Source of the DNA: Sulfurospirillum multivorans DSM 12446
Lineage (GTDB): Bacteria; Campylobacterota; Campylobacteria; Campylobacterales; Sulfurospirillaceae
Direction: 5' to 3'
Length of the DNA: 64,000 nt
Assembly: GCF_000568815.1 (NCBI RefSeq)
Contig: NZ_CP007201.1
Coordinates: forward strand, 248,001 to 312,000
Positions 1-64,000 of the stretch are shown here, piece after piece (positions within the stretch are counted from its first letter, which is position 1; each line of letters begins with the position of its first letter). The position numbers were made by a program, and so were the translations under genes. Below the pieces are notes generated by a model that did no database searches, had not been told where the DNA came from, and saw only the letters and a program-made list of their open reading frames with translations.

Positions 1-238
1 TAACACCGTTGATTGTTTTACCAACGAGAGCCGTTTGAATTTCAACATCGGTTACACCTGCTTTAGCTAAAAAGCCAAAGTATGTTTTAGAACCCGTTGA
101 AGAAGCAATTTGGATACGTACATCGTGATATGATGTGATACCTGAATCGGTACCGCTCTCACTTTGTTTTGTATAACCTACATATTCACCATCCAACATA
201 GCCGCGCAAAATGCGCTAGCCGCGGTGTCATCAGCAGG
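1..238 (-). pseudogene. Fragment of unidentified protein-coding gene, cut by IS21
   Basis: Read on the minus strand, all 238 bases form one open frame of about 79 codons. It has no stop and no recognisable start. It begins at the outer end of the IS21 element and runs out of the window. The peptide is rich in Ala, Thr, Ser and Gly and contains segments such as SYHDVRIQIASS and YFGFLAKAGVTDVE, which I do not recognise as a family. Base composition is higher in G+C than the island genes, so it probably belonged to the ancestral chromosome or another element before the insertion removed its 5' part. No function is proposed. Confidence 0.45.
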
Positions 239-363
239 TGTCAGACGAAGTGCTAAACTCGTCAGTTGAAAATGTAATTTGAACGTTGCATTTTGATTTA
301 AAACCTTAAGAAACCAAGTTAAATTGGTTAAACTCCATTTTCAAATTTCTGGAAAGGAGTTGA

Positions 364-1476
364 GTGTTAAAAAAAGGTGAAATTAAAATGATAAAGAAGT
401 TTTTAGCTGAGGGTTTGAGTAAGAGTGCCATTGCACGAAAGTTAGGTATTTCAAGAGATACCGTAAGGCGTTACGCCAATCTTCCTGATGATTATGTTCC
501 TCATATTAATCGACCTCCTGTCATCAATAGTGTTGATCCTTATCTACCGCATATTGCCAAGATGTTAGAGATGGCAGAAGCGACGAAAAGTGAAATCCCT
601 TTAACGGTTATTTATGAAGAGATTAAGAAGCTAGGCTATGAGGGAAGTTTGCGTTGGTTGCAGCAAGTTATCCAAAGATATGAGTTAAGAAGTCGAGCCA
701 AATTGGATGAACCTATCATTCGCTTTGAAACCAAACCTGCCCAACAGATGCAAGTCGATTGGATAGAGTTTCCAAAGGATAATTTATCAGCATTTGTGGC
801 AACGATGGGATATTCTAGGGCTTCGTATGTGGAATATGTCAATAATGAGAAGATAGAGACGCTCATTGGATGCCATATGAATGCCTTTAGCTACTTTGGA
901 GGTGTTCCAACGGAGTGTTTGTATGACAATATGAAAACGGTTATTTTAGGACGGAATAGTTATGGCAGAGGCAAACATAAACTCAATCCACTCTTTGAGG
1001 ACTTTGCCAAACACTGTGGCTTTAGCATCAAAGTCTGCAAACCCTACCGTGCCAAGACCAAAGGAAAAGTAGAGAGATTTAACCATTATCTACGGTATAA
1101 CTTTCATAATGGATTGATAGTGAGACTTTCTATGAAGCATTATGCATTAACGCTGGATAATGCGAATGCAGAAGTGCTCAAATGGTTGGATAATACCGCC
1201 AATAAACGCATCCACCAAACAACATTACAGATACCATTTGAATTATTAGCACAAGAGCAGCTGCAACTGCGTCCTGTGCCTAAAGCCTATCAAGGAATCC
1301 ACCCTAAAGCTTTGATTGAAAGTGTAGCTAAAAAATATACGCCAATCAATTCATACCATGACATCGATAAGCTCTACATTCCCCATCGTGACATTCAATG
1401 CTACGATGAGTTTATCCCGATCGTTGCCAATATTATTCTTCCAGTTGGATTATACGGTGGTGCATTATGGAATTAA
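364..1476 (+). CDS. istA: IS21 transposase IstA, copy 1
   Basis: A 370-residue DDE transposase that would cut and join the ends of this IS21 element. The N-terminus has a helix-turn-helix (LSKSAIARKLGISRDTVRR). The integrase core follows, with Asp in MQVDWIEF, Asp in CLYDNMKTV and Glu in GKVERFNHY as the likely DDE triad. The GTG start at 364 sits 4 bases after AAAGGAG (353-359). The 3' end overlaps istB by 10 bases, the usual IS21 arrangement for coupled translation of the transposase and its ATPase helper. Length is a little short for IstA, but the core is complete. Confidence 0.93.
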   Translation: MLKKGEIKMIKKFLAEGLSKSAIARKLGISRDTVRRYANLPDDYVPHINRPPVINSVDPYLPHIAKMLEMAEATKSEIPLTVIYEEIKKLGYEGSLRWLQQVIQRYELRSRAKLDEPIIRFETKPAQQMQVDWIEFPKDNLSAFVATMGYSRASYVEYVNNEKIETLIGCHMNAFSYFGGVPTECLYDNMKTVILGRNSYGRGKHKLNPLFEDFAKHCGFSIKVCKPYRAKTKGKVERFNHYLRYNFHNGLIVRLSMKHYALTLDNANAEVLKWLDNTANKRIHQTTLQIPFELLAQEQLQLRPVPKAYQGIHPKALIESVAKKYTPINSYHDIDKLYIPHRDIQCYDEFIPIVANIILPVGLYGGALWN

Positions 1477-2285
1477 TTGTATCCATTGAAGCACTCTGTA
1501 AAGAGCTGAATCTCTCCACCATTAGTACACACTATCATGAGATAGCAACAACAGCAGCCAAAGAGAATTGGCAGTATGTTCAGTTCCTTGAGGAACTCTT
1601 ACGCCAAGAGGTGGATAATCGCTTAGGACGCTCCAAAAACACATTGACAAAGCTTGCAGGCTTCCCCGTTATTAAAACCCTAGAGCAATTTGATTACACT
1701 TTCTCAGTAGGCGTAAACAGAAAACAGATTGAAGAGTTATCCAATCTCACCTTTGTAAAGAAGCATGAGAATATCATCCTCTTAGGTGAAAGCGGTGTGG
1801 GTAAAACCCATCTGGCTATTGCTCTAGCATTAAGAGCTGTACAACATCGCTACAAAGTGAGATTTACCACCATCAGTGAACTCTTAAGCAGTGCCAATAG
1901 AGCTAAAAAAGAGAAAAAATACGATAGCTTTCTCAAATCCATCACAAGCCCATCGGTTCTTGTTATCGATGAGATTGGATACTTTAATATGAGTAAAGAA
2001 GAAGCTAATCACTTTTTTCAAATTATCTCTAAACGCTATGAAAAAAGCTCCACCATCTTTACATCAAATTTGGTATTCAGTAAATGGGTTCAAGTATTTG
2101 CAGGGGATAAAATCGTTACAACAGCTATTTTAGATAGAGTATTACATCACTCACATATCATCAATATTCAAGGAGACAGTTACCGACTTAAAGAGAAAAA
2201 ACTAACAGGAGTTTTACACTCAGAAATCTATAAGTTTGAAGCTAAATCTTCAAACCTAGAAGGTCAAAATTCAGAGGTGGTTTAA
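1467..2285 (+). CDS. istB: IS21 helper ATPase IstB, copy 1
   Basis: A 272-residue AAA+ ATPase of the DnaC/IstB type, which selects target DNA and stimulates IstA. The Walker A motif is GESGVGKTH (about residue 107). Walker B is VLVIDEIGY, followed by a sensor region (TIFTSNLVF) and an arginine-containing segment near LDRVLHHSH. The start lies inside the last codons of istA. The C-terminus has a short tail (SNLEGQNSEVV) encoded close to the right end of the element. It looks intact and is identical to the copy at 15576-16394. Confidence 0.93.
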   Translation: MELIVSIEALCKELNLSTISTHYHEIATTAAKENWQYVQFLEELLRQEVDNRLGRSKNTLTKLAGFPVIKTLEQFDYTFSVGVNRKQIEELSNLTFVKKHENIILLGESGVGKTHLAIALALRAVQHRYKVRFTTISELLSSANRAKKEKKYDSFLKSITSPSVLVIDEIGYFNMSKEEANHFFQIISKRYEKSSTIFTSNLVFSKWVQVFAGDKIVTTAILDRVLHHSHIINIQGDSYRLKEKKLTGVLHSEIYKFEAKSSNLEGQNSEVV

Positions 2286-2343
2286 GTTTCAATTCGCAAC
2301 TTTCTTACATTAAAAACTGACGACTTCTGCGCTTCGCTTGACA

Positions 2344-2565
2344 GCACTAAATCTTCTTTTTAATAAAAATCCCAATGCTGATAGAAAACAAAAAGTTGTG
2401 CAACACTCATTAAGACATACCTTTGCCACCACAGTTTTAAATAATGGTGCTGAACTTAATACCGTGCGCCACCTTTTAAATCATCGCTCTATTGAAACAA
2501 GTTTACGCTATTCAAAAATGGCTGATTCTACCATGAATAAAGCAGTTGAAAATTTATATGACTAA
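2344..2565 (+). pseudogene. Tyrosine recombinase/integrase, C-terminal remnant
   Basis: This is the last 70 or so residues of a tyrosine-family site-specific recombinase, cut at its 5' side by the IS21 right end. HSLRHTFATTVL carries the HxxR box, LLNHRSIETSLRYSKM carries the second His region, and the Tyr nucleophile region follows. The catalytic N-terminal Arg/Lys region is missing, so the protein cannot be active. Any apparent start codon upstream is IS-derived. It marks the remains of a phage, integron or integrative element at this position. Confidence 0.85.
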
Positions 2566-2583
2566 TCATTATTTATTATGTGC

Positions 2584-2604
2584 TATAATGATGTTTATAC
2601 ATCA
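2584..2604 (+). promoter_or_regulatory. Promoter -10 and operator-like palindrome of toxin-antitoxin locus
   Basis: TATAAT at 2584-2589 is followed by and overlaps TGATGT-TTAT-ACATCA (2589-2604), a perfect 6-bp inverted repeat. An inverted repeat next to the -10 of a toxin-antitoxin operon is where ribbon-helix-helix antitoxins commonly bind for autorepression. The role is inferred from position. Confidence 0.55.
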
Positions 2605-2627
2605 CTACGTTATGAAAGGAGTATATG

Positions 2628-2871
2628 ATGCATAGAATTAGTTTAACCATAGATAAAGAGCTTTATGAACAAGCAAGAGCATTTGGTTTTATAGAAAAAA
2701 AATCTGTTTCTCAAATTTTACGCGAAAGCTTGGAAGTTTATTTTAAAACATCAAATTCCAAAGATAAAGCAGCTCTGATTTTAGATGCCAAGACAAGAAG
2801 ATGTTTTACACATCTTGAATTCAGATACGTTTACAGATCAAAATGATTTTGCTAAAAAGTATAATGTGTGA
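2628..2871 (+). pseudogene. Antitoxin gene (ribbon-helix-helix type), frameshifted
   Basis: The N-terminal part (HRISLTIDKELYEQARAFG...SVSQILRESLEVYF) looks like a ribbon-helix-helix antitoxin. AAAGGAG at 2615-2621 favours the ATG at 2628 over the one at 2625. The open frame ends at 2846 with an implausible tail (TRRCFTHLEF). One frame over, from about 2788, the sequence reads RQEDVLHILNSDTFTDQNDF and ends in TGA at 2869-2871, overlapping the toxin start. Removing one C near 2788-2789 would join the two parts. The antitoxin therefore appears to carry a single-base insertion that replaces its toxin-binding C-terminus. Confidence 0.7.
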
Positions 2872-3107
2872 AAATATCATTCTCAAAAACGTTTGAAAAA
2901 AGCTTTTCAAAATATGACCATACTTTACAAAAGCGCATTTATGATGCGATTGTAAAATTACCAGAAGGTGATGTCAAACGATTAGCGGGTGATGACATAC
3001 CACCCATTTTTAGATTGAGGGTTTCGAAATATCGCATTCTTTTTTATATGAATGACATTGAAATCAAAATCTTAAAAGTTGATAGTCGAGGCGATATCTA
3101 TAAATAA
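2868..3107 (+). CDS. RelE/ParE-superfamily toxin
   Basis: A 79-residue protein with the compact RelE/YafQ-like fold signature: FSKTFEKSFSKYDHTLQKRI at the N-terminus, then IFRLRVSKYRILFY and a C-terminal basic strand (IKILKVDSRGDIYK). Members are ribosome-dependent mRNA nucleases or gyrase poisons; the sequence does not decide which. The GTG start at 2868 overlaps the TGA of the original antitoxin frame, so translation would be coupled to that frame. With the antitoxin now frameshifted, coupling and neutralisation may both be impaired while the toxin stays open. Confidence 0.8.
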   Translation: MKISFSKTFEKSFSKYDHTLQKRIYDAIVKLPEGDVKRLAGDDIPPIFRLRVSKYRILFYMNDIEIKILKVDSRGDIYK

Positions 3108-3321
3108 GATTCTCCGCCTCGGCTTTCGATAAACTTTCCTTCTAAAAATTCTCAGAAAAATTTTGAAATGTATTATGCAAAACCAATGTTGCCTTCTTAG
3201 ATATTGCATTAATATACTTTTTCATAACTCATTGGAATGACCCCACAATACTAGACACTCTTGAAACTGTTAATCTGGTCGATAATGACCAAATAAAATA
3301 CCAAGAGGAGAAAGTCATTCC

Positions 3322-3606
3322 ATGGCAAATAAACTATACACAGACGAGTTCAAACAAGAGGCTGTCAACCAAATTATCAAAAATGGTTATCCCATTAAAG
3401 ATACTGCACAAAGATTGGGAGTGCATCCTGATTCGCTCAAAGCATGGATAAAAATCTACAGTAATCCGCAAAGTACCTCACAACACCAAGCTTCCAAAGA
3501 TTTGTCATCGGAAAATAGAAAGCTCAAAGCAGAATTAAAAAGAGTCACAGAGGAGCGCGATATTCTAAAAAAGGCCGCAGCGTACTTTGCCAAAAACCAA
3601 AAGTAA
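3322..3606 (+). CDS. IS3-family transposase OrfA
   Basis: A 94-residue OrfA with a helix-turn-helix (FKQEAVNQIIKNGYPIKDTA...LGVHPDSLKAWI) that recognises the element's ends. It is followed by a leucine-zipper-like coiled coil (LSSENRKLKAELKRVTEERDIL) used for multimerisation. RBS-like AGAGGAG lies shortly upstream of the ATG. A slippery A6G stretch near its 3' end would produce an OrfAB fusion by -1 frameshifting. It is intact, but its partner orfB is broken. Confidence 0.88.
   Translation: MANKLYTDEFKQEAVNQIIKNGYPIKDTAQRLGVHPDSLKAWIKIYSNPQSTSQHQASKDLSSENRKLKAELKRVTEERDILKKAAAYFAKNQK
3567..3573 (+). promoter_or_regulatory. Programmed -1 frameshift heptamer (A AAA AAG)
   Basis: In the orfA frame the heptamer reads A AAA AAG, the classical IS3 slippery site. 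After slipping back one base the frame stays open straight into orfB (GRSVLCQKPKVKYAFIKEYE...), confirming the geometry. Confidence 0.8.
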
Positions 3607-4197
3607 AGTACGCCTTTATCAAAGAGTATGAGCCACTCTATCCTGTGAGAAGAATGTGCAAAACTTTGCAAGTTCATTTTAGTGGTTATTACGCATGGGC
3701 TAAACAACCAGAGTCAAAGCGTGACATAGCTAATAAAGTTGTGTTGCACCACATTAAAGAGGCTTATGAGCATAGTGGGCGTATTTATGGATATCGAACT
3801 GTTACAAAAGATCTTGTGGCATCAGGTATTGGTGTTAATAAAAAACGCGTTGCAAGATTGATGGGTGAAGCCAAACTCTTTGGTGCAGGTGTAAAGCAGA
3901 GAAAACCTCGTTACAAAAAAGGGAAAAGACATGTGGCGCATCCTAACCATCTTGGACAGTGCTTCAATGTTCAAGAGCCAAATCACACATGGGTAACAGA
4001 TATAACCTATATCAAAACATACGAAGGATGGTTTTATTTAGCAGTTGTATTAGATCTTTTTAGCAGAAAAATAGCAGGATGGGCAACAAGTCATCGCATG
4101 ACAACTGGGTTGGCTCTAAAAGCCCTGGAAATGGCAACCTTTAGACAAAAACCACATCATGAAGTGATTGTACACTCAGACCAAGGCTCACAATATA

Positions 4198-4206
4198 GCT
4201 CATACG
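4198..4206 (+). repeat. Target-site duplication of IS256 element, left copy
   Basis: GCTCATACG here is repeated at 5544-5552 on the other side of the IS256-family element. Nine bases fits the 8-9-bp duplications known for this family and fixes the element's ends. Confidence 0.92.
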
Positions 4207-5543
4207 GGACCGTTCAGAATTCTGTGTCAATCGGGTAAAATAACAAATACCCAAGGACACAGATATGAAGATAGAAATAGACGTAGAGCAATTTGCTCAA
4301 GATATTAAAGCCGGCAAGAGTATTGGTGGCTCAAATGGAGCCTTAGGATCACTCATCAAACAGCTAACCGAAGCCGCGCTAGCAGCTGAGATAGATTCGC
4401 ACCTCTCCCAAGACCTCAATAGAAATCGAAAAAATGGCTATAGTTCAAAGACTATGAAAAGCGATCATGGTGCCTTTGAACTTGATGTTCCAAGAGACCG
4501 TAACGGTAGCTTTGAACCTGAAATCGTAAAGAAAAACCAGACCAGCATGACGAGTGAAATCGAAGAGAAGATTCTTTCTCTCTTCGCACTTGGCAATAGC
4601 TATTCCCAAATAGCCAAACACATAGAGGATTTTTACTGCGTAGGCTTCTCTAAAGCCACTATAAGCGCCGTAACCGACAAGATAATACCAATGCTTCAAG
4701 AGTGGAAAACAAGACCCTTAGAAGCTGTGTATCCATTTATATTCTTAGATGCCATTCACTACAAAGTAAAAGAGGATGGTCGCTACATCTCAAAAGCATT
4801 TTATACAGTGCTTGGTGTTCGAGTGGATGGCAAGAAAGAAGTCTTGGGACTTACCTCAAGAAAGGAAGTCTTGGGACTTTACCTCAATGAAAGTGAAGGC
4901 GCCAAATTCTGGCTACAGGTGCTTACCGATTTGCAAAACCGTGGCGTTAAAGATATCCTCATTGCTTCGGTAGATGGGCTTAAAGGCTTTCCAGAAGCGA
5001 TAAACTCAGTCTTTCCAGATACGGAGGTGCAACTCTGTGTAGTTCACCAAATACGCAACAGTCTCAAATATGTGGGCTCTGCTTATCAAAAACAATTTGC
5101 TAAAGAACTCAAAGCCGTCTATCAAGCTTTTACCAAAGAAGAAGCAGAATTTGAGCTTGATAAGTTGGAAGAAAAATGGGGTAAAAAATACCCTATCGTC
5201 TTTCAATCTTGGAGAAATAAATGGGATAATTTATCTGTCTACTTCCAATATCCAGAAGATATACGTAGAGTTATTTACACAACTAATATCATCGAATCAG
5301 TCCACCGCCAGTTTAGAACTCTAACGAAAACCAAAGGTGCTTTTCCCAATGATGATAGCCTGCTAAAACTACTTTATATGGGGATTCAAAATGCCCAGCA
5401 AAAATGGACTATGCCAATTAGAAACTGGAGCTTAACAATCTCTCAATTAGCCATTCACTTTGAGGGACGGCTTGATGACGCTTTAAACTTATGATACAAT
5501 TTTAGGAATTATCCGATGTTGACACAGAATCTTGAACACTACC
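4207..5543 (+). mobile_element. IS256-family insertion sequence nested in IS3
   Basis: A 1337-bp element with imperfect inverted repeats: GGACCGTTCAGAATTCTGTGTCA at the left, and the complement of GGTAGTGTTCAAGATTCTGTGTCA at the right. It carries one transposase gene and is flanked by a perfect 9-bp duplication. It therefore arrived by transposition after the IS3 element was already in place. Confidence 0.93.
4265..5494 (+). CDS. IS256-family (mutator-type) transposase
   Basis: A 409-residue transposase. Family landmarks are LTEAALAAEIDSHL near the N-terminus, RNGYSSKTMKSDHGAFELDVPRDR, the first catalytic Asp in FIFLDAIHYKVKEDG, the second in ASVDGLKGFPEAINSVFP, and the Glu in TTNIIESVHRQFR. 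Near residues 195-215 the segment KEVLGL occurs twice (KKEVLGLTSRKEVLGLYL). This comes from a 27-base imperfect tandem duplication, where other members, as I recall, have a single copy. The insertion is in frame and lies between the catalytic Asp residues, so activity is uncertain. Confidence 0.9.
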   Translation: MKIEIDVEQFAQDIKAGKSIGGSNGALGSLIKQLTEAALAAEIDSHLSQDLNRNRKNGYSSKTMKSDHGAFELDVPRDRNGSFEPEIVKKNQTSMTSEIEEKILSLFALGNSYSQIAKHIEDFYCVGFSKATISAVTDKIIPMLQEWKTRPLEAVYPFIFLDAIHYKVKEDGRYISKAFYTVLGVRVDGKKEVLGLTSRKEVLGLYLNESEGAKFWLQVLTDLQNRGVKDILIASVDGLKGFPEAINSVFPDTEVQLCVVHQIRNSLKYVGSAYQKQFAKELKAVYQAFTKEEAEFELDKLEEKWGKKYPIVFQSWRNKWDNLSVYFQYPEDIRRVIYTTNIIESVHRQFRTLTKTKGAFPNDDSLLKLLYMGIQNAQQKWTMPIRNWSLTISQLAIHFEGRLDDALNL

Positions 5544-5552
5544 GCTCATACG
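5544..5552 (+). repeat. Target-site duplication of IS256 element, right copy
   Basis: GCTCATACG, identical to 4198-4206. The IS3 orfB frame continues from here. Confidence 0.92.
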
Positions 5553-5918
5553 AGTGGCAAGCACTTCTCCAAAAATACAACCTTATCCCTAGTATGAGCA
5601 GGCGAGGAAATTGTTATGATAATGCAGTTGCTGAGAGCTTTTTTAAAACATTTAAGCGTGAATGTGTCAAAAAGCAGATTTATATTACACGAGAAGAAGC
5701 ACAATCAGACATATTTTACTACATCGAAATGTTTTATAATTCAACTAGAAGGCATAGTTATCTTGGTTATATTTCACCCAATGAATTTGAAAAAAGATAT
5801 AATGAGAAATTAAATATGGCTTCGCAGAATTAAATTGTGTCTACAAATTTGGGGTCATTCCAAAAATAATAGCAGTACGTTCCAAAGAAATTATGGAAAG
5901 ATATAGAGTTTCATTTAT

Positions 5919-7166
5919 TTAGATAGTTTGCAAAATAAAATTTTTCTGATCAATTTTTTCAATTTTTAATTCTTTAATAAAAACATTACTATTGATCTCT
6001 TCAATTATATTATATGACATACCAATATCTATATTTACCATATCAAATAATGTTATATATTTAGGATGAAACTCTAAAAAATTATAATCATCATTCTTAT
6101 TATATTGAAGAAGATTATTTTTTCTTAACACATGTTCAACACAATGTATGTCATTATCATATACTTTTGCACTTTTTAAAAAATAATCTTTCTCACTAAG
6201 ATAAAACCATTTGTCAATAGGATATGCTGTATTGTATTGATATATTTGTCCCAAATGTTTATTTGCTAATGAACAATAATGAATACCCATTTTAAAATTA
6301 TTTTGTTTAGCAAATCTAAGTAATTTAAGGCTGTCTTCTTCACTTCCTGCAATAGCTAAACCACCGGAATACCAATAGTTATAATATACTTGAAATGGTG
6401 GATATTTCAATAAAAAACCTCTTCTTATAAATTCTTTTTCATTGTGCAATGGAAAACAAAATTCAAGCAAATTAATACCCCTAACTCCAATGCTTTCTAA
6501 AGTAGTTATAATGTTTTCCATATGTGAATATGTCTTTGGAATGACTGGCATTTCTACAATAACATCAGGTATATAATATCTTGCTTCTTCAATTTTTTCT
6601 AAAATATCTGCCTGTTTTTCTAATGAATCTTCAAGCTTAATGCTAAATCTAATTTCTTGTAAGTTGCAGTTTTTTAATTTTTTTAAAATAAACGTATCAA
6701 TTAATTCTCCATTAGTATATAAACGTTTGTGAATTTTTGAGTTAAATCTTTCTATTCTCTGAAAAAAATTTATAGCCTCTTTTTTATGTAACAAGGGTTC
6801 ACCACCAGTGAGAGCGACATATTGTATTCTTGGATTTTCTTTTAAAAGGTGATTGGCTATTGATTGCCCTTTTTTAATATTTTGAGTATTGTCTAAAAAA
6901 TCAATTTGATTTGGATTAAAACAAAAATAACAGCTTTTATTACATTTAAGTGATAAAAAATCTGAACGAGAATCAATACCTTTTTCACATGCAATACATG
7001 CAGAAGATTTAAAATTAATATATTCACTTGGTGAATACATTCTATCGCTTGAATAAATATTATGTTTATCAAATTTGAGGCCATATTGTTGTTCAATACT
7101 ATTTATAAAGTCGTTCTCAATTTTATTATACATTTGAATGGATGTCGCAAGATTATTAGGAATCAT
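5919..7166 (-). CDS. Radical SAM protein of the molybdoenzyme operon
   Basis: A 415-residue radical SAM enzyme. CNKSCYFC (Cys75, Cys79, Cys82) is the CX3CX2C site for the SAM-binding [4Fe-4S] cluster, and TGGEP (from about residue 120) is the SAM-binding GGE motif. An upstream pair, CIAC (Cys57, Cys60), and further Cys residues towards the C-terminus (HYCSLANK, DIHCVEHV) may hold metal, but no regular SPASM pattern is visible. It is the last gene of the leftward operon: its ATG overlaps the TAA of the Ada-like gene (TAATG). Substrate is unknown. Linkage suggests maturation, modification or regulation tied to the DMSO-reductase-type enzyme. Very AT-rich. Confidence 0.82.
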   Translation of the reverse strand: MIPNNLATSIQMYNKIENDFINSIEQQYGLKFDKHNIYSSDRMYSPSEYINFKSSACIACEKGIDSRSDFLSLKCNKSCYFCFNPNQIDFLDNTQNIKKGQSIANHLLKENPRIQYVALTGGEPLLHKKEAINFFQRIERFNSKIHKRLYTNGELIDTFILKKLKNCNLQEIRFSIKLEDSLEKQADILEKIEEARYYIPDVIVEMPVIPKTYSHMENIITTLESIGVRGINLLEFCFPLHNEKEFIRRGFLLKYPPFQVYYNYWYSGGLAIAGSEEDSLKLLRFAKQNNFKMGIHYCSLANKHLGQIYQYNTAYPIDKWFYLSEKDYFLKSAKVYDNDIHCVEHVLRKNNLLQYNKNDDYNFLEFHPKYITLFDMVNIDIGMSYNIIEEINSNVFIKELKIEKIDQKNFILQTI

Positions 7167-7960
7167 TAATTCATCCCTAATGTAAATTTTATTGGCTGGT
7201 ACAGGAAAACTTTTTTAAGAGGCAAATATCCCCATCTATAATTACAAATAGCGCCTGATTGCATTACAGTATCATAACAAAATGGAAAACATGGAACTAT
7301 ACTTAAAATTTCATTATGAAAATGGTCATTTTTTTCCCAAAAATCCTCTATGGTGTTATTAAAGGGTAAATTAAAAACAGCATTCCACAAATTTAGTTTA
7401 TTATTGTTATTCATTTTATTTTTTTCTGTGAATAAACGGTCAAGATATTCTTGAATAATAACTTTATCTTCTATTAAATCAGCATTCCTCCAATATCCTT
7501 CAATATTCATGTGAAATTCATCAGCAAATTCTAAAAAACTTAAAAAACATATTCCTTTGTTTGTTATTCCCATTAATGCTTTGCCTAAAGGGCTTTGACC
7601 TATACCATATGTAATTTTTGTTTGATAGCCAAAATGTTTATATTGATCAGGGCTAACAGCACAACTTTTTATAAAAATATCATATAACCTGGAAGAACTA
7701 GATAAGCCTAAATCTAGGGTATTATCTAAAAGAGTTTTATTAATTCTAAGATTTTTCTTTGCATCATTTAAAATTCTCATATGTAAAAATTGAATAGGAG
7801 TAATCCCTATAAATTCTGTAAATAATCTTATAAAATGATATTTACTTAAATGCACAGTTTGTGCCAATTTTTCAATATTTGTACTGTTCAGATTTAAAAT
7901 AATGCTATCAACATTAGTGATAAACTGACTAATTTTTTCAAATTTTTTCATACTTCCCAT
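7166..7960 (-). CDS. AraC/Ada-like regulator with degenerate methyltransferase domain
   Basis: A 264-residue protein. Residues 1-110 form an AraC-type double helix-turn-helix (LAQTVHLSKYHFIRLFTEFIG; SSSSRLYDIFIKSCAVSPDQY). Residues 117-255 resemble the Ada C-terminal O6-alkylguanine methyltransferase: YGIGQSPLGKALMG and GICFLSF at its start, GAICNYRWGYLPLKK at its end. The catalytic PCHR motif reads PCFPF (Cys224 kept, His and Arg lost). The part between the VWxAL-like segment (LWNAVF) and this site is roughly 35 residues shorter than in Ada, removing much of the DNA-repair helix-turn-helix. It probably serves as a sensor and regulator of this operon rather than a repair enzyme. It lies between the polyferredoxin and radical SAM genes. 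Confidence 0.75.
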   Translation of the reverse strand: MGSMKKFEKISQFITNVDSIILNLNSTNIEKLAQTVHLSKYHFIRLFTEFIGITPIQFLHMRILNDAKKNLRINKTLLDNTLDLGLSSSSRLYDIFIKSCAVSPDQYKHFGYQTKITYGIGQSPLGKALMGITNKGICFLSFLEFADEFHMNIEGYWRNADLIEDKVIIQEYLDRLFTEKNKMNNNNKLNLWNAVFNLPFNNTIEDFWEKNDHFHNEILSIVPCFPFCYDTVMQSGAICNYRWGYLPLKKVFLYQPIKFTLGMN

Positions 7961-7966
7961 ACTTTT

Positions 7967-8983
7967 TTATGAGTTAAAAAAATTATAAATATTCTTTTGA
8001 CTTTTGCACTCAATACACATAGTATCTTCTTCATTGGGCATAAAATTACCACATATAGTACATTTTTTAGGAGTGATTTTTATTGTTGCATAATTTATTA
8101 GTGAGTTTTTTGCGTTATATGACTTTAATCCAAGGTTTCCTTTGAATAAACAAACGGTTTGACATAACATGCATTCCATACATCTCAAGGGTGAATGCTC
8201 ATAAATAATATAATTTTTAGACTTTGTAATAGATATCGCGTTATTAGGGCACATTTTTTCACAAATAGCACATCCAATACAATTTGCTTGGATATCTAAT
8301 GTTTTCCATCCATGATCTTGATCATATTGTTTTAAATATTTAAACATAATTTTTCGACTAACATCATTTAGTAGGTGAAATTCTGGATCATCAATGAAAT
8401 CCTTCGCATATTTTTTAAATAATTTAAATATTTCACGCTTTCTAATTTCAGAATTCACTACTTTATCTTCAATAAGAACCCTTTTATGGTACTCTACCCC
8501 TAAAAACTCTTGTGCCCTATGTAAAGATTTTTTGAAAATGTCTAAATGAGATGTTAAATTACATGTAGAACAAGTATCCATGAAAAAAATCACAGGCTTT
8601 TTTAGTGCTGCATAAACAATAAATTCCCAAGGAAGGGAAGCAATACAAAAAAGTTTTAAATTCTTATAATTTTGACTTTTTTCACAGCCTATATATATGA
8701 AGTCATCAGATGTTTCATTCAATGCCTGCCAAATTGATAATGCATTTTTTTTTGAAAAGGAAATAGAACGAGTTGGGCAACCAACTAAGCATAAATTACA
8801 ATCTATACATTCTTCAGAATTTATTTTAGTATAGGGGGTTGTTTTCATAATCTGTTTTGGACAGACCGTCTCACAGTTATTACAAGGTTTTTTACTTTGC
8901 AAAGTATTTAAACATGTATCAATATTTTTAGATACATGTGAAGAATAGTACTTCATATCAATTGTTGTTAAAAAACCACTCAT
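7967..8983 (-). CDS. Polyferredoxin-like 4Fe-4S protein with C-terminal zinc-ribbon-like end
   Basis: A 338-residue iron-sulfur protein. N-terminal motifs are CNNCETVCP and CIDCNLCLVGCP. A central region of about 130 residues carries the Cys-containing segments YIGCEKS and FMDTCSTC. A second ferredoxin module (CIGCAICEKMCP and CMECMLCQTVC) follows. The C-terminus has CTICGNF...CIEC, resembling a zinc ribbon. No membrane segment or signal peptide is apparent, so it is probably cytoplasmic. It sits between the chaperone and the Ada-like regulator, with gaps of 25 and 6 bases. A role in electron supply or cofactor insertion for the molybdoenzyme is inferred from the operon; the exact family is not recognised. 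Confidence 0.72.
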   Translation of the reverse strand: MSGFLTTIDMKYYSSHVSKNIDTCLNTLQSKKPCNNCETVCPKQIMKTTPYTKINSEECIDCNLCLVGCPTRSISFSKKNALSIWQALNETSDDFIYIGCEKSQNYKNLKLFCIASLPWEFIVYAALKKPVIFFMDTCSTCNLTSHLDIFKKSLHRAQEFLGVEYHKRVLIEDKVVNSEIRKREIFKLFKKYAKDFIDDPEFHLLNDVSRKIMFKYLKQYDQDHGWKTLDIQANCIGCAICEKMCPNNAISITKSKNYIIYEHSPLRCMECMLCQTVCLFKGNLGLKSYNAKNSLINYATIKITPKKCTICGNFMPNEEDTMCIECKSQKNIYNFFNS

Positions 8984-9008
8984 AATAATGTCCCTCTAAA
9001 TATCAATA

Positions 9009-9665
9009 TTAACTAAAATATTGTTGTAAAAATTTTTTATCAGCAATAAGAAAACTAGATAAATGCCATGCAATTTGCTTGATATATATGCTCTCACTCT
9101 CATTCAATTGATTTGCATATAAATTAATCCATTGGAGTAAATGATTTTCTAGAAATAGCAAGCTATCGCCAATCACATTAACATCTTTTTCATCTTCACA
9201 TAAAAGGCCTGCTAGGTAAAGCATATAATTTAATTCGAACATAATATGATCATCTGAAACATGAGGATACTCTTTTGGAAGAAGATTATATTTCTGATAT
9301 TCACTCCTAACTTGTAATGTATACTCAGTAAAAATGACATTTTCTTTTTTACGATATACACTTTCCCATGGTGGCGCTACAAGTTTATGTGGGCCAATCA
9401 TCAATTCAGTATATTCCTTTTGTAACCTATTCTTGAATTGACTATTTCCAAAATTATTAGCCAAATTTATTACAAAATTATAGTAGTCTATATTATTATA
9501 GATATTTTCCGCTATCTCAAAAGTTTTCTTAAATTCATTACTTGTCAAAAAGCTAATATCATCTGTATCTAAAGCTTTTGAGAATAATAGGTAAAATGAC
9601 TTGTAGAGATACACTCTACAAGCCAAAATTAAATCCAAATCTGATATATATGTTAACTTTTTCAT
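9009..9665 (-). CDS. TorD/DmsD-family molybdoenzyme chaperone
   Basis: A 218-residue all-helical cytoplasmic chaperone of the TorD family. These proteins bind the twin-arginine leader and help molybdopterin insertion before Tat export. Key features are an N-terminal helix with RVYLYKSFYLLF, the family motif region GPHKLVAPPWESVY and HVSDDHIMFELNYM. Its ATG overlaps the TGA of the membrane-subunit gene (AATGA), so the two are translationally coupled. The likely client is the DmsA-like protein encoded upstream in the same operon, whose leader has RRDFLK. Confidence 0.85.
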   Translation of the reverse strand: MKKLTYISDLDLILACRVYLYKSFYLLFSKALDTDDISFLTSNEFKKTFEIAENIYNNIDYYNFVINLANNFGNSQFKNRLQKEYTELMIGPHKLVAPPWESVYRKKENVIFTEYTLQVRSEYQKYNLLPKEYPHVSDDHIMFELNYMLYLAGLLCEDEKDVNVIGDSLLFLENHLLQWINLYANQLNESESIYIKQIAWHLSSFLIADKKFLQQYFS

Positions 9666-10519
9666 TGCAAACCTATAGTACTTGTTTGCATTGCTAAATA
9701 AAAAATTAATTTTGCTAATAATGCAGCAGTAGTTAGTAATAACGCTGAAATTATACTGGAATTTATCGCAAGTTGATTATTGCTGACCTTTTCAAATCCA
9801 ATAAATTCAAGAAAATTCTTCAAATAGTACAAAACTATTGATAATCCTCCAGTAATCCATGCTAATAACATAACATCTTTATATGAATAAAGTATTTCTG
9901 CACTTTTTTGTATGACATTATTTCCGTTGGCTAAAGATAAACCATGGAAGACATAAGAAATAGCTAAAATACTCGCTGAAACAATAGTAATAGCTCCTAA
10001 AAAGACATATTCTTTACTTGAATATTCAATATTTGCGCCAATACTGTAGAAAATTGCTCCTAAAGCTATGGCTGAAGCATAGTATTCAATATAGGTATGG
10101 TTTGTATGCCAAAAAGGGACACTTGTATAAATATAAACATTACTCATTGCAAGTAATGTAAATATTCCAACTATAGCTGAAAGAGAACCAAAGATTTTTT
10201 CAAGACTTCTTTGATTTTTGAAGCTAACAAATAAATATATTATTGTAAAAATGGTAAAAGTACTAACTGATAAAATTTCTCTTGAAAGCCAGGACGTTTC
10301 TATATTTACTATAGAATAATAAACATGGAATGGATAACCTAAATGTTTCAAGGAGACAAGAGAACCAATAATTGCGCATATAGCAGCTATACTAATTACT
10401 CTCTTATTCGTTTGACCATTTTTGAAACTATAAAAAACTTCAAATAGAATCATACCTATTGATATTTCAACCAATATCGTAAAAAGACTAAGTCCTAATT
10501 CTCCAAAAAAATGTTCCAT
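9662..10519 (-). CDS. dmsC: DmsC-like membrane anchor subunit
   Basis: A hydrophobic protein of about 285 residues with roughly eight membrane segments, as in the DMSO reductase anchor DmsC. It would attach the catalytic and iron-sulfur subunits to the outer face of the cytoplasmic membrane and oxidise quinol. The ATG at 10519 (MEHFFGELG) is chosen because AAGGAG lies 8 bases upstream and dmsB stops one base earlier. A longer frame would overlap dmsB by 32 bases. The motif ISIGMILFEVFYSF in the first helix and HTNHTYIEYYASA midway are noteworthy; family assignment rests mainly on topology and context. Confidence 0.82.
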   Translation of the reverse strand: MEHFFGELGLSLFTILVEISIGMILFEVFYSFKNGQTNKRVISIAAICAIIGSLVSLKHLGYPFHVYYSIVNIETSWLSREILSVSTFTIFTIIYLFVSFKNQRSLEKIFGSLSAIVGIFTLLAMSNVYIYTSVPFWHTNHTYIEYYASAIALGAIFYSIGANIEYSSKEYVFLGAITIVSASILAISYVFHGLSLANGNNVIQKSAEILYSYKDVMLLAWITGGLSIVLYYLKNFLEFIGFEKVSNNQLAINSSIISALLLTTAALLAKLIFYLAMQTSTIGLQ

Positions 10520-10520
10520 C

Positions 10521-11093
10521 TTATAGCTCCTTGATTTTAAAATACTTATCAAATGCTTGTGCCTTTGGCTTAATCAATATACTTGGTTGAGTAATAGATG
10601 ACTGTGGCAAAATAGGAAGATCTTTTATATACGCAGAATCTTCTTCTATGTTATCTAAATCAACAATCTCCAAACAACGCATAACACAAGAATCAACACA
10701 AGCTGGATTTTGCCCTTTATTTTGTAAATCTTGGCACATATTACATTTAGCAACCATTCCAGTTTTTTCTATGTACTGTGGTACACCATATGGACAATTC
10801 CATGTACAATATTTACATCCAATACATTTTGAATCATCATGTTGCACACTACCATCAGAACTTATATGCATTGCGCCAGTTGGACACCCTTTAACGCATT
10901 TTGGATCACGACAGTGATTACATGTGGCAGTATAGTGATACATCTTGGCATTGGGGAAAACGCCTGTTTCAAAACTTACTACTTTCCTAAAAAAAGTACC
11001 TACATCTAAGTTGTTTTTATCTTTACATGCTATTTGACAAGTTTTACAACCAATACAGCTAGTCATATCTAGTTTAAAACCTTTTTTTCCCAT
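10521..11093 (-). CDS. dmsB: DmsB-like four-cluster iron-sulfur subunit
   Basis: A 190-residue electron-transfer subunit with four [4Fe-4S] motifs: CIGCKTCQIAC, CNHCRDPKCVKGC, CIGCKYCTWNC and CNMCQDLQ...PACVDSC. It passes electrons from the anchor to the molybdopterin subunit. The third motif has Trp and Asn before its last Cys, and all four clusters appear complete. The ATG at 11093 is preferred because AAGGAG ends 8 bases upstream; the GTG at 11102 overlaps that ribosome-binding site. The gene follows dmsA by 17 bases. Confidence 0.92.
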   Translation of the reverse strand: MGKKGFKLDMTSCIGCKTCQIACKDKNNLDVGTFFRKVVSFETGVFPNAKMYHYTATCNHCRDPKCVKGCPTGAMHISSDGSVQHDDSKCIGCKYCTWNCPYGVPQYIEKTGMVAKCNMCQDLQNKGQNPACVDSCVMRCLEIVDLDNIEEDSAYIKDLPILPQSSITQPSILIKPKAQAFDKYFKIKEL

Positions 11094-11110
11094 AATTATC
11101 ACTCCTTGAT

Positions 11111-13756
11111 TTATAAAACAATTCTTTGTGGTTTTTTAACATCATTTATAAGCTGGTCATTGAATTTACTTATATTTACAATACAACTATTGTAGCCTGA
11201 CACCCCTTGCCCTGTTGCAAATTGACCAGATAGCGTATTATCCGCCCCACCCTTATCTATACCTGTTTTAGGATCAACATCACTCCATGCACCATGTGGC
11301 AATGCAACAACTCCTGGCATTAAACACTCTGTAACTAATGCATTTCTCAATACTTTTCCATATTCATTTTCTACCAAAACAGTATCACCATCTTGTAAAT
11401 TTTTTATCTTTGCATCATATGCATTGATAAAAATTGGATTTTTCCATGCTTCTTGAAGCCATTTGATATTATCAAAAACAGAATGTGATCTTCTCAAATA
11501 ATGTGGGGTTATTAATTGAAATGGATATTTACCTTTTTTCTTTTTTTGCCAATTCTCAAAGGTATCTACATAACCATCTTTAACATTGATGTATGTAGGT
11601 ATTGCCTTAATTGTTGAGAATCCCATTCGATTAACTTTTTGAGCTAGTGTTGGAGAACAAATTTCTAACTTACCAGTTTGTGTTGTTAATGGATATGCAT
11701 CAGGATTTTTTCTAAACTTTTCATAGGCAATATAACCAAAATTATCACCTTGGAAACGTTCAACTTGATATACACCATTTTCTTTGAATTTTTTATAAGA
11801 AATTTTTCCTTTTTGCGTTTTACCGATAACACCTAATTCTTTAATATCTTCCTCTGTAATAGTTACAAGAGGTGAATATGTTTTCCCATCATCATTAACA
11901 ACTTGAATAGTTGTTAATTCATTAAAATATTGTTGTTTTTCATCAAAAGGATAAACATCTTTTTCACTAATTCCAAGTTTCTTTGCAAGTTCTTTTGCAA
12001 TCCATTGCTCAGATTTAGCTTCATAGAGAGGATTTGTAACTTGTGAATAGTGAATAATCATTTCTCTATTACCACTATGAATCAAATTACCACCTAAAAA
12101 ACCTCCAAATTGTTCCCATGGTGTAATAATTGGTAAAACAATATCAGCATATTTTGCATTTGTTGTCAAAAATTGACCATGAGCAACAACTAAATCTACT
12201 TTTTTGTGGGCTTCTATTCCTCGTGCCATACCATCATTGGTTTGTAATAATGCACTCGCTGCATGATAGATAACTTTAATATTAATATTTCTTAATTCAC
12301 CTTTACTATATTGCGTCGGTGAAGCGAAGGAGCCTTGACCGGTAAAAGTATATTTTCCATCAAGAATAGCATTCCATAACTCATTGGCATTAATTGTGTC
12401 ATCGATAGGATTTAGAATGGCTGGCAATCCTTTACTCCCAGCTTTTACAAGTGCTGGACCACCATTCCCTGAAGTACAATGCATTGTACTTCCTGTCATA
12501 TGTCCTGATTTACCCATATGTCCGGTCATAGCACCAATAGTCATAATTAATTGTGGTAAATTATCAGAATTTCTAGTTCTTGCAGATGCCATACCACATA
12601 AGATAGCAACCTTATTATTCTTACCAATAGTTAATGCTAATTGCTTAATTTCATTTTCGTTAACACCACAAATATCCGATGCCCATTTTGCATTTTTAGG
12701 TTGTTTATCATATGTTCCAAGAACATAATCTTTAAAATTATCTTCTTTTTTCATATTGTCTGGCATGTGATCCGCATCAAATCCAATAGTACATTTTGAT
12801 AAGAAATCCCAATCTATAAGGGGCTGGTGTATTGGATCATCCATTACTAATAAAGAGTGTGCAACACCAAGTAATAATGCAGTATCTGTGGATGGACGTG
12901 TTGGTAGCCATTTGGCTTCAAGAAGGTTATGTGTTTCATTATACATTGGATCAATTGCAATAAATTGCGCACCTGCTTTCTTTGCTTGCAAGTAATTTAA
13001 GGTAGAACTACCCATCGCACTCCATGCTGGATTCATACTAATCATAACGATTGTGTCACAATTTCTTAAATCAAATCTATCATTAACAGTTTGATCCCAA
13101 ACTCCCAATTGCATAAAACCAACTGTTGCAGGTGTTAAAGACCAACTTCCAAAAGAATTTGTATTCCAACATTCTGTATATCCACCAAAAAGTCCTAAAG
13201 TTCTTGAAATATCAGTAATGGCGCTATTCCATCCAGCAGATATTAAAATTGAATTATTACCAGATTCTTTTTTTGTTTTTTTTAATTCATCTGAAATATA
13301 ATTGAATGCCTCATCCCAAGAGATTCTTTCCCATTCATCTTGACCACGTAAGTTTTTATCACCGCCACCAGGTTTCCAATGTTTTCTCTTCATTGGATAT
13401 TTTAATCTATCAGCACCAAAAACCTGTTTTCGCTGGCTCCTACCACGTAAACATCCTCTTTGTTGTGGGAAATCAATACTATCTGAATGGGTGTCATCTG
13501 TTTTTTGTCTAATGACAATTCCTTCTTTTACTAGTGCTTTATTTACACATCTACCACCACAGTTATGCCAACAAGCTGCTGTAATCCATTGTCCCTCATC
13601 AATGTCCTTAGATACTTCTTTTGTAGATAATTTATTTATTAACGTATTATCAGAAGTTGCCACAGAAGTAGAAGCTGCTGTTAATGCAGCAGCTTTTAAA
13701 AAATCGCGCCTATTAAATTTTTTTTCATTTACACCAATGGAATCAACATAAGACAT
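11111..13756 (-). CDS. dmsA: DMSO-reductase-family molybdopterin oxidoreductase, catalytic subunit
   Basis: An 881-residue exported molybdoenzyme. The Tat leader has RRDFLK at residues 16-21 followed by an Ala-rich stretch. Cys62, Cys66, Cys70 and Cys102 (CWHNCGGRC...GCLRG) would bind a proximal [4Fe-4S] cluster. The segment SFGSWSLTPAT around residues 201-211 lies where family members hold the Mo ligand and offers Ser206 rather than Cys or Sec. The C-terminal molybdopterin dinucleotide-binding region includes LITPHYLRRSHS and ALPHGAWSDVD. It is first in the operon, with GGAGG just upstream. The substrate could be DMSO, TMAO, another S- or N-oxide, or a chalcogen oxyanion; sequence alone does not decide. 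Confidence 0.9.
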   Translation of the reverse strand: MSYVDSIGVNEKKFNRRDFLKAAALTAASTSVATSDNTLINKLSTKEVSKDIDEGQWITAACWHNCGGRCVNKALVKEGIVIRQKTDDTHSDSIDFPQQRGCLRGRSQRKQVFGADRLKYPMKRKHWKPGGGDKNLRGQDEWERISWDEAFNYISDELKKTKKESGNNSILISAGWNSAITDISRTLGLFGGYTECWNTNSFGSWSLTPATVGFMQLGVWDQTVNDRFDLRNCDTIVMISMNPAWSAMGSSTLNYLQAKKAGAQFIAIDPMYNETHNLLEAKWLPTRPSTDTALLLGVAHSLLVMDDPIHQPLIDWDFLSKCTIGFDADHMPDNMKKEDNFKDYVLGTYDKQPKNAKWASDICGVNENEIKQLALTIGKNNKVAILCGMASARTRNSDNLPQLIMTIGAMTGHMGKSGHMTGSTMHCTSGNGGPALVKAGSKGLPAILNPIDDTINANELWNAILDGKYTFTGQGSFASPTQYSKGELRNINIKVIYHAASALLQTNDGMARGIEAHKKVDLVVAHGQFLTTNAKYADIVLPIITPWEQFGGFLGGNLIHSGNREMIIHYSQVTNPLYEAKSEQWIAKELAKKLGISEKDVYPFDEKQQYFNELTTIQVVNDDGKTYSPLVTITEEDIKELGVIGKTQKGKISYKKFKENGVYQVERFQGDNFGYIAYEKFRKNPDAYPLTTQTGKLEICSPTLAQKVNRMGFSTIKAIPTYINVKDGYVDTFENWQKKKKGKYPFQLITPHYLRRSHSVFDNIKWLQEAWKNPIFINAYDAKIKNLQDGDTVLVENEYGKVLRNALVTECLMPGVVALPHGAWSDVDPKTGIDKGGADNTLSGQFATGQGVSGYNSCIVNISKFNDQLINDVKKPQRIVL

Positions 13757-13964
13757 TTTTATCCTCCAAAACTAATTTTTTAGAATAATATTTAATAAAG
13801 AAAGTTATATCAATCTGAATATTGCGATTTTATAGAACACTAAAAGTTCATTTGAGAATAAATCTTTAGAACTGCAAGATAATATTAATTATACCCAAAC
13901 TGCTAGTTGAACAGCAAGGCTTTTTTGTCATCACTAAGCTTCAAAAAGCAGTTGATAGCGTAAG
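13757..13964 (-). promoter_or_regulatory. Upstream region of the molybdoenzyme operon
   Basis: This 208-base gene-free stretch is very AT-rich. On the minus strand it carries GGAGG about 7 bases before the dmsA start and a TATTAT-like -10 candidate within 50 bases. I saw no convincing FNR-type box. It is the natural place for the operon promoter and for binding of the Ada-like regulator, but no operator can be assigned. Confidence 0.35.
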
Positions 13965-14067
13965 TGTCAAACGAAGTGTAGAACTAGGCATATATTTTTA
14001 AAAACTATCCCTTTTGTTTAGGCTTTTAACAAAATTATACATGCAAAAAATTGCACTTCGCCTGATA
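13965..14067. repeat. Pair of IS21-end-like inverted sequences
   Basis: TGTCAAACGAAGTGTA at 13965-13980 resembles the outer end of the IS21 element (TGTCAGACGAAGTGCTA). TGCACTTCGCCTGATA at 14052-14067 resembles it in the opposite orientation. The 103-base span encloses no IS21 gene. It could be a decayed element, a miniature derivative or chance; the right-hand part starts 15 bases from a gene fragment's stop codon. Confidence 0.35.
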
Positions 14068-14347
14068 GAAGATAAAAAAGTTATTGTAGTGATTGATGTT
14101 TTGTTCTTTTTGAAGTCTTTGAATGACTGCATTTTTAACACTTTCACATTCACAGACTATGACAACTTTATGTGGTTTTAGCAGGTTGTATTTCTCTGAT
14201 AGGACTCTTTTTGAAATTGCAAAGACATGAACACATAATTGTTCAAATAGCCTTTTGACATCTTGACCGTTATGCTGCTCAAATAAATAAAGGTGCTTTT
14301 GACATCTTGACCGTTATGCTGCTCAAATAAATAAAGGTGCTTTTGAC
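14035..14347 (-). pseudogene. C-terminal fragment of unidentified gene, cut by IS21 copy 2
   Basis: On the minus strand a frame of about 86 codons reads HLYLFEQHNGQDVKRLFEQL...HKVVIVCECESVKNAVIQRL...FFIFYQAKC and ends in TAA at 14035-14037. I do not recognise the family; the segment order suggests the tail of a plasmid or phage-type protein. The 5' part is lost to the IS21 element. The frame is also disrupted near its 5' side by a 44-base tandem repeat, which is not a multiple of three. Confidence 0.5.
14252..14347. repeat. 44-base tandem repeat abutting IS21 copy 2
   Basis: A 44-base unit beginning CTTTTGACATCTTGACC occurs at 14252-14295 and again exactly at 14296-14339. Then 8 bases of a third copy (CTTTTGAC) run into the IS21 end at 14348. 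The duplication probably arose by slippage or by IS-associated rearrangement. Confidence 0.95.
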
Positions 14348-14472
14348 TGTCAGACGAAGTGCTAAACTCGTCAGTTGAAAATGTAATTTGAACGTTGCAT
14401 TTTGATTTAAAACCTTAAGAAACCAAGTTAAATTGGTTAAACTCCATTTTCAAATTTCTGGAAAGGAGTTGA

Positions 14473-15585
14473 GTGTTAAAAAAAGGTGAAATTAAAATGA
14501 TAAAGAAGTTTTTAGCTGAGGGTTTGAGTAAGAGTGCCATTGCACGAAAGTTAGGTATTTCAAGAGATACCGTAAGGCGTTACGCCAATCTTCCTGATGA
14601 TTATGTTCCTCATATTAATCGACCTCCTGTCATCAATAGTGTTGATCCTTATCTACCGCATATTGCCAAGATGTTAGAGATGGCAGAAGCGACGAAAAGT
14701 GAAATCCCTTTAACGGTTATTTATGAAGAGATTAAGAAGCTAGGCTATGAGGGAAGTTTGCGTTGGTTGCAGCAAGTTATCCAAAGATATGAGTTAAGAA
14801 GTCGAGCCAAATTGGATGAACCTATCATTCGCTTTGAAACCAAACCTGCCCAACAGATGCAAGTCGATTGGATAGAGTTTCCAAAGGATAATTTATCAGC
14901 ATTTGTGGCAACGATGGGATATTCTAGGGCTTCGTATGTGGAATATGTCAATAATGAGAAGATAGAGACGCTCATTGGATGCCATATGAATGCCTTTAGC
15001 TACTTTGGAGGTGTTCCAACGGAGTGTTTGTATGACAATATGAAAACGGTTATTTTAGGACGGAATAGTTATGGCAGAGGCAAACATAAACTCAATCCAC
15101 TCTTTGAGGACTTTGCCAAACACTGTGGCTTTAGCATCAAAGTCTGCAAACCCTACCGTGCCAAGACCAAAGGAAAAGTAGAGAGATTTAACCATTATCT
15201 ACGGTATAACTTTCATAATGGATTGATAGTGAGACTTTCTATGAAGCATTATGCATTAACGCTGGATAATGCGAATGCAGAAGTGCTCAAATGGTTGGAT
15301 AATACCGCCAATAAACGCATCCACCAAACAACATTACAGATACCATTTGAATTATTAGCACAAGAGCAGCTGCAACTGCGTCCTGTGCCTAAAGCCTATC
15401 AAGGAATCCACCCTAAAGCTTTGATTGAAAGTGTAGCTAAAAAATATACGCCAATCAATTCATACCATGACATCGATAAGCTCTACATTCCCCATCGTGA
15501 CATTCAATGCTACGATGAGTTTATCCCGATCGTTGCCAATATTATTCTTCCAGTTGGATTATACGGTGGTGCATTATGGAATTAA
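14473..15585 (+). CDS. istA: IS21 transposase IstA, copy 2
   Basis: The 370-residue translation is identical to the gene at 364-1476: helix-turn-helix followed by a DDE core (MQVDWIEF, CLYDNMKTV, GKVERFNHY). It has the same GTG start and ribosome-binding site. Identity with copy 1 shows that one copy arose very recently from the other, or that they are kept identical by gene conversion. Confidence 0.93.
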   Translation: MLKKGEIKMIKKFLAEGLSKSAIARKLGISRDTVRRYANLPDDYVPHINRPPVINSVDPYLPHIAKMLEMAEATKSEIPLTVIYEEIKKLGYEGSLRWLQQVIQRYELRSRAKLDEPIIRFETKPAQQMQVDWIEFPKDNLSAFVATMGYSRASYVEYVNNEKIETLIGCHMNAFSYFGGVPTECLYDNMKTVILGRNSYGRGKHKLNPLFEDFAKHCGFSIKVCKPYRAKTKGKVERFNHYLRYNFHNGLIVRLSMKHYALTLDNANAEVLKWLDNTANKRIHQTTLQIPFELLAQEQLQLRPVPKAYQGIHPKALIESVAKKYTPINSYHDIDKLYIPHRDIQCYDEFIPIVANIILPVGLYGGALWN

Positions 15586-16394
15586 TTGTATCCATTGAAG
15601 CACTCTGTAAAGAGCTGAATCTCTCCACCATTAGTACACACTATCATGAGATAGCAACAACAGCAGCCAAAGAGAATTGGCAGTATGTTCAGTTCCTTGA
15701 GGAACTCTTACGCCAAGAGGTGGATAATCGCTTAGGACGCTCCAAAAACACATTGACAAAGCTTGCAGGCTTCCCCGTTATTAAAACCCTAGAGCAATTT
15801 GATTACACTTTCTCAGTAGGCGTAAACAGAAAACAGATTGAAGAGTTATCCAATCTCACCTTTGTAAAGAAGCATGAGAATATCATCCTCTTAGGTGAAA
15901 GCGGTGTGGGTAAAACCCATCTGGCTATTGCTCTAGCATTAAGAGCTGTACAACATCGCTACAAAGTGAGATTTACCACCATCAGTGAACTCTTAAGCAG
16001 TGCCAATAGAGCTAAAAAAGAGAAAAAATACGATAGCTTTCTCAAATCCATCACAAGCCCATCGGTTCTTGTTATCGATGAGATTGGATACTTTAATATG
16101 AGTAAAGAAGAAGCTAATCACTTTTTTCAAATTATCTCTAAACGCTATGAAAAAAGCTCCACCATCTTTACATCAAATTTGGTATTCAGTAAATGGGTTC
16201 AAGTATTTGCAGGGGATAAAATCGTTACAACAGCTATTTTAGATAGAGTATTACATCACTCACATATCATCAATATTCAAGGAGACAGTTACCGACTTAA
16301 AGAGAAAAAACTAACAGGAGTTTTACACTCAGAAATCTATAAGTTTGAAGCTAAATCTTCAAACCTAGAAGGTCAAAATTCAGAGGTGGTTTAA
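15576..16394 (+). CDS. istB: IS21 helper ATPase IstB, copy 2
   Basis: The 272-residue AAA+ ATPase is identical in translation to the one at 1467-2285, with Walker A GESGVGKTH and Walker B VLVIDEIGY. It overlaps istA by 10 bases. It appears functional and could mobilise both element copies and, in principle, the DNA between them. Confidence 0.93.
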   Translation: MELIVSIEALCKELNLSTISTHYHEIATTAAKENWQYVQFLEELLRQEVDNRLGRSKNTLTKLAGFPVIKTLEQFDYTFSVGVNRKQIEELSNLTFVKKHENIILLGESGVGKTHLAIALALRAVQHRYKVRFTTISELLSSANRAKKEKKYDSFLKSITSPSVLVIDEIGYFNMSKEEANHFFQIISKRYEKSSTIFTSNLVFSKWVQVFAGDKIVTTAILDRVLHHSHIINIQGDSYRLKEKKLTGVLHSEIYKFEAKSSNLEGQNSEVV

Positions 16395-16452
16395 GTTTCA
16401 ATTCGCAACTTTCTTACATTAAAAACTGACGACTTCTGCGCTTCGCTTGACA

Positions 16453-16610
16453 CTTTTTTTATAAGTAGTTTTTAAATAATCAAAAAAGCCTAGAATTGAA
16501 CCCTCATTATTTAAAATTGTGAGAGAGTCGTATTTTTGACCATCACATGTAAAAGAAATATCCAACTTATCCTTGGCAACATCTACACCAACAAAAACAA
16601 CTTTACGCAT
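16453..16610 (-). pseudogene. IS110-family transposase, N-terminal remnant
   Basis: About 52 residues starting MRKVVFVGVDVAKDKLDISF, the typical first strand of the IS110 DEDD transposase with its first catalytic Asp, then NNEGSILGFFDYLK. The frame enters the IS21 right end and continues there only by chance. The rest of the transposase is not present on the far side of the IS21 element, so a deletion has removed it. It marks an older insertion at this chromosomal boundary. Confidence 0.82.
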
Positions 16611-16816
16611 GGTAAATCCTTTTTTATGTATAATGTGTACTTCTTTATACTTGTAAACGTGATCTAGTCACTAGATTATTATTAAAAGTTAGTACACGAA
16701 AACCCCTATCTTCATTTAAAGCTTAAAGCCTAAGGTATAATTCGGGGTTAAACGTGTATATCGTGAGAATCAAGTAACTTTTAACACGAATAATTCAAAG
16801 AGTATTAAAAGGATGA

Positions 16817-16845
16817 ATGACAAAAAGCATCTTACAAGGTATAAT
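16817..16845 (+). promoter_or_regulatory. Promoter of greA
   Basis: ATGACA at 16817-16822 and TATAAT at 16840-16845 are separated by 17 bases, a good sigma-70-type match just ahead of greA. The preceding 200 bases, back to the IS110 remnant, hold no gene; they contain a short inverted pair (AACCCC near 16702 and GGGGTT near 16744), possibly part of the IS110 end. Confidence 0.65.
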
Positions 16846-16866
16846 GGAAGATATTAAGGAGTGAAA

Positions 16867-17364
16867 ATGAGCAATGCAAAAGAACCAATGACCGAATACG
16901 GTTACAAAAAATTAATGAATGAACTGAATGATCTTAAAAAAAAGCAACGACCGGAGACGGTTATTGAGCTTGATATTGCGAGAAGCCACGGCGATTTAAA
17001 AGAAAATGCGGAATACCATGCCGCGAAAGAGCGTTTAGCGTTTATTGATGGGCGTATTGGGGAACTCAGCGATCTTGTATCGCGCGCGCAAGTGATTGAC
17101 CCAACCACGTATGAACATGAGAAAATTCGCTTTGGTTCGACCATTATGTTGGAAAATTTAGAAACCAACGAAGAGGTGACGTACACCATCGTGGGAAGTA
17201 CGGAGAGCAATCCGGACCTAGGGCTCATTTCGTACTATTCACCTTTAGCGATTCAGTTAATGGGACGAGGAGAAGGTGAAGAAGTAACCATCAAACTGCC
17301 TTCAGGCAAACAAGTGTATGAGGTTTTAGAAGTCGCATACCGTGAGATCAATTTCGAGGGATAA
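16867..17364 (+). CDS. greA: Transcription elongation factor GreA
   Basis: A 165-residue GreA that rescues backtracked RNA polymerase by stimulating transcript cleavage. The N-terminal coiled coil includes KLMNELNDLKKKQRPETV and IARSHGDLKENAEYHAAKE, whose DLKENAEY tip carries the acidic residues inserted into the polymerase channel. The C-terminal FKBP-like domain follows (GLISYYSPLAIQLMGRGEGEEV). AAGGAG at 16856-16861 places the start at ATG 16867 rather than GTG 16861. It is the first core gene beside the island and reads into argC with only one base between them. Confidence 0.96.
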   Translation: MSNAKEPMTEYGYKKLMNELNDLKKKQRPETVIELDIARSHGDLKENAEYHAAKERLAFIDGRIGELSDLVSRAQVIDPTTYEHEKIRFGSTIMLENLETNEEVTYTIVGSTESNPDLGLISYYSPLAIQLMGRGEGEEVTIKLPSGKQVYEVLEVAYREINFEG

Positions 17365-17365
17365 C

Positions 17366-18379
17366 ATGGCAAAAATAGACGTAGCCATCATCGGCGCAAG
17401 CGGTTATACAGGCTTAGAGCTGATCAAAATTTTGATCAATCACCCCCATTTTAACATTAGCTACATCGCAACCACAGAAGGCGGCATCAAAGCGAGCGAA
17501 TTGCATCCAAGTTTACTGGGCGTTTTCGAGCAAGAGGTTTTAAAAGCAGATGCTTCAGTCGTTGCCAAGCATGCTAAGCTCGCTTTTTTAGCGCTTCCGC
17601 ATAAAGCGGCGATGGGGTTTGCGAAAGAGCTTTTGGGTTTACATGTAAAGGTAGTTGACCTTTCCGCGGATTATCGTTTGGAGTTAGAAGCGTATGAGAA
17701 ACACTACTGTGAACATGAAGATAAAGAGCATTTAAAAGAGGCTATTTACGGGCTTCCTGAGATCAATCGTGCCAAAATCAAAGAGGCGAATCTGATTGCC
17801 AATCCAGGGTGTTATCCAACGGCTTCGATTTTGGGAATTTTACCGTTTTTGAGTTATCTTAAAAAAGATGCGCCCATCTTTATTGATGCAAAAAGTGGTG
17901 TGTCGGGTGCGGGTAAAAAACCGAGTGCGACAGCGCATTTTGTCACCATCAATGAAAATATCTTTGCCTACAATCCGCTCAAACATCGCCATGAGCCAGA
18001 GATTTCTGAAAAACTCCGACTTGTGAGTGGACATCCGTTTGAGGTGAATTTTGTACCGCATTTATTGCCTGTGAGTCGTGGCATGTTGGTAAGCTCGTAT
18101 TTGCAAACCAATGAGGTGATTGACGCGAAAGCGATTCTTCAGGATTTTTATAAAAATGAACGTTTTGTACGTATCCGCGAAGTACCTGTGGATATTAAAT
18201 CAACCGCAGGAACGAACTTTTGCGATATTTTTGTGAGCCAAAAAGGCAAATCCATTTTTGTCTCATCAAGCATCGACAACCTTTTACGGGGTGCGTCCGC
18301 CCAAGCGGTCGTGAATGCCAATCTGATGTGCGGCTTTGAAGAGTCCGCAGGAATCCCTATTATCGCCTATGTCCCCTAA
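17366..18379 (+). CDS. argC: N-acetyl-gamma-glutamyl-phosphate reductase
   Basis: A 337-residue enzyme of arginine synthesis that reduces N-acetylglutamyl phosphate to the semialdehyde with NADPH. The N-terminal Rossmann motif is GASGYTGLEL. The catalytic Cys149 lies in NPGCYPTAS, and HRHEPEI follows in the substrate domain. The ATG is 1 base after the greA stop. A TTACATGTAA palindrome at 17639 is read as Leu-His-Val-Lys. The gene overlaps the next one by 11 bases. Confidence 0.96.
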   Translation: MAKIDVAIIGASGYTGLELIKILINHPHFNISYIATTEGGIKASELHPSLLGVFEQEVLKADASVVAKHAKLAFLALPHKAAMGFAKELLGLHVKVVDLSADYRLELEAYEKHYCEHEDKEHLKEAIYGLPEINRAKIKEANLIANPGCYPTASILGILPFLSYLKKDAPIFIDAKSGVSGAGKKPSATAHFVTINENIFAYNPLKHRHEPEISEKLRLVSGHPFEVNFVPHLLPVSRGMLVSSYLQTNEVIDAKAILQDFYKNERFVRIREVPVDIKSTAGTNFCDIFVSQKGKSIFVSSSIDNLLRGASAQAVVNANLMCGFEESAGIPIIAYVP

Positions 18380-19103
18380 TCTTATCATCCAAGAAGGAGC
18401 GCTTTTTATTGCCGATGCGCATGATTCAGATGAGCGCTCTTTCTTCTTTGATTTCCTTTTACATGTAAAGCAAAATCCTCCACCCCAACTCTTTTTAATG
18501 GGCGATATGTTCGACCTTTTGGTGGGCAGTGTTGCGCATGGGGTTCAACAGTACCAACGCTATATTGATCTGATTGAGGCGCTTGGAAAAAGTTGTGAAG
18601 TTTACTATTTTGAGGGCAATCACGACTTTGATCTCTCCAAACTCTTTAACCATGTAAAAGTGATTCCGATTGAATCACAACCACTTACATGTAAACTTCC
18701 CAGTGGCAAAACCTGCTTGTTGTTGCATGGCGATAAGTATGGAACGCTTCTTAATCGCACGTATACCAAAATCATCCGCAATCAAAGTGTCTTAAAAATC
18801 CTTAATTATATTGATAAAAGAACAGGCGCTTCAATCTCAAAAAAGATCCAAAATGATCAACGCACGAAAAAATTGTGCAAGACCATCGAGCATTTTGCAA
18901 CGCAAATACAACGCAAGCTTCATTTTTACCCCCAAACGGACGTTATTGCAGAGGGACATTACCATCAGAATGTCGATTTTATGGTCTCTGGCGTGCATTA
19001 TGTAAATTTTTCCTCTTTTGCGTGCGATCAAAGTTACTTTAGTGTACAATCTTCCTCAGAGACAGAATTTGCGCAAAAGCAACTAAGGGGCTGCAATGGC
19101 TAA
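18369..19103 (+). CDS. lpxH: LpxH-like UDP-2,3-diacylglucosamine pyrophosphatase (metallophosphoesterase)
   Basis: A 244-residue calcineurin-like phosphoesterase. Metal-binding motifs appear in order: ADAHDSD (DxH), MGDMFDLL (GD), EGNHDFD (GNHD), LLHGDKYG and EGHYHQN (GHxH). This set and length match LpxH, which cleaves UDP-diacylglucosamine to lipid X on the inner membrane face in lipid A synthesis; another metallophosphoesterase role is possible. The ATG at 18369 overlaps the argC end, and the stop overlaps cheV by 8 bases. Two TTACATGTAA sites lie inside. Confidence 0.78.
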   Translation: MSPNLIIQEGALFIADAHDSDERSFFFDFLLHVKQNPPPQLFLMGDMFDLLVGSVAHGVQQYQRYIDLIEALGKSCEVYYFEGNHDFDLSKLFNHVKVIPIESQPLTCKLPSGKTCLLLHGDKYGTLLNRTYTKIIRNQSVLKILNYIDKRTGASISKKIQNDQRTKKLCKTIEHFATQIQRKLHFYPQTDVIAEGHYHQNVDFMVSGVHYVNFSSFACDQSYFSVQSSSETEFAQKQLRGCNG

Positions 19104-20046
19104 AGAGAGTATTTTGAAAGTAGGCTCTAATGAAATGGAGCTGGTGGACTTCCGTATTTTTAAAAAGGAAGAAAACGGGGTGTATGAGGGAATTTACGGT
19201 GTGAACGTTGCGAAAGTGCGCGAGATCATCAAAATTCCTAATTTAACAGAACTTCCAGGCGTTCCTGATTATATCGAGGGAATTTTTGACCTTCGTGGCA
19301 TCGTAATTCCTGTGGTAAATCTTGCAAAATGGATGAACATTAAAGAGCCGGATGATGGATCGATTAAACCTCGTATTATCATTACGGAGTTTAGCGACAT
19401 TTTGATCGGTTTTGTGGTGCATGAAGCCAAACGCATTCGTCGTATCAGCTGGAAAGATATTGAGCCAGCATCGTTTGTTGCGGGCATGGGCTCACTGGAT
19501 AAGAGTCAGATTACAGGTGTAACGCGTATTGAAAATGACGATGTACTTTTGATCTTAGATCTTGAGAGCGTGGTTCAAGCACTGGGCATTTACCAACCGA
19601 AAATGGATATTAATGATGACCAAATTCTTAAAGTAGAAGGCACCGCACTCATTTTGGATGACAGTATGACGGCTCGAAAGCTTGTCAGCGATGCGCTTAA
19701 AAAGATGGGCATGCGTGTGGTTGAAGCCAAAGATGGAATGGAAGGGATGCAAAGACTCAATGAGCTTTACGCAACCTACGGTGATCGTTTAACCGATGAG
19801 GTCAAAATTATTATCAGCGATGTCGAGATGCCTCAAATGGATGGATTTCACTTTGCAGCCAATGTGAAAGAGGATGCCAGATTTAAAAACATTCCGATCG
19901 TTTTTAACTCTTCAATTAGCGATCATTTTAGCGAGATCAGGGGCAAAGAGGCGGGCGGTGAAGCCTACTTAACGAAGTTTGATGCAGGAATTTTCTACAA
20001 GGAAGTCTCAAAAGTCATCAAATCACACGTGAAAACAGCACAATAG
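19096..20046 (+). CDS. cheV: Chemotaxis coupling protein CheV (CheW-receiver fusion)
   Basis: A 316-residue protein. Residues 1-165 are a CheW-like scaffold domain (VNVAKVREIIKIPNLTELPGVPDY, GIFDLRGIVIPVVNLAKWM) that joins receptors to CheA. Residues 178-316 are a receiver domain (LILDDSMTAR, phosphoacceptor Asp in IISDVEMPQMDG, Lys in AYLTKFD). It is the first gene of cheV-cheA-cheW, with an 11-base gap to cheA. CheV is thought to tune adaptation by accepting phosphate from CheA. Confidence 0.95.
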   Translation: MAKESILKVGSNEMELVDFRIFKKEENGVYEGIYGVNVAKVREIIKIPNLTELPGVPDYIEGIFDLRGIVIPVVNLAKWMNIKEPDDGSIKPRIIITEFSDILIGFVVHEAKRIRRISWKDIEPASFVAGMGSLDKSQITGVTRIENDDVLLILDLESVVQALGIYQPKMDINDDQILKVEGTALILDDSMTARKLVSDALKKMGMRVVEAKDGMEGMQRLNELYATYGDRLTDEVKIIISDVEMPQMDGFHFAANVKEDARFKNIPIVFNSSISDHFSEIRGKEAGGEAYLTKFDAGIFYKEVSKVIKSHVKTAQ

Positions 20047-20056
20047 GGGTAGAACG

Positions 20057-22393
20057 ATGGAAGATATTCAAGAAATTTTAGAAGATTTTTTGGTTGAAGC
20101 GTTCGAACTTATTGAACAACTTGATCAAAACTTAGTGGAGCTTGAGTCCAATCCCGATGATTTGGAACTGCTCAACAGTATTTTTAGGGTCGCACATACG
20201 ATTAAAGGATCATCATCCTTTTTAAATTTTGACATTCTAACAGGTCTCACACACCACATGGAAGATGTTTTAAATAAAGCACGCCATGGTGATTTGAAAC
20301 TCACACCTGAGGTTATGGATGTGGTTTTGGAGTCTATTGATTTGATGAAAAGCTTGCTTCATGCCATTCGTGACAGTGGAAATGACACTTCAGCGGGTAT
20401 TGATATTACGGATATTTGCCGTCGTTTGGACATCATCTCTAATGGTGAATCTGCCGCCAATGTTGTCGTAACACCAGCGGAAGTGGATGAGTCTCCAACC
20501 CCTACGTATGAAGAGGATGATAACACAGACTACTCCAAACTAAGCGACAAAGAGGTCGAAGACGAAATTGAACGTCTTTTGAAAATGCGTAAAGAAGAAG
20601 ACCGCAAACGTAAAGAAAACACCAGTGCTGCTAAAGCGGCGGCTGTGCCTACACCATCGTTTGAGAGTTTGAAAGACAGCGATGAAGAAGTAGCACCAAA
20701 AGCGGCGGCTGAACCTGTTGTTGCAAAACGCGCTTCAGCCGAAGCGAATGCGCCAGCTAAAAAAGAGTCAGCCAGTGCGATGGAGCAAACCATTCGTGTT
20801 GAGGTTAAGCGACTAGATCACTTAATGAACCTTATTGGTGAGCTGGTTTTGGGTAAAAACAGACTTTTAAAAATTTACGACGACGTGGAAGAGCGTTATG
20901 AAGGTGAAAAGTTCTTAGAAGAGCTGAACCAAGTGGTTTCATCGATTTCACTCGTCACAACCGATCTTCAAATTGCGGTTATGAAAACCAGAATGCTTCC
21001 AATTGCAAAAGTCTTTAACAAATTCCCAAGAATGGTAAGAGACCTCTCTCGTGAACTTGGAAAGCAGATCGAACTTGAAATTTCAGGTGAAGAGACCGAG
21101 CTTGATAAGTCCATCGTTGAAGAGATTGGCGATCCACTGGTGCATATTATTCGTAACTCATGCGATCATGGTATTGAAGATGGTGCGACCAGACGAGCGC
21201 AGGGTAAATCCGAGATGGGACTCATTCAGCTTAAAGCGTACAATGAGGGAAATCACATTGTTATTGAGATTACCGACGATGGTAAAGGACTTGATCCTGA
21301 TCTTCTTCGTTCAAAAGCAGTTGAAAAAGGTATGATTACCGAGCGTGAAGCCGATGCAATGACCGACAAAGAAGCCTTTGCATTGATCTTTAGACCATCA
21401 TTGTCTACTGCGAAAGTGGTAACAAACGTTTCAGGTCGTGGTGTGGGAATGGATGTTGTTAAAACCAACATCGAAAAACTCAACGGTATCATTGATGTCG
21501 ACAGCGAAGTTGGACATGGTACGGTGATTAAACTCAAAATTCCTCTTACTTTAGCGATTATTCAAGCCTTGCTTGTCGGTGCGCAAGAGGAGTACTATGC
21601 GATTCCTTTGGCGTCTGTTTTAGAGACGGTTCGTATACCATTGGATGAGATTTATACGATTGAAGGCAAAAATGTTTTAAGACTTCGTGATGAAGTGCTC
21701 TCTTTGGTTCGCCTCTCAGACATCTTTGGTGTCAAACAGGTGTATGAAGGTGGCGAGCATACCTATGTGGTTGTTATCGGACTTGCAGAGTCTAAACTGG
21801 GTGTTGTGGTTGACACATTGGTAGGTCAAGAAGAGATTGTTATTAAATCACTCGGTGATTACCTCCAAGGCATCGAAGGCATCGCGGGTGCTACGATTCG
21901 AGGAGATGGACGTGTGACATTGATCGTCGATGTTGCCGCTCTTATGAATCTTGCAAAAGGCATCACGGTTGATATTCGTGCGAGTGCAGAAACCGTTGTG
22001 AAGACCAAAACGGTACCAAGCGACTACATCGTTTTAGCGGTGGATGATAGTGCGATGGATCGTAACATCATGAAAAAATCGATGGAACCTATTGGGGTTA
22101 AAGTGCTTGAAGCCAGCAATGGTCAAGAAGCTCTTAACATGCTCAAATCGGCTGAATACAGCATCGATGCGGTTTTGATTGATATTGAGATGCCGCGCAT
22201 GGATGGATACACGTTAGCGGGCGAGATTCGTAAATACTCGAAGTACAAAAACCTTCCACTCATTGCAGTAACATCTCGTACGTCTAAATCAGACAGACTT
22301 AGAGGCGTTGAATCAGGTATGAGTGAATACATCACCAAGCCATACTCTCCCGAATATCTCGAGAGTGTTGTGCGAAAAAATATAAAACTATAA
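20057..22393 (+). CDS. cheA: Chemotaxis histidine kinase CheA with C-terminal receiver domain
   Basis: A 778-residue CheA-receiver hybrid. The HPt domain carries His47 in RVAHTIKGSSSFL. An Ala/Glu-rich linker follows around residues 150-240, without an obvious CheY-binding P2 domain. Then come the dimerisation helices (RLDHLMNLIGELVLGKN), the ATP-binding domain (HIIRNSCDHGIE, ITDDGKGLD, VSGRGVGMDVV) and the CheW-like regulatory domain. Last is a receiver (VLAVDDSAMDR, LIDIEMPRMDGY, ITKPYSPEY). The fused receiver is characteristic of Campylobacterota and may act as a phosphate sink. cheW follows 13 bases later. Confidence 0.96.
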   Translation: MEDIQEILEDFLVEAFELIEQLDQNLVELESNPDDLELLNSIFRVAHTIKGSSSFLNFDILTGLTHHMEDVLNKARHGDLKLTPEVMDVVLESIDLMKSLLHAIRDSGNDTSAGIDITDICRRLDIISNGESAANVVVTPAEVDESPTPTYEEDDNTDYSKLSDKEVEDEIERLLKMRKEEDRKRKENTSAAKAAAVPTPSFESLKDSDEEVAPKAAAEPVVAKRASAEANAPAKKESASAMEQTIRVEVKRLDHLMNLIGELVLGKNRLLKIYDDVEERYEGEKFLEELNQVVSSISLVTTDLQIAVMKTRMLPIAKVFNKFPRMVRDLSRELGKQIELEISGEETELDKSIVEEIGDPLVHIIRNSCDHGIEDGATRRAQGKSEMGLIQLKAYNEGNHIVIEITDDGKGLDPDLLRSKAVEKGMITEREADAMTDKEAFALIFRPSLSTAKVVTNVSGRGVGMDVVKTNIEKLNGIIDVDSEVGHGTVIKLKIPLTLAIIQALLVGAQEEYYAIPLASVLETVRIPLDEIYTIEGKNVLRLRDEVLSLVRLSDIFGVKQVYEGGEHTYVVVIGLAESKLGVVVDTLVGQEEIVIKSLGDYLQGIEGIAGATIRGDGRVTLIVDVAALMNLAKGITVDIRASAETVVKTKTVPSDYIVLAVDDSAMDRNIMKKSMEPIGVKVLEASNGQEALNMLKSAEYSIDAVLIDIEMPRMDGYTLAGEIRKYSKYKNLPLIAVTSRTSKSDRLRGVESGMSEYITKPYSPEYLESVVRKNIKL

Positions 22394-22406
22394 GTGGGGC
22401 AAAACG

Positions 22407-22901
22407 ATGAATGATAAACTCAATCAAATTCTTAAAAAACAGCAAGAACAAGTTGATGAGCCGCACAAAAAAGAGGATGATGTTATTCAACTGGTCGGAT
22501 TTATTATAGGGCAAGAAGAGTACGCGGTGCCCATTTTAAGCATTCAAGAGATCATTAAACCGATTGAATACACAAGGGTTCCCAGTGTGCCAACGTATAT
22601 CTTAGGTGTCTTTAACCTTCGCGGAAGCGTCATTCCTTTGATTGATCTTAGAAGCAAGTTCAAAATGGATCCAGCTAAAGTGACGGAAGATACGCGCTAC
22701 ATCGTTATGAAGGGTGTCGATAATACCGCAGGCTTTGTGATTGATCGTCTCACAGAGGCGATTCGTATCAAAAGCAGTCGTATTGGACCACCACCTGAAA
22801 CGATTCATGCGGAAAAAGGGATGGTGTACGGCATTGGAATGCGGGATGAAAATATCTTGACAATTCTCAAAGTCGAACAACTCTTAAAACGCGATTTCTA
22901 A
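22407..22901 (+). CDS. cheW: Chemotaxis adaptor CheW
   Basis: A 164-residue coupling protein linking chemoreceptors to CheA. After a charged N-terminal tail (KKQQEQVDEPHKKEDD) the SH3-like CheW fold has EEYAVPILSIQEIIKP, VPSVPTYILGVFNLRGSVIPLIDLR and AGFVIDRLTEAIRI. It is the third gene of the chemotaxis operon and is followed directly by a strong hairpin terminator. Confidence 0.95.
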   Translation: MNDKLNQILKKQQEQVDEPHKKEDDVIQLVGFIIGQEEYAVPILSIQEIIKPIEYTRVPSVPTYILGVFNLRGSVIPLIDLRSKFKMDPAKVTEDTRYIVMKGVDNTAGFVIDRLTEAIRIKSSRIGPPPETIHAEKGMVYGIGMRDENILTILKVEQLLKRDF

Positions 22902-22907
22902 ACCCTT

Positions 22908-22941
22908 GTAAAGCGCCAAATCAAAAGGTTTGGCGCTTTAC
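22908..22941. terminator. Bidirectional terminator between cheW and metF-like gene
   Basis: GTAAAGCGCCAAA (22908-22920) pairs perfectly with TTTGGCGCTTTAC (22929-22941) across an 8-base loop. The two flanking genes converge on it. The right arm runs straight into a TTACATGTAA palindrome (22938-22947). Poly-T tails are weak on both sides. Confidence 0.75.
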
Positions 22942-22952
22942 ATGTAAACACC

Positions 22953-23867
22953 TTAATACTTCACCAAATCTGCGACCAATTCAAAGTTATTGGCACTCAT
23001 TATATGAATCTTTGGATGAATCTTTTTAAGTTCTAAAAAGGCATTTAAAGAGAGTTCAAACCCTACTTTTTTCTCTTCTTCTTCACTGATTTTTTTAGCA
23101 TGTGCTAGTTTGTCCATCCAGATAGAAGGCACATGAATGCCTGGAACGTGCGCGCTCAAAAATTGAGCGGTACGCAGTTTGATAATCGGAAAAAACCCTA
23201 AAATGAGTTGCGCTTGGCTCTGCTCTTTGTTGATCTCGGCTTTGGCATCTTTGAGTAAGTCTAAAAGCATTTTCGCATTTTCAACGCTGTAAACAGGTTG
23301 GGTGATGATGCCCACCGCGCCATGTTTGATCTTTGTTGCCATCTTTTTCATTAAATTTTTAGGGGTATTGGCATGTGCATTGCACACCGCAAAGGAGTAA
23401 ATGGGTTTGGGTTGCGTTTTAAACGGTTTTCCCGAGTAGTCAATGCCTGCATTAAAGCACTGAATGATTTCTAACAGAAGCGTACTGTTTCCTTCAAAAA
23501 CCCCTTTAACGGCGGGTTGATCACTTGCGCTCGCTGGGTCTCCCGTAAGGGCGAGAATCGTGCGCAGATCAAATCCATTGGCGCCCAAAAGGTCCGATTG
23601 TAAGGCGACTTTATTGCGGTCTCGCATGCTCATTGTCGCGATGACGGGTTTATGAAACTGTGTTTGAAGTTTGAGCGCGCCAAAAAGGGCATTGAACTTA
23701 AGACGTGCGAGCGGATTGTCGGTGGTGCTAAAGCCATCCACAATTTTATCCAGTCCAAACGTCGCAATTTTTTCAATAATCGGCTCAAACGTTGGCTCGT
23801 GCATCGGGGTTGTCTCAAGCGTCAAGAAGGTGTCATGCTTTAATTTTTCAATAAAATTTTCAATCAT
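22953..23867 (-). CDS. Methylenetetrahydrofolate reductase family protein
   Basis: A 304-residue TIM-barrel flavoprotein of the MetF family. Motifs are LTLETTPMHEPTFEPI at the start, TMSMRDRNKVALQSDLLGA and ILALTGDPAS (the conserved RD and LTGDP segments) and GAVGIITQPVYSVE. MetF makes 5-methyltetrahydrofolate for methionine synthesis. The version here has the MRDRN...LQSDLLGA wording typical of MetF-like domains in anaerobes, so an alternative role in one-carbon metabolism is possible. It stands alone on the minus strand, convergent with the chemotaxis operon. Confidence 0.8.
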   Translation of the reverse strand: MIENFIEKLKHDTFLTLETTPMHEPTFEPIIEKIATFGLDKIVDGFSTTDNPLARLKFNALFGALKLQTQFHKPVIATMSMRDRNKVALQSDLLGANGFDLRTILALTGDPASASDQPAVKGVFEGNSTLLLEIIQCFNAGIDYSGKPFKTQPKPIYSFAVCNAHANTPKNLMKKMATKIKHGAVGIITQPVYSVENAKMLLDLLKDAKAEINKEQSQAQLILGFFPIIKLRTAQFLSAHVPGIHVPSIWMDKLAHAKKISEEEEKKVGFELSLNAFLELKKIHPKIHIMSANNFELVADLVKY

Positions 23868-23898
23868 TTCGTTTATCCATTCGGGTGAACTTTGGCGT

Positions 23899-23969
23899 AT
23901 TATAACTTAAACGCTGAAAAAGAGGTAATTGTTTTATGTTTTATTGCCTAAGCAAGATACTGCTATAAT
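23899..23969. promoter_or_regulatory. Divergent promoter region for metF-like gene and serB
   Basis: On the plus strand TATAAT at 23964-23969, with TGC before it, lies 32 bases ahead of serB. On the minus strand TATAAT (23899-23904) lies 31 bases ahead of the metF-like gene. No clear -35 box is visible, which is common in Campylobacterota. Confidence 0.55.
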
Positions 23970-24001
23970 AAGTGCCTTAAGAATCACAAGGAGCAGTCTG
24001 G

Positions 24002-24622
24002 ATGAAGTTGTGTGTGTTTGATTTTGACTCAACGCTGATGGATGGCGAAACCATCGATTTTCTAGCCAAAGCGCATGGAGTCGAAAAAGAGGTTTCAACG
24101 ATAACTGAAGCTGCGATGCGTGGAGAGCTTGATTTTTTCGAGAGTTTGAGCACACGTGTAGGGCTTTTAAAAGGGATGAACGCCAAAATTGCAGAAGAGA
24201 TGTGCGCTTGCTTACCTCTGATGAATGGTGCCAAAGAGGCAATCTCTGGACTGAAAGCCAAAGGCTATACGGTAGTCGTTTTTAGCGGAGGTTTTCGCAT
24301 CGCAACGACACCTGCTAAAGCGATTTTAGGGTTTGATGTGGACTTTGCGAATGTTTTACATGTAAGAGATGGACATCTTAGTGGACTGGTCGGTGGCGAC
24401 ATGATGTTTGGTTTTTCCAAAGGTGATATGCTAAGACGCTTGCAAAATCTTTTACATGTAAGTTATGAAAATACGATTGCCGTGGGTGATGGCGCGAATG
24501 ACATCTCGATGTTTGAATGTGCGGCGAAGAAAGTAGCCTTTTGCGCCAAACCGATTTTGAAAAATGCAGCGAATATCGTGATCGATGAGAAAGATATGCG
24601 CAATCTTCTCCAATTTATTTAA
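24002..24622 (+). CDS. serB: Phosphoserine phosphatase
   Basis: A 206-residue HAD-superfamily phosphatase for the last step of serine synthesis. Motif I is FDFDSTLMDGE (Asp7 nucleophile, Asp9), motif II is VVFSGGFR, and motif III/IV is AVGDGANDISMF. Cap residues in AMRGELDFFESL match SerB. No ACT domain is present. Two TTACATGTAA palindromes (24356, 24452) each encode Leu-His-Val. Confidence 0.94.
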   Translation: MKLCVFDFDSTLMDGETIDFLAKAHGVEKEVSTITEAAMRGELDFFESLSTRVGLLKGMNAKIAEEMCACLPLMNGAKEAISGLKAKGYTVVVFSGGFRIATTPAKAILGFDVDFANVLHVRDGHLSGLVGGDMMFGFSKGDMLRRLQNLLHVSYENTIAVGDGANDISMFECAAKKVAFCAKPILKNAANIVIDEKDMRNLLQFI

Positions 24623-24634
24623 AAGAGTCAAACA

Positions 24635-25633
24635 ATGTATAACAATGAACTGAAATTTTCGTTATGGTGTGATTTTGTGGAGCGAAGCTTCCTTGAGGGT
24701 GAATTTGGCGAGTTGATCGCAAACAATGTTGTTAATGCGGCAACGAGTAATCCTTCTATTTTCCAAGCCGCTTTTTTAGGCTCGCCTGCGTATGCAGAAG
24801 ATAAAGCCAAACTCCAAGGCAAATCGGCTAAAGAGATTTATGAAGCGCTGGCGATTAGCGACATTCAACTCGCCGCCAAAAAGCTTTTAAGTTCGTATGA
24901 AAAAGGCGATGATGGCTTTATCAGCATCGAAGTAGACCCTTTCTTATGTGACGATACCGAAGCGACCGTAGAAGAGGGCAAACGCCTTTTCAAAGCGATC
25001 GGTTATCCTAATGTGATGATCAAAGTACCAGCTACGGAGGCTGGTTTTAGTGCGATGGAAGCGCTTTTGAGCGAAGGCATAAATGTCAATGCTACTCTTG
25101 TTTTCTCTGACACTCAAACCAAAGAGTGTATTAAAGCCTTTGGCAGTGCGAATAAAACGTTAGTCGAAAAAGGGGTTAAAAAACTGCCTCAAGCGGTCAT
25201 CAGCATCTTTGTCAGTCGTTTTGATCGTAAGTTGGATGGTGAACTTGCAAAGATTGATTTTGTAACATCACGTGTGGGCATTATGAACGCCATGCGTTGC
25301 TATGAGCTCATTCAAAATGCAAAGTTACCCAATGTGAGAACGTTGTTTGCGAGTACAGGCGCTAAAGGCGATAAGCTGAGTCCTGATTATTACATTAAAG
25401 AACTTTTGCTTCCAAACTCGATCAATACCGCTCCACTTGCAACCATTAAAGCATTCATTGCCTCTTCTAAAGCGTGCAAGCCTATCGAGCTTAGATCGGA
25501 CTGGATTGAGAACTTTTTTCACTCTGTAGAAGCCAATGGCATCGATATGAACGTTGTATGTGATGAATTGATGGATGAGGGTTTACGTGCCTTTAAAGAA
25601 GCTTTTGTAGAGATTTTAAACGAACTCAAATAG
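24635..25633 (+). CDS. tal: Transaldolase
   Basis: A 332-residue transaldolase that moves a three-carbon unit between sugar phosphates in the non-oxidative pentose phosphate pathway. NAATSNPSIF holds the conserved substrate-binding region. Lys130 in MIKVPATEAG is the Schiff-base lysine. NATLVFSDTQ and SIFVSRFDRKLD follow. It lies 12 bases after serB and 15 bases before the interrupted pilT-like gene, so it is probably in one operon with them. Confidence 0.94.
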   Translation: MYNNELKFSLWCDFVERSFLEGEFGELIANNVVNAATSNPSIFQAAFLGSPAYAEDKAKLQGKSAKEIYEALAISDIQLAAKKLLSSYEKGDDGFISIEVDPFLCDDTEATVEEGKRLFKAIGYPNVMIKVPATEAGFSAMEALLSEGINVNATLVFSDTQTKECIKAFGSANKTLVEKGVKKLPQAVISIFVSRFDRKLDGELAKIDFVTSRVGIMNAMRCYELIQNAKLPNVRTLFASTGAKGDKLSPDYYIKELLLPNSINTAPLATIKAFIASSKACKPIELRSDWIENFFHSVEANGIDMNVVCDELMDEGLRAFKEAFVEILNELK

Positions 25634-25916
25634 ACAAAGGATGCCCAAATGGCAGCAGTTGAAGTCAATGTAAGCGAACTCACATTTGAGATGACCAAAA
25701 AGCTGAAGTTTTATCTCAGTAAGCTGGTTGAGCACAAAGGAAGCGATTTACATGTAAAGACAGGAGCGACAATTCGTGGGCGTATTCATGGTGAAATTGT
25801 CTCCTTTTCAAAAGAAGCGCTTGGATACCAAGATGGACTGACGTTGGCAAAAGAGCTTTTACGAAGTCGTTTCCCTGAGTTGGTTGAGAAGAAAAACATT
25901 AGACATCTTGCAAAAC

Positions 25917-26764
25917 TCATTTGTATTCCACAGCAAAACCACGGTCAAAGTTGATTAATCCACATATCAAATTAAAGCGTAGATTGAATCGTTTTCTTCT
26001 GTTTCTGTATTTTTGGGTGAGTATCTGAAATGTTTTGATTTTAGCATTCACATGTTCAACACATATTCTAGCACTTGCTTTTTGTCTGTTTTCCTCTTTT
26101 TGCTCCTCACTCAAAGGATGAAGTTTGGAGGCTTTATGGGGAATTTGACAATGGCTATGTTCTTTGGCAATACCCAGATATCCCAAATCAACATAAACAC
26201 AGGTCTTGGGCATCAAGGGGAGATTAGATTCTTGAAACAGTCTAAAATCATGTGTCGTACCTTTAGCGGTATGCACACACATAATCCTCTCCTCTTTATC
26301 AATCACAATCTGTCCTTTAAGGGTATGACGCTTTTGCTTACCTGAGTAGTACTCTCTTTGCTTTTTTTGGGTCTTTGACAAGGCGTTTCTGTCGCATCAA
26401 TGACAACAAAAGAGAGGGCAACATCACTTTTATAGAGTTCTCTCTTGCTTGGCAATGAAAATCTACCAGACTTAATCAACACTTCTTCTACTTCACATAC
26501 AATCCTTGAAGCCGTTGATTCACTCACACCATAATCAAATCCAATATGTTCAAGGGTGCGATACTCACGATAATAGCCAAGCATCAAAAGTACTTTATTT
26601 TCTGGTGAAAGAGATCTCCTCCCTCCTACACCTAATCCTTTTTTACGATTCTCATCGTATTGCCTAAACACCTCTATCATTGCGTTAAATGTCTCTTCAT
26701 TAACGCCAATATGGCGCTTAAAATCTTTGGGTTTATGCTTTTGCATTTGTTCATATTTTTTCAT
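25917..26764 (-). CDS. IS5-family transposase in two frames (OrfA/OrfB)
   Basis: OrfA runs from ATG 26764 (or TTG 26776) to 26303. It has a helix-turn-helix (LGYYREYRTLEHIGFDYGVSE) and the first catalytic Asp in FVVIDATETPCQRPKK. OrfB runs from about 26381 to 25917 and supplies the rest of the DDE core: YYSGKQKRHTLKGQ, the second Asp in VYVDLGYLG and Glu in ARICVEHVNAKIK. A -1 slip at the A7 run joins them as QRPKKKQREYYSGK, which reads like a normal IS5-group protein. The element is therefore probably active through frameshifting. Confidence 0.87.
26362..26368 (-). promoter_or_regulatory. A7 slippery sequence of the IS5-family transposase
   Basis: On the minus strand CCC AAA AAA AGC in the OrfA frame offers a -1 slip to CAA AAA AAG CAA, the OrfB frame. 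The resulting junction restores the conserved RPKK-YYSGK region. Confidence 0.7.
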
Positions 26765-27836
26765 GCCTCTTGCCAAGCATTTTTAGTGCCTTTTATTTGA
26801 GTTTTGCAAGATGTCTATTGACTTCACCTTTAAACTCAACGATGAGTACCGTTTCCGTGTTAATATGTTCTTTCAAGTCGATGGTGTCTCCGCAGTTTTT
26901 AGAACGATCCCGATGGTGCTTCCTACGATTGAAGCCCTTCATTTGCCTGATATTTTGAACACGCTGTGCGATCTTCCTCGGGGTCTTATTTTAGTCACAG
27001 GTCCTACGGGATCGGGTAAAACAACGACACTTGCTTCGATGATCAATCGCATCAACAAGACGCAAAAAAAGCATATTATTACGATTGAAGACCCCGTGGA
27101 GTTTATCTACAAAGATGAATCGTGCGTGGTCAATCAGCGTGCCATCGGGCAAGATGCCATCTCCTTCTCCGATGCGCTTCGTGCCGCACTTCGTGAAGAT
27201 CCTGATGTTATTTTGGTGGGTGAAATGCGTGATCTTGAAACGATCGAAACGGCGATGCACGCAGCCGAAACCGGTCACTTAGTGCTCTCCACACTGCACA
27301 CCGTAGATGCAAAAGAGACCATTGGGCGTATCATTGGTATGTTCCCAGGAAGCGAGCAAAACCGCATCAAGATGTCATTGGCGTCTGTTTTGCAAGGCAT
27401 TGTTGCGCAACGATTGGTTAAAACGGTCGATAATGGACGAACAGCAGCAGTCGAAATTTTGGTCAAAAACGCCCGTATTGAGGCATTGATTTTAGAAGGG
27501 CGTGAGGGTGAAATTCCTGATGCGCTTAAAGAGGGAAAAGACGTTTACAAAACCCAAACCTTTGATCAAGCCCTTTTAGGATTGTACGCGGAGGGAAGAA
27601 TCTCACGTGAAGCGGCGATTCAAACCTCGACCAGTCGCAATGACATTACGATGGCACTCGATTTTTACGATGCCGATAAAAGTCAAAAAGAGACACGCAA
27701 AGATGAGACGCGTGTAAGCATCAAAGAGCTTCAAGAGATCGACAAAGACATCCTTAGCTTAAAGAAATAGAAACTTTATACAGCTTTTAGGTTTACTCCT
27801 GTACAATTAGCACCTTATTTTTTACAAAGGAAAACT

Positions 27837-28373
27837 ATGTTAGAAGGCATCATTAGAGATAGTATCGAAAAAAAGGCTACCAAAGCGCTTCGTAGAGATG
27901 GATATCTAATTGCTAATATTTACGGTAAGGGTGAACAAAACATCAATGCTGCATTTAAAGCAAACGAATTCATCAAAGCAGCAAAGAACAAAGAGACTCT
28001 TATTTTCCCAGTCAAAGTTGCTGGTAAAGAGTACAATGTTGTGATCCAAGATTACCAAAGAGACCCAGTAAATAGCAATCTTTTACATGTAGATTTGCGT
28101 ATTGCACTTCCAGGTGTTCTTAGTAAATATTTAGTGCCTGTTATGCTTGAAGGTCTTCCCGTCGGCACAAAAAACAAAGGCGTTTTGATTCAATCAAAAA
28201 AACGTTTAACCGTTAAATGTACAGCAGAAAATTTACCAAACAGCTTCGTCATTGACGTCAGTGGACTTGATGTTGGTAATACTGTTCTCGTACGTGATAT
28301 CCCCGTTCCAGCAAACGTTATCATCATGGATGAGACACGTGTTTCTGTTGCCGGAGTTATTAAAGCGAAGTAA
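27837..28373 (+). CDS. rplY: 50S ribosomal protein L25 (Ctc form)
   Basis: A 178-residue long-form L25. The N-terminal 5S-rRNA-binding domain has [21 protein letters not shown] and [20 protein letters not shown]. The C-terminal TL5/Ctc domain follows ([20 protein letters not shown]...[10 protein letters not shown]). The ATG is preceded by AAAGGA. It heads a run with pth (8 bases downstream) and the LptF/G-type permease, an order I recall from Campylobacter. Confidence 0.95.
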
Positions 28374-28381
28374 CGCTTATT

Positions 28382-28957
28382 ATGACACTGATCGTAGGGC
28401 TTGGAAATCCAGACTTACAATACAAAAACAATCGACATAATGTCGGTTTTATGGTCATCGATGCACTCATCGATGACCAATCTTCTTGCGAAAAAATCAC
28501 CAAAGCCAATTTCAAAGGCGAGCTTTTTAAAGCCCCTTCGATGCTTCTTCTTAAACCCACAACGTATATGAATCTCTCAGGCGAAAGTGTTAGAGCCGTG
28601 GATGATTACTTTAAACCTGATCAAATTATTGTGATTCATGATGATTTAGACCTTCCTTTTGGAACCCTGCGTTTTAAAATCGGAGGTGGTCATGGCGGTC
28701 ATAACGGGTTAAGATCGATTGATGCACATATTGGTGCTGAGTATATACGGGTGCGCATTGGCATTGGAAAACCCTTGCATAAAAGCGATGTAGCCAAGTA
28801 TGTGCTTTCTGATTTTTCAGCGTGTCAGCGAGAATTTTTACCCGAAATTCTTTTACATGTAAAGAAAAGCATTCAAGCCCTCCTCTCACAGGATTTAAAA
28901 GAAGTTTCGCTACAATACTCCCTTAAACAAACACTGTGCGAGGCGGATAAGGTATGA
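28382..28957 (+). CDS. pth: Peptidyl-tRNA hydrolase
   Basis: A 191-residue enzyme that frees tRNA from peptidyl-tRNA dropped by ribosomes. GLGNPDLQYKNNRHNVGFM contains the catalytic His. Then come KPTTYMNLSGESVR, VIHDDLDLPFGTLRFK with the catalytic Asp, and GGHGGHNGLRSID. All are family signatures. It overlaps the following permease gene by four bases (ATGA-type). A TTACATGTAA site at 28853 encodes Leu-His-Val-Lys. Confidence 0.95.
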   Translation: MTLIVGLGNPDLQYKNNRHNVGFMVIDALIDDQSSCEKITKANFKGELFKAPSMLLLKPTTYMNLSGESVRAVDDYFKPDQIIVIHDDLDLPFGTLRFKIGGGHGGHNGLRSIDAHIGAEYIRVRIGIGKPLHKSDVAKYVLSDFSACQREFLPEILLHVKKSIQALLSQDLKEVSLQYSLKQTLCEADKV

Positions 28958-30012
28958 AACTTTTTGAGAAATACATTGTTAAAAATTATCTCAAAAATTT
29001 CTTTGTTATTTTCATAGCGCTTGATCTTTTTTATGTCGGTGTTGATCTGCTTACCAATTACAATAACATTCCCGATTCTGCCAATTTACAGCTACTCTAC
29101 GCAATTTTCCAAGGGATGAATGCGGTCAATTATGTATTGCCACTCTCTATTGTTTTTGGCATGGTTGTAACCTATTTTGGGATGATCAAATCCAATGAGC
29201 TCATTTGTATGTACGCTTCAAGTATCTCAAAACGCTCTTTGGTCAGACCTTTCTTTCTGACGGCTTTGCTCCTAACGCTGGGCTACATTGGGCTTAATTG
29301 CACCGAGTTTGCCTATGCGTACGAGTACAGTGCCAATCTTAAAAAATATAACCGTATTTCCACCAGTTCCGAAGATCTTTTCTTAAAACACGATAACCAG
29401 TATGTCTATTTTAAGCGGCTTGACCCTCTTAAACAAGTCGCATACGATGTCACTATTTTTGAAGTGGAGAGTGTGGATCTTACCAAGATTATTCGCGCTT
29501 CCGTTGCTTCGTTTATTCAAAATCATTGGGTTTTAGAAAATGTCAGCATCATTCATAAACCGCATGTCAGCTCGCTGGATGATACAGGATACCGCACGGA
29601 AAGTGTTGAAACACTCAAAACGATGGAAAATTTTAAACCAAAGATCATGGACAATGTGTATCAGAGTGAATATGCACTCTCCATTATAGACGGCATCGAT
29701 GCGCTACTCTTTTTTGAAACCCAAGGGGTGAATACCCATAAGATCAAAGCGACACTTTTTTACCAACTTTTTTTCCCGCTTTTTGCCCCTTTTTTGATTG
29801 TCATTTTGTACTATAAAGCACCTGTTATGGGGCGTTATTTTAATATGGCACTGATTGCTTCTTCGTTTGCCTTTATCACCCTTGTGGTGTGGAGTGGACT
29901 CTTTTTGCTCAGCCGTTTGGCAGCCAATGGCGTTATTTTTGCTGAGATTGCTATTTTACTTCCAATTATTCTGCTCTTTTTTACAGCATTACATTTTTAC
30001 GCTAAACGCTAA
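28954..30012 (+). CDS. lptG: LptF/LptG-family lipopolysaccharide export permease
   Basis: A 352-residue inner-membrane protein of the LptF/LptG family, part of the LptB2FG transporter that extracts lipopolysaccharide. There are three N-terminal membrane segments (KNFFVIFIALDLFYVGVDLL, VLPLSIVFGMVVTYFGMIK, FFLTALLLTLGYIGLN), a periplasmic jellyroll region of about 150 residues, and three C-terminal segments. KSNELICMYASSIS matches the coupling region. Choosing LptG over LptF is tentative. Confidence 0.75.
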   Translation: MKLFEKYIVKNYLKNFFVIFIALDLFYVGVDLLTNYNNIPDSANLQLLYAIFQGMNAVNYVLPLSIVFGMVVTYFGMIKSNELICMYASSISKRSLVRPFFLTALLLTLGYIGLNCTEFAYAYEYSANLKKYNRISTSSEDLFLKHDNQYVYFKRLDPLKQVAYDVTIFEVESVDLTKIIRASVASFIQNHWVLENVSIIHKPHVSSLDDTGYRTESVETLKTMENFKPKIMDNVYQSEYALSIIDGIDALLFFETQGVNTHKIKATLFYQLFFPLFAPFLIVILYYKAPVMGRYFNMALIASSFAFITLVVWSGLFLLSRLAANGVIFAEIAILLPIILLFFTALHFYAKR

Positions 30013-30090
30013 ATTGGGCTCTATTTAATCATTTTTTGTTGAACTTTTTGATAGAATAGTAAATTATTGTTATCTCTGATAAGGTTCAAA

Positions 30091-31296
30091 ATGACGAAAT
30101 TCCAAGCTTTGGCACAAAAATATGGCACCCCTTTATACGTGTATGATTTTGATACGATCGACACAAAATTTTCTGCTCTCAAAGAGGTTTTTAAAGCACG
30201 CAAATCACTGATCTGTTTTGCCGTAAAATCAAACTCCAATCTCTCTGTTTTAAAACACATGGCACACCTAGGTGCAGGATGCGATTGCGTCTCCATTGGC
30301 GAAGTGAAACGCGCTTTAGTGGCGGGAATTCCAAAATACAAAATTATTTTTAGTGGTGTCGGCAAACGGGATGAAGAGATTGAAGAAGCCCTTCAAAACG
30401 ATATTTTGATGATCAACCTTGAGAGTGAAGAGGAGATGAATCGCGTTGAGATGATTGCCTCAAAACTAGGCGTGATTGCACGCATCAGCATTCGTGTCAA
30501 TCCCAATATCGATGCTCAAACCCATCCGTATATCTCAACGGGTCTTCATGAAAATAAATTTGGCGTGGATTTGGACAGTGCCAAACGCATGTACATTCAT
30601 GCCAAAAACAGCGCTTCACTTGATCCTGTGGGCATCCATTTTCATATTGGAAGTCAGATAACCGAAGTGGAGCCTTTTAGAGAAGCGGCACTGGTGTTGG
30701 CGAATTTATTACGAAATTTAAAAGCGCTCAAAATAGAGATTAAATTTTTTGATGTGGGTGGTGGCATTGGTATTCAGTACAAAGATGAAACAACTGTTGA
30801 TCTTTATGCTTACGCTCAATCAATTTTTGCAGCCCTTACCGGTCTTGATGTCACACTTGTGTGCGAACCAGGACGCTATTTGGTAGGCGATTGTGGCTTC
30901 TTTTTAACGCGTGTGCTGTATGAAAAAAACAATGGTTTTAAACGCTTTGTGATCGTTGATGGCGCTATGAACGACCTGATTCGCCCCAGCCTTTACCAAG
31001 CGTATCATGCCATTGATGTTGAAGGCAAAGAAGAGCAAGCGACAAGCGTGTGTGATGTCGTTGGTCCGATTTGTGAAAGTGGTGACTTTTTTGCGAAAAA
31101 TATTGCCTTACCTGCCCTTGAACACGATGATCTTCTGGTCGTTAAAAGTGCAGGAGCCTACGGCTTTACGATGAGTAGCAATTACAACACACGTACGCGC
31201 GTCGCCGAAGTTGCACTTGAAAAGGGCGAAGATCGTTTGATTCGCCAACGTGAAAGCTTTGAAGATGTGATTGCATTAGAGAAAGCATATCTGTGA
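30091..31296 (+). CDS. lysA: Diaminopimelate decarboxylase
   Basis: A 401-residue PLP enzyme that makes lysine from meso-diaminopimelate. Lys46 in FAVKSNSN binds PLP. GAGCDCVSIGEVKRAL, HFHIGSQI, FDVGGGIGI and the C-terminal CESGDFFA and GAYGFTMSSNYNTR motifs complete the family signature. The ATG at 30091 follows AAGG; an upstream in-frame start at 30067 lacks a ribosome-binding site. pheA follows 24 bases later. Confidence 0.95.
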   Translation: MTKFQALAQKYGTPLYVYDFDTIDTKFSALKEVFKARKSLICFAVKSNSNLSVLKHMAHLGAGCDCVSIGEVKRALVAGIPKYKIIFSGVGKRDEEIEEALQNDILMINLESEEEMNRVEMIASKLGVIARISIRVNPNIDAQTHPYISTGLHENKFGVDLDSAKRMYIHAKNSASLDPVGIHFHIGSQITEVEPFREAALVLANLLRNLKALKIEIKFFDVGGGIGIQYKDETTVDLYAYAQSIFAALTGLDVTLVCEPGRYLVGDCGFFLTRVLYEKNNGFKRFVIVDGAMNDLIRPSLYQAYHAIDVEGKEEQATSVCDVVGPICESGDFFAKNIALPALEHDDLLVVKSAGAYGFTMSSNYNTRTRVAEVALEKGEDRLIRQRESFEDVIALEKAYL

Positions 31297-31320
31297 GTTA
31301 TTCCATAGGAAAGGCACATC

Positions 31321-32388
31321 ATGCAGGTAATCGATAAATTTCGAAAAGAGATTGATCTGATTGACAATGAGATCTTAAAACTACTCAATGAACGTATGGA
31401 AAAGGTCAAAGAGATTGGACGTGCCAAACAAACCAGTGGAACAGCAATTTACCGACCTGAGCGTGAAAAAGAGATCTTAGATCGTCTCAAAGCGCTCAAT
31501 AACGGTGCGCTGAACACAAAAGCGATAGATGCAATTTTTTTAGAAGTTTTTGCCGTAAGCCGCAACCTTGAATTTCCTGAGAAAATCGCATTTATGGGAC
31601 CAGAAGGCAGTTACACGCATCAAGCCGCAGAGAGTCGTTTTGGCGCGATGGGCAGTTATATTGAAGTCAGTTCCATCGAAGCAGTGTTTCATGTCTTGGA
31701 AAATGGTGAAGCAAAATACGGCGTGGTTCCTGTGGAAAACAATACCGCAGGTGCCGTGGGTACGACACTGGATTGTTTAGGAAAATTTAGCTCAAAAATT
31801 GTAGCAGAACTGTATATGGACATTCACCACTCCTTTGCTACGGTGTGCGAGGACATTAAAAAAGTAAAACGCATCTACTCACATCCGCAAGGTTACAACC
31901 AATGTCGAAGATTTTTGGAGGAGCATATGCTCTTAGGCGTGGAGTTTATTCCCACCAAATCAACGGCAGAAGCGGCAAAAAAAGCAAGCGAAGATCCAGA
32001 TGCCGCAGCGATTTGCTCACACATTGCTGCTAAATTGTCGAACTTGCCCATTTTGTTTGAAAAAATTGAAGACAATATGGCAAACCAGACGCGCTTTTTG
32101 ATTTTAAGTGACTTCAAAAACAAAAAAGGGGTACATAATAAAACCTCCATTTTGGCAAAAACTGATGATAAACCAGGCGGACTTGTGGAGTTTTTACAAA
32201 CCTTCCAAGATCAAAAAGTGAATCTTACAAAGATTGAGTCGCGCCCAACAAAAGAAAAAGGGTTTCAATCCATTTTTTACATGGATTTTGAGGGACACAT
32301 TGATGATGAAAATGTCCAAAAAGTGATCGATGAAAATAGAGACAGATACGATATTAAATGGCTTGGAAGCTATATTTGTGGAGGATGA
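31321..32388 (+). CDS. pheA: Bifunctional chorismate mutase/prephenate dehydratase
   Basis: A 355-residue P-protein. Residues 1-85 are an AroQ-type chorismate mutase helix bundle (IDNEILKLLNERMEKVKEIGRAKQ). The prephenate dehydratase domain follows (FMGPEGSYTHQAAESRFG, GVVPVENNTAGAVG, HPQGYNQCRRFL, NQTRFLILS). The C-terminal ACT domain (KPGGLVEFLQTFQDQKVNLTKIESRP) gives phenylalanine feedback control. It directly precedes hisC. Confidence 0.95.
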   Translation: MQVIDKFRKEIDLIDNEILKLLNERMEKVKEIGRAKQTSGTAIYRPEREKEILDRLKALNNGALNTKAIDAIFLEVFAVSRNLEFPEKIAFMGPEGSYTHQAAESRFGAMGSYIEVSSIEAVFHVLENGEAKYGVVPVENNTAGAVGTTLDCLGKFSSKIVAELYMDIHHSFATVCEDIKKVKRIYSHPQGYNQCRRFLEEHMLLGVEFIPTKSTAEAAKKASEDPDAAAICSHIAAKLSNLPILFEKIEDNMANQTRFLILSDFKNKKGVHNKTSILAKTDDKPGGLVEFLQTFQDQKVNLTKIESRPTKEKGFQSIFYMDFEGHIDDENVQKVIDENRDRYDIKWLGSYICGG

Positions 32389-32391
32389 GGA

Positions 32392-33492
32392 ATGCAATTT
32401 AACGGTATTTTAGCAAATTTAAAAACGTACGAAGCGGGCAAGCCGATTGAGCTTGTGGTACGTGAGTATGGCATTGAAGCCAAAGATGTGATTAAACTAG
32501 CAAGCAATGAAAACCCAAGAGGGTGTAGTCCAAAAGTGATTGAAGCGGTACGCGCAGAAGCGGTTCATATGAACCGTTATCCCGATGACAGTATGTATGA
32601 ACTCAAAGAGTCTTTGGCGAAAAAATACCATGTTGAAGATAAAAACATTATCATAGGCTCAGGTAGTGATCAAGTGATTGAGATTGCGATTCACGCGAAA
32701 GCCAATGCGAATACGAAAGTGTTAATGGCAGGTATTACCTTTGCCATGTATGAAATTTATGCGCTTCAAACAGGTGCAAAAGTACTTAGAACGCCTTCTG
32801 CTCAGCACAATTTGAAAGAGATGCTTGAAATTTATAAAGCAAATAAAGATATTTCGATCATTATGCTTTGTATCCCAAATAATCCATTAGGCGAGTGTTT
32901 GGATGCTAAAGATGTTTATGCTTTTTTAGATCAAATTGACAAAGAGACATTGGTGGTGGTTGACGCCGCTTATTTAGAGTATGCACGCTTTAAAGATCCT
33001 GCTAAAAATATTGATTCCCAAGAGCTAATAACCAAATACCCTAATGCCATTTACACCGGAACCTTCTCAAAAGCGTATGGACTGGGCGGTATGCGTTGTG
33101 GTTATGGCATTGCACAGCCTGAGATCATTCAAACGTTTTTGAAACTTCGAGCACCGTTTAACATCACCAATCTCACACTTAAAGCTGCGATTGTAGCACT
33201 CAGTGATGAAGCGTTTGTGGATGCTTCGGTTAAGGAAAATTTTGAGCAGATGAGCGCGTATGAAGCATTTGCAAAAGAGCTTGGATTTAAAGTGATTGAG
33301 AGTTATACCAACTTTATCGTTTTAGAATTTGATGCGAGTAAAAACTCTGGCGCAATTGCGCAAAAGTTGATGGAAAAGGGTATAATCGTTAGAAATTTAG
33401 GATCGTATGGTATGAATGCTATTCGTGTTACTATCGGAACACCAGAGCAAAATGCACGCTTTTTTGAATGCTTTAAAACACTTTACATGTAA
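32392..33492 (+). CDS. hisC: Histidinol-phosphate aminotransferase
   Basis: A 366-residue class II PLP aminotransferase. Motifs are [47 protein letters not shown] and the PLP-Lys segment [16 protein letters not shown]. It acts in histidine synthesis and, next to pheA, may also transaminate aromatic keto acids. The stop codon TAA is the last three bases of a TTACATGTAA palindrome (33483-33492). fliF starts 12 bases later. Confidence 0.94.
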
Positions 33493-33504
33493 GAGAAAGA
33501 GACT

Positions 33505-35235
33505 ATGGAGCTTAGAACACTTTTAAACCAAATAGCAACACTTATACAAAACTTGACCTTGCGCCAAAGGATTGTTGCTGCCGTATCGATTGTTGTTTTG
33601 ATTGGTTTTTTAGTGTTTCTGACGCTTTATAAAAATTCAACTTCGGGCACAGGCAATGGCTACAGTGTTCTGTTTGAAAATACAACCGCAGGTGATTCTG
33701 CACTGATTATTCAGCAACTCGAAAAAGAAAAAGTTCCTTATAAAGTGCTCAATGAAGGCACCATCGCAGTTCCGAGTGATGTCGTTCATAAACAGCGCAT
33801 TGCGATTGCAGCCCTTGGCATTCCTAAAAACAGCAAAGTAGGTTTTGAGATTTTTGATAAAACGGAGTTTGGTGCGACCGATTTTGAACAAAAAATTAAA
33901 TACATTCGCGCCCTTGAGGGCGAACTTGCGCGCACGATTGAAAGCCTGGGTCCTATTGCCAATGCGAGTGTGCATATAGCGATTCCAAAAGAGACCGTTT
34001 TTGCGCAAAAACAAGCGGCTCCAACGGCTTCCATTGTTTTAAATATTCGCCCCAGTATGAACCTCTCTATCAAACAGATTATCGGCATTAAAAATCTCGT
34101 TGCAGCTTCTGTTTCTAACCTCAATGCGGAAAATGTCTCTGTTGTCAATCAAGATGGTGAGCCTTTGGGCGACGAGCAGAGCAACATCTTCCAAGGTGAG
34201 CTTGTTAAAAGTCAGATGCGTTATAAAAAAGAGTTTGAGAATAATGTTGAGCAAAAAATTATCAATGTCTTAGCGCCTGTTATTGGTGGTGTGGATAAAG
34301 TGAATGCCAAAGTAACAATTGATTTTGACTTTTCACAGCAAGATTATGTGAGTGAAACGTATGATCCAAACTCAGTTCCCAGAAGTGAGCAGAGCGTTGA
34401 AGAGAAGCGTGAAGGAAAAGAGCCCCAAGATGTGGGTGGCGTTCCTGGTGCTATTAGCAATATCGGACCTGTTCAAGGGTTAGAAAATGGTAAAAAAAGT
34501 GAAACCTATCAAAAAAGTTCCACCACAACCAATTATGAAATTTCTAAAAAAGTGGTCAATTCTAAAGATGAGTTTGCAAAAATTAAACGCTTAACTGCAG
34601 CAGTAGTGGTGGATGGTGTTTATAAATACGGAGTGGACAGTGAGGGCAATAAAAAGAACGAGTTAGAGTATTTTTCACTTTCCCAAGAACAGATGGATGC
34701 CATTCGTGATGTGGTACGTCAAACGGTTGGATACAATCAAACAAGAGGGGACGAAGTCACGGTGAATAACTTTGAATTCAAGCCACTCTCCAGCGATGGA
34801 ACCCGTGCTCCAACCAAAGATATGATGGATAAAGTCTCTAATTACGTAGGGCCATTGGTGCCACTGGTTAAATACCTGATTGTTGCTATTTTGCTCTTTA
34901 TCTTCTACAAAAAAGTTATCATTCCCTTTAGCCAAAAAATGGTGGAGACAAAATTGGATGACTTTGAAGATGAGGTCGAACCTGTTACGACCCATGAAGA
35001 AGAGGGTGCCGAAGATACCTTGGAGAAATTTAGACAAGCGCGTAAAAAAGTGGAAGATCAACTTGGTATTGGTCAAGACTTTAACGAAGAAGCCCTTAAA
35101 TACGATGTTTTACTTGAAAAGCTTAAACATGTTGCTGAGCAAAAAGGTGAAGAATTTGCTTCACTTTTACAGTCTATGATTCGCAATGAAGGCGACTACG
35201 ATAGTAGCAGAAACAGTTCTAAGGATATTGGATAA
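33505..35235 (+). CDS. fliF: Flagellar MS-ring protein FliF
   Basis: A 576-residue protein forming the membrane ring of the flagellar basal body. It has an N-terminal membrane segment (VAAVSIVVLIGFLVFLTLY, about residues 24-42), a YscJ-like periplasmic ring domain (EKVPYKVLNEGTIAVP, RALEGELARTIESLGPI) and a second ring domain. A C-terminal membrane segment (PLVKYLIVAILLFIFYK, near 455-470) follows. The acidic C-terminal tail binds FliG. The last base of its stop is the first base of fliG. Confidence 0.96.
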   Translation: MELRTLLNQIATLIQNLTLRQRIVAAVSIVVLIGFLVFLTLYKNSTSGTGNGYSVLFENTTAGDSALIIQQLEKEKVPYKVLNEGTIAVPSDVVHKQRIAIAALGIPKNSKVGFEIFDKTEFGATDFEQKIKYIRALEGELARTIESLGPIANASVHIAIPKETVFAQKQAAPTASIVLNIRPSMNLSIKQIIGIKNLVAASVSNLNAENVSVVNQDGEPLGDEQSNIFQGELVKSQMRYKKEFENNVEQKIINVLAPVIGGVDKVNAKVTIDFDFSQQDYVSETYDPNSVPRSEQSVEEKREGKEPQDVGGVPGAISNIGPVQGLENGKKSETYQKSSTTTNYEISKKVVNSKDEFAKIKRLTAAVVVDGVYKYGVDSEGNKKNELEYFSLSQEQMDAIRDVVRQTVGYNQTRGDEVTVNNFEFKPLSSDGTRAPTKDMMDKVSNYVGPLVPLVKYLIVAILLFIFYKKVIIPFSQKMVETKLDDFEDEVEPVTTHEEEGAEDTLEKFRQARKKVEDQLGIGQDFNEEALKYDVLLEKLKHVAEQKGEEFASLLQSMIRNEGDYDSSRNSSKDIG

Positions 35236-36260
35236 TGAAACTAACAGAAGAGCAAAAAACCCTCTATAATGAACTCTCAATGTCTGAAAAAGCGGCAATT
35301 TTGATGATCCAACTGGGTGAAGATTCAACCGCTAACCTTTTTTCACATATGGAGATAGACGTTGTAACGGATATTTCCAAATTTATTGCAACGGCCAAAA
35401 ATATTGATAAATCGGTTGCTAATGCTGTTTTAGAAGAATTTTATGTCATTTTACAATCCAACCAATACATCCGAAGTGGTGGTATGGAGTATGCGAAAGA
35501 GATTTTATACCGTACGTTTGGAGCGGAGGGTGCTCAGAAAATTCTTGATAAACTCTCTAAATCGATGGAAAATTCTCAAAGTTTTGGTTACCTCTCTCAA
35601 ATTAAGCCTCAACAGTTGGGTGATTTTATTATGAATGAGCACCCTCAAACGGTTGCGCTTATTTTGGCACATATGGATCCAACGAGTGCGGCTGAAACAC
35701 TCTCGTTTTTCCCTGATCAGTTGAGAAGTGAAGTAACGATTAGAATGGCAAACTTAGGTGAGATTTCACCTTCTGTTGTTAAAAGAGTGTCGGCTGTTTT
35801 AGAGAATAAACTCGAATCCTTGACTTCGTATAAAGTGGAAGTGGGTGGGCCAAGGGCTGTGGCTGAAATCCTCAACCGTTTGGGTCAAAAAGCGTCTAAA
35901 ACAACGATTGCCTACATTGAACAAGCCGATGAGAAACTGGCTTCTATTATTAAAGATATGATGTTTACGTTTGAAGATATTATGAAACTTGATGGCAATG
36001 CCGTGCGTGAAATCCTTAAAGTTGCCGATAAACGTGATTTGATGGTAGCTCTGAAAGGCTCAGCCGAGGATCTTAAACGCAAGTTCTTTGATAATATGTC
36101 ACAACGTGCTCAAGAAGCGTTTGTCGAGGAGATGAACTTCTTAGGCGCTGTTCGTGTCAAAGATGTCGAAGAGTCTCAACGAAAGATTGTTGAAGAGGTG
36201 CAAAAACTTTCAGAGCAAGGCATTCTCCAAATCGGCGAAGCCGAAGAGATGATAGGTTAA
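35235..36260 (+). CDS. fliG: Flagellar motor switch protein FliG
   Basis: A 341-residue rotor protein at the cytoplasmic face of the MS ring. Typical segments are LSMSEKAAILMIQLGED, the EHPQTVALILAH helix of the middle domain, VGGPRAVAEILNRL, and the charged C-terminal torque helix region MFTFEDIMKLDGNAVREILKV...LKGSAEDLKRKFFDNMS. It is coupled to fliF and followed by fliH after 4 bases. Confidence 0.97.
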   Translation: MKLTEEQKTLYNELSMSEKAAILMIQLGEDSTANLFSHMEIDVVTDISKFIATAKNIDKSVANAVLEEFYVILQSNQYIRSGGMEYAKEILYRTFGAEGAQKILDKLSKSMENSQSFGYLSQIKPQQLGDFIMNEHPQTVALILAHMDPTSAAETLSFFPDQLRSEVTIRMANLGEISPSVVKRVSAVLENKLESLTSYKVEVGGPRAVAEILNRLGQKASKTTIAYIEQADEKLASIIKDMMFTFEDIMKLDGNAVREILKVADKRDLMVALKGSAEDLKRKFFDNMSQRAQEAFVEEMNFLGAVRVKDVEESQRKIVEEVQKLSEQGILQIGEAEEMIG

Positions 36261-36264
36261 GATC

Positions 36265-37068
36265 GTGACAGAAAATATCATTGATAAAGAAAAAGTAGAC
36301 GATCACTCGGTTAAACCGTATCGGTTTAAAGTCCTAGGCTCCAACGTAGCAGATGGCGTGGCACCTTTACATGTAAATGAAGAGTACGTCACTGAAAACG
36401 CTTTTGCTAGCGAATCAAAGCATGTTCCTGATGAAATCGTTAACATTGCCCGTATTGAAGAGGGAACCCAAAATCAGTTTATTGAAGAGCTGCTCAAAAA
36501 GACCGATGAGCTGACAACTAATGTGGTAAAACTTCAAATTCAGATTGAAAAACAAGAACAAGATTTTAATAATAGACTCACAGAAGAGCTCACCAGAGAG
36601 CGTGAAAACGCCTATGCTCAAGGGTACCAAAAAGCCAAAGATGAGTTTGAAGAGGTGACATCTGAGATGAAGTCACGCTATTTAAAATCGATTGGGCATT
36701 TGGATACGCTGTATAAAAGCATCGAAGAGAGATTGGCTAAACTAGAAACCGATATGAGTGTGACGGCTTTTGAGATCGCCAAAGAGGTGATTAAAAAAGA
36801 GGTGAGTGTCTCAAGTTCAAAAATTGCTGCATCGCTTTCAAAAGCGTTATTGCAAGAGGTTAAAGATGCGATTAAAATTGAACTGAGGGTCAACCCTAAA
36901 GATTTAGAGGCACTTAAAGAGCTTTACGCAGAAGATGAAAAGATCAAAGTAACGTCTGATGATGCGATTACCTTAGGTGGCGTTGTCATTCTCAGCGACG
37001 TGGGAAACCTCGACGGCAATTTGGCAATGCGTTTAGAAAAAGTAAAATATTTACTACAAGAAAATTAA
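36265..37068 (+). CDS. fliH: Flagellar export regulator FliH
   Basis: A 267-residue stator-like protein that holds the FliI export ATPase. It has a long coiled-coil middle (ELLKKTDELTTNVVKLQIQI, LTERENAYAQGYQKAKDEFE-like) and a C-terminal FliH/V-ATPase E-type domain (AFEIAKEVIKKEVSVS...LRVNPKDLEALKELY...GGVVILSDVGNLDG). The start is GTG. Sequence in the first 60 residues is variable, as usual for FliH. A TTACATGTAA site at 36367 encodes Leu-His-Val. Confidence 0.9.
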   Translation: MTENIIDKEKVDDHSVKPYRFKVLGSNVADGVAPLHVNEEYVTENAFASESKHVPDEIVNIARIEEGTQNQFIEELLKKTDELTTNVVKLQIQIEKQEQDFNNRLTEELTRERENAYAQGYQKAKDEFEEVTSEMKSRYLKSIGHLDTLYKSIEERLAKLETDMSVTAFEIAKEVIKKEVSVSSSKIAASLSKALLQEVKDAIKIELRVNPKDLEALKELYAEDEKIKVTSDDAITLGGVVILSDVGNLDGNLAMRLEKVKYLLQEN

Positions 37069-37083
37069 AAAGCACTGGAAGCG

Positions 37084-38916
37084 ATGAAAACATTACGAGA
37101 ATACTCCATTGAAGAATTGAACGAATATTGTGAGCAAATTAGGCAAAAAATTATTCAGACCGTCAGTAAAAATGGTGGGCATCTGAGCAGCAATGTAGGC
37201 GCTGTGGAGCTAATTGTTGCCATGCACTACGTCTTTGATGTGAAGAATGATCCTTTTATTTTCGATGTAAGTCATCAAGCCTATACCCATAAACTCCTCA
37301 CCGATCGTTGGGATCGTTTCGATACGCTTAGGGAAATTGATGGCATTAGTGGCTACACAAGACCCAATGAATCACCGTGTGATTACTTTGTTGCCGGGCA
37401 TAGCTCCACCTCAATTTCACTTGCTGTAGGCGCTGCAAAAGCGATAGCACTCAAAGGAGAGCAATACAAACGCGTACCCATTGCGTTGATTGGAGATGGC
37501 TCACTCAGTGCGGGGATGGTGTATGAAGCACTCAATGAGCTAGGCGATCGCCGTTACCCTGTTGTCATTTTACTCAACGATAATAAAATGAGTATTTCAA
37601 AGCCCATTGGTGCCATTAGCAAGTTTTTATCCAGTGCGATGGCGGGTGGATTTTACCAAAGAATTAAAAAAACAACCGAACAAATTTTGCAGTACCTACC
37701 TGAGAGTGCTACATACATGGCGAAAAAGTTTGAAGAGAGTTTTAAGCTGATTACGCCTGGTATTTTATTTGAAGAGTTGGGTATTGATTATATTGGGCCC
37801 ATTGATGGTCATGATGTTGAAAGCCTGATTCGTGCATTGCAATCGGCGCGAAGTCTTAAAAAACCTGTGATCGTTCATGCACAAACCCTCAAAGGCAAAG
37901 GCTATGAGATGGCGGAGGGGTACTACGAAAAGTGGCATGGTGTAGGCCCTTTTGATGTGGCAAGTGGCGAAGCGATCAAGCAAGGGCTGAGCAAAAATGC
38001 AACAACGATGTACTCTGAAGCACTGATGCAATTGGCTAAAACGCACGACAATGTCGTAGGTGTTACCGCAGCCATGCCCAGCGGCACAGGATTAACGCCT
38101 TTAATTCAAGCGTATCCAAATCGTTTTTGGGATGTGGCAATTGCTGAACAACATGCTGTAACATCGATGTGTGCCATGGCGAAAGAGGGTTTTAAACCCT
38201 ATATTACAATCTACTCCACATTTTTGCAACGAGCGTATGATCAAGTGATTCATGATGCCTGTATTATGAATTTGGATGTTGTGTTTGCAATTGATCGTGC
38301 GGGCATTGTGGGTGAAGATGGCGAGACGCATCAAGGGGCATTTGATATTTCTTATCTTAGTGCCGTCCCCAATATGACCTTAATGGCACCACGCGATGAA
38401 CGAAGCATGCACGCAGCGATTCACTACTCGTATCTTCACAAAGGGCCATTAGCCATTCGTTATCCAAGAGGATCATTTTTAGAATCAGATGCTTTTGAAT
38501 CCTTGCCGTTTGAGTATGGAAAAGCACAACTGCTCCAACAAGGGCAAAGCAGCATTCTTCTTTTAGGGTATGGTGCAGGGGTTGGAAAAGCTGTGGCAAC
38601 CGCAAAATTATTGGCTGAGAAAGGTATTGAAGCAGCGATTGTCGATTTACGATTTGTCAAACCTTTGGATGAGCCATTACTGATCTCTTTAGCGCAAGAG
38701 TATGATCAATGGTATGTCTTTAGTGACAGTGTAAAGATTGGTGGCGTTGGCTCATTGCTGATGGTATTGAAAGAGAAACATGCTTTACATGTAAAGATTA
38801 AAAGCTTTGAATATGAGGATGCTTTTATCACGCACGGTGCGACACATTTGATTGAAAAAAAATTGGGCATTAGCATTGAACAGTTATCCGAAGCCATTTT
38901 AAAGGAACTCTATTAG
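37084..38916 (+). CDS. dxs: 1-deoxy-D-xylulose-5-phosphate synthase
   Basis: A 610-residue thiamin-diphosphate enzyme that begins the MEP isoprenoid pathway from pyruvate and glyceraldehyde 3-phosphate. It has GGHLSSNVGAVEL, the ThDP motif GDGSLSAGMVYEALN...LNDNKMSIS, HGVGPFD, and the transketolase pyrimidine-binding part DVAIAEQHAVTSMCAMA. The EDGETHQGAFDISYL loop is typical of DXS. It follows fliH by 15 bases and ends the long plus-strand run from lysA; terminator-like hairpins follow. Confidence 0.96.
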   Translation: MKTLREYSIEELNEYCEQIRQKIIQTVSKNGGHLSSNVGAVELIVAMHYVFDVKNDPFIFDVSHQAYTHKLLTDRWDRFDTLREIDGISGYTRPNESPCDYFVAGHSSTSISLAVGAAKAIALKGEQYKRVPIALIGDGSLSAGMVYEALNELGDRRYPVVILLNDNKMSISKPIGAISKFLSSAMAGGFYQRIKKTTEQILQYLPESATYMAKKFEESFKLITPGILFEELGIDYIGPIDGHDVESLIRALQSARSLKKPVIVHAQTLKGKGYEMAEGYYEKWHGVGPFDVASGEAIKQGLSKNATTMYSEALMQLAKTHDNVVGVTAAMPSGTGLTPLIQAYPNRFWDVAIAEQHAVTSMCAMAKEGFKPYITIYSTFLQRAYDQVIHDACIMNLDVVFAIDRAGIVGEDGETHQGAFDISYLSAVPNMTLMAPRDERSMHAAIHYSYLHKGPLAIRYPRGSFLESDAFESLPFEYGKAQLLQQGQSSILLLGYGAGVGKAVATAKLLAEKGIEAAIVDLRFVKPLDEPLLISLAQEYDQWYVFSDSVKIGGVGSLLMVLKEKHALHVKIKSFEYEDAFITHGATHLIEKKLGISIEQLSEAILKELY

Positions 38917-38939
38917 AGCTCTTGTAGAATTTTTTACAC

Positions 38940-38964
38940 GTCTTTAAAGCAAAGCTTTAAAGAC
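38940..38964. repeat. Perfect 11-bp inverted repeat after dxs
   Basis: GTCTTTAAAGC, a 3-base loop AAA, then GCTTTAAAGAC. It would form a stable hairpin but has no T-run after it on the plus strand. It may be a processing signal, a protein site or an ancillary terminator. Confidence 0.8.
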
Positions 38965-39001
38965 TACGTTAACACTGGGTTTTGCTCGGCGCAATGCCCA
39001 C

Positions 39002-39019
39002 GCACCTCTGGTGCTTTTT
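39002..39019 (+). terminator. Rho-independent terminator downstream of dxs
   Basis: GCACC (39002-39006), loop TCT, GGTGC (39010-39014), followed at once by TTTTT. It is short but of canonical shape, placed between dxs and perR. Confidence 0.65.
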
Positions 39020-39144
39020 CTTCTTGCAAACGCATTTTGTAAGAAGTATATTAATTAATAAAAACTATTAGTTAGTTTTTTTTCAGGAAAATTGATCTGA
39101 ATTATGGAATCATTCAGAAAATAGTAATAAGAAAGGGGTCTATG

Positions 39145-39564
39145 ATGAATGATTTTATCACTCTTCTCAAAACCAAAGAGCTTAAAGCAACACCCCAAAG
39201 AATATCGGTTCTTAAAGAGTTAGGTAAAAAGATGCATCCGACAATTGATGATCTTTATGAGGCACTTAGAAAAGAGAATCCATCGATGTCTTTGGCAACG
39301 GTTTACAAAAACCTTGCAACACTGAAAGAAAAAGGTGTGGTGATTGAGGTCAATACCGCTGAGGGGAAAATGCGCTATGACATCTACTCAAAGCCACATA
39401 TTCATATTATTTGTAAACAGTGTGGAGCGATTGAAGATGTGGATTATGACCAAAATTTGTTTGAATATCAAACAGCGTTAGAGCAAGCTAAGAGCGTTAA
39501 AATTGATCGAATGGATGTGATTGCCAGTGTTGAGTCATGTTCTGTGTGTCACAAGAGGTCATAA
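39145..39564 (+). CDS. perR: Fur-family peroxide regulator PerR
   Basis: A 139-residue metal-dependent repressor. The winged helix includes LKATPQRISVLKELGK, HPTIDDLYEALRKENPSMSLATVYKNL. The regulatory and metal site includes RYDIYSKPHIHIICKQCG, with a structural zinc pair CKQC and CSVC near the C-terminus. PerR rather than Fur is assigned from the position after dxs, as I recall in Campylobacter, and from the convergent ahpC. ATG 39145 is better spaced from AAAGGGG than the adjacent ATG 39142. Confidence 0.85.
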   Translation: MNDFITLLKTKELKATPQRISVLKELGKKMHPTIDDLYEALRKENPSMSLATVYKNLATLKEKGVVIEVNTAEGKMRYDIYSKPHIHIICKQCGAIEDVDYDQNLFEYQTALEQAKSVKIDRMDVIASVESCSVCHKRS

Positions 39565-39573
39565 AAAAGAGTA

Positions 39574-39600
39574 CGCTAAGAGAGTTCATCTCTCTTAGCG
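39574..39600. terminator. Bidirectional terminator between perR and ahpC
   Basis: CGCTAAGAGAG and CTCTCTTAGCG form an 11-bp stem with a 5-base loop. On the minus strand it is followed by a TTTTTT run, so it is best suited to ending ahpC; it also lies just beyond perR. Confidence 0.8.
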
Positions 39601-39607
39601 AAGATGA

Positions 39608-40204
39608 TTATAGTTTTTCTGAGTTATGCGCTAGATAATCAGCAACACCTTCTGTGCTTGCTGTCATACCTTTATCGCCTTTTTGCCAACCGGCTGGGCA
39701 CACTTCACCGTATTCATTTGTAAAGAGCATCGTATCGATCATTCGTAACATCTCATCAATATTTCTTCCAAGAGGTAAGTCATTGATCACAGCGTGTCTT
39801 ACCGTACCGTCTTTGTCGATCAAGAATGAACCACGAAGTGCGACACCCTCTTTGAAAAGAACATCGTAATCACGAGAAATTTGTTTGGTAATATCGGCAA
39901 CCAATGGGAATCTTACTTGCCCAATTCCACCTTGATTGACAGGAGTATTTTTCCATGCAAAGTGTGAAAATTGTGAGTCAATAGAGACGCCAACAACATT
40001 AATTCCACGGTTTTTAAACTCTTCAAGTCTTTTATCAAAGGCAATGATTTCAGATGGACATACGAAGGTAAAATCGAGTGGATAGAAGAACACAACAGTG
40101 CCTTTTGATCCAAAGTTTTCGTATAGATTGAAGTTGTCGACAATTTGGTTGTCACCAAGAACGGCAGTTGCTGTAAAGTCAGGAGCTTTATTGGTTACTA
40201 ACAT
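39608..40204 (-). CDS. ahpC: Alkyl hydroperoxide reductase AhpC (2-Cys peroxiredoxin)
   Basis: A 198-residue typical 2-Cys peroxiredoxin. Peroxidatic Cys49 is in DFTFVCPSEI and resolving Cys169 is in EYGEVCPAGW. It reduces hydrogen peroxide and organic peroxides, probably with electrons from thioredoxin since no ahpF is nearby. It converges with perR, a likely repressor. A TATAAT -10 lies about 40 bases upstream. Confidence 0.96.
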   Translation of the reverse strand: MLVTNKAPDFTATAVLGDNQIVDNFNLYENFGSKGTVVFFYPLDFTFVCPSEIIAFDKRLEEFKNRGINVVGVSIDSQFSHFAWKNTPVNQGGIGQVRFPLVADITKQISRDYDVLFKEGVALRGSFLIDKDGTVRHAVINDLPLGRNIDEMLRMIDTMLFTNEYGEVCPAGWQKGDKGMTASTEGVADYLAHNSEKL

Positions 40205-40241
40205 AGGTATCCTTTAATTGAGAATTTTTATTGGTACAGAA

Positions 40242-40247
40242 ATTATA
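40242..40247 (-). promoter_or_regulatory. Promoter -10 of ahpC
   Basis: TATAAT on the minus strand, 37 bases before the ahpC start, in a very AT-rich region with periodic T-runs. No -35 is evident and no PerR box was confirmed by eye. Confidence 0.5.
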
Positions 40248-40313
40248 CAATTAAATATACAAAACTCTTTTAATCAAGAAGACTAATTTTATCCAATAAG
40301 TTTTAACCCAAAA

Positions 40314-42284
40314 TTATGTTCTAAATTCTTCGAGCTTATGGTTGAGGTTTTCCGTCATTTTGCTGAGGTGTTCTGCCGCTCCTGCTATCTCTTCAACGCT
40401 TCTGCTATTTTCTGTTGAAATTTTATTGATTTCACCTATCTTAGTGATAATCGCATCAATTTCAGTGCCTGTTTGAAGATAATTATCAACGGTATTTTCG
40501 GTTGTTTTTGTCACCGCATCAATAATCGTGAAGCTCTCTTGCAGACGATTTTCAACTTCTTGGGCGCTGATAGCGAGTGCTTCAATTTTTTGAGAGTTAT
40601 GGCCCATCTGTTCACTGGAGTTAACGATGGATTGGACAATGACATTAATCGTTGCATTAATTTCGATAAGGCTTTTTTGAGTACGTTCCGCTAGTTTTCG
40701 TACTTCATCCGCAACAACAGCAAACCCACGTCCATGCTCTCCTGCGCGTGCAGCTTCAATGGCGGCATTTAAGGCAAGGAGATTGGTCTGATCCGCAATG
40801 TCACTGATGACGGTTAAAACACTTCTGACTTGTTCTGCATCGGTACTAAGTTGGCTTAATTTTTGAGCTAACTCAATTTCGGTGACAGAACTTTTTTGTA
40901 TCTCATCCGTGAGCGCAACAACGGCATTACTGGCGGAGTAGAGTGAACGGTTGGCTTTAATCATCTCTTCTTTACTGCTCTTAGCTTGCTCAATAGAGCC
41001 TAACATATTTCCGCGCACTTGATTGGCTTGTTTGGTGGTATCAAAGACAATGGTGGTTGATTGTTCGACCAATTTTTCAACTTGTAATGAGGTGGTTGAG
41101 AGTTCATGAGAGATGGAAGAATTTTCACTGGAGAGCGATTTTGCATTGCAAATGAGCACACGCACTTTTTCAATAAAATGGTTGATTTGCTCACTCGCTT
41201 GTGCGATTTCATCACTGCCTTTAATCTGCAGTTTTCGGGTAAGATCGCCATCGCCACTGGAGAGCTCTTTGGCTTTTTCAATCAGGTTATTAAGCGGTTT
41301 GGTAATAATTTGATTGATAATAATCCAGATAACAAGCACAATTACCACGGTAAGAATTAAAGAGGTAATGATAAGTATATCTCGTAGTTTGTCGTTTGCT
41401 GCTTGAAAATCTTTTTCATTGGCTTTGGCAACTAAAACCCAATTCCACTTATTAAAGGCTTGAAAACTTAAGATTTTCTCTTCCCCTTCTTCAATAATAT
41501 GGAACATTCCATTTTTTTGTGTGAGCATTTTTTTATCGAGCTCTGAAGTAATTTTCGCTCCGTCATTTTTTGGGTGAATGTCATACGCTTCACTTTTGGT
41601 ATTCATCGCATAAAAATAGCCATGTTCCCCAATTTTCATCGTATTGATCTGTGCTTCAAGTGCTTTAAGCCCCTCCGTAAAATTGTAACCAATAAATAAA
41701 ATTCCCAAAATTTTATCATCTTCAATAATAGGAGCGTAAACGGTAATATAATCTTGACCAAAAAGCCTTGCACTTCCAATGTATTTTTGCTTTTTCATAA
41801 TGGGCTCATAGGCCGGGCTATTTTTCCCTAAATAAGTTCCCATGGCACGTGAGCCGTCTTCTTTTTTTAAAGAGGTTGAGACACGAATAAAATCATCTCC
41901 ACTCAATGCAAAAACAGTTGAAATCGCTCCTGTAAGCTCTTTAAAAGCTTCTACTTTTGAAAAATTATTATTGAGTGTGTATCCGCCTGCTGCAATTAAA
42001 GGTGTTTCAATACCGTTGACCTTGATCTTCTCATTGGCATCGACATTAAAAGAGCCAAAGCCCGCTTCAAAAATACTAAAAAGTTTCACCGCAGTATCTT
42101 CAAGCGCACTGTTATAAACTTGAACCGTTTGTTGTAAATCTGTAATATTTGAATGAATTTTTTGTTCAGTTTCTTGCTTAATATAACCACTCAGATAAAA
42201 ATTGATGTAAAAAATAAATGAAAAAATAGAGATAGAAACAATGAATACTTGTAAAATTGTCACTTTTTTTGCTATTGAGTTCAT
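40314..42284 (-). CDS. Methyl-accepting chemotaxis protein with periplasmic Cache-type sensor
   Basis: A 656-residue chemoreceptor. Membrane segment 1 is near residues 8-32 ([18 protein letters not shown]). The periplasmic part of about 270 residues resembles a Cache_3/Cache_2 fold ([37 protein letters not shown]). Membrane segment 2 ([19 protein letters not shown]) and a HAMP domain ([20 protein letters not shown]) follow. The cytoplasmic signalling hairpin carries the conserved tip [32 protein letters not shown]. The ligand is unknown. It is a single gene, not in the che operon. Confidence 0.92.
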
Positions 42285-42492
42285 GTAATACGCCTCCGCT
42301 TAACTAAAATCTAATTGAATGATAGTATTCAAATAATCCTTTTAAGATCGTTAAGGGGAAGCAGAAAAAACGTCAATGGGCGTTTACCTTCTTTTGGTTT
42401 GATGTGTTTAGATTACAATCCATTTTAATATCAAATTTAATTTAGTTTCGGTATAGTTTTTTGCTAGTATAAAACTAAAGTAAGGAGAAATT

Positions 42493-42777
42493 ATGGCAGT
42501 TAAAATTACTGATATTTGTATCGCATGTGGTGCCTGTATCGACGAGTGTCCTGTGGAAGCAATTGTAGACGATAGTGACAACCCAACAGGTGCAGATATT
42601 TATTATGTTTATGCAGACAAATGTGTAGAGTGTGTCGGACATCATGATGCCCCTGCATGTGCAGAAGCGTGCCCAACAGAAGGCTGTATCGTATGGGATG
42701 CTCCTTATCCTGGTCAGCCAAGTCGTGATGAAATCGGCGCAGATTTGAGAAAAGGCACAACGCCTTGTGCTGAGTAA
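42493..42777 (+). CDS. fdxA: 2[4Fe-4S] ferredoxin
   Basis: A 94-residue ferredoxin with CIACGACIDECP and CVECVGHHDAPACAEACP. The long spacing between Cys residues of the second motif is the Alvin-type layout common in Campylobacterota. It carries low-potential electrons, for example from pyruvate or 2-oxoglutarate oxidoreductases. AAGGAG precedes the ATG. The fdxA name follows the neighbourhood with ahpC and ndk as I recall from Campylobacter. Confidence 0.88.
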   Translation: MAVKITDICIACGACIDECPVEAIVDDSDNPTGADIYYVYADKCVECVGHHDAPACAEACPTEGCIVWDAPYPGQPSRDEIGADLRKGTTPCAE

Positions 42778-42785
42778 AAACAGTA

Positions 42786-42817
42786 AAAACTAAAGAGGAT
42801 TTTTCCTCTTTAGTTTT
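42786..42817 (+). terminator. Terminator downstream of fdxA
   Basis: AAAACTAAAGAGGA and TCCTCTTTAGTTTT form a 14-bp stem closed by a 4-base T loop, directly after the stop. The right arm runs into a TTACATGTAA palindrome at 42816-42825. Confidence 0.85.
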
Positions 42818-42845
42818 ACATGTAAGATACTTTCTCGTCTCTTTA

Positions 42846-42874
42846 TTGATATTAAAAAAAAATTCTGCTATACT
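42846..42874 (+). promoter_or_regulatory. Promoter of ndk operon
   Basis: TTGATA (42846-42851) and TATACT (42869-42874) are separated by 17 bases, a good sigma-70 match 56 bases before ndk. Confidence 0.65.
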
Positions 42875-42930
42875 CCCACGTTCTAATTCCCTACAAAGTT
42901 ATGAAATTAAATTATCTATAGGAGAGAATT

Positions 42931-43344
42931 GTGGAGAGCACATTATCTATTATTAAACCAGATGCAGTAGCAAAAAACGTTATTGGTAAAATTGTTGACA
43001 GATTTGAATCAAATGGGTTAAAAATTGCAGCGATGAAAAAAGTACAACTCAGCCAAGCGGATGCAGAGGCTTTTTACGCTGTTCATGCAAGCAGACCATT
43101 TTTTGGCGAATTGGTTTCATTTATGATTAGTGGTCCTGTTGTGATTATGGTTTTAGAAGGCGAAAATGCCGTTCTTAAAAACCGTGATCTTATGGGTGCA
43201 ACCAATCCTAAAGAGGCAGCTAAAGGTACGATTAGAGCTGATTTTGCCGATAGTATTGATGCAAATGCAGTTCATGGTAGTGATAGTTTAGAGAATGCAA
43301 AAATCGAAATTGATTTCTTTTTTGCACGAAGAGAAATTCTTTAA
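42931..43344 (+). CDS. ndk: Nucleoside diphosphate kinase
   Basis: A 137-residue kinase that balances nucleoside triphosphates through a phospho-His intermediate. Active His115 is in [28 protein letters not shown] and [17 protein letters not shown] are signatures. The start is GTG, with AGGAGA upstream. It begins a run with yceD, rpmF, plsX and fabH. Confidence 0.96.
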
Positions 43345-43349
43345 TTTCA

Positions 43350-43718
43350 ATGCAGATCGAATTCAAAAAAATTCCCACAACTGGGATTCATTTTGAAACA
43401 TCTTTAGGTGAAATTAGATTTTTCGGAGAAGCGTTAAAGACAAGTAAGACAATGGTAAAATGCACAGGTACAATGGAAGGAACCCTTCTTCATGTGTGTG
43501 ATCGATGCGCTGAAAGTTTTAAGCTGATGGTCAATGAAGATGTTGAAGTCTTTGCCTGTGAGGGTCTTTATGAAGATCAAGAAGGCGAAGGGCTTTTAAA
43601 TATAATAGAATTTTTTGACGGTTCGATTGATGTGGATTCAATGCTTCAAAGTGAGATCGAAGCCTTCAAAAGCGATTACCACTACTGTGGACAATGTGAA
43701 CAACTAAAAGGAGAATAA
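43350..43718 (+). CDS. DUF177/YceD-family protein
   Basis: A 122-residue protein of the YceD family, which is almost always encoded just before rpmF and is linked to 23S rRNA/L32 accumulation. CDRC ([13 protein letters not shown]) and [13 protein letters not shown] are Cys pairs that may bind zinc. An acidic central stretch ([13 protein letters not shown]) is typical. It lies 5 bases after ndk and 1 base before rpmF. Confidence 0.85.
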
Positions 43719-43719
43719 A

Positions 43720-43872
43720 ATGGCAGTACCTAAGAGACGCGTGAGTAAAACCAGAGGCGCGAAAAGAAGAACACACTATAAAGTAACCCTTCCTATGCCT
43801 GTTAAAGACACTGATGGAACATGGAAAATGCCTCATAGAGTGAACAAAACGACAGGCGAATATAAAAACTAA
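43720..43872 (+). CDS. rpmF: 50S ribosomal protein L32
   Basis: A 50-residue ribosomal protein starting [20 protein letters not shown] and ending TTGEYKN. It has the basic N-terminus of L32 and, as in many Campylobacterota, lacks the zinc-binding Cys pairs. AGGAGA lies ahead of the ATG at 43720. Its stop codon abuts the plsX start with no gap, matching the widespread yceD-rpmF-plsX-fabH arrangement. Confidence 0.95.
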
Positions 43873-44865
43873 ATGCTAACCATAGCAATTGACGCGATGG
43901 GCGGGGATTTCGGTCCTGCCCCCATTGTTGAAGGAACGCTTCACGCATTACGAGAACGTGATTTTAAAGCACTTCTTGTTGGGGACGTCACTCTTCTAAG
44001 ATCCCTTACTCCTCATGAATATTTAGACAGAATCTCATTTGTTGAAGCTTCCGATGTTCTTGATATGCACGAAGCAGCCACCAATGCCCTTAAACGCAAA
44101 GAGACCTCTATTTATAAAGCCGTTGATTTGGTGAAAGACAAGGTAGCTGACGCCGTTGTTTCCATGGGACACAGCGGGGCAACGATGAGTTTGGCAACAT
44201 TGCGTATTGGAAGGCTTAAAGGCGTTTTACGGCCTGCCATTGCAACCATTATGCCAACAGCTGTTCCTGGCAGATTGAGTTTGGTATTGGATGTGGGTGC
44301 TAATGTGGATTGTAAAGCAGAACATTTAGCACAATTTGCGGTCATGGGCGAAGCCTATGCCAAAGATATTTTAAAAATTGCTAAGCCTAAAGTTGGTTTA
44401 CTCTCTAATGGCGAAGAAGAGAGTAAAGGTAATGAAATTACAAAAGAGGCATTTTTAACACTCAAAAAATGTGAGAGTTTTGTCGGTAATGTCGAAGGTA
44501 ATAATATTTTTGACGGCTCTGTTGATGTCATCGTTTGTGATGGTTTCGTGGGTAATATTTTGCTTAAAGCCAGTGAAGGTGTTGCCGATTCGATTACCAA
44601 GATTATCAAGCAAAATGTTAGGCGCTCTCCTTTAGCGATTGCGGGGGCGGTACTGATGCGCAAAGTATTTAGAGTGCTTAAAAAGCAAGTTGATTATGCA
44701 GAATACGGTGGAGCACCACTGATTGGTATTAATGGCTGTGCGATTATAGGGCATGGTAAAAGCAACTCTAAAGCGGTCAAAAATGCTATTTTTCAAGCGA
44801 TCAATTTTTCAAGCTCCAATATCAACGCTGATATTGAGCAAAAAATAGCGCTACTAGAGCAATAA
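43873..44865 (+). CDS. plsX: Phosphate acyltransferase PlsX
   Basis: A 330-residue enzyme making acyl-phosphate from acyl-ACP for PlsY, which lies at 53334-53960. Family motifs are [12 protein letters not shown] at the start, [36 protein letters not shown] and [16 protein letters not shown]. It is a peripheral membrane protein. It is directly fused in layout to rpmF, with fabH 9 bases downstream. Confidence 0.96.
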
Positions 44866-44874
44866 AGGATAAAC

Positions 44875-45867
44875 GTGTACGCATCTTTAAAATCCATTGG
44901 TGGTTATGCCCCTTCTCACATCCTCAGCAATGTGGATCTTGAAAAAATGGTTGAAACAACAGATGAGTGGATTGAGAAGCGTACAGGCATTAAAGAAAGA
45001 CGTATTGCTGCGGATGATGAGACAACAAGCGATTTGGGCGTTAAAGCAGCGCTTCTTGCCATTTCGCGTGCGGGGATAGCGAAAGAAGAGATTGATCTTA
45101 TCATCTGTGCGACACTTTCACCTGATTATCTGTGTATGCCCTCCACTGCGTGTGTGATTGCTGGTAAACTGGGCATTAATGATGTGATGGCATTTGACAT
45201 CAGCGCTGCGTGCAGTGGGTTTGTCTACATGCTTTCCATGGCAAAAGCTTTCATTGAATCAGGCATGAAGAAAAATATTTTGCTTATTGGTGCCGAAAAA
45301 ATTAGTAGCATGATTGACTATACCGACCGAGGAACCTGTATTCTTTTTGGTGATGGGGCCGGTGCAGCAATTATTGGTGCGACTGAAGATAAAAACGAAG
45401 CTATTTTAGATATTCACGCCTCTGCTGATGGTCGTTATGGCGATCTTCTGATCACTCCAGGGTGTGGCTCAAAATACCCATGTTCCCAAGAGACACTGGA
45501 TAACAAACTTAATTACATCAAAATGCAAGGCAATGAAGTTTACAAAGTGGCGGTTAAAACTTTGACCAACGATGTGATTGATATTTTAGAAAACAATAAC
45601 ATCACAGCTTCTCAGGTCGATCATTTCATCCCACATCAAGCCAATTTTAGAATCATCGAAGCGGTGCGTGCAAAACTTAATTTCCCTATCGAAAAAACCG
45701 TTCTAACCGTCGCAAAATACGGCAATACTTCTGCAGCGTCCATTCCGATGGCAATGAACGATGCTTATGAAGAGGGACGTATCAAAAAAGGCGATCTGAT
45801 GCTCTTAGATACCTTTGGTGGTGGTTTCACGTGGGCAAGCGCTCTTGTGCGTTTTGGCGGTCATTAA
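44875..45867 (+). CDS. fabH: 3-oxoacyl-ACP synthase III (FabH)
   Basis: A 330-residue condensing enzyme starting fatty acid synthesis from acetyl-CoA and malonyl-ACP. The catalytic triad is Cys113 ([12 protein letters not shown]), His in [10 protein letters not shown] and Asn in KYGNTSAAS. The C-terminal [14 protein letters not shown] is typical. The start is GTG after AAGGAT. It converges with tyrA at a palindrome-rich terminator. Confidence 0.96.
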
Positions 45868-45882
45868 TCCTTACATGTAAAC

Positions 45883-45913
45883 CTAAAAAAACTTACATGT
45901 AAAGCTTTTTTAG
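45883..45913. terminator. Bidirectional terminator between fabH and tyrA
   Basis: CTAAAAAA on the left and TTTTTTAG on the right enclose CTTACATGTAAAG, itself nearly a perfect palindrome, so a long hairpin can form with A-run and T-run arms usable in both directions. A second TTACATGTAA lies at 45871-45880. The tyrA stop codon lies inside the right arm. Confidence 0.75.
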
Positions 45914-46737
45914 AGAATTTTATGCAAGGTGGTGGCTTTACTCATCCACGCTTCAAGACCATTCCAGTCCTCTTCTTCAATCATCTTTTTTGACTTTTCA
46001 AGCTCTTCTTTAAACACCTCAATCGAACTTAAAAGATTGGCTTTATTTTGTCTGAAAATGTCCGACCACATTTGAGGCGAACTCTTAGCCACACGGCTCA
46101 TGTCCCTAAAACCACCTGCTGCAAGGGCTAAAATGCTTTTTGGGTCTTCTTGCCCCATAACACTGTTGGCTAGTGCATAACTAATCACATGGGGAAGATG
46201 CGAGATAAATGAAGCATGCGCGTCGTGTGAGATCGGATCCATAAAGACGATTTTCATTCCAATGTGGGAGAACATCTGAATGGCTCGGTTTTTATGCAGG
46301 TCATTGCTGTTGTCTGTATCGCACAAAACAACCACTTTGTCATGATAAAGATTTTGAATCGCGGCACTGGGGCCAAATTTTTCGGTACCCGTCATCGGGT
46401 GTGCGGCAATGAAGTTGGATCGAATTGCTTCAGGCACAGAAGCTACAATCTCCGCTTTGGTACTTCCTAAATCAATAATGGTCGTTGTATCGCGCACATC
46501 TTTAAGATCCTGGAGTGCTTTGATAATGCCTCCAACAGGAATGGCAAGGAAAATCACATCGCAAGCTTTAATCTCAGCGAAGGAGACAATGTCATGTACA
46601 AGATTGAGTTTTAATGCCTCTTCACAGTGGCTCAGATTGTGGTCGAAGCCAACAATTTTAGAGACCAATTTGGTGTTCTGGAGTGCTAAACCTAAAGAGC
46701 CTCCCATCAAACCAAGTCCAACAATACCAACAACCAT
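45910..46737 (-). CDS. tyrA: Prephenate dehydrogenase
   Basis: A 275-residue NAD(P)-dependent enzyme of tyrosine synthesis. GIVGLGLMGGSLGLAL is the nucleotide-binding motif. HPMTGTEKFGPSAA and the HDAHASFISHLPHVISYAL helix hold the substrate-binding His residues. The ATG at 46737 has AAGGAG 5 bases upstream; a longer frame to 46803 lacks such a signal. It is divergent from bamA. Confidence 0.94.
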   Translation of the reverse strand: MVVGIVGLGLMGGSLGLALQNTKLVSKIVGFDHNLSHCEEALKLNLVHDIVSFAEIKACDVIFLAIPVGGIIKALQDLKDVRDTTTIIDLGSTKAEIVASVPEAIRSNFIAAHPMTGTEKFGPSAAIQNLYHDKVVVLCDTDNSNDLHKNRAIQMFSHIGMKIVFMDPISHDAHASFISHLPHVISYALANSVMGQEDPKSILALAAGGFRDMSRVAKSSPQMWSDIFRQNKANLLSSIEVFKEELEKSKKMIEEEDWNGLEAWMSKATTLHKIL

Positions 46738-46866
46738 CAAAACTCCTTTTCTACCGTATCTTCGAGCACTTACATGTAACCTTATATGAGGTTTAATAGG
46801 CACTTAATTCTAGAGATGGTATTATATTCAAAATATCTAAAAAAATAAATTCTAGGGCTGATCAGT

Positions 46867-49113
46867 ATGAAAAAAATAACTGCGTTGTCTCTTGTTGTCG
46901 CGACTGCTTTGTGTGCGGCTCCGTTAAAAAACCTTCAGTTTGATGGTTTGATCCATCTTTCACCAGAGATGGCTTCAGAGATGATCGATATGAGAGCCGG
47001 TGACTCTGTCGATATGGAAAAAATCGATAAAGCAGTAAAAACGCTTTACAAACAGAACTATTTTGAAGATGTTTGGGTCGAAGAGGTGAGCGAAGGTGCT
47101 CTGTTGATCCATGTGAAAGAAAAACCCGTTATTGCTAAGGTCGATTTTTTAGGCATTAGTGAGAGCGACAAAGATGAGATGAATAAACTTGCAGGCATCA
47201 AAAAAGGTGAAGTTTATGATGCTGAACGAGCAGAACTCTCCAAACTCAAAATTATCAAGTTTTATGAAGACAAAGGGTATTTTGATACCGTTGTTGAGAT
47301 TAAAACGACTTCGCTCAGTGAAAAACTCTCTATGTCATTGGATTTTATCATTAACCGCGGTGAAAACGTTGTGATTAAAAACGTTACCTTATGCGGTACA
47401 AAAGAGCTGGATTATGATGATGTTGAGCCTAATATCGCCAATAAAGCTGCAGAGTGGCTTCCTTGGATGTGGGGCTTTAACGATGGAAAGCTGAGAACCA
47501 GTGATTTAGAGCATGATTCTGCGCGTATTAAAGATACCTATATGCAAAAAGGTTACTTGGACTGTGAAGTGAGTCAACCTTTCTTAAAAACCTACCTCGA
47601 TAGTTATACCGCTGATCTTGTTTACAGTATCAGTGAAGGCGAACAGTACAAAGTGGGTACGATTGCGATTGAAATTCCAGAAGGGTTTATCGATAGCGAT
47701 GAAGTGATTAAAGCGATGTTCCTTCAAAATGGAAAAGTCTTTAACGTTGCAAAACTTCGTAAAGATATGACACTGATTGAGACCAAGGTCGCGGATCAGG
47801 GGTATGCGTTTGTGAAAATTGTTCCGGATGTTAAAAATGACAAAGCAACACACATTGCAAACATTACATACCGTGTTATCCCGGGTGAAAAAGTGTATAT
47901 CAACAATGTCAGAATCGCAGGCAATAGCCGAACGATTGATAGGGTTGTCAGACGCGAAGTTTACTTAGCCAATAATGATCTTTATAGCAGAACCGATGTT
48001 ACCGATACAAAAAGTGCGCTTAAGCGAACAGGGTATTTTGAAGATGTTGAGATCAAAGAAGAGCGTTTGAGTAAAAACTCTATGGACTTAGTCATCAATG
48101 TCAAAGAGGCTTCAACAGGTTCAATCGGTGGTGGTATTGGTTATGGCTCATCCGATGGACTTTTGTTGAGTGCGAGTGTGTCTGATGGCAATATCTTTGG
48201 TTCAGGCTTGCGAGCTGGTATTGATGTGGAAAGAAGTGATAGTGAGCTTAATGGTGCACTTTCTTTAAGTAACCCACGCCTTTTTGACTCTGTGTACAGC
48301 CTTAGTGGTAAAATTTATGCCGCCGACAATGACTACGACTATTATGATGAAGAGCGATACGGAATTAACATTGTTTTAGGGCGTAAAATTGCACGTAACT
48401 GGGGTGTTTCAATAGGGTATATTATTGAGCAAAACAAACTCTCTGATGTGGATGACAGCGTTGATCCCTCTTTGTATACCACGGAACGAACACTTAAAAG
48501 TTCGGTTGTTCCAGGTATCTCGTTTAACAATACCGATGACTACTACCTTCCACGTAGTGGTATCGCTGCAAGCAGCAGTTTAGAGATTGCAGGATTGGGT
48601 GGTGATGAGAAGTTTATGAGCAGTGTCAATAAATTTGCAACCTATTACGGTCTGCAAGATTTGATCGATTATGATTTGATTTTACGTTACAAAGCTCAGT
48701 TCAAATACCTTGCCATCAATGATTCAGATGAAATATACTCTTACGGTGAGAAGTACTATATGGGTGGTGTTAGAACCATTCGTGGTTATGAGTCTAACTC
48801 CATTTCTCCAAGAGGGACTCTAAAAACGACTGATGAGCCTTTAGGTGCGCTTGTTGGTGGTAACACAATGCTCATTAATACCGTAGAAGCGAGCTTCCCA
48901 TTGATCGAACGTCTTAAAATGCGTGCCGCAATCTTTTTTGACTATGGTATGATCGGTGAAGATAATTTAAATATTAAACGCGGTGGTACAGGTATTGCGC
49001 TTGAATGGGTTTCTCCATTAGGACCGATTGGGCTTATCTTTGCACAGCCGGTTATGGATGAAGCAGGGGATGAAAAAGCATCCTTTGAATTTACCATCGG
49101 ACAGAAATTCTAA
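46867..49113 (+). CDS. bamA: Outer-membrane assembly protein BamA
   Basis: A 748-residue Omp85 protein that inserts beta-barrel proteins in the outer membrane. A Sec signal peptide (KKITALSLVVATALCAAP) is followed by five POTRA-like repeats (for example GDSVDMEKIDKAVKTLYKQNYFEDV). The 16-strand barrel from about residue 405 includes GGGIGYGSSDG, YYMGGVRTIRGYESNS (the VRGF/Y loop) and the C-terminal EFTIGQKF ending in Phe. It is divergent from tyrA and followed by a strong terminator. Confidence 0.96.
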   Translation: MKKITALSLVVATALCAAPLKNLQFDGLIHLSPEMASEMIDMRAGDSVDMEKIDKAVKTLYKQNYFEDVWVEEVSEGALLIHVKEKPVIAKVDFLGISESDKDEMNKLAGIKKGEVYDAERAELSKLKIIKFYEDKGYFDTVVEIKTTSLSEKLSMSLDFIINRGENVVIKNVTLCGTKELDYDDVEPNIANKAAEWLPWMWGFNDGKLRTSDLEHDSARIKDTYMQKGYLDCEVSQPFLKTYLDSYTADLVYSISEGEQYKVGTIAIEIPEGFIDSDEVIKAMFLQNGKVFNVAKLRKDMTLIETKVADQGYAFVKIVPDVKNDKATHIANITYRVIPGEKVYINNVRIAGNSRTIDRVVRREVYLANNDLYSRTDVTDTKSALKRTGYFEDVEIKEERLSKNSMDLVINVKEASTGSIGGGIGYGSSDGLLLSASVSDGNIFGSGLRAGIDVERSDSELNGALSLSNPRLFDSVYSLSGKIYAADNDYDYYDEERYGINIVLGRKIARNWGVSIGYIIEQNKLSDVDDSVDPSLYTTERTLKSSVVPGISFNNTDDYYLPRSGIAASSSLEIAGLGGDEKFMSSVNKFATYYGLQDLIDYDLILRYKAQFKYLAINDSDEIYSYGEKYYMGGVRTIRGYESNSISPRGTLKTTDEPLGALVGGNTMLINTVEASFPLIERLKMRAAIFFDYGMIGEDNLNIKRGGTGIALEWVSPLGPIGLIFAQPVMDEAGDEKASFEFTIGQKF

Positions 49114-49125
49114 TCTTACATGTAA

Positions 49126-49158
49126 CCAAGGAAAGCGTCTCTTTCCTTGGTCTTCTTC
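49126..49158 (+). terminator. Terminator downstream of bamA
   Basis: CCAAGGAAAG and CTTTCCTTGG form a perfect 10-bp stem with a 5-base loop, then TCTTCTTC. A TTACATGTAA palindrome (49116-49125) sits immediately before the stem. The convergent ppx gene ends at 49175. Confidence 0.85.
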
Positions 49159-49174
49159 GCTTCAACTTCCTAAA

Positions 49175-50641
49175 TTACTTAATAATAATCGCAAAAGAGG
49201 CTGGTTTAATCAGTTGCTTAATCTGTTCACGTGCTAAAAAAAGTCTTTTCTCTGCTTGAATAGTGAGAGTATGATTTTGGTAGCTAAAGGAAATTTTGCT
49301 GCGACGCATATCGCTGTTAATGGCTTTGGCTAACGAGAGAATGAAGCTGAGCCATTGCACGGTTTGCATATCGGGCAAAAGGGTTTTATAAAGCGTCATA
49401 TCCTCTTGTGTTGGAAGTTTGTTGACGTGGTATTTAATCAACATCGCAATGAGAATTTTTTGTTCATGCGAAAAGCCGTAGTTGAGGTTATTTAAAATAA
49501 AGTAGAAACTGTGCAGATGATTTTGATAAAACCCTAGCTTTGTGCCTATGTTATGAAGTTCTGCGGCGACACCCAGTTCGTATTTAAAATGCTCGGTCAT
49601 GCCATGAAGTGGTGATAGTGTTTCAAAAAGAAGGTGCGAAACCCTTTTAATATAAAGATTGTCTTCTTCCATCAGTGAAAAACGATCTTTAAAACTGCGA
49701 AGGCTGAGTTTAAAATCAGCGCTAAATTTATGATGGTGGGAGCGTAAAAGATCGCATAAATAAGCCCCTTCTCTGATCCCCGCACCACTGGTGATCATTG
49801 TTTTGCTGGAGAGCTTTTGCAAGATAGACTGAAAGATTATGCACCCTTCGCGCATCGTATCAAAGCGATCTTTACGCACACCCAGATTCTTGAGTCCCAA
49901 AACATCGGAACTGACGATAGCATTGACCAAAGAGGTGTGCGAAGCGATCTCATACTCAAAGCCATGCACCGTTTTAAGCGGATAATTGGTGCGTTCCATA
50001 ATGATCTTAGAAAGCGATCTTAATGTTCCCCCAATACCAATCATATCGTTACATGTAAAACGCTCTGGAATCTTTTCAATGGCTTCATTGATAAAAGCAC
50101 GAATTTTTTCCAAAGGTATTTTTTTATCAAAAAAGAGCTCTTTGAGTCGGACAGTGCCAATATTAAGTGAGATCGTTTCAACAATCAGACCATTTTCAAT
50201 CTTAGCAAGCTCCGTTGAGCCTCCACCAATGTCAATCGTCACAGCATCGTGGATCTCTTTAAGGTAGTTAAGCGCTCCAACAGCGCCATAATATGCCTCT
50301 TTCGTTCCTTCAATAATTTTAATGTTGATATTAAGCTCATGATGGACTCTGTTAATAAAAGCATTGGCATTGGGGGCATCACGAAGTGCAGATGTGGCAA
50401 TGCAAAGCACTTTGTTGCACTTAAACCCTTTAATGATGTGCCCAAACTCTTCAAGTGCCGTAAAAGCGCGATTCAGTGCAGGTTCTTGCAGTACGCCATC
50501 AAAGTTGTAAGCACCTTCTCCAATGCGTACACGACTCTTGGTCTCATTAATCAAATGGAACGCAAAACGGCTGCTTTTTTCAAAGATTGCCATTCTTGCA
50601 GAGTTGGATCCTATATCAATAATGGCTGTGCGTTTAGACAT
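49175..50641 (-). CDS. ppx: Exopolyphosphatase/GppA-family phosphatase
   Basis: A 488-residue ASKHA-fold phosphatase acting on polyphosphate and/or pppGpp. TAIIDIGSNSARMAIFE is the phosphate-1 loop, AVTIDIGGGSTELA the phosphate-2 region, and MIGIGGTLRSL follows. The C-terminal HD-like helical domain (AAELHNIGTKLGF, LIKYHVNKLP) may matter for specificity. Its ATG overlaps the fdxB stop (TAATG), so the two are coupled. Confidence 0.88.
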   Translation of the reverse strand: MSKRTAIIDIGSNSARMAIFEKSSRFAFHLINETKSRVRIGEGAYNFDGVLQEPALNRAFTALEEFGHIIKGFKCNKVLCIATSALRDAPNANAFINRVHHELNINIKIIEGTKEAYYGAVGALNYLKEIHDAVTIDIGGGSTELAKIENGLIVETISLNIGTVRLKELFFDKKIPLEKIRAFINEAIEKIPERFTCNDMIGIGGTLRSLSKIIMERTNYPLKTVHGFEYEIASHTSLVNAIVSSDVLGLKNLGVRKDRFDTMREGCIIFQSILQKLSSKTMITSGAGIREGAYLCDLLRSHHHKFSADFKLSLRSFKDRFSLMEEDNLYIKRVSHLLFETLSPLHGMTEHFKYELGVAAELHNIGTKLGFYQNHLHSFYFILNNLNYGFSHEQKILIAMLIKYHVNKLPTQEDMTLYKTLLPDMQTVQWLSFILSLAKAINSDMRRSKISFSYQNHTLTIQAEKRLFLAREQIKQLIKPASFAIIIK

Positions 50642-50892
50642 TAAAGGTCGCTATTAAGCTGTTCGTATTTTAGCTTTAGCTCTTCAACGCTTTCGATATT
50701 ATCGGGGTCTGCAACGATGCACTCAACAGGGCACACAGAGATACAAGCGGGCTCATCATAGTGACCAACACACTCTGTACACACATCAGGATCAATGATA
50801 TAAATAGGATCAGACTCCTCAATTGCTCCATTGGGGCATTCATCGCGACACGCGTCACACGCGATACACTCTTCCGTGATCATTAAAGACAT
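50641..50892 (-). CDS. fdxB: 2[4Fe-4S] ferredoxin
   Basis: An 83-residue ferredoxin with CIACDACRDECP and CTECVGHYDEPACISVCPVEC, the same spaced layout as the one at 42493. It lies between ppx and the histidine kinase gene. The order ppx-fdxB-cosR-folB-plsY is one I recall from Campylobacter, which supports the name. The electron partner is unknown. Confidence 0.86.
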   Translation of the reverse strand: MSLMITEECIACDACRDECPNGAIEESDPIYIIDPDVCTECVGHYDEPACISVCPVECIVADPDNIESVEELKLKYEQLNSDL

Positions 50893-50958
50893 GCTTGTTT
50901 TCCTTATTTAAGTCAAATTTATTGACGAGTTTATACACTAAAAATACTTTAACGAAAT

Positions 50959-52269
50959 TTAAAGAGAACGTTTGCGAAGAGGAAGTAAGAGTGTAGCAAC
51001 CGTTCCTTGCCTATCTTCCCTGTTTTTTAATGTGATTTTTGCCCCAATAGCATCGGCGGCATTCTTTGCAAGGAACAGTCCAAGCCCTGCACCTGTTTGA
51101 TTTCCATAGCGTTTAAACGGTGCAAAAAGATCTTTACTCTCATCAATACCAATCCCTTCATCAATCACATGTACCACAAAACCCTCTTTTGAAAGGAGTG
51201 CTTGAATCGTGATATTTCCGTGCTTTGGCGTGAATTTGATTGCATTTTGAACAAAATTCTGTAAGATATGAATCAAAAGAGTGGGTTGAAGCATCATTTT
51301 ATAGCTCAAAGGTGCGATCTCTTCAATAAGATTTTTATCTTCCATCTTGGCTAAAATGGTGTAATTATTCACTTGCTCTTTTAAAAAAGCAATCAAATCA
51401 ATCTCTACAGGTTTTTCAAATTGCGCCCCTTCTTGCCTACCAATCTCTAAGATATTGCTGATCATCTTGTTCATATCGTTAATCGTTTGGTTATTGCTTT
51501 TGATCGTATCGATATATTTTTCATTCTCTCTTGGTTTTAAAAGTGTTACTTCATTTTTTGTTTTCATAACTGCTAAAGGTGTTTTGAGTTCATGTGCGGC
51601 ACCGATGAAGAGCTCTTTTTGAGAGTTAACAAAGATTTGAATGCGCTCAACCAGTTTATTGATACTTGATCCCAAAGGTTGAAACTCACTGGGGAGCTTT
51701 TGTGTCTCAATCATCTGTAAAAAGTTTTCATTCATATTGGCAAGTTTGTTGGTCAAAGAGCGAATGGGAAGGACTAGCATCCGAGAAAGAAAAAGCGCAT
51801 AAAAAAGGATCAAGAAGATCGCGGTCAGGTTAATGCTCAAAATATTTTTAAGAATTTTATTCAGCAAAATATCGGTATTGGAAATATCTTTGGTGATAGA
51901 GATGAAGTAATGTTCGCGTTTTTCCAAAGGGTAGTAGATGGTCAGAAATTTTTGCTCATCTTTTTCACTGTGCTCAAACGAAGGGGTATTGCCTTGATTG
52001 ACACGAATGGCAATGGTGACTTTCACATCGTTGGGGTTATTGATTGAACTTAAGGATGGATCAAAAATATTAATGCCCATGCGCTCAATAGAGCTGGTGC
52101 GTGAGGTAGCAATAATTTGGGCTTGTTTGGTGAGTTCTTGGGTAATATCTTCAAAAATGGAGATTTTAATGTAGTTGTAGAGGATAACGGAAAAGATTAC
52201 AATCAGTGTCGCCGAAGCGGACACCAATTGTAATATAAAACTTTCTCTTATACTTTTTTGGGAAAGCAA
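50959..52269 (-). CDS. Sensor histidine kinase paired with CosR-like regulator
   Basis: A 436-residue membrane kinase. Membrane segments lie near residues 14-33 and 143-163, bounding a periplasmic sensor of about 105 residues with no family I recognise. A HAMP-like linker (RMLVLPIRSLTNKLANMNENF) is followed by the phosphoacceptor His226 in AAHELKTPLAVMKTK. The ATP-binding boxes are NAIKFTPKHGN, VIDEGIGIDESK and GAGLGLFLAKNAADAI. It overlaps the response regulator gene by 22 bases, so the two very probably act together. Confidence 0.9.
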   Translation of the reverse strand: MLSQKSIRESFILQLVSASATLIVIFSVILYNYIKISIFEDITQELTKQAQIIATSRTSSIERMGINIFDPSLSSINNPNDVKVTIAIRVNQGNTPSFEHSEKDEQKFLTIYYPLEKREHYFISITKDISNTDILLNKILKNILSINLTAIFLILFYALFLSRMLVLPIRSLTNKLANMNENFLQMIETQKLPSEFQPLGSSINKLVERIQIFVNSQKELFIGAAHELKTPLAVMKTKNEVTLLKPRENEKYIDTIKSNNQTINDMNKMISNILEIGRQEGAQFEKPVEIDLIAFLKEQVNNYTILAKMEDKNLIEEIAPLSYKMMLQPTLLIHILQNFVQNAIKFTPKHGNITIQALLSKEGFVVHVIDEGIGIDESKDLFAPFKRYGNQTGAGLGLFLAKNAADAIGAKITLKNREDRQGTVATLLLPLRKRSL

Positions 52270-52919
52270 AATCTATAACCTCTTCGTCTAACGGTCTCAA
52301 TGGTTGAGATTTCCAATGGTTTATCCATTTTTTGACGAATTTGGTTAATAGCAACTTCAATAACGTTGGGTGTAACAAGCTCTGGCTCTTCCCAGATCGC
52401 GTCAAGGAGTTGCTCTTTGGAGACGATTTGGTCGCTATGGCGAGCAAGGTGTGTTAATACTTCAAACGGTTTACCTTTAAGTTCAATCTCTTGACCTTTG
52501 TAGGTAATTTTTTCTTCATCAGGATCGATCGTAAGGTCATCAATTTTGATAACATTGGTACCGCCAAAACGAAGACGAGCTTCGATACGAGCGACTAAAA
52601 TATCAAAATCAAATGGTTTACGAATGTAATCATCAGCACCCGCTTTAAGGGCTTTGATTTCGCTCTCTTTGTCATCTTTTGCAGAGATAATCACTGCAGC
52701 CGTGCGTGGAGATTTTTGTTTAATGAGGTTGATAAGATCAACGCCATCGCCATCAGGGAGCATCCAGTCTGTTAAAACGAGGTCATAATTACGAATACCA
52801 ATGTAGTATTCTGCATCTTTATAGTTTTCAGAGCTGTCGGTTTGGTACCCAAATTCTTGTAAGCCTTCTGCAATAGTCTTATTGAGGGTTACTTCATCTT
52901 CAACGATTAAAATTCGCAT
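52248..52919 (-). CDS. cosR: OmpR-family response regulator, CosR/HsrA-like
   Basis: A 223-residue regulator. The receiver has acidic residues VEDE (7-9), Asp51 in VLTDWMLPDGDG, Ser in VIISAKDD and Lys in YIRKPFDFD, a full phosphorylation site. The winged-helix output includes PFEVLTHLARHSDQIVSKEQLLDAIW and ETVRRRGYRFCFPKK. The wording closely matches my memory of Campylobacter CosR and Helicobacter HsrA, essential oxidative-stress regulators usually described as orphans with an altered receiver. Here the Asp is present and a kinase gene overlaps. Identity to CosR is inferred from this and from the folB-plsY neighbours. Confidence 0.8.
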   Translation of the reverse strand: MRILIVEDEVTLNKTIAEGLQEFGYQTDSSENYKDAEYYIGIRNYDLVLTDWMLPDGDGVDLINLIKQKSPRTAAVIISAKDDKESEIKALKAGADDYIRKPFDFDILVARIEARLRFGGTNVIKIDDLTIDPDEEKITYKGQEIELKGKPFEVLTHLARHSDQIVSKEQLLDAIWEEPELVTPNVIEVAINQIRQKMDKPLEISTIETVRRRGYRFCFPKKV

Positions 52920-52998
52920 TATAAATTCCTTAGTTGCTAAAATTTAAACGGGATTATAGCATAATTTTAGCTAGATTTAAAGTTTTTTTAATTAAATT

Positions 52999-53334
52999 TT
53001 AATTTTGGGCGTAGTAAATCGTGTGCGAAACCCCAACTATCGCATTTGGCAAAATATCGGGTTTTAAAATTTTGAGTTTAAGTTTTGAGATTTGTGGATA
53101 GAAAACTTTAAGTTTTTGACTTAAATCCTTTAACGCATCTTCGAGTAAAAAGTAGCACATCGCGTTCATTTCAGATTCTAAAAAAGCAGAAACTTTGGCA
53201 TAATCAATGAAATTATCCCCCTGATAATCATACGCAATCTTTACATGTAACGTAACCTTTTGAGGGGTGAGGCGCTCTTTTTCAAGAATGCCTACAATTG
53301 TCTCAAACGTTAAATTGTCAATATGAATCTGCAT
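52999..53334 (-). CDS. folB: Dihydroneopterin aldolase family protein
   Basis: A 111-residue member of the FolB family in folate synthesis. FETIVGILEKERLTPQKVTLHVKI carries the conserved GxxxxER-type start and the beta strand, and the C-terminus has KLKILKPDILPNAIVGVSHTIYY. It is shorter and less canonical than enterobacterial FolB but typical for Campylobacterota. The start overlaps the plsY stop by one base. Confidence 0.82.
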   Translation of the reverse strand: MQIHIDNLTFETIVGILEKERLTPQKVTLHVKIAYDYQGDNFIDYAKVSAFLESEMNAMCYFLLEDALKDLSQKLKVFYPQISKLKLKILKPDILPNAIVGVSHTIYYAQN

Positions 53335-53960
53335 TAGACAACTTTAGATTCTTTGCCTTGAAAGAGTCGAATGATATTGGGAATGTGTTTATACACAATC
53401 AAAAATGCGATGATAAAAATCGGCGCATGGGTTTTAATCCCTTCAAGATCAGGATGCAGGATAAACGAAGAGAGAATCAAAGCACACAGTGCCAAAAGGG
53501 ATGATAACGAAGAGATTTTAAGCACTTTTCCCGCGACAAACCATGTTACAAAAGCGATCAAAGTTTCAAAAGGAAGCATCACAAATAGCACACCCGCTCC
53601 TGTTGCCACGCCTTTACCGCCTTCAAATTTCAGGTAAGGACTGTAGCAATGCCCAATGACGGCAAAAATAGCGATCGCCCACAGCGTTTCGATGCTTAAT
53701 CCCAAAAATTTACCAACTAATAAAAGAACAATGCCTTTCAGTGCATCTAAAACAACCGTAACAATGGCGAGTTTTTTTGCCAATACGGGATTGGTCTCTT
53801 TGAGAACTCGAAGCACATTGGTCGCCCCAATACTTCCACTTCCTGCTTCTCGAATATCTTGACCTGTAAAAAGTTTTGCTAAGAGTAAACCAAACGGAAT
53901 ACCGCCCACAAGATAGCTTAAAATATAAAATTGAACGTTAATATTATAGAGAAAATCCAC
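53334..53960 (-). CDS. plsY: Glycerol-3-phosphate acyltransferase PlsY
   Basis: A 208-residue polytopic membrane enzyme that acylates glycerol 3-phosphate with acyl-phosphate from PlsX. Signature loops are SYLVGGIPFGLLLAK, REAGSGSIGATNVLRVL and GHCYSPYLKFEGGKGVATG, and there are five membrane segments. The GTG at 53960 has AAGGA 7 bases upstream and gives the usual family length; the frame stays open to 54122 but would add an unlikely 54-residue extension. Confidence 0.92.
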   Translation of the reverse strand: MDFLYNINVQFYILSYLVGGIPFGLLLAKLFTGQDIREAGSGSIGATNVLRVLKETNPVLAKKLAIVTVVLDALKGIVLLLVGKFLGLSIETLWAIAIFAVIGHCYSPYLKFEGGKGVATGAGVLFVMLPFETLIAFVTWFVAGKVLKISSLSSLLALCALILSSFILHPDLEGIKTHAPIFIIAFLIVYKHIPNIIRLFQGKESKVV

Positions 53961-54022
53961 ACACAATCCTTCATTGAAATTGCCACAGTATAGCAATAAT
54001 TTTGTTATTATTTCTTTAACGC

Positions 54023-54028
54023 TATAAT
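54023..54028 (+). promoter_or_regulatory. Promoter -10 of nadA
   Basis: TATAAT 32 bases before the nadA GTG, in the 100-base gap between divergent plsY and nadA. Confidence 0.5.
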
Positions 54029-54060
54029 AAGTTTTTTCAATAGAACGCAAGGAATTTAGG

Positions 54061-55053
54061 GTGGATAATTCAAAACTCAAAGCAGAAATTTTAAAACTCA
54101 AAGACGAGTTACATGTAAGCATTGTGGCCCATTTTTATCAGAAAGATGAAGTGTTTGAACTGGCTGATTTTGCAGGAGATTCGCTTCAACTTGCTCAATG
54201 GGCAGCCAAAGATAAAAATCCTTATTTGCTCTTTTGTGGTGTGGGATTTATGGGGCAAAGTGTCAAAATTTTAGCGCCCGAAAAACGCGTTTTAATGCCT
54301 AAAATCGCCTGTTGCGCGATGGCTCGGATGATTGATGTGGATTATTTTGATCAAAACGTTGCCCTTTTAGAAAAAGCAGGCATTGCCAAAGAAGACATTT
54401 TACCCGTGACGTACATCAACTCCTCGGCAGACGTGAAAGCGCGCATTGGTATGATGGGTGGGTATGTCTGCACGAGCTCCAACGCTAAAAAAATTATCAC
54501 CAAAGCACTGGAGAGCAACAAGAAAATTCTCTTTGTTCCCGATCGCTGTTTGGGACAAAACATCGCCAAAGAGATGGGGCTAAAATCATGCATCGTTGGG
54601 GACGGAAGTGATCCTAAAGAAGCGGATATTTTATGCTATAACGGTTTTTGCTCGGTGCATCAACTCTTCGATGTCGATGACATCGCGTTTTACCGTGCTA
54701 AGTATCCTGGCATCCTCATCGTCACGCATCCCGAGTGCAAGCCTGACGTGTGTGATCTCTCCGATTTTGTAGGTTCTACGAGTCAGATTATTGAGTACGT
54801 GAAAAAACTTCCACTGGATCAAAAAGTTGCGATTGGTACGGAGTACAACATGATTAAGCGTTTGCGTAAAGAGAATACCTATGTGCTCTCCTCTTCAAAA
54901 CCAGAGTGTCCTACGATGAATGAAACCACACTTCAAGATGTGTACAACGTGCTTCTCAGCATCAAAGAAGGTCGATTTGAGAATGAAATCATGATTTCTG
55001 AAGAGACCCGAAAATGGGCGCATGTAGCGCTGAATCGGATGTTTGAGCTATGA
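54061..55053 (+). CDS. nadA: Quinolinate synthase NadA
   Basis: A 330-residue [4Fe-4S] enzyme condensing iminoaspartate with dihydroxyacetone phosphate in NAD synthesis. VAHFYQKDEVFELADFAGDSLQLA, YINSSADVKA, TSSNAKKI, VTHPECKPDVCD and GSTSQIIEYV are family signatures, with Cys residues for the cluster in KIACCAMAR, HPECKP and KPECPTMN. The start is GTG. It overlaps nadC by four bases. Confidence 0.95.
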   Translation: MDNSKLKAEILKLKDELHVSIVAHFYQKDEVFELADFAGDSLQLAQWAAKDKNPYLLFCGVGFMGQSVKILAPEKRVLMPKIACCAMARMIDVDYFDQNVALLEKAGIAKEDILPVTYINSSADVKARIGMMGGYVCTSSNAKKIITKALESNKKILFVPDRCLGQNIAKEMGLKSCIVGDGSDPKEADILCYNGFCSVHQLFDVDDIAFYRAKYPGILIVTHPECKPDVCDLSDFVGSTSQIIEYVKKLPLDQKVAIGTEYNMIKRLRKENTYVLSSSKPECPTMNETTLQDVYNVLLSIKEGRFENEIMISEETRKWAHVALNRMFEL

Positions 55054-55880
55054 TCAAAACATTTGTCAAAAAAGCACTTGAAGAGGATGTCGGCAGAGGA
55101 GATCTTTTTTCATTGGTCGGCAAAGACAGTTTCGCGAGTGCCAATATCATCTGTAAAGATGAGGGGATTTTTGCAGGAAAGCCTTACGTTAAAGCGCTGT
55201 GCAAGATGAATAAACTGGATGTTACCTTCTACTTTGACGATGGCGATACACTTCAAAAAGGTGATTTGGTAGCCTTAATCGAAGGCAAATCTAAAGATAT
55301 TTTGCGGTGTGAACGAACAATTTTAAATCTTATGCAACACGCCAGTGGCATTGCAAGCAATGTTGCGGCGTATAAAAAAGTACTGGAAGGTTACCGTGTC
55401 AAACTGCTGGATACTAGGAAAACCAGACCGCATTTGCGCGTGTTTGAAAAATATGCCATTCGTTGTGGTGGCGGTAATAACCACCGAATGGGCTTGGATG
55501 ATTGCTTGATGATTAAAGATACCCATCTGAAAACCATCGACGATCTGAATGTTTTTATTGAAGAAGCCAGAGAGAAACTTCCCTTTACATGTAAGATTGA
55601 AATTGAGTGTGAAGACGCGGAGTTTGCGAAGTTTGCGATGCAATGTGGCGCCGATATTGTAATGTGTGACAATATGTCGTATGAAGCGATCGAAGCCGTT
55701 GTTGCGTATAAAAACAGCGATTTCCCTCATGTACTTTTAGAAGCCAGCGGCAACATCACCAAAGAAAATATCGTAGCGTACGCTCAAACAGGCGTGGATG
55801 CGATTAGCAGTGGGAGTTTGATTCATCATGCTGTTTGGCTTGATTTTTCAATGAAAATCACCCATAAAACCGTAATCTAA
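55050..55880 (+). CDS. nadC: Nicotinate-nucleotide pyrophosphorylase NadC
   Basis: A 276-residue enzyme converting quinolinate and PRPP to nicotinate mononucleotide. Motifs are EEDVGRGDLFS, ERTILNLMQHASGIAS, DTRKTRPHLRVFEKYA, RCGGGNNHRMGLDD and EASGNITKENI. The ATGA overlap with nadA and the consecutive pathway steps indicate one operon, which continues into flhB 16 bases later. Confidence 0.96.
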   Translation: MIKTFVKKALEEDVGRGDLFSLVGKDSFASANIICKDEGIFAGKPYVKALCKMNKLDVTFYFDDGDTLQKGDLVALIEGKSKDILRCERTILNLMQHASGIASNVAAYKKVLEGYRVKLLDTRKTRPHLRVFEKYAIRCGGGNNHRMGLDDCLMIKDTHLKTIDDLNVFIEEAREKLPFTCKIEIECEDAEFAKFAMQCGADIVMCDNMSYEAIEAVVAYKNSDFPHVLLEASGNITKENIVAYAQTGVDAISSGSLIHHAVWLDFSMKITHKTVI

Positions 55881-55896
55881 GTAGGAATAGTGCACT

Positions 55897-56955
55897 GTGG
55901 CAGATGATCAAGAAAAGACGGAAGAGCCCAGTTCCAAGAAGATAGATGATGCCAGAAAAGATGGCAATGTTCCCAAAAGCCAAGATACCAACGCTTTTGT
56001 TACGTTAGTCGTGGCACTGGTTGCTTTTTTAGCGCTCTTACCGTGGATAGAATCACGCATCGTCTATCTTTATTTCTATTATCAATCCCTCATTGGCACC
56101 GAAATCACCAAAGAGGTAACCTTTCAAATTTCAATGATCTCTTTTCGAGAAGTTCTTTTTATGGTCATTCCTCTCTCCTTAGCCGTAGCTATTTCTGGAA
56201 TTTTAGCCAATGTGATGCAAACAGGTTTTATTTTTACCACCAAACCACTGATCCCGGATCTTTCAAAACTGGATCCGATGAAAGGGCTAAAAAATCTTTT
56301 TTCGATGAAAAAAGCAGTAGAGTCGATTAAAATTATTATCAAAGTGAGTGTGATTTTATGGGTATGCTACTATTTTTTACTCTCGTTTACGAAAGAGCTT
56401 CCTACCGTTATCTATTTTCCACTTTATGATCAATTGGCGTGGCTAAAAGAGAAAATGCTTATTTTAATTGCCGTCATTTTATTGCTCTTTTTGGTTATCG
56501 CCTTAGCGGATTTGATGTTTGTTCGCTATAACTACTTTAAAAGTTTGCGGATGAGCAAGCAAGAGTTGAAAGATGAATACAAACAGATGGAAGGTGATCC
56601 GAAGATCAAAGCCAAAATCAGGCAGATTCAGATGCAGATGACGCGCAAACGCATGATGCAAGAGATTCCTCAAGCCGATGTCGTTATCACCAATCCAACG
56701 CATTATGCCGTAGCCATTCGTTACAACCAAGAAAAAGAGGCAGCGCCTAAAGTGATTGCCAAAGGGACAGATTACATAGCCCTTCGCATTAAAGAGATTG
56801 CGATGAATTATAATATTCAGATTGTTGAAAATCCTCCATTGGCAAGAGAGCTTTATAAAAAGTGCAATATTGGTGAGATCATTCCTGAAAATCTTTACAA
56901 GGCCGTTGCTGAAGTATTGGCGTTTGTCTACAAAAGCTCTAAAAAAATGCGCTAG
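55897..56955 (+). CDS. flhB: Flagellar export switch protein FlhB
   Basis: A 352-residue protein of the flagellar type III export gate. It has an N-terminal cytoplasmic tail (EEPSSKKIDDARKDGNVPKS), four membrane segments up to about residue 210, and a C-terminal domain with the self-cleaving NPTH motif (VVITNPTHYAVAIRY). Cleavage there switches export from rod/hook to filament substrates. The start is GTG. It is in line with nadA-nadC. Confidence 0.96.
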   Translation: MADDQEKTEEPSSKKIDDARKDGNVPKSQDTNAFVTLVVALVAFLALLPWIESRIVYLYFYYQSLIGTEITKEVTFQISMISFREVLFMVIPLSLAVAISGILANVMQTGFIFTTKPLIPDLSKLDPMKGLKNLFSMKKAVESIKIIIKVSVILWVCYYFLLSFTKELPTVIYFPLYDQLAWLKEKMLILIAVILLLFLVIALADLMFVRYNYFKSLRMSKQELKDEYKQMEGDPKIKAKIRQIQMQMTRKRMMQEIPQADVVITNPTHYAVAIRYNQEKEAAPKVIAKGTDYIALRIKEIAMNYNIQIVENPPLARELYKKCNIGEIIPENLYKAVAEVLAFVYKSSKKMR

Positions 56956-56985
56956 GGCATCAATAACTTTTCAGCAAAAATTAAG

Positions 56986-56991
56986 TATAAT
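56986..56991 (+). promoter_or_regulatory. Promoter -10 before DHH phosphoesterase gene
   Basis: TATAAT 26 bases ahead of the ATG, in the 62-base gap after flhB. Confidence 0.45.
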
Positions 56992-57017
56992 CACTGTTTT
57001 ACGAATGTGGAGTTAAA

Positions 57018-57962
57018 ATGTATCACCAAGCGTGGAAGCGTATGCAAGACGCCAATCATATTGTTATTGTCTCTCATGTACATCCCGATGGCGATACGCT
57101 AGGGAGTGCGCTCGCGTTGTATGATGCACTGATTCGTGCAGGAAAAAAAGTAACGCACTACAACAAAAACAGTGAATTGCCACGTGTGTATGATTTTTTG
57201 CCAGGTTTCTCAAAAATAAAAAATAGTGTACCAAAGCATTTTGATCTTGTGGTCAGTTGTGATTGCTCAACCCGTGATAGGCTCAAAATCCCTCTTGGTG
57301 ATTATGAGATTATCAACATTGACCATCACCTTACCAATCACTATTTTGGAGACATCAACCTTGTCGTAGATCACTTCAGCAGTGCGGGTATGGTGGTTTA
57401 CGAGCTTTTAAAAGCCAATGCCATTGAAATGAGCCAAGCGTGTGCAACCTGTCTTTACACGGCAATTGCAGATGATACAGGGTTTTTTCAGTATGGCGAT
57501 ATGGATGAATTTACGTTTAGCATTGTGGCACAACTGGTGAAAGATGGTGCCAATCCAAAAGAGATCGCTTCTAAAGTAAAGCGCAGGGAATCACTTTCAA
57601 AGATAAGACTCTATGGGTATATGCTCAACCATTTTGACCTTTATGAAAATGGGTGTATCGCGACCATTATTTTTGATAAAGCAGCCCTAGAAGCAACAGG
57701 CGCCAAAAGAGAAGATACCAAAAATATCGTCAATATGCTCAGAAGCATTGCGAATGTCACCATTGCTATTATGATATTGGAAGAGAAAGAGGGAGGCTAT
57801 AAAGTCTCATTACGCAGTAAAGATATCAATGTTTCAAACGTTGCGTTGGCGTATCAAGGAGGTGGTCATAAGACTGCTGCAGGGTTTGAAGTGCCCCTCT
57901 GTGATCCCAAAATGCTTCGAGATGAAATTGTGGAAAAAATAAAAAGGATAGACAAAGAATGA
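57018..57962 (+). CDS. DHH-family phosphoesterase (NrnA-like)
   Basis: A 314-residue DHH/DHHA1 protein. Metal motifs are VSHVHPDGDTLGSA, VVSCDCSTRDR, NIDHHLTNHYFGD and AIADDTGFFQYGD. The C-terminal DHHA1 domain has SLRSKDINVSNVALAYQGGGHKTAAGF. NrnA-type enzymes degrade nanoRNA and dephosphorylate pAp; this is the likely role, though an assignment to c-di-AMP or pGpG hydrolysis cannot be excluded. It overlaps the peptidase gene by four bases. Confidence 0.85.
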   Translation: MYHQAWKRMQDANHIVIVSHVHPDGDTLGSALALYDALIRAGKKVTHYNKNSELPRVYDFLPGFSKIKNSVPKHFDLVVSCDCSTRDRLKIPLGDYEIINIDHHLTNHYFGDINLVVDHFSSAGMVVYELLKANAIEMSQACATCLYTAIADDTGFFQYGDMDEFTFSIVAQLVKDGANPKEIASKVKRRESLSKIRLYGYMLNHFDLYENGCIATIIFDKAALEATGAKREDTKNIVNMLRSIANVTIAIMILEEKEGGYKVSLRSKDINVSNVALAYQGGGHKTAAGFEVPLCDPKMLRDEIVEKIKRIDKE

Positions 57963-59329
57963 AAAAACAGAGAAAATCATCTATAGCCGCGTTTGTGTTA
58001 GGATTTATTTTTTTACTCCTCGTGGGCGGTGTTGCGTTTGTATTTAACTCCAATTTGTTTGAAAGAGAAGTCCCACAGATCGTTCTTCCCAAAGAGATAG
58101 AGTGGAATTTAAAAGATCCGATTAAAGTTCAGATAGCCGATGCAAGCGGACTTCGTTTTGTACGTGCTTCGCTTTTTGATGGTGAAAAAAGCATTATTTT
58201 AGATACCAAAGAGTTCAAATCAGCTGAAAAAATGGTTGATTTAAACCTCTCTTTCCCAAAAATGGGCTTTGGTGCGAATAAAAAAGTATTTGAGTTAAAT
58301 ATCGAAGCAGTCGATGGTAGCAAATGGAATTTCTTCTCTGGCAATAGTGTCAGTGCCAAATCGGTGATTAAAGTCGATACCAAAAGACCTGATGTCAATA
58401 TCATTGGAAGTTCGTATAAGATTATGAAGGGTGGTGTTGCGGCGGTGATTTTTAAAGCGCAAGATGAAGCGATGAAATCACTCTACGTTGAGACGAATTT
58501 TGGTAAGAAATTTTATCCGACACCGTTTTACAAAGAGGGTTATTACATCACGCTAGTGGCATGGCCTACAAGTATCGAAAGTTTTAGTGCTTCTGTGATT
58601 GCCATAGACCGCGCAGGAAATTTAACCAAATCCCATGTGCCGTATTTCTTACAAGATAAAAAGTACAAAACATCTACGATTGCATTGGAAGATCGCTTTT
58701 TGGATGGTAAAATTGCCGATTTGATTGCGGAGATGGCACCTGAACGCTCATCCCTTACCAAACTAGAGAAATTTAAATTTGTTAATGAAGATATGCGCAA
58801 AGGCAATGAAGCTAATATTTTAAAAGTAACCTCTGCCGTTCCAATAGAGCCTATTAGCGGATTTTATTTAAAACCTTTTTACCCGCTTCGCAATGGTAAA
58901 GTGGTTGCCAGTTTTGGTGATCACCGCTATTATGAGTATGAGAAGCAACCTACCAGTGAGTCATACCATCTAGGGCTGGATCTTGCCAGTAATGCACAAG
59001 CGCCCATGCAAACTTCAAACGATGGGGTCGTTGTCTTTGCGCGTGAAAACGGCATTTACGGCAATAACATCATTATCTCCCATGGTTTAGGTGTTTATTC
59101 ACTGTATGGACACTGTTCTAGCTATATGGTCAAGGAGGGCGATGTGGTCAAAGCAGGAGAGTCCATTGCCAAAACAGGCTTAACAGGCTTAGCGTTAGGA
59201 GATCATCTTCACTTTGGTATGTATGTTCAAGGTGTGGATGTCAGACCCGAAGAGTGGATGGATGAGGTGTGGCTTAAAGAGAGCATTTTTAATGTAATAG
59301 AATCAGCAAAGAAGATTATGGATCGATGA
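57959..59329 (+). CDS. M23/LytM-type peptidoglycan endopeptidase
   Basis: A 456-residue envelope protein. A signal anchor (IAAFVLGFIFLLLVGGVAFVF) is followed by about 290 residues of Ig-like or regulatory sequence. The C-terminal LytM domain has HLGLDLAS (first His and Asp), NDGVVVFARENGIYGNNIII, YGHCSSYMVKEGDVVKAGE and GDHLHFGMY (HxH), the complete zinc site. Relatives in Campylobacter and Helicobacter trim peptide crosslinks and shape helical cells; that role is inferred. Confidence 0.88.
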   Translation: MKKQRKSSIAAFVLGFIFLLLVGGVAFVFNSNLFEREVPQIVLPKEIEWNLKDPIKVQIADASGLRFVRASLFDGEKSIILDTKEFKSAEKMVDLNLSFPKMGFGANKKVFELNIEAVDGSKWNFFSGNSVSAKSVIKVDTKRPDVNIIGSSYKIMKGGVAAVIFKAQDEAMKSLYVETNFGKKFYPTPFYKEGYYITLVAWPTSIESFSASVIAIDRAGNLTKSHVPYFLQDKKYKTSTIALEDRFLDGKIADLIAEMAPERSSLTKLEKFKFVNEDMRKGNEANILKVTSAVPIEPISGFYLKPFYPLRNGKVVASFGDHRYYEYEKQPTSESYHLGLDLASNAQAPMQTSNDGVVVFARENGIYGNNIIISHGLGVYSLYGHCSSYMVKEGDVVKAGESIAKTGLTGLALGDHLHFGMYVQGVDVRPEEWMDEVWLKESIFNVIESAKKIMDR

Positions 59330-59919
59330 AAGTAACGCAAAAAAACGTCAGAGTGTTTCATATTGAGATTGATGATGAAGCCTCTTTTTTAGACTATTTT
59401 AGAAAAAATAGCCTTCTTTTAAGGGAATTCTTTTTGCTTATAGAAGGTGAAATTACGAAGAATATTGTCTTTGTTTTAGAGCAAAGTGGCGTGTGTTATA
59501 AAGAGATCAATCAGTGTAACATTCGTTTTGGTGGTATTAAAAAAGAGGCACCAGCTCTTGAAGAAGCACCTAAAAAAGAGAAAGTTTTAGAAGTGCAACC
59601 ACTAAAACAGATGCCAAAACTCAAGCTTTATGATCGTCCGATTCGTTCAGGCGAAGAGATTGTTGAGAGTTTACCGATTGTTATTTTCGGTCGCGTTAAC
59701 AGCGGTGCAAAAGTCTTTTGTGAAGAGAGTATGAGTATTTATGGTATTATTGACGGATTAGTACAGTGCGATGGCGAGTATATCGTGCTGAGTGGCATGA
59801 GCCCTAGAGGTCACCTCATTTTTAATGGCGAGATCGTGGATCGGGAGATGCTCAAACTTAATGTGCTTCAAAAAATCGTTATGCGCGATAACGTTCTTGA
59901 GATAAAGGAAGTTGTGTGA
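59326..59919 (+). CDS. minC: Septum-site-determining protein MinC
   Basis: A 197-residue FtsZ inhibitor. The N-terminal domain (FLDYFRKNSLLLREFFLLIEG) is followed by an Ala/Glu/Lys linker (EAPALEEAPKKEKVL) and the right-handed beta-helix C-terminal domain (PIRSGEEIVESLPIVIFGRVNSGAKVF...YGIIDGLVQCDG). minD and minE are not in this window. It overlaps both neighbours, the M23 peptidase and lpxC. Confidence 0.9.
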   Translation: MKVTQKNVRVFHIEIDDEASFLDYFRKNSLLLREFFLLIEGEITKNIVFVLEQSGVCYKEINQCNIRFGGIKKEAPALEEAPKKEKVLEVQPLKQMPKLKLYDRPIRSGEEIVESLPIVIFGRVNSGAKVFCEESMSIYGIIDGLVQCDGEYIVLSGMSPRGHLIFNGEIVDREMLKLNVLQKIVMRDNVLEIKEVV

Positions 59920-60800
59920 AACAGACCACATTAGCCAAAGCTGTCAGCGGTGTTGGAATTGGGCTTCATAAAGGTGAGCCTATTCAAATACGCCTTGAGC
60001 CTCTTGAAGCCAATAGCGGTATTCTTTTTTACCGAAGTGATATTGGACTCTTGGTTCAAGCTTTGCCCCAAAATGTTGTGAATACGCAAATGGCAACGGT
60101 CATTGGCAATACAAGCGGCTATATCTCAACGATTGAACATCTTCTCTCTGCGGTATATGCGTATGGTATTGATAACATTAGAGTGGTTCTTGATGGTGCT
60201 GAAGTGCCCGTGATGGATGGCAGCAGTGCCAGTTTTTGTATGATGCTCGATGAAGCGGGAAAGCGAAAATTGGATGCAACCAAACAGGTTTTGATCCTCA
60301 AAAAAGAGGTCGAAGTCGCCGATGGCAAGAAATTTGCACGCGTGACGCCGAGTCTTAAACCTACCTATAACTTTATGATTGAATTTGCGCATCCTTCCAT
60401 TGGGAAACAAGAGTATCACTTTGAATTTAGCAAGAAAAATTTTATTGAAGAGATAGCGCGAGCACGTACATTTGGCTTTATGAAAGATGTACAAATGCTA
60501 CGTGCTCGCGGCCTTGGGCTTGGTGGCTCGTTGGATAACGCGGTTGTTTTGGATGAGACGAAGATTCTCAATCCTGAAGGGTTACGTTTTACCAATGAAT
60601 TTGTCAGGCACAAGATTTTAGATGCGATTGGCGATTTATCACTCCTAGGAGCTCCTTTTTTAGGTGACTACACCTCCTTTGCAGGAAGTCACAACTTAAA
60701 TCATGAGCTGACCAAAGCGATTTTAAGAGATCCAAGCAATTATGAAATTCGTACGCTAAGTGTTGAGAGAGCCCAAGAATTTGAGAAGGTGTACGCATAA
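59916..60800 (+). CDS. lpxC: UDP-3-O-acyl-N-acetylglucosamine deacetylase LpxC
   Basis: A 294-residue zinc amidase, the committed step of lipid A synthesis. TLAKAVSGVGIGLHKGEP, STIEHLLSAVYAYGIDN (zinc His), GAEVPVMDGSSASF, GFMKDVQMLRARGLGLGGSLDNA and FVRHKILDAIGDLSLLG with further zinc His/Asp residues match the family. The GTG at 59916 overlaps the minC stop, with AAGGAA upstream. Confidence 0.96.
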   Translation: MKQTTLAKAVSGVGIGLHKGEPIQIRLEPLEANSGILFYRSDIGLLVQALPQNVVNTQMATVIGNTSGYISTIEHLLSAVYAYGIDNIRVVLDGAEVPVMDGSSASFCMMLDEAGKRKLDATKQVLILKKEVEVADGKKFARVTPSLKPTYNFMIEFAHPSIGKQEYHFEFSKKNFIEEIARARTFGFMKDVQMLRARGLGLGGSLDNAVVLDETKILNPEGLRFTNEFVRHKILDAIGDLSLLGAPFLGDYTSFAGSHNLNHELTKAILRDPSNYEIRTLSVERAQEFEKVYA

Positions 60801-61255
60801 AAACGGCTGTTGATATTGTTGTTATAACGCTTACTTCGCCTTTACATGTAGGCATTTATGAAAATAACCAACTCATTAAAACGTATGAGACAGCGGAGCA
60901 AACGAGCGAAGTTTTGCCCTTGCTTTTTGAGGCTATTTTAAAAGAGTATCATCTTGTGCGTCTCTTTTTTGCGAGAGGTCCAGGAAGTTTTATGGCAATT
61001 AAAATTACCTACATTTTTTTAAAAACGCTCAGCATTACACTGAACATTCCTCTTTTAGCCTGCGATGGATTTGCTTTTAATGAAGGAAGAGCGATTCGTG
61101 CGATGCGCAATCTTTATTTTATAAAAGAAGCAAAAGCGATTACCACGGTGCGTTTGGAAAGCCCTGTGGAGCAACATTTTACATTACCGAAAGTTTTAGA
61201 TGAAACCCTTTTCACGAACGAAATTGAACCACTTTATATGTTACCAGCAGTTTAG
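60797..61255 (+). CDS. tsaB: TsaB-like protein with apparently non-canonical start
   Basis: The frame runs from 60797 to 61255 (152 residues) and reads KTAVDIVVITLTSPLHVGIYENNQLIKTYE at its N-terminus (split here: KTAVDIVVITL, then TSPLHVGIYENN), resembling the first ASKHA strand pair of TsaB. RLFFARGPGSFMAIKITYIFLKT matches the conserved GPGSFTGxR region. No ATG or GTG precedes this part. ATA at 60797 overlaps the lpxC stop (ATAA) and lies about 5 bases after AGAAGGTG. A TTG at 60914 would lose 39 conserved residues. TsaB helps form t6A on tRNA. The protein is much shorter than enterobacterial TsaB but similar to short Campylobacter relatives as I recall. Confidence 0.68.
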   Translation: MKTAVDIVVITLTSPLHVGIYENNQLIKTYETAEQTSEVLPLLFEAILKEYHLVRLFFARGPGSFMAIKITYIFLKTLSITLNIPLLACDGFAFNEGRAIRAMRNLYFIKEAKAITTVRLESPVEQHFTLPKVLDETLFTNEIEPLYMLPAV

Positions 61256-61264
61256 GAGCGATGT

Positions 61265-62149
61265 GTGAAGATAAAGATACCCGCGACCAGTGCCAATTTA
61301 GGACCCGGATTTGATTGTTTAGGTCTTGCCATCGCACTTTACAATGAAGTTTGCATTAAACCTTCAAGTTACCAAAGTATCTCTGTTAAAGGAGAGGGGG
61401 AAGAGAATGCAAAACTTAAAAAAAACAATATTTTTGTCTCTATTTTTTACGATATTTATCAAGAATTAGCGGGTAAAAAAGATCCTTTTAGGTTTGAGTT
61501 TTTTAATGCTATTCCTTTTTCAAGAGGGCTTGGAAGCAGTTCAGCCGTCATTGTTGGTGCCATCGCAAGTGCTTATGAGATGGCGGGTGTGAAAGCGAGT
61601 CGTGAGACTATTTTAAACAAAGCTATCTTATATGAAACGCATCCTGACAACATTGCCCCAGCCGTTTTTGGAGGCTTTACTAGCTCAGTGGTTGAAAGTG
61701 GAAGAGTAAGAACGCTGAAAAAAGTGCTTGGAGAGAAGCTTAAAGTGGTGATGGTGATCCCTGATCGCCCTATGTCCACCGCACATTCTAGGACACTGCT
61801 TCCTAAATCGTATCCGATGAAAAATGTGGTGTATAATCTTTCGCGCGCATCCTTGCTAACGGCAGCACTTTTTAGCGAAAATTGGGAATTTTTAAGAGTG
61901 GCATCCAAAGACTGTATGCATGAACATCGTCGCATGAAGCAGATGAAAGAACTTTTTGAAGTACGTGAGATTGCTTTAAGAAGTGGTGCATTGATGAGTA
62001 CCCTCTCAGGAAGTGGCTCATCGTTTTTTAATCTCGTTAAGGCGGAAAATGCTCTAAAGGTTGCTACAGCGCTTAAAAACGCATTTGGAATGTTTAGAGT
62101 AGAAATCTTTGAATTAGATAATAACGGTTTTGAAATCGTAAAAAGCTGA
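61265..62149 (+). CDS. thrB: Homoserine kinase
   Basis: A 294-residue GHMP kinase for threonine synthesis. IKIPATSANLGPGFDCLGLAI is the N-terminal signature. PFSRGLGSSSAVIVGAIASA is the ATP-binding glycine loop. HPDNIAPAVFGGFT and SGSGSSFFNLV follow. The start is GTG after AGGAGC. A promoter for ylxR-infB lies just after its stop. Confidence 0.95.
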   Translation: MKIKIPATSANLGPGFDCLGLAIALYNEVCIKPSSYQSISVKGEGEENAKLKKNNIFVSIFYDIYQELAGKKDPFRFEFFNAIPFSRGLGSSSAVIVGAIASAYEMAGVKASRETILNKAILYETHPDNIAPAVFGGFTSSVVESGRVRTLKKVLGEKLKVVMVIPDRPMSTAHSRTLLPKSYPMKNVVYNLSRASLLTAALFSENWEFLRVASKDCMHEHRRMKQMKELFEVREIALRSGALMSTLSGSGSSFFNLVKAENALKVATALKNAFGMFRVEIFELDNNGFEIVKS

Positions 62150-62167
62150 AAGACAGCTAAAATTTGA

Positions 62168-62173
62168 TATAAT
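62168..62173 (+). promoter_or_regulatory. Promoter -10 before ylxR-infB
   Basis: TATAAT 11 bases ahead of the ylxR ATG, preceded by TTG at 62164-62166. The short distance implies a very short or absent leader, or that transcription also comes from thrB. Confidence 0.4.
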
Positions 62174-62184
62174 CAGGCGCAAAA

Positions 62185-62436
62185 ATGAGTCAACCCATAC
62201 GAATGTGCATTGTTTGTAGAGAAAGATCTTTACAACACAGTTTACAAAGATTGCAGATTGTAGATGGAGAGCTCATGCTCTTTTCCAAAGTTGGAAGAAG
62301 CTTTTATATCTGCAAGGCATGTATGACACACAATGAAAAGAAAGTTGTAAAAATACTCAACAATAAATGCAAAACAAATCACAAAGCAATGATGGAATTT
62401 GGTAAAATTTTTAAGGAGATAGGGTCGAATGGATAA
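62185..62436 (+). CDS. YlxR/DUF448-family protein
   Basis: An 83-residue RNA-binding-like protein. [18 protein letters not shown] is the YlxR signature (CVxCR...L.R), [11 protein letters not shown] follows, and LNNKC lies near the end. Members sit between nusA or other genes and infB and have been linked to RNase P and ribosome function. Its stop overlaps the infB start (ATGGATAA), so the two genes are coupled. Confidence 0.85.
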
Positions 62437-64000
62437 AGTTCGTATAACCGAAATAGCAAAAGAACTGGGCATGAAGAACAAAGAAATCGTTGACAAAGCG
62501 GTAGATCTTGGTCTTGATGTCAAAGGGCATTCAAGTTCAATTAGTACAGAAGATGCCGAAAAACTCATGAATTACGTCTTAAGCGGAGAGACAGCACAAG
62601 CAAGCAAGCCGTCCCCTCAACCTAAAGCTCCAGAGATTAAACACGTTGAAGTCGTAGAGACTCCAGCACCTGTCGTTGAAAAACCAAAAGTACCTGAAGT
62701 TGCTGCTCCTAAAACGAAGACATTAAAAGAAAAAGAGCTTGAAACGGGGCATACCGCTCAAACTATCCCTCAAAAAGAGGTGGTTGAAAACGCAGTATCA
62801 GATGTCGTCGCAGATAAAGTAGAGACCGTAGACAAAGTAGATCCAACCAATGTACAAAAGCGCAGAGGTTTGGTTATTGTCAAAAAGAAGCGACCTGAAG
62901 TTAAAGAGGTCGAAGTTGAAGTAAGACAAAGCCCATCATCATTTTATGGTTCACGCGAGAGTACCCCTTCAAGGAGTATGGAGTCTATGTTTGCTACGTC
63001 TAACAGTGCAAGCGAACTTCAGAAAAAGAAAAAGAAGCTTAAAAAAATACCTGCTGAGAAAAAATCTACAACAGAAAAATTGGATATTGCTTTAAATATT
63101 GAGATGGGAGATAACCGTATTGATACGGAAGAAGAGGATATGATTGTCCTTCCCGATCTTAATGTGGGCCTCTTGGTGAATGAAGAAGCCAAAAAGAAAA
63201 AACAGATCGATCCAAGCCAAATTAGAACCACTAAAAAAACCAATTTTGTGATGCAAGGTATTCAAAGAGTTGGGCGAAAGCGTAGACGCCGTCCAGCGCA
63301 AGTGCAAGAATCCGAAGCGATTAGTGCGATTGAAATTCCTGAAGAAATTAGGGTGTATGAGTTTGCTGAAAAGATCAATAAACCGGTGAGTGAAGTCATT
63401 AAAGAGCTTTTCTCGTTAGGTGTTATGTTTACTAAAAATGACTTTTTAGATAAAGATTCGATTGAAATTTTAGCAGAGACCTTTGGCATCAATGTGACAA
63501 CGGTTAATGATCAAGAAGCGTTTGACTATGTTAAAGCGTACGATGATGAAGGCGAAGCTAGTGATCAAATTCTTGTCGAGCGTGCTCCTGTTATCACGAT
63601 TATGGGTCACGTCGATCATGGTAAAACATCTCTCTTAGATTACATTAGAAGTGCCAAAGTCGCTGCCGGTGAAGCAGGTGGCATTACCCAACACGTGGGT
63701 GCTTATATGGTAGAGAAAAATGGTCGAAACATTACCTTTATCGATACCCCAGGCCATGAAGCATTTACGGAAATGCGTTCACGTGGTGCGAAAGTGACCG
63801 ACATCGTTATCGTTGTTGTCGCTGCCGATGATGGTGTTAAACCTCAAACTAAAGAGGCGATTGAACATGCAAAAGCGGCCAATGTTCCTATTATTATTGC
63901 CGTCAACAAAATGGATAAAGAAGCCGCCAATCCTGATCTTGTCAAAGCGCAACTTGCAGAGCTTGGTATTACCCCTGTTGATTGGGGTGGAGAGCATGAA
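62429..64000 (+). CDS. infB: Translation initiation factor IF-2, 5' part
   Basis: 524 codons are visible; the gene runs off the window end. The N-terminal IF2 domain ([24 protein letters not shown]) is followed by a long charged, Pro/Val/Glu-rich linker of about 250 residues. A second IF2_N-like helical domain ([23 protein letters not shown]) comes next. The GTPase domain has G1 GHVDHGKTS near residue 393, G3 DTPGHE and G4 NKMD. It brings initiator tRNA to the 30S subunit. The domain II-IV region is outside the window. Confidence 0.96.

Follow-up and report, generated by a model that had tools for sequence, protein, structure and literature searches.

A DmsABC-TorD operon of Sulfurospirillum multivorans with polyferredoxin and radical SAM genes, a possible partner-specific maturation set

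The closest described systems are the S-oxide and selenate reductases DmsABC and YnfEFGH-DmsD of E. coli and Salmonella and SrnABCD of Enterobacter. Mo-bisPGD enzymes are generally considered to mature with no more than Moco synthesis, Fe-S assembly and a chaperone of the TorD/NarJ type. QhpD is the radical SAM (rSAM) maturase of quinohemoprotein amine dehydrogenase and is responsible for thioether cross-links in a small subunit. TIGR04317 is the family 'tungsten cofactor oxidoreductase radical SAM maturase', which is paired with tungsten enzymes. No paper describing a pairing of rSAM protein, TorD and molybdoenzyme was found in the literature searched. For S. multivorans, the text of the proteome paper does not mention DMSO reductases (PMC4585668), and the DMSO and TMAO reductases in a comparative Sulfurospirillum paper are other loci, SMUL_0500-0501 and SMUL_2312-2314 (PMC4794192).

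The window, a 64,000-nucleotide stretch of the S. multivorans DSM 12446 chromosome, contains seven co-directional genes on the minus strand (13756 to 5919; Table 1). From 5' to 3' they encode DmsA, DmsB, DmsC, TorD, a polyferredoxin, an AraC/Ada-like regulator and an rSAM protein. The locus shares with the DmsABC, YnfEFGH-DmsD and SrnABCD systems the subunit plan, the Tat signal, the TorD/DmsD chaperone, the DmsC anchor and the Mo-ligand serine. In contrast, its DmsA is only about 31-35% identical to theirs and falls in a separate, well-supported clade, its Fe-S signature is CWHNCGGRC instead of C[ST]VNCGSRC, and rSAM and polyferredoxin genes have been added. Consistent with the DmsABC architecture, PF00384, PF01568, PF13247, PF04976 and PF02613 all scored above their gathering thresholds.

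Table 1. Features of the operon and its surroundings (window positions)
Feature	Positions	Strand	Description
DmsA-like catalytic subunit	11111..13756	-	881 aa; PF00384 + PF01568; Tat signal NRRDFLK; [4Fe-4S] motif CWHNCGGRC; Mo-ligand Ser201
DmsB-like Fe-S subunit	10521..11102	-	193 aa; four cysteine motifs; Fer4_11; best NCBIfam TIGR02951
DmsC-type membrane anchor	9662..10552	-	PF04976 2.8e-25; TTG start, alternative ATG 11 codons downstream
TorD/DmsD-type maturation chaperone	9009..9665	-	PF02613 1.2e-22; NCBIfam DmsD 2.9e-17
Polyferredoxin	7967..8983	-	338 aa; 20 conserved cysteines; four Fer4-type [4Fe-4S] motifs, then CxxC...CxxC at the C-terminus
AraC/Ada-like regulator	7166..7960	-	AraC-type HTH + degenerate Ada (O6-alkylguanine transferase) C-domain; PF12833
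rSAM protein	5919..7166	-	415 aa; PF04055 4.7e-12; C75x3C79x2C82 + C57, C60, C237, C298
Leader upstream of dmsA	13757..13840	-	Shine-Dalgarno TTTGGAGGATAAAAATG
Candidate sigma-70-like site	13813-13785	-	TTGATA-17-TATTAT; weak evidence
Left IS21 copy (istA/istB)	239..2343	+	100% identical to 14348-16452
Right IS21 copy	14348..16452	+	upstream of dmsA
IS3-type transposase	3645..5833	+	downstream of rSAM gene; apparently split by IS256 transposase (4265-5494)
17.2-kb strain-specific insertion	1..16836		starts 365 bp left of window, ends about 16836

The preliminary description had proposed a DmsABC-TorD core followed by the three other genes without large gaps. All of its ORFs were recovered at their positions, and the intergenic spacings are 8, -32, -4, 25, 6 and -1 bp in operon order, so that no gap exceeds 25 bp. 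Its further claim, that start-stop overlaps show the last three genes to belong to the transcription unit, stands only in part. Genuine overlaps exist for DmsC/TorD and regulator/rSAM, and the remaining junctions are short gaps; the -32 bp overlap of DmsB and DmsC depends on the TTG start and is abolished by the in-frame ATG. Judged from this layout, the seven genes likely form one predicted transcription unit. Promoter-like sites around the operon were no commoner than in shuffled sequence. The identical seven-gene order was found in G270, a genome from another Campylobacterales family (DmsA 74% and rSAM 60% identity), and therefore the grouping is more than chance.

DmsA belongs to a clade of 74 rows in the tree, apart from E. 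coli DmsA, YnfE and YnfF. It scored 482 bits against TIGR02166 (dmsA_ynfE), below the curated cut-off of 777.7, and a Bacillus member of the clade likewise failed this cut-off (530 bits). DmsB reached 187 bits against TIGR02951 (DMSO/selenate reductase B subunit; curated cut-off 214.1). No characterised enzyme was recognised among the members of the DmsA clade. Ser201 corresponds in alignment to Ser147, the Mo ligand in the DMSO reductase of Rhodobacter, and 14 clade members share it without exception. Naming a single substrate from the active site was rejected, because the conserved serine ligand points only to oxygen-atom transfer. This DmsABC is a putative S-/N-oxide-type reductase of an uncharacterised branch of DMSO reductases.

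The regulator aligned with E. coli Ada in hhalign (probability 98.8, E 8.5e-17, 228 columns), and 1SFE was matched as well. Like Ada, it combines an AraC-type HTH with a transferase C-domain in which the acceptor-type cysteine (Cys228) is retained. This homology would fit a genuine alkylation-stress Ada, with the operon belonging to an alkylation or methyl-transfer response. In contrast to Ada, however, the N-terminal Zn/methylphosphotriester domain (Zn-Cys4) is absent (no Pfam match; the protein begins just before the HTH), and the active-site His-Arg is lost, since in place of PCHR the window protein has FCYD and the G270 protein PCYE. The operon contains no repair gene, and the regulator does not accompany the system in other groups: the two Campylobacterota operons are the only ones in which it was found, and PucR-type, ordinary AraC or two-component regulators lie beside related loci. 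An alkylation response is thus very improbable. The AraC/Ada-like protein would rather be a regulator that the operon recruited locally.

Relatives were searched in genomes with the rSAM protein alone as query. The scan gave 68 loci, and 60 of them carry a molybdopterin oxidoreductase within 9 kb, often with TorD. DmsA of the clade was located within 9 kb of the rSAM gene at all 15 Pseudomonadota loci and at 9 of the 12 Bacillota loci, and at 14 of the 15 Pseudomonadota loci a co-directional TorD gene lies no more than 150 bp away. Among 246 Enterobacteriaceae genomes, 7 have both the rSAM gene and the DmsA clade, 1 has the DmsA clade only, none has the rSAM gene only and 238 have neither (p = 8e-13). 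The association was also found in Eggerthellaceae (p = 3e-7). Among the Campylobacterota genomes sampled, clade DmsA and rSAM occur together only in the window's genome and G270. The pairing recurs in Enterobacterales, Bacilli, Clostridia and Coriobacteriia across deep rSAM divergence, and the rSAM gene accompanies one reductase clade in four phyla, among whose members are gut Coriobacteriia, Morganella and Providencia. The rSAM tree divides by the type of molybdoenzyme partner (4 changes versus 16.1 when shuffled, 0/500); in Coriobacteriia one rSAM branch adjoins other, NrfD-anchored molybdoenzymes. The polyferredoxin is a frequent partner at the rSAM/DmsA loci, and none of its 20 cysteines varies between the window protein and 13 relatives, which belong to Bacillota, Pseudomonadota and Actinomycetota. 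In Providencia and Morganella the rSAM gene has no neighbouring polyferredoxin gene.

The nearest DmsA relatives of the window protein (58-64%) come from Eggerthellaceae and one Lachnospiraceae genome. Most of them have no adjacent rSAM gene, and in some of their genomes none was found; thus, the rSAM protein is not strictly required for the DmsA clade. The Citrobacter plasmid operon also carries TorD-DmsABC-polyferredoxin without rSAM. On the whole, the expectation that the accessory genes accompany this catalytic subunit elsewhere was borne out, strongly for the rSAM gene and often for the polyferredoxin gene, and DmsA proved not to be nested among well-known DMSO reductases. The proposal of a specialised reductase with its own redox supply, sensing and modification is therefore supported, at the level of gene content, for modification and redox supply, and is weaker for sensing, as the Ada-like regulator was seen in two Campylobacterota operons only.

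The operon lies within an insertion 17.2 kb long, low in G+C and rich in IS elements, and four congeners carry an empty site in its place. It is horizontally acquired by this Sulfurospirillum genome via that insertion. Two directly oriented IS21 copies of 2105 bp bracket the cargo. A simple IS21 composite transposon was rejected because the outer flanks differ and the insertion reaches past both copies. The splitting of the IS3-type transposase by IS256 is inferred from two transposase pieces flanking the IS256 transposase. No relative of the rSAM protein or the polyferredoxin was found in the plasmid collection searched, and no DNA match to the operon in the phage collection searched. This setting, together with the plasmid-borne Citrobacter copy near IS elements, would fit genes that merely travel together on mobile DNA without shared function. 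However, the association holds in all four lineages named above despite deep rSAM divergence, and a linkage persisting at 40% identity, or with the p value in Enterobacteriaceae, is not expected from passive co-transfer, which we regard as highly unlikely.

C75, C79 and C82 (CX3CX2C) are invariant in the 68 rSAM sequences and PF04055 scored above its cut-off, which places the protein in the radical SAM superfamily. C57, C60, C237 and C298 are four further cysteines that are invariant or nearly so in the family. The window protein stays below the curated cut-offs of HxsC, viperin, MoaA, NrdG, PqqE and other rSAM families, and its best curated match is HxsC (44.5 versus a cut-off of 267.9). It resembles TIGR04317 in that an rSAM gene is paired with a metal-pterin oxidoreductase and the function is deduced from context. 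In contrast, the partner enzyme comes from a different family, and TIGR04317 gave no match to the window protein at E 1e-3 and weak matches to 4 of 27 members. The AF2 model of the rSAM protein has a pLDDT of 89, and that of the polyferredoxin (55.6) was too poor for use. The fold neighbours of the rSAM model are viperin, MoaA, NifB and PFL-AE (Z 15-17.5).

NifB, a cluster-building rSAM enzyme, ranks first in fold, tied with viperin (Z 17.5 and 17.0). With the four extra cysteines and the clade-specific CWHNCGGRC around the Fe-S site of DmsA, this could mean that the rSAM protein and polyferredoxin build or insert a metal cofactor, either an Fe-S cluster of DmsA or DmsB or a variant Mo/W-bisPGD, instead of modifying an amino acid. 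However, the Z-scores are level across unrelated functions, and for this reason assigning a function from structural neighbours was rejected. The same Fe-S signature is also kept in clade members for which no rSAM was found, and such genes are dispensable for assembly of ordinary DmsABC. Cofactor building is therefore an improbable role.

Somewhat less improbable, but still unlikely, is an action on a small molecule, such as converting the reduced product or releasing an S-/N-oxide substrate in the cytoplasm, in which case the pathway and not the protein would be the conserved entity. It would explain why rSAM presence varies around the DmsA clade and why several Eggerthellaceae genomes have the rSAM gene without detected clade DmsA, and the fold lies near small-molecule rSAM enzymes as well as maturases. 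In contrast, the rSAM gene is closely coupled to TorD, a chaperone of the catalytic subunit, its tree splits by partner type, and the operons have no conserved transporter or additional metabolic enzyme.

The reading we prefer, with a probability of about one half, is that the operon encodes a Tat-exported, membrane-anchored DmsABC reductase together with its own maturation set, including a partner-specific rSAM maturase. TorD would hold apo-DmsA in the cytoplasm, and the polyferredoxin would deliver low-potential electrons to the [4Fe-4S] cluster of the rSAM protein, which probably carries a second Fe-S cluster on C57/C60/C237/C298. While DmsA is still unfolded and not yet exported by Tat, the rSAM protein may then introduce one radical modification into it; less likely targets are DmsB and the Mo-bisPGD cofactor. 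Because of the twin-arginine motif and TorD, SAM chemistry on DmsA, if any, precedes export. After export, DmsC would pass quinol electrons to DmsB, which would hand them on to the Mo site in the periplasm. QhpD, which modifies a periplasmic redox-enzyme subunit in the cytoplasm before export, offers a functional analogy. A RiPP-type system was rejected, since the short gaps leave no space in the operon for a separate precursor-peptide gene. The modification site was sought among residues conserved in rSAM-adjacent DmsA and changed in rSAM-less genomes, and this gave no candidate: the clade-specific DmsA residues are also present in members from rSAM-less genomes, so no modified residue can be predicted. 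More tentatively, the rSAM proteins may form a new family that modifies Mo-bisPGD reductases or their cofactor before Tat export, together with TorD and a dedicated polyferredoxin.

The recurrence of the rSAM pairing in distant phyla suggests that molybdenum respiratory enzymes undergo a maturation step not yet described. If the maturase reading is true, this would be a step that is not known from the DMSO-reductase superfamily, and a partner-specific rSAM protein in four phyla would imply an unrecognised protein or cofactor modification in anaerobic respiration. The result also delimits a large uncharacterised clade of reductases.

The seven genes, DmsA to the radical-SAM protein (rSAM), form a unit, with successive intergenic distances of 8, −32, −4, 25, 6 and −1 bp. 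Identical gene content and order were found in G270, a genome of another Campylobacterales family, in which DmsA, rSAM and the regulator are 74%, 60% and 35% identical to their counterparts in the window. Among 347 Campylobacterota genomes sampled, a full-length rSAM relative was found only in the window genome and G270, and the remaining matches were weak and partial. DmsA of the same clade was also restricted to these two among 249 genomes sampled, all others being ≤35% identical. The host genome (3,175,729 bp, one contig) contains 20 molybdopterin-family genes, so the operon enzyme is one among many such. Three of the 20 molybdopterin oxidoreductase genes carry an in-frame TGA and are probably selenocysteine formate dehydrogenases.

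Features of the operon and the surrounding insertion (window coordinates unless stated)
Feature	Position	Strand	Remark
DmsA, DmsB, DmsC, TorD, polyferredoxin, regulator, rSAM	13756 to 5919	minus	seven genes in this order
IS21 copy, left	239-2343		identical to right copy
IS21 copy, right	14348-16452		identical to left copy
17.2-kb insertion	1-16836; genome about 247636-264836		four congeners lack it (empty site)
Tandem 52-bp repeat, 44-bp period	14252-14347		abuts right IS21 copy
Apparent decayed coding-sequence remnant	14050-14330	minus	upstream of dmsA; seems so, judged by eye

In three congeners the sequence lying 365 bp to the left of the window runs directly into what begins at about 16836, and in a fourth only about 160 bp lie between the two. 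Because these flanks are contiguous or nearly so in all four, the operon sits within the insertion. The rSAM was not found in the remaining 99 relatives searched. The G+C content of the operon is 26-35%, versus about 42% to its right, and an IS3 element apparently interrupted by IS256 also flanks it. Plasmid sequences matching the flanking IS elements bear the name Sulfurospirillum. The termini of the insertion differ from those of IS21, which leaves the limits of the mobile unit provisional.

The preliminary description suggested a specialised reductase, and the phylogeny of the catalytic subunit agrees with this. In a FastTree tree of 126 rows, in which long branches are unsafe, the window DmsA falls in a clade of 74 rows (local support 100) that excludes E. 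coli DmsA, YnfE, YnfF, TorA and BisC as well as the DmsA of other Campylobacterota. The Mo-ligand serine is retained, and 69 of the 74 clade members carry a CWHNC signature, versus C[TS]VNC in E. coli. Among solved structures, none is closer to the window DmsA than the TMAO/DMSO reductases. After G270, it is most similar to proteins of Lachnospiraceae and Eggerthellaceae (58-64% identity), which points to a lateral origin.

To see the rSAM elsewhere, the GTDB contig collection was searched with the rSAM pair alone, so that DmsA played no part in selection, and gene content was read from HMM searches of every ORF at the 68 loci obtained and in G270. The loci belong to Enterobacterales, one Achromobacter, Bacillaceae, Clostridia and Coriobacteriia. 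The usual order is rSAM-TorD-DmsA-DmsB-DmsC in Enterobacterales and several Bacilli, and DmsA-DmsB-TorD-rSAM is common in Coriobacteriia. Clade DmsA lies within 9 kb of rSAM at 15/15 loci in Pseudomonadota, 9/12 in Bacillota and 23/41 in Actinomycetota (any molybdopterin oxidoreductase: 15/15, 10/12 and 35/41), proximity being weaker evidence in Coriobacteriia, which are very rich in such genes. Several of the loci that fall outside these counts are on short contigs. Among 246 Enterobacteriaceae genomes, the DmsA clade was present in eight and rSAM in seven; all seven also have clade DmsA, in adjacent genes (Fisher p = 8e-13), and in 129 Eggerthellaceae genomes 52 had both, 11 DmsA only, 25 rSAM only and 41 neither (p = 3e-7), both p-values ignoring shared ancestry. 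Ordinary DmsA/YnfEF genes of Enterobacteriaceae are unaccompanied by rSAM. The single clade member there without rSAM is on Citrobacter freundii plasmid NZ_CP099223.1, where TorD, DmsABC and a 4Fe-4S protein (the polyferredoxin) lie between IS elements, next to an AraC gene that is transcribed divergently.

By coordinates, nearly all of 22 genomes taken from rSAM loci have rSAM within about 8 kb of clade DmsA. Where a genome holds several copies of DmsA, rSAM is within 8 kb of a subset only (31 among the 142 listed). One Lachnospiraceae MAG of 2.5 Mb has 13 DmsA-clade matches, one of them 63% identical to the window protein, but just one rSAM gene, which hints that a single rSAM could act for more than one reductase.

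Conservation of all seven families held in part: all occur together in G270, and rSAM recurs with clade DmsA in three further phyla, frequently with a polyferredoxin, but HMM searches of the 68 loci did not find the Ada-like regulator with the system outside Campylobacterota. Regulatory neighbours there are PucR, ordinary AraC or a histidine kinase. In Slackia and relatives, a sensor kinase of a two-component system, carrying a Tll0287-like domain, is encoded near clade DmsA genes and may be a pointer to the inducing signal. The polyferredoxin shares all 20 cysteines with system-adjacent relatives from Bacilli, some Enterobacterales, Achromobacter, one Lachnospiraceae and one Eggerthellaceae genome, at an overall identity of just 16-25%. 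None adjoins rSAM in Providencia or Morganella, so it is a frequent, not obligatory, partner. For the regulator, the Ada-like architecture stands: profile comparison with E. coli Ada gave a probability of 98.8 over 228 columns and placed Cys228 on the acceptor Cys321. The N-terminal domain of Ada is absent from it, as are the His and Arg of the PCHR motif, and a DNA-repair role is unlikely.

The 68 rSAM sequences show little or no variation at CX3CX2C and at C57, C60, C237 and C298, and the four extra cysteines may bind a second Fe-S cluster. The AF2 model (pLDDT 89) has NifB, viperin, SuiB, PFL-AE, MoaA and others as fold neighbours, with Z values (15-17.5) that do not tell these neighbours apart. 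PDB sequence matches are confined to the core. Family members match many NCBIfam models weakly, and for the window rSAM every model is far below its cut-off. TIGR04317, annotated for tungsten oxidoreductases, is a conceptual precedent, but the window rSAM falls outside it. In the 68-protein tree, rSAMs neighbouring clade DmsA separate from those neighbouring other, mostly NrfD-anchored, molybdoenzymes, with four label changes versus 16.1 in shuffles (0/500 as low). This splitting is the pattern that a partner-acting enzyme would be expected to leave, and shared ancestry contributes. A second Eggerthellaceae rSAM branch (five loci) lies beside a different molybdoenzyme; one of these loci also encodes an NrfD anchor and a TorD-like protein.

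We found no description of an rSAM-DmsA pairing in the open-access literature, which was the scope of the search, and absence there is not proof. Clade DmsA in genomes without detected rSAM argues against a strict requirement, and no DmsA residue changing with rSAM loss was found. Because DmsA leaves the cytoplasm through the Tat system, and SAM, the reductant and TorD are located there, an rSAM serving DmsA must act before export. Three observations favour apo-DmsA or its cofactor as the target: the gene order with TorD, the separation of rSAM proteins by partner in the tree, and an operon free of peptide or metabolite genes. We give roughly even odds (about 0.5) to the maturase reading, in which the rSAM acts on apo-DmsA or its cofactor; it would do so in the cytoplasm, ahead of Tat export, with the polyferredoxin as its reductant.
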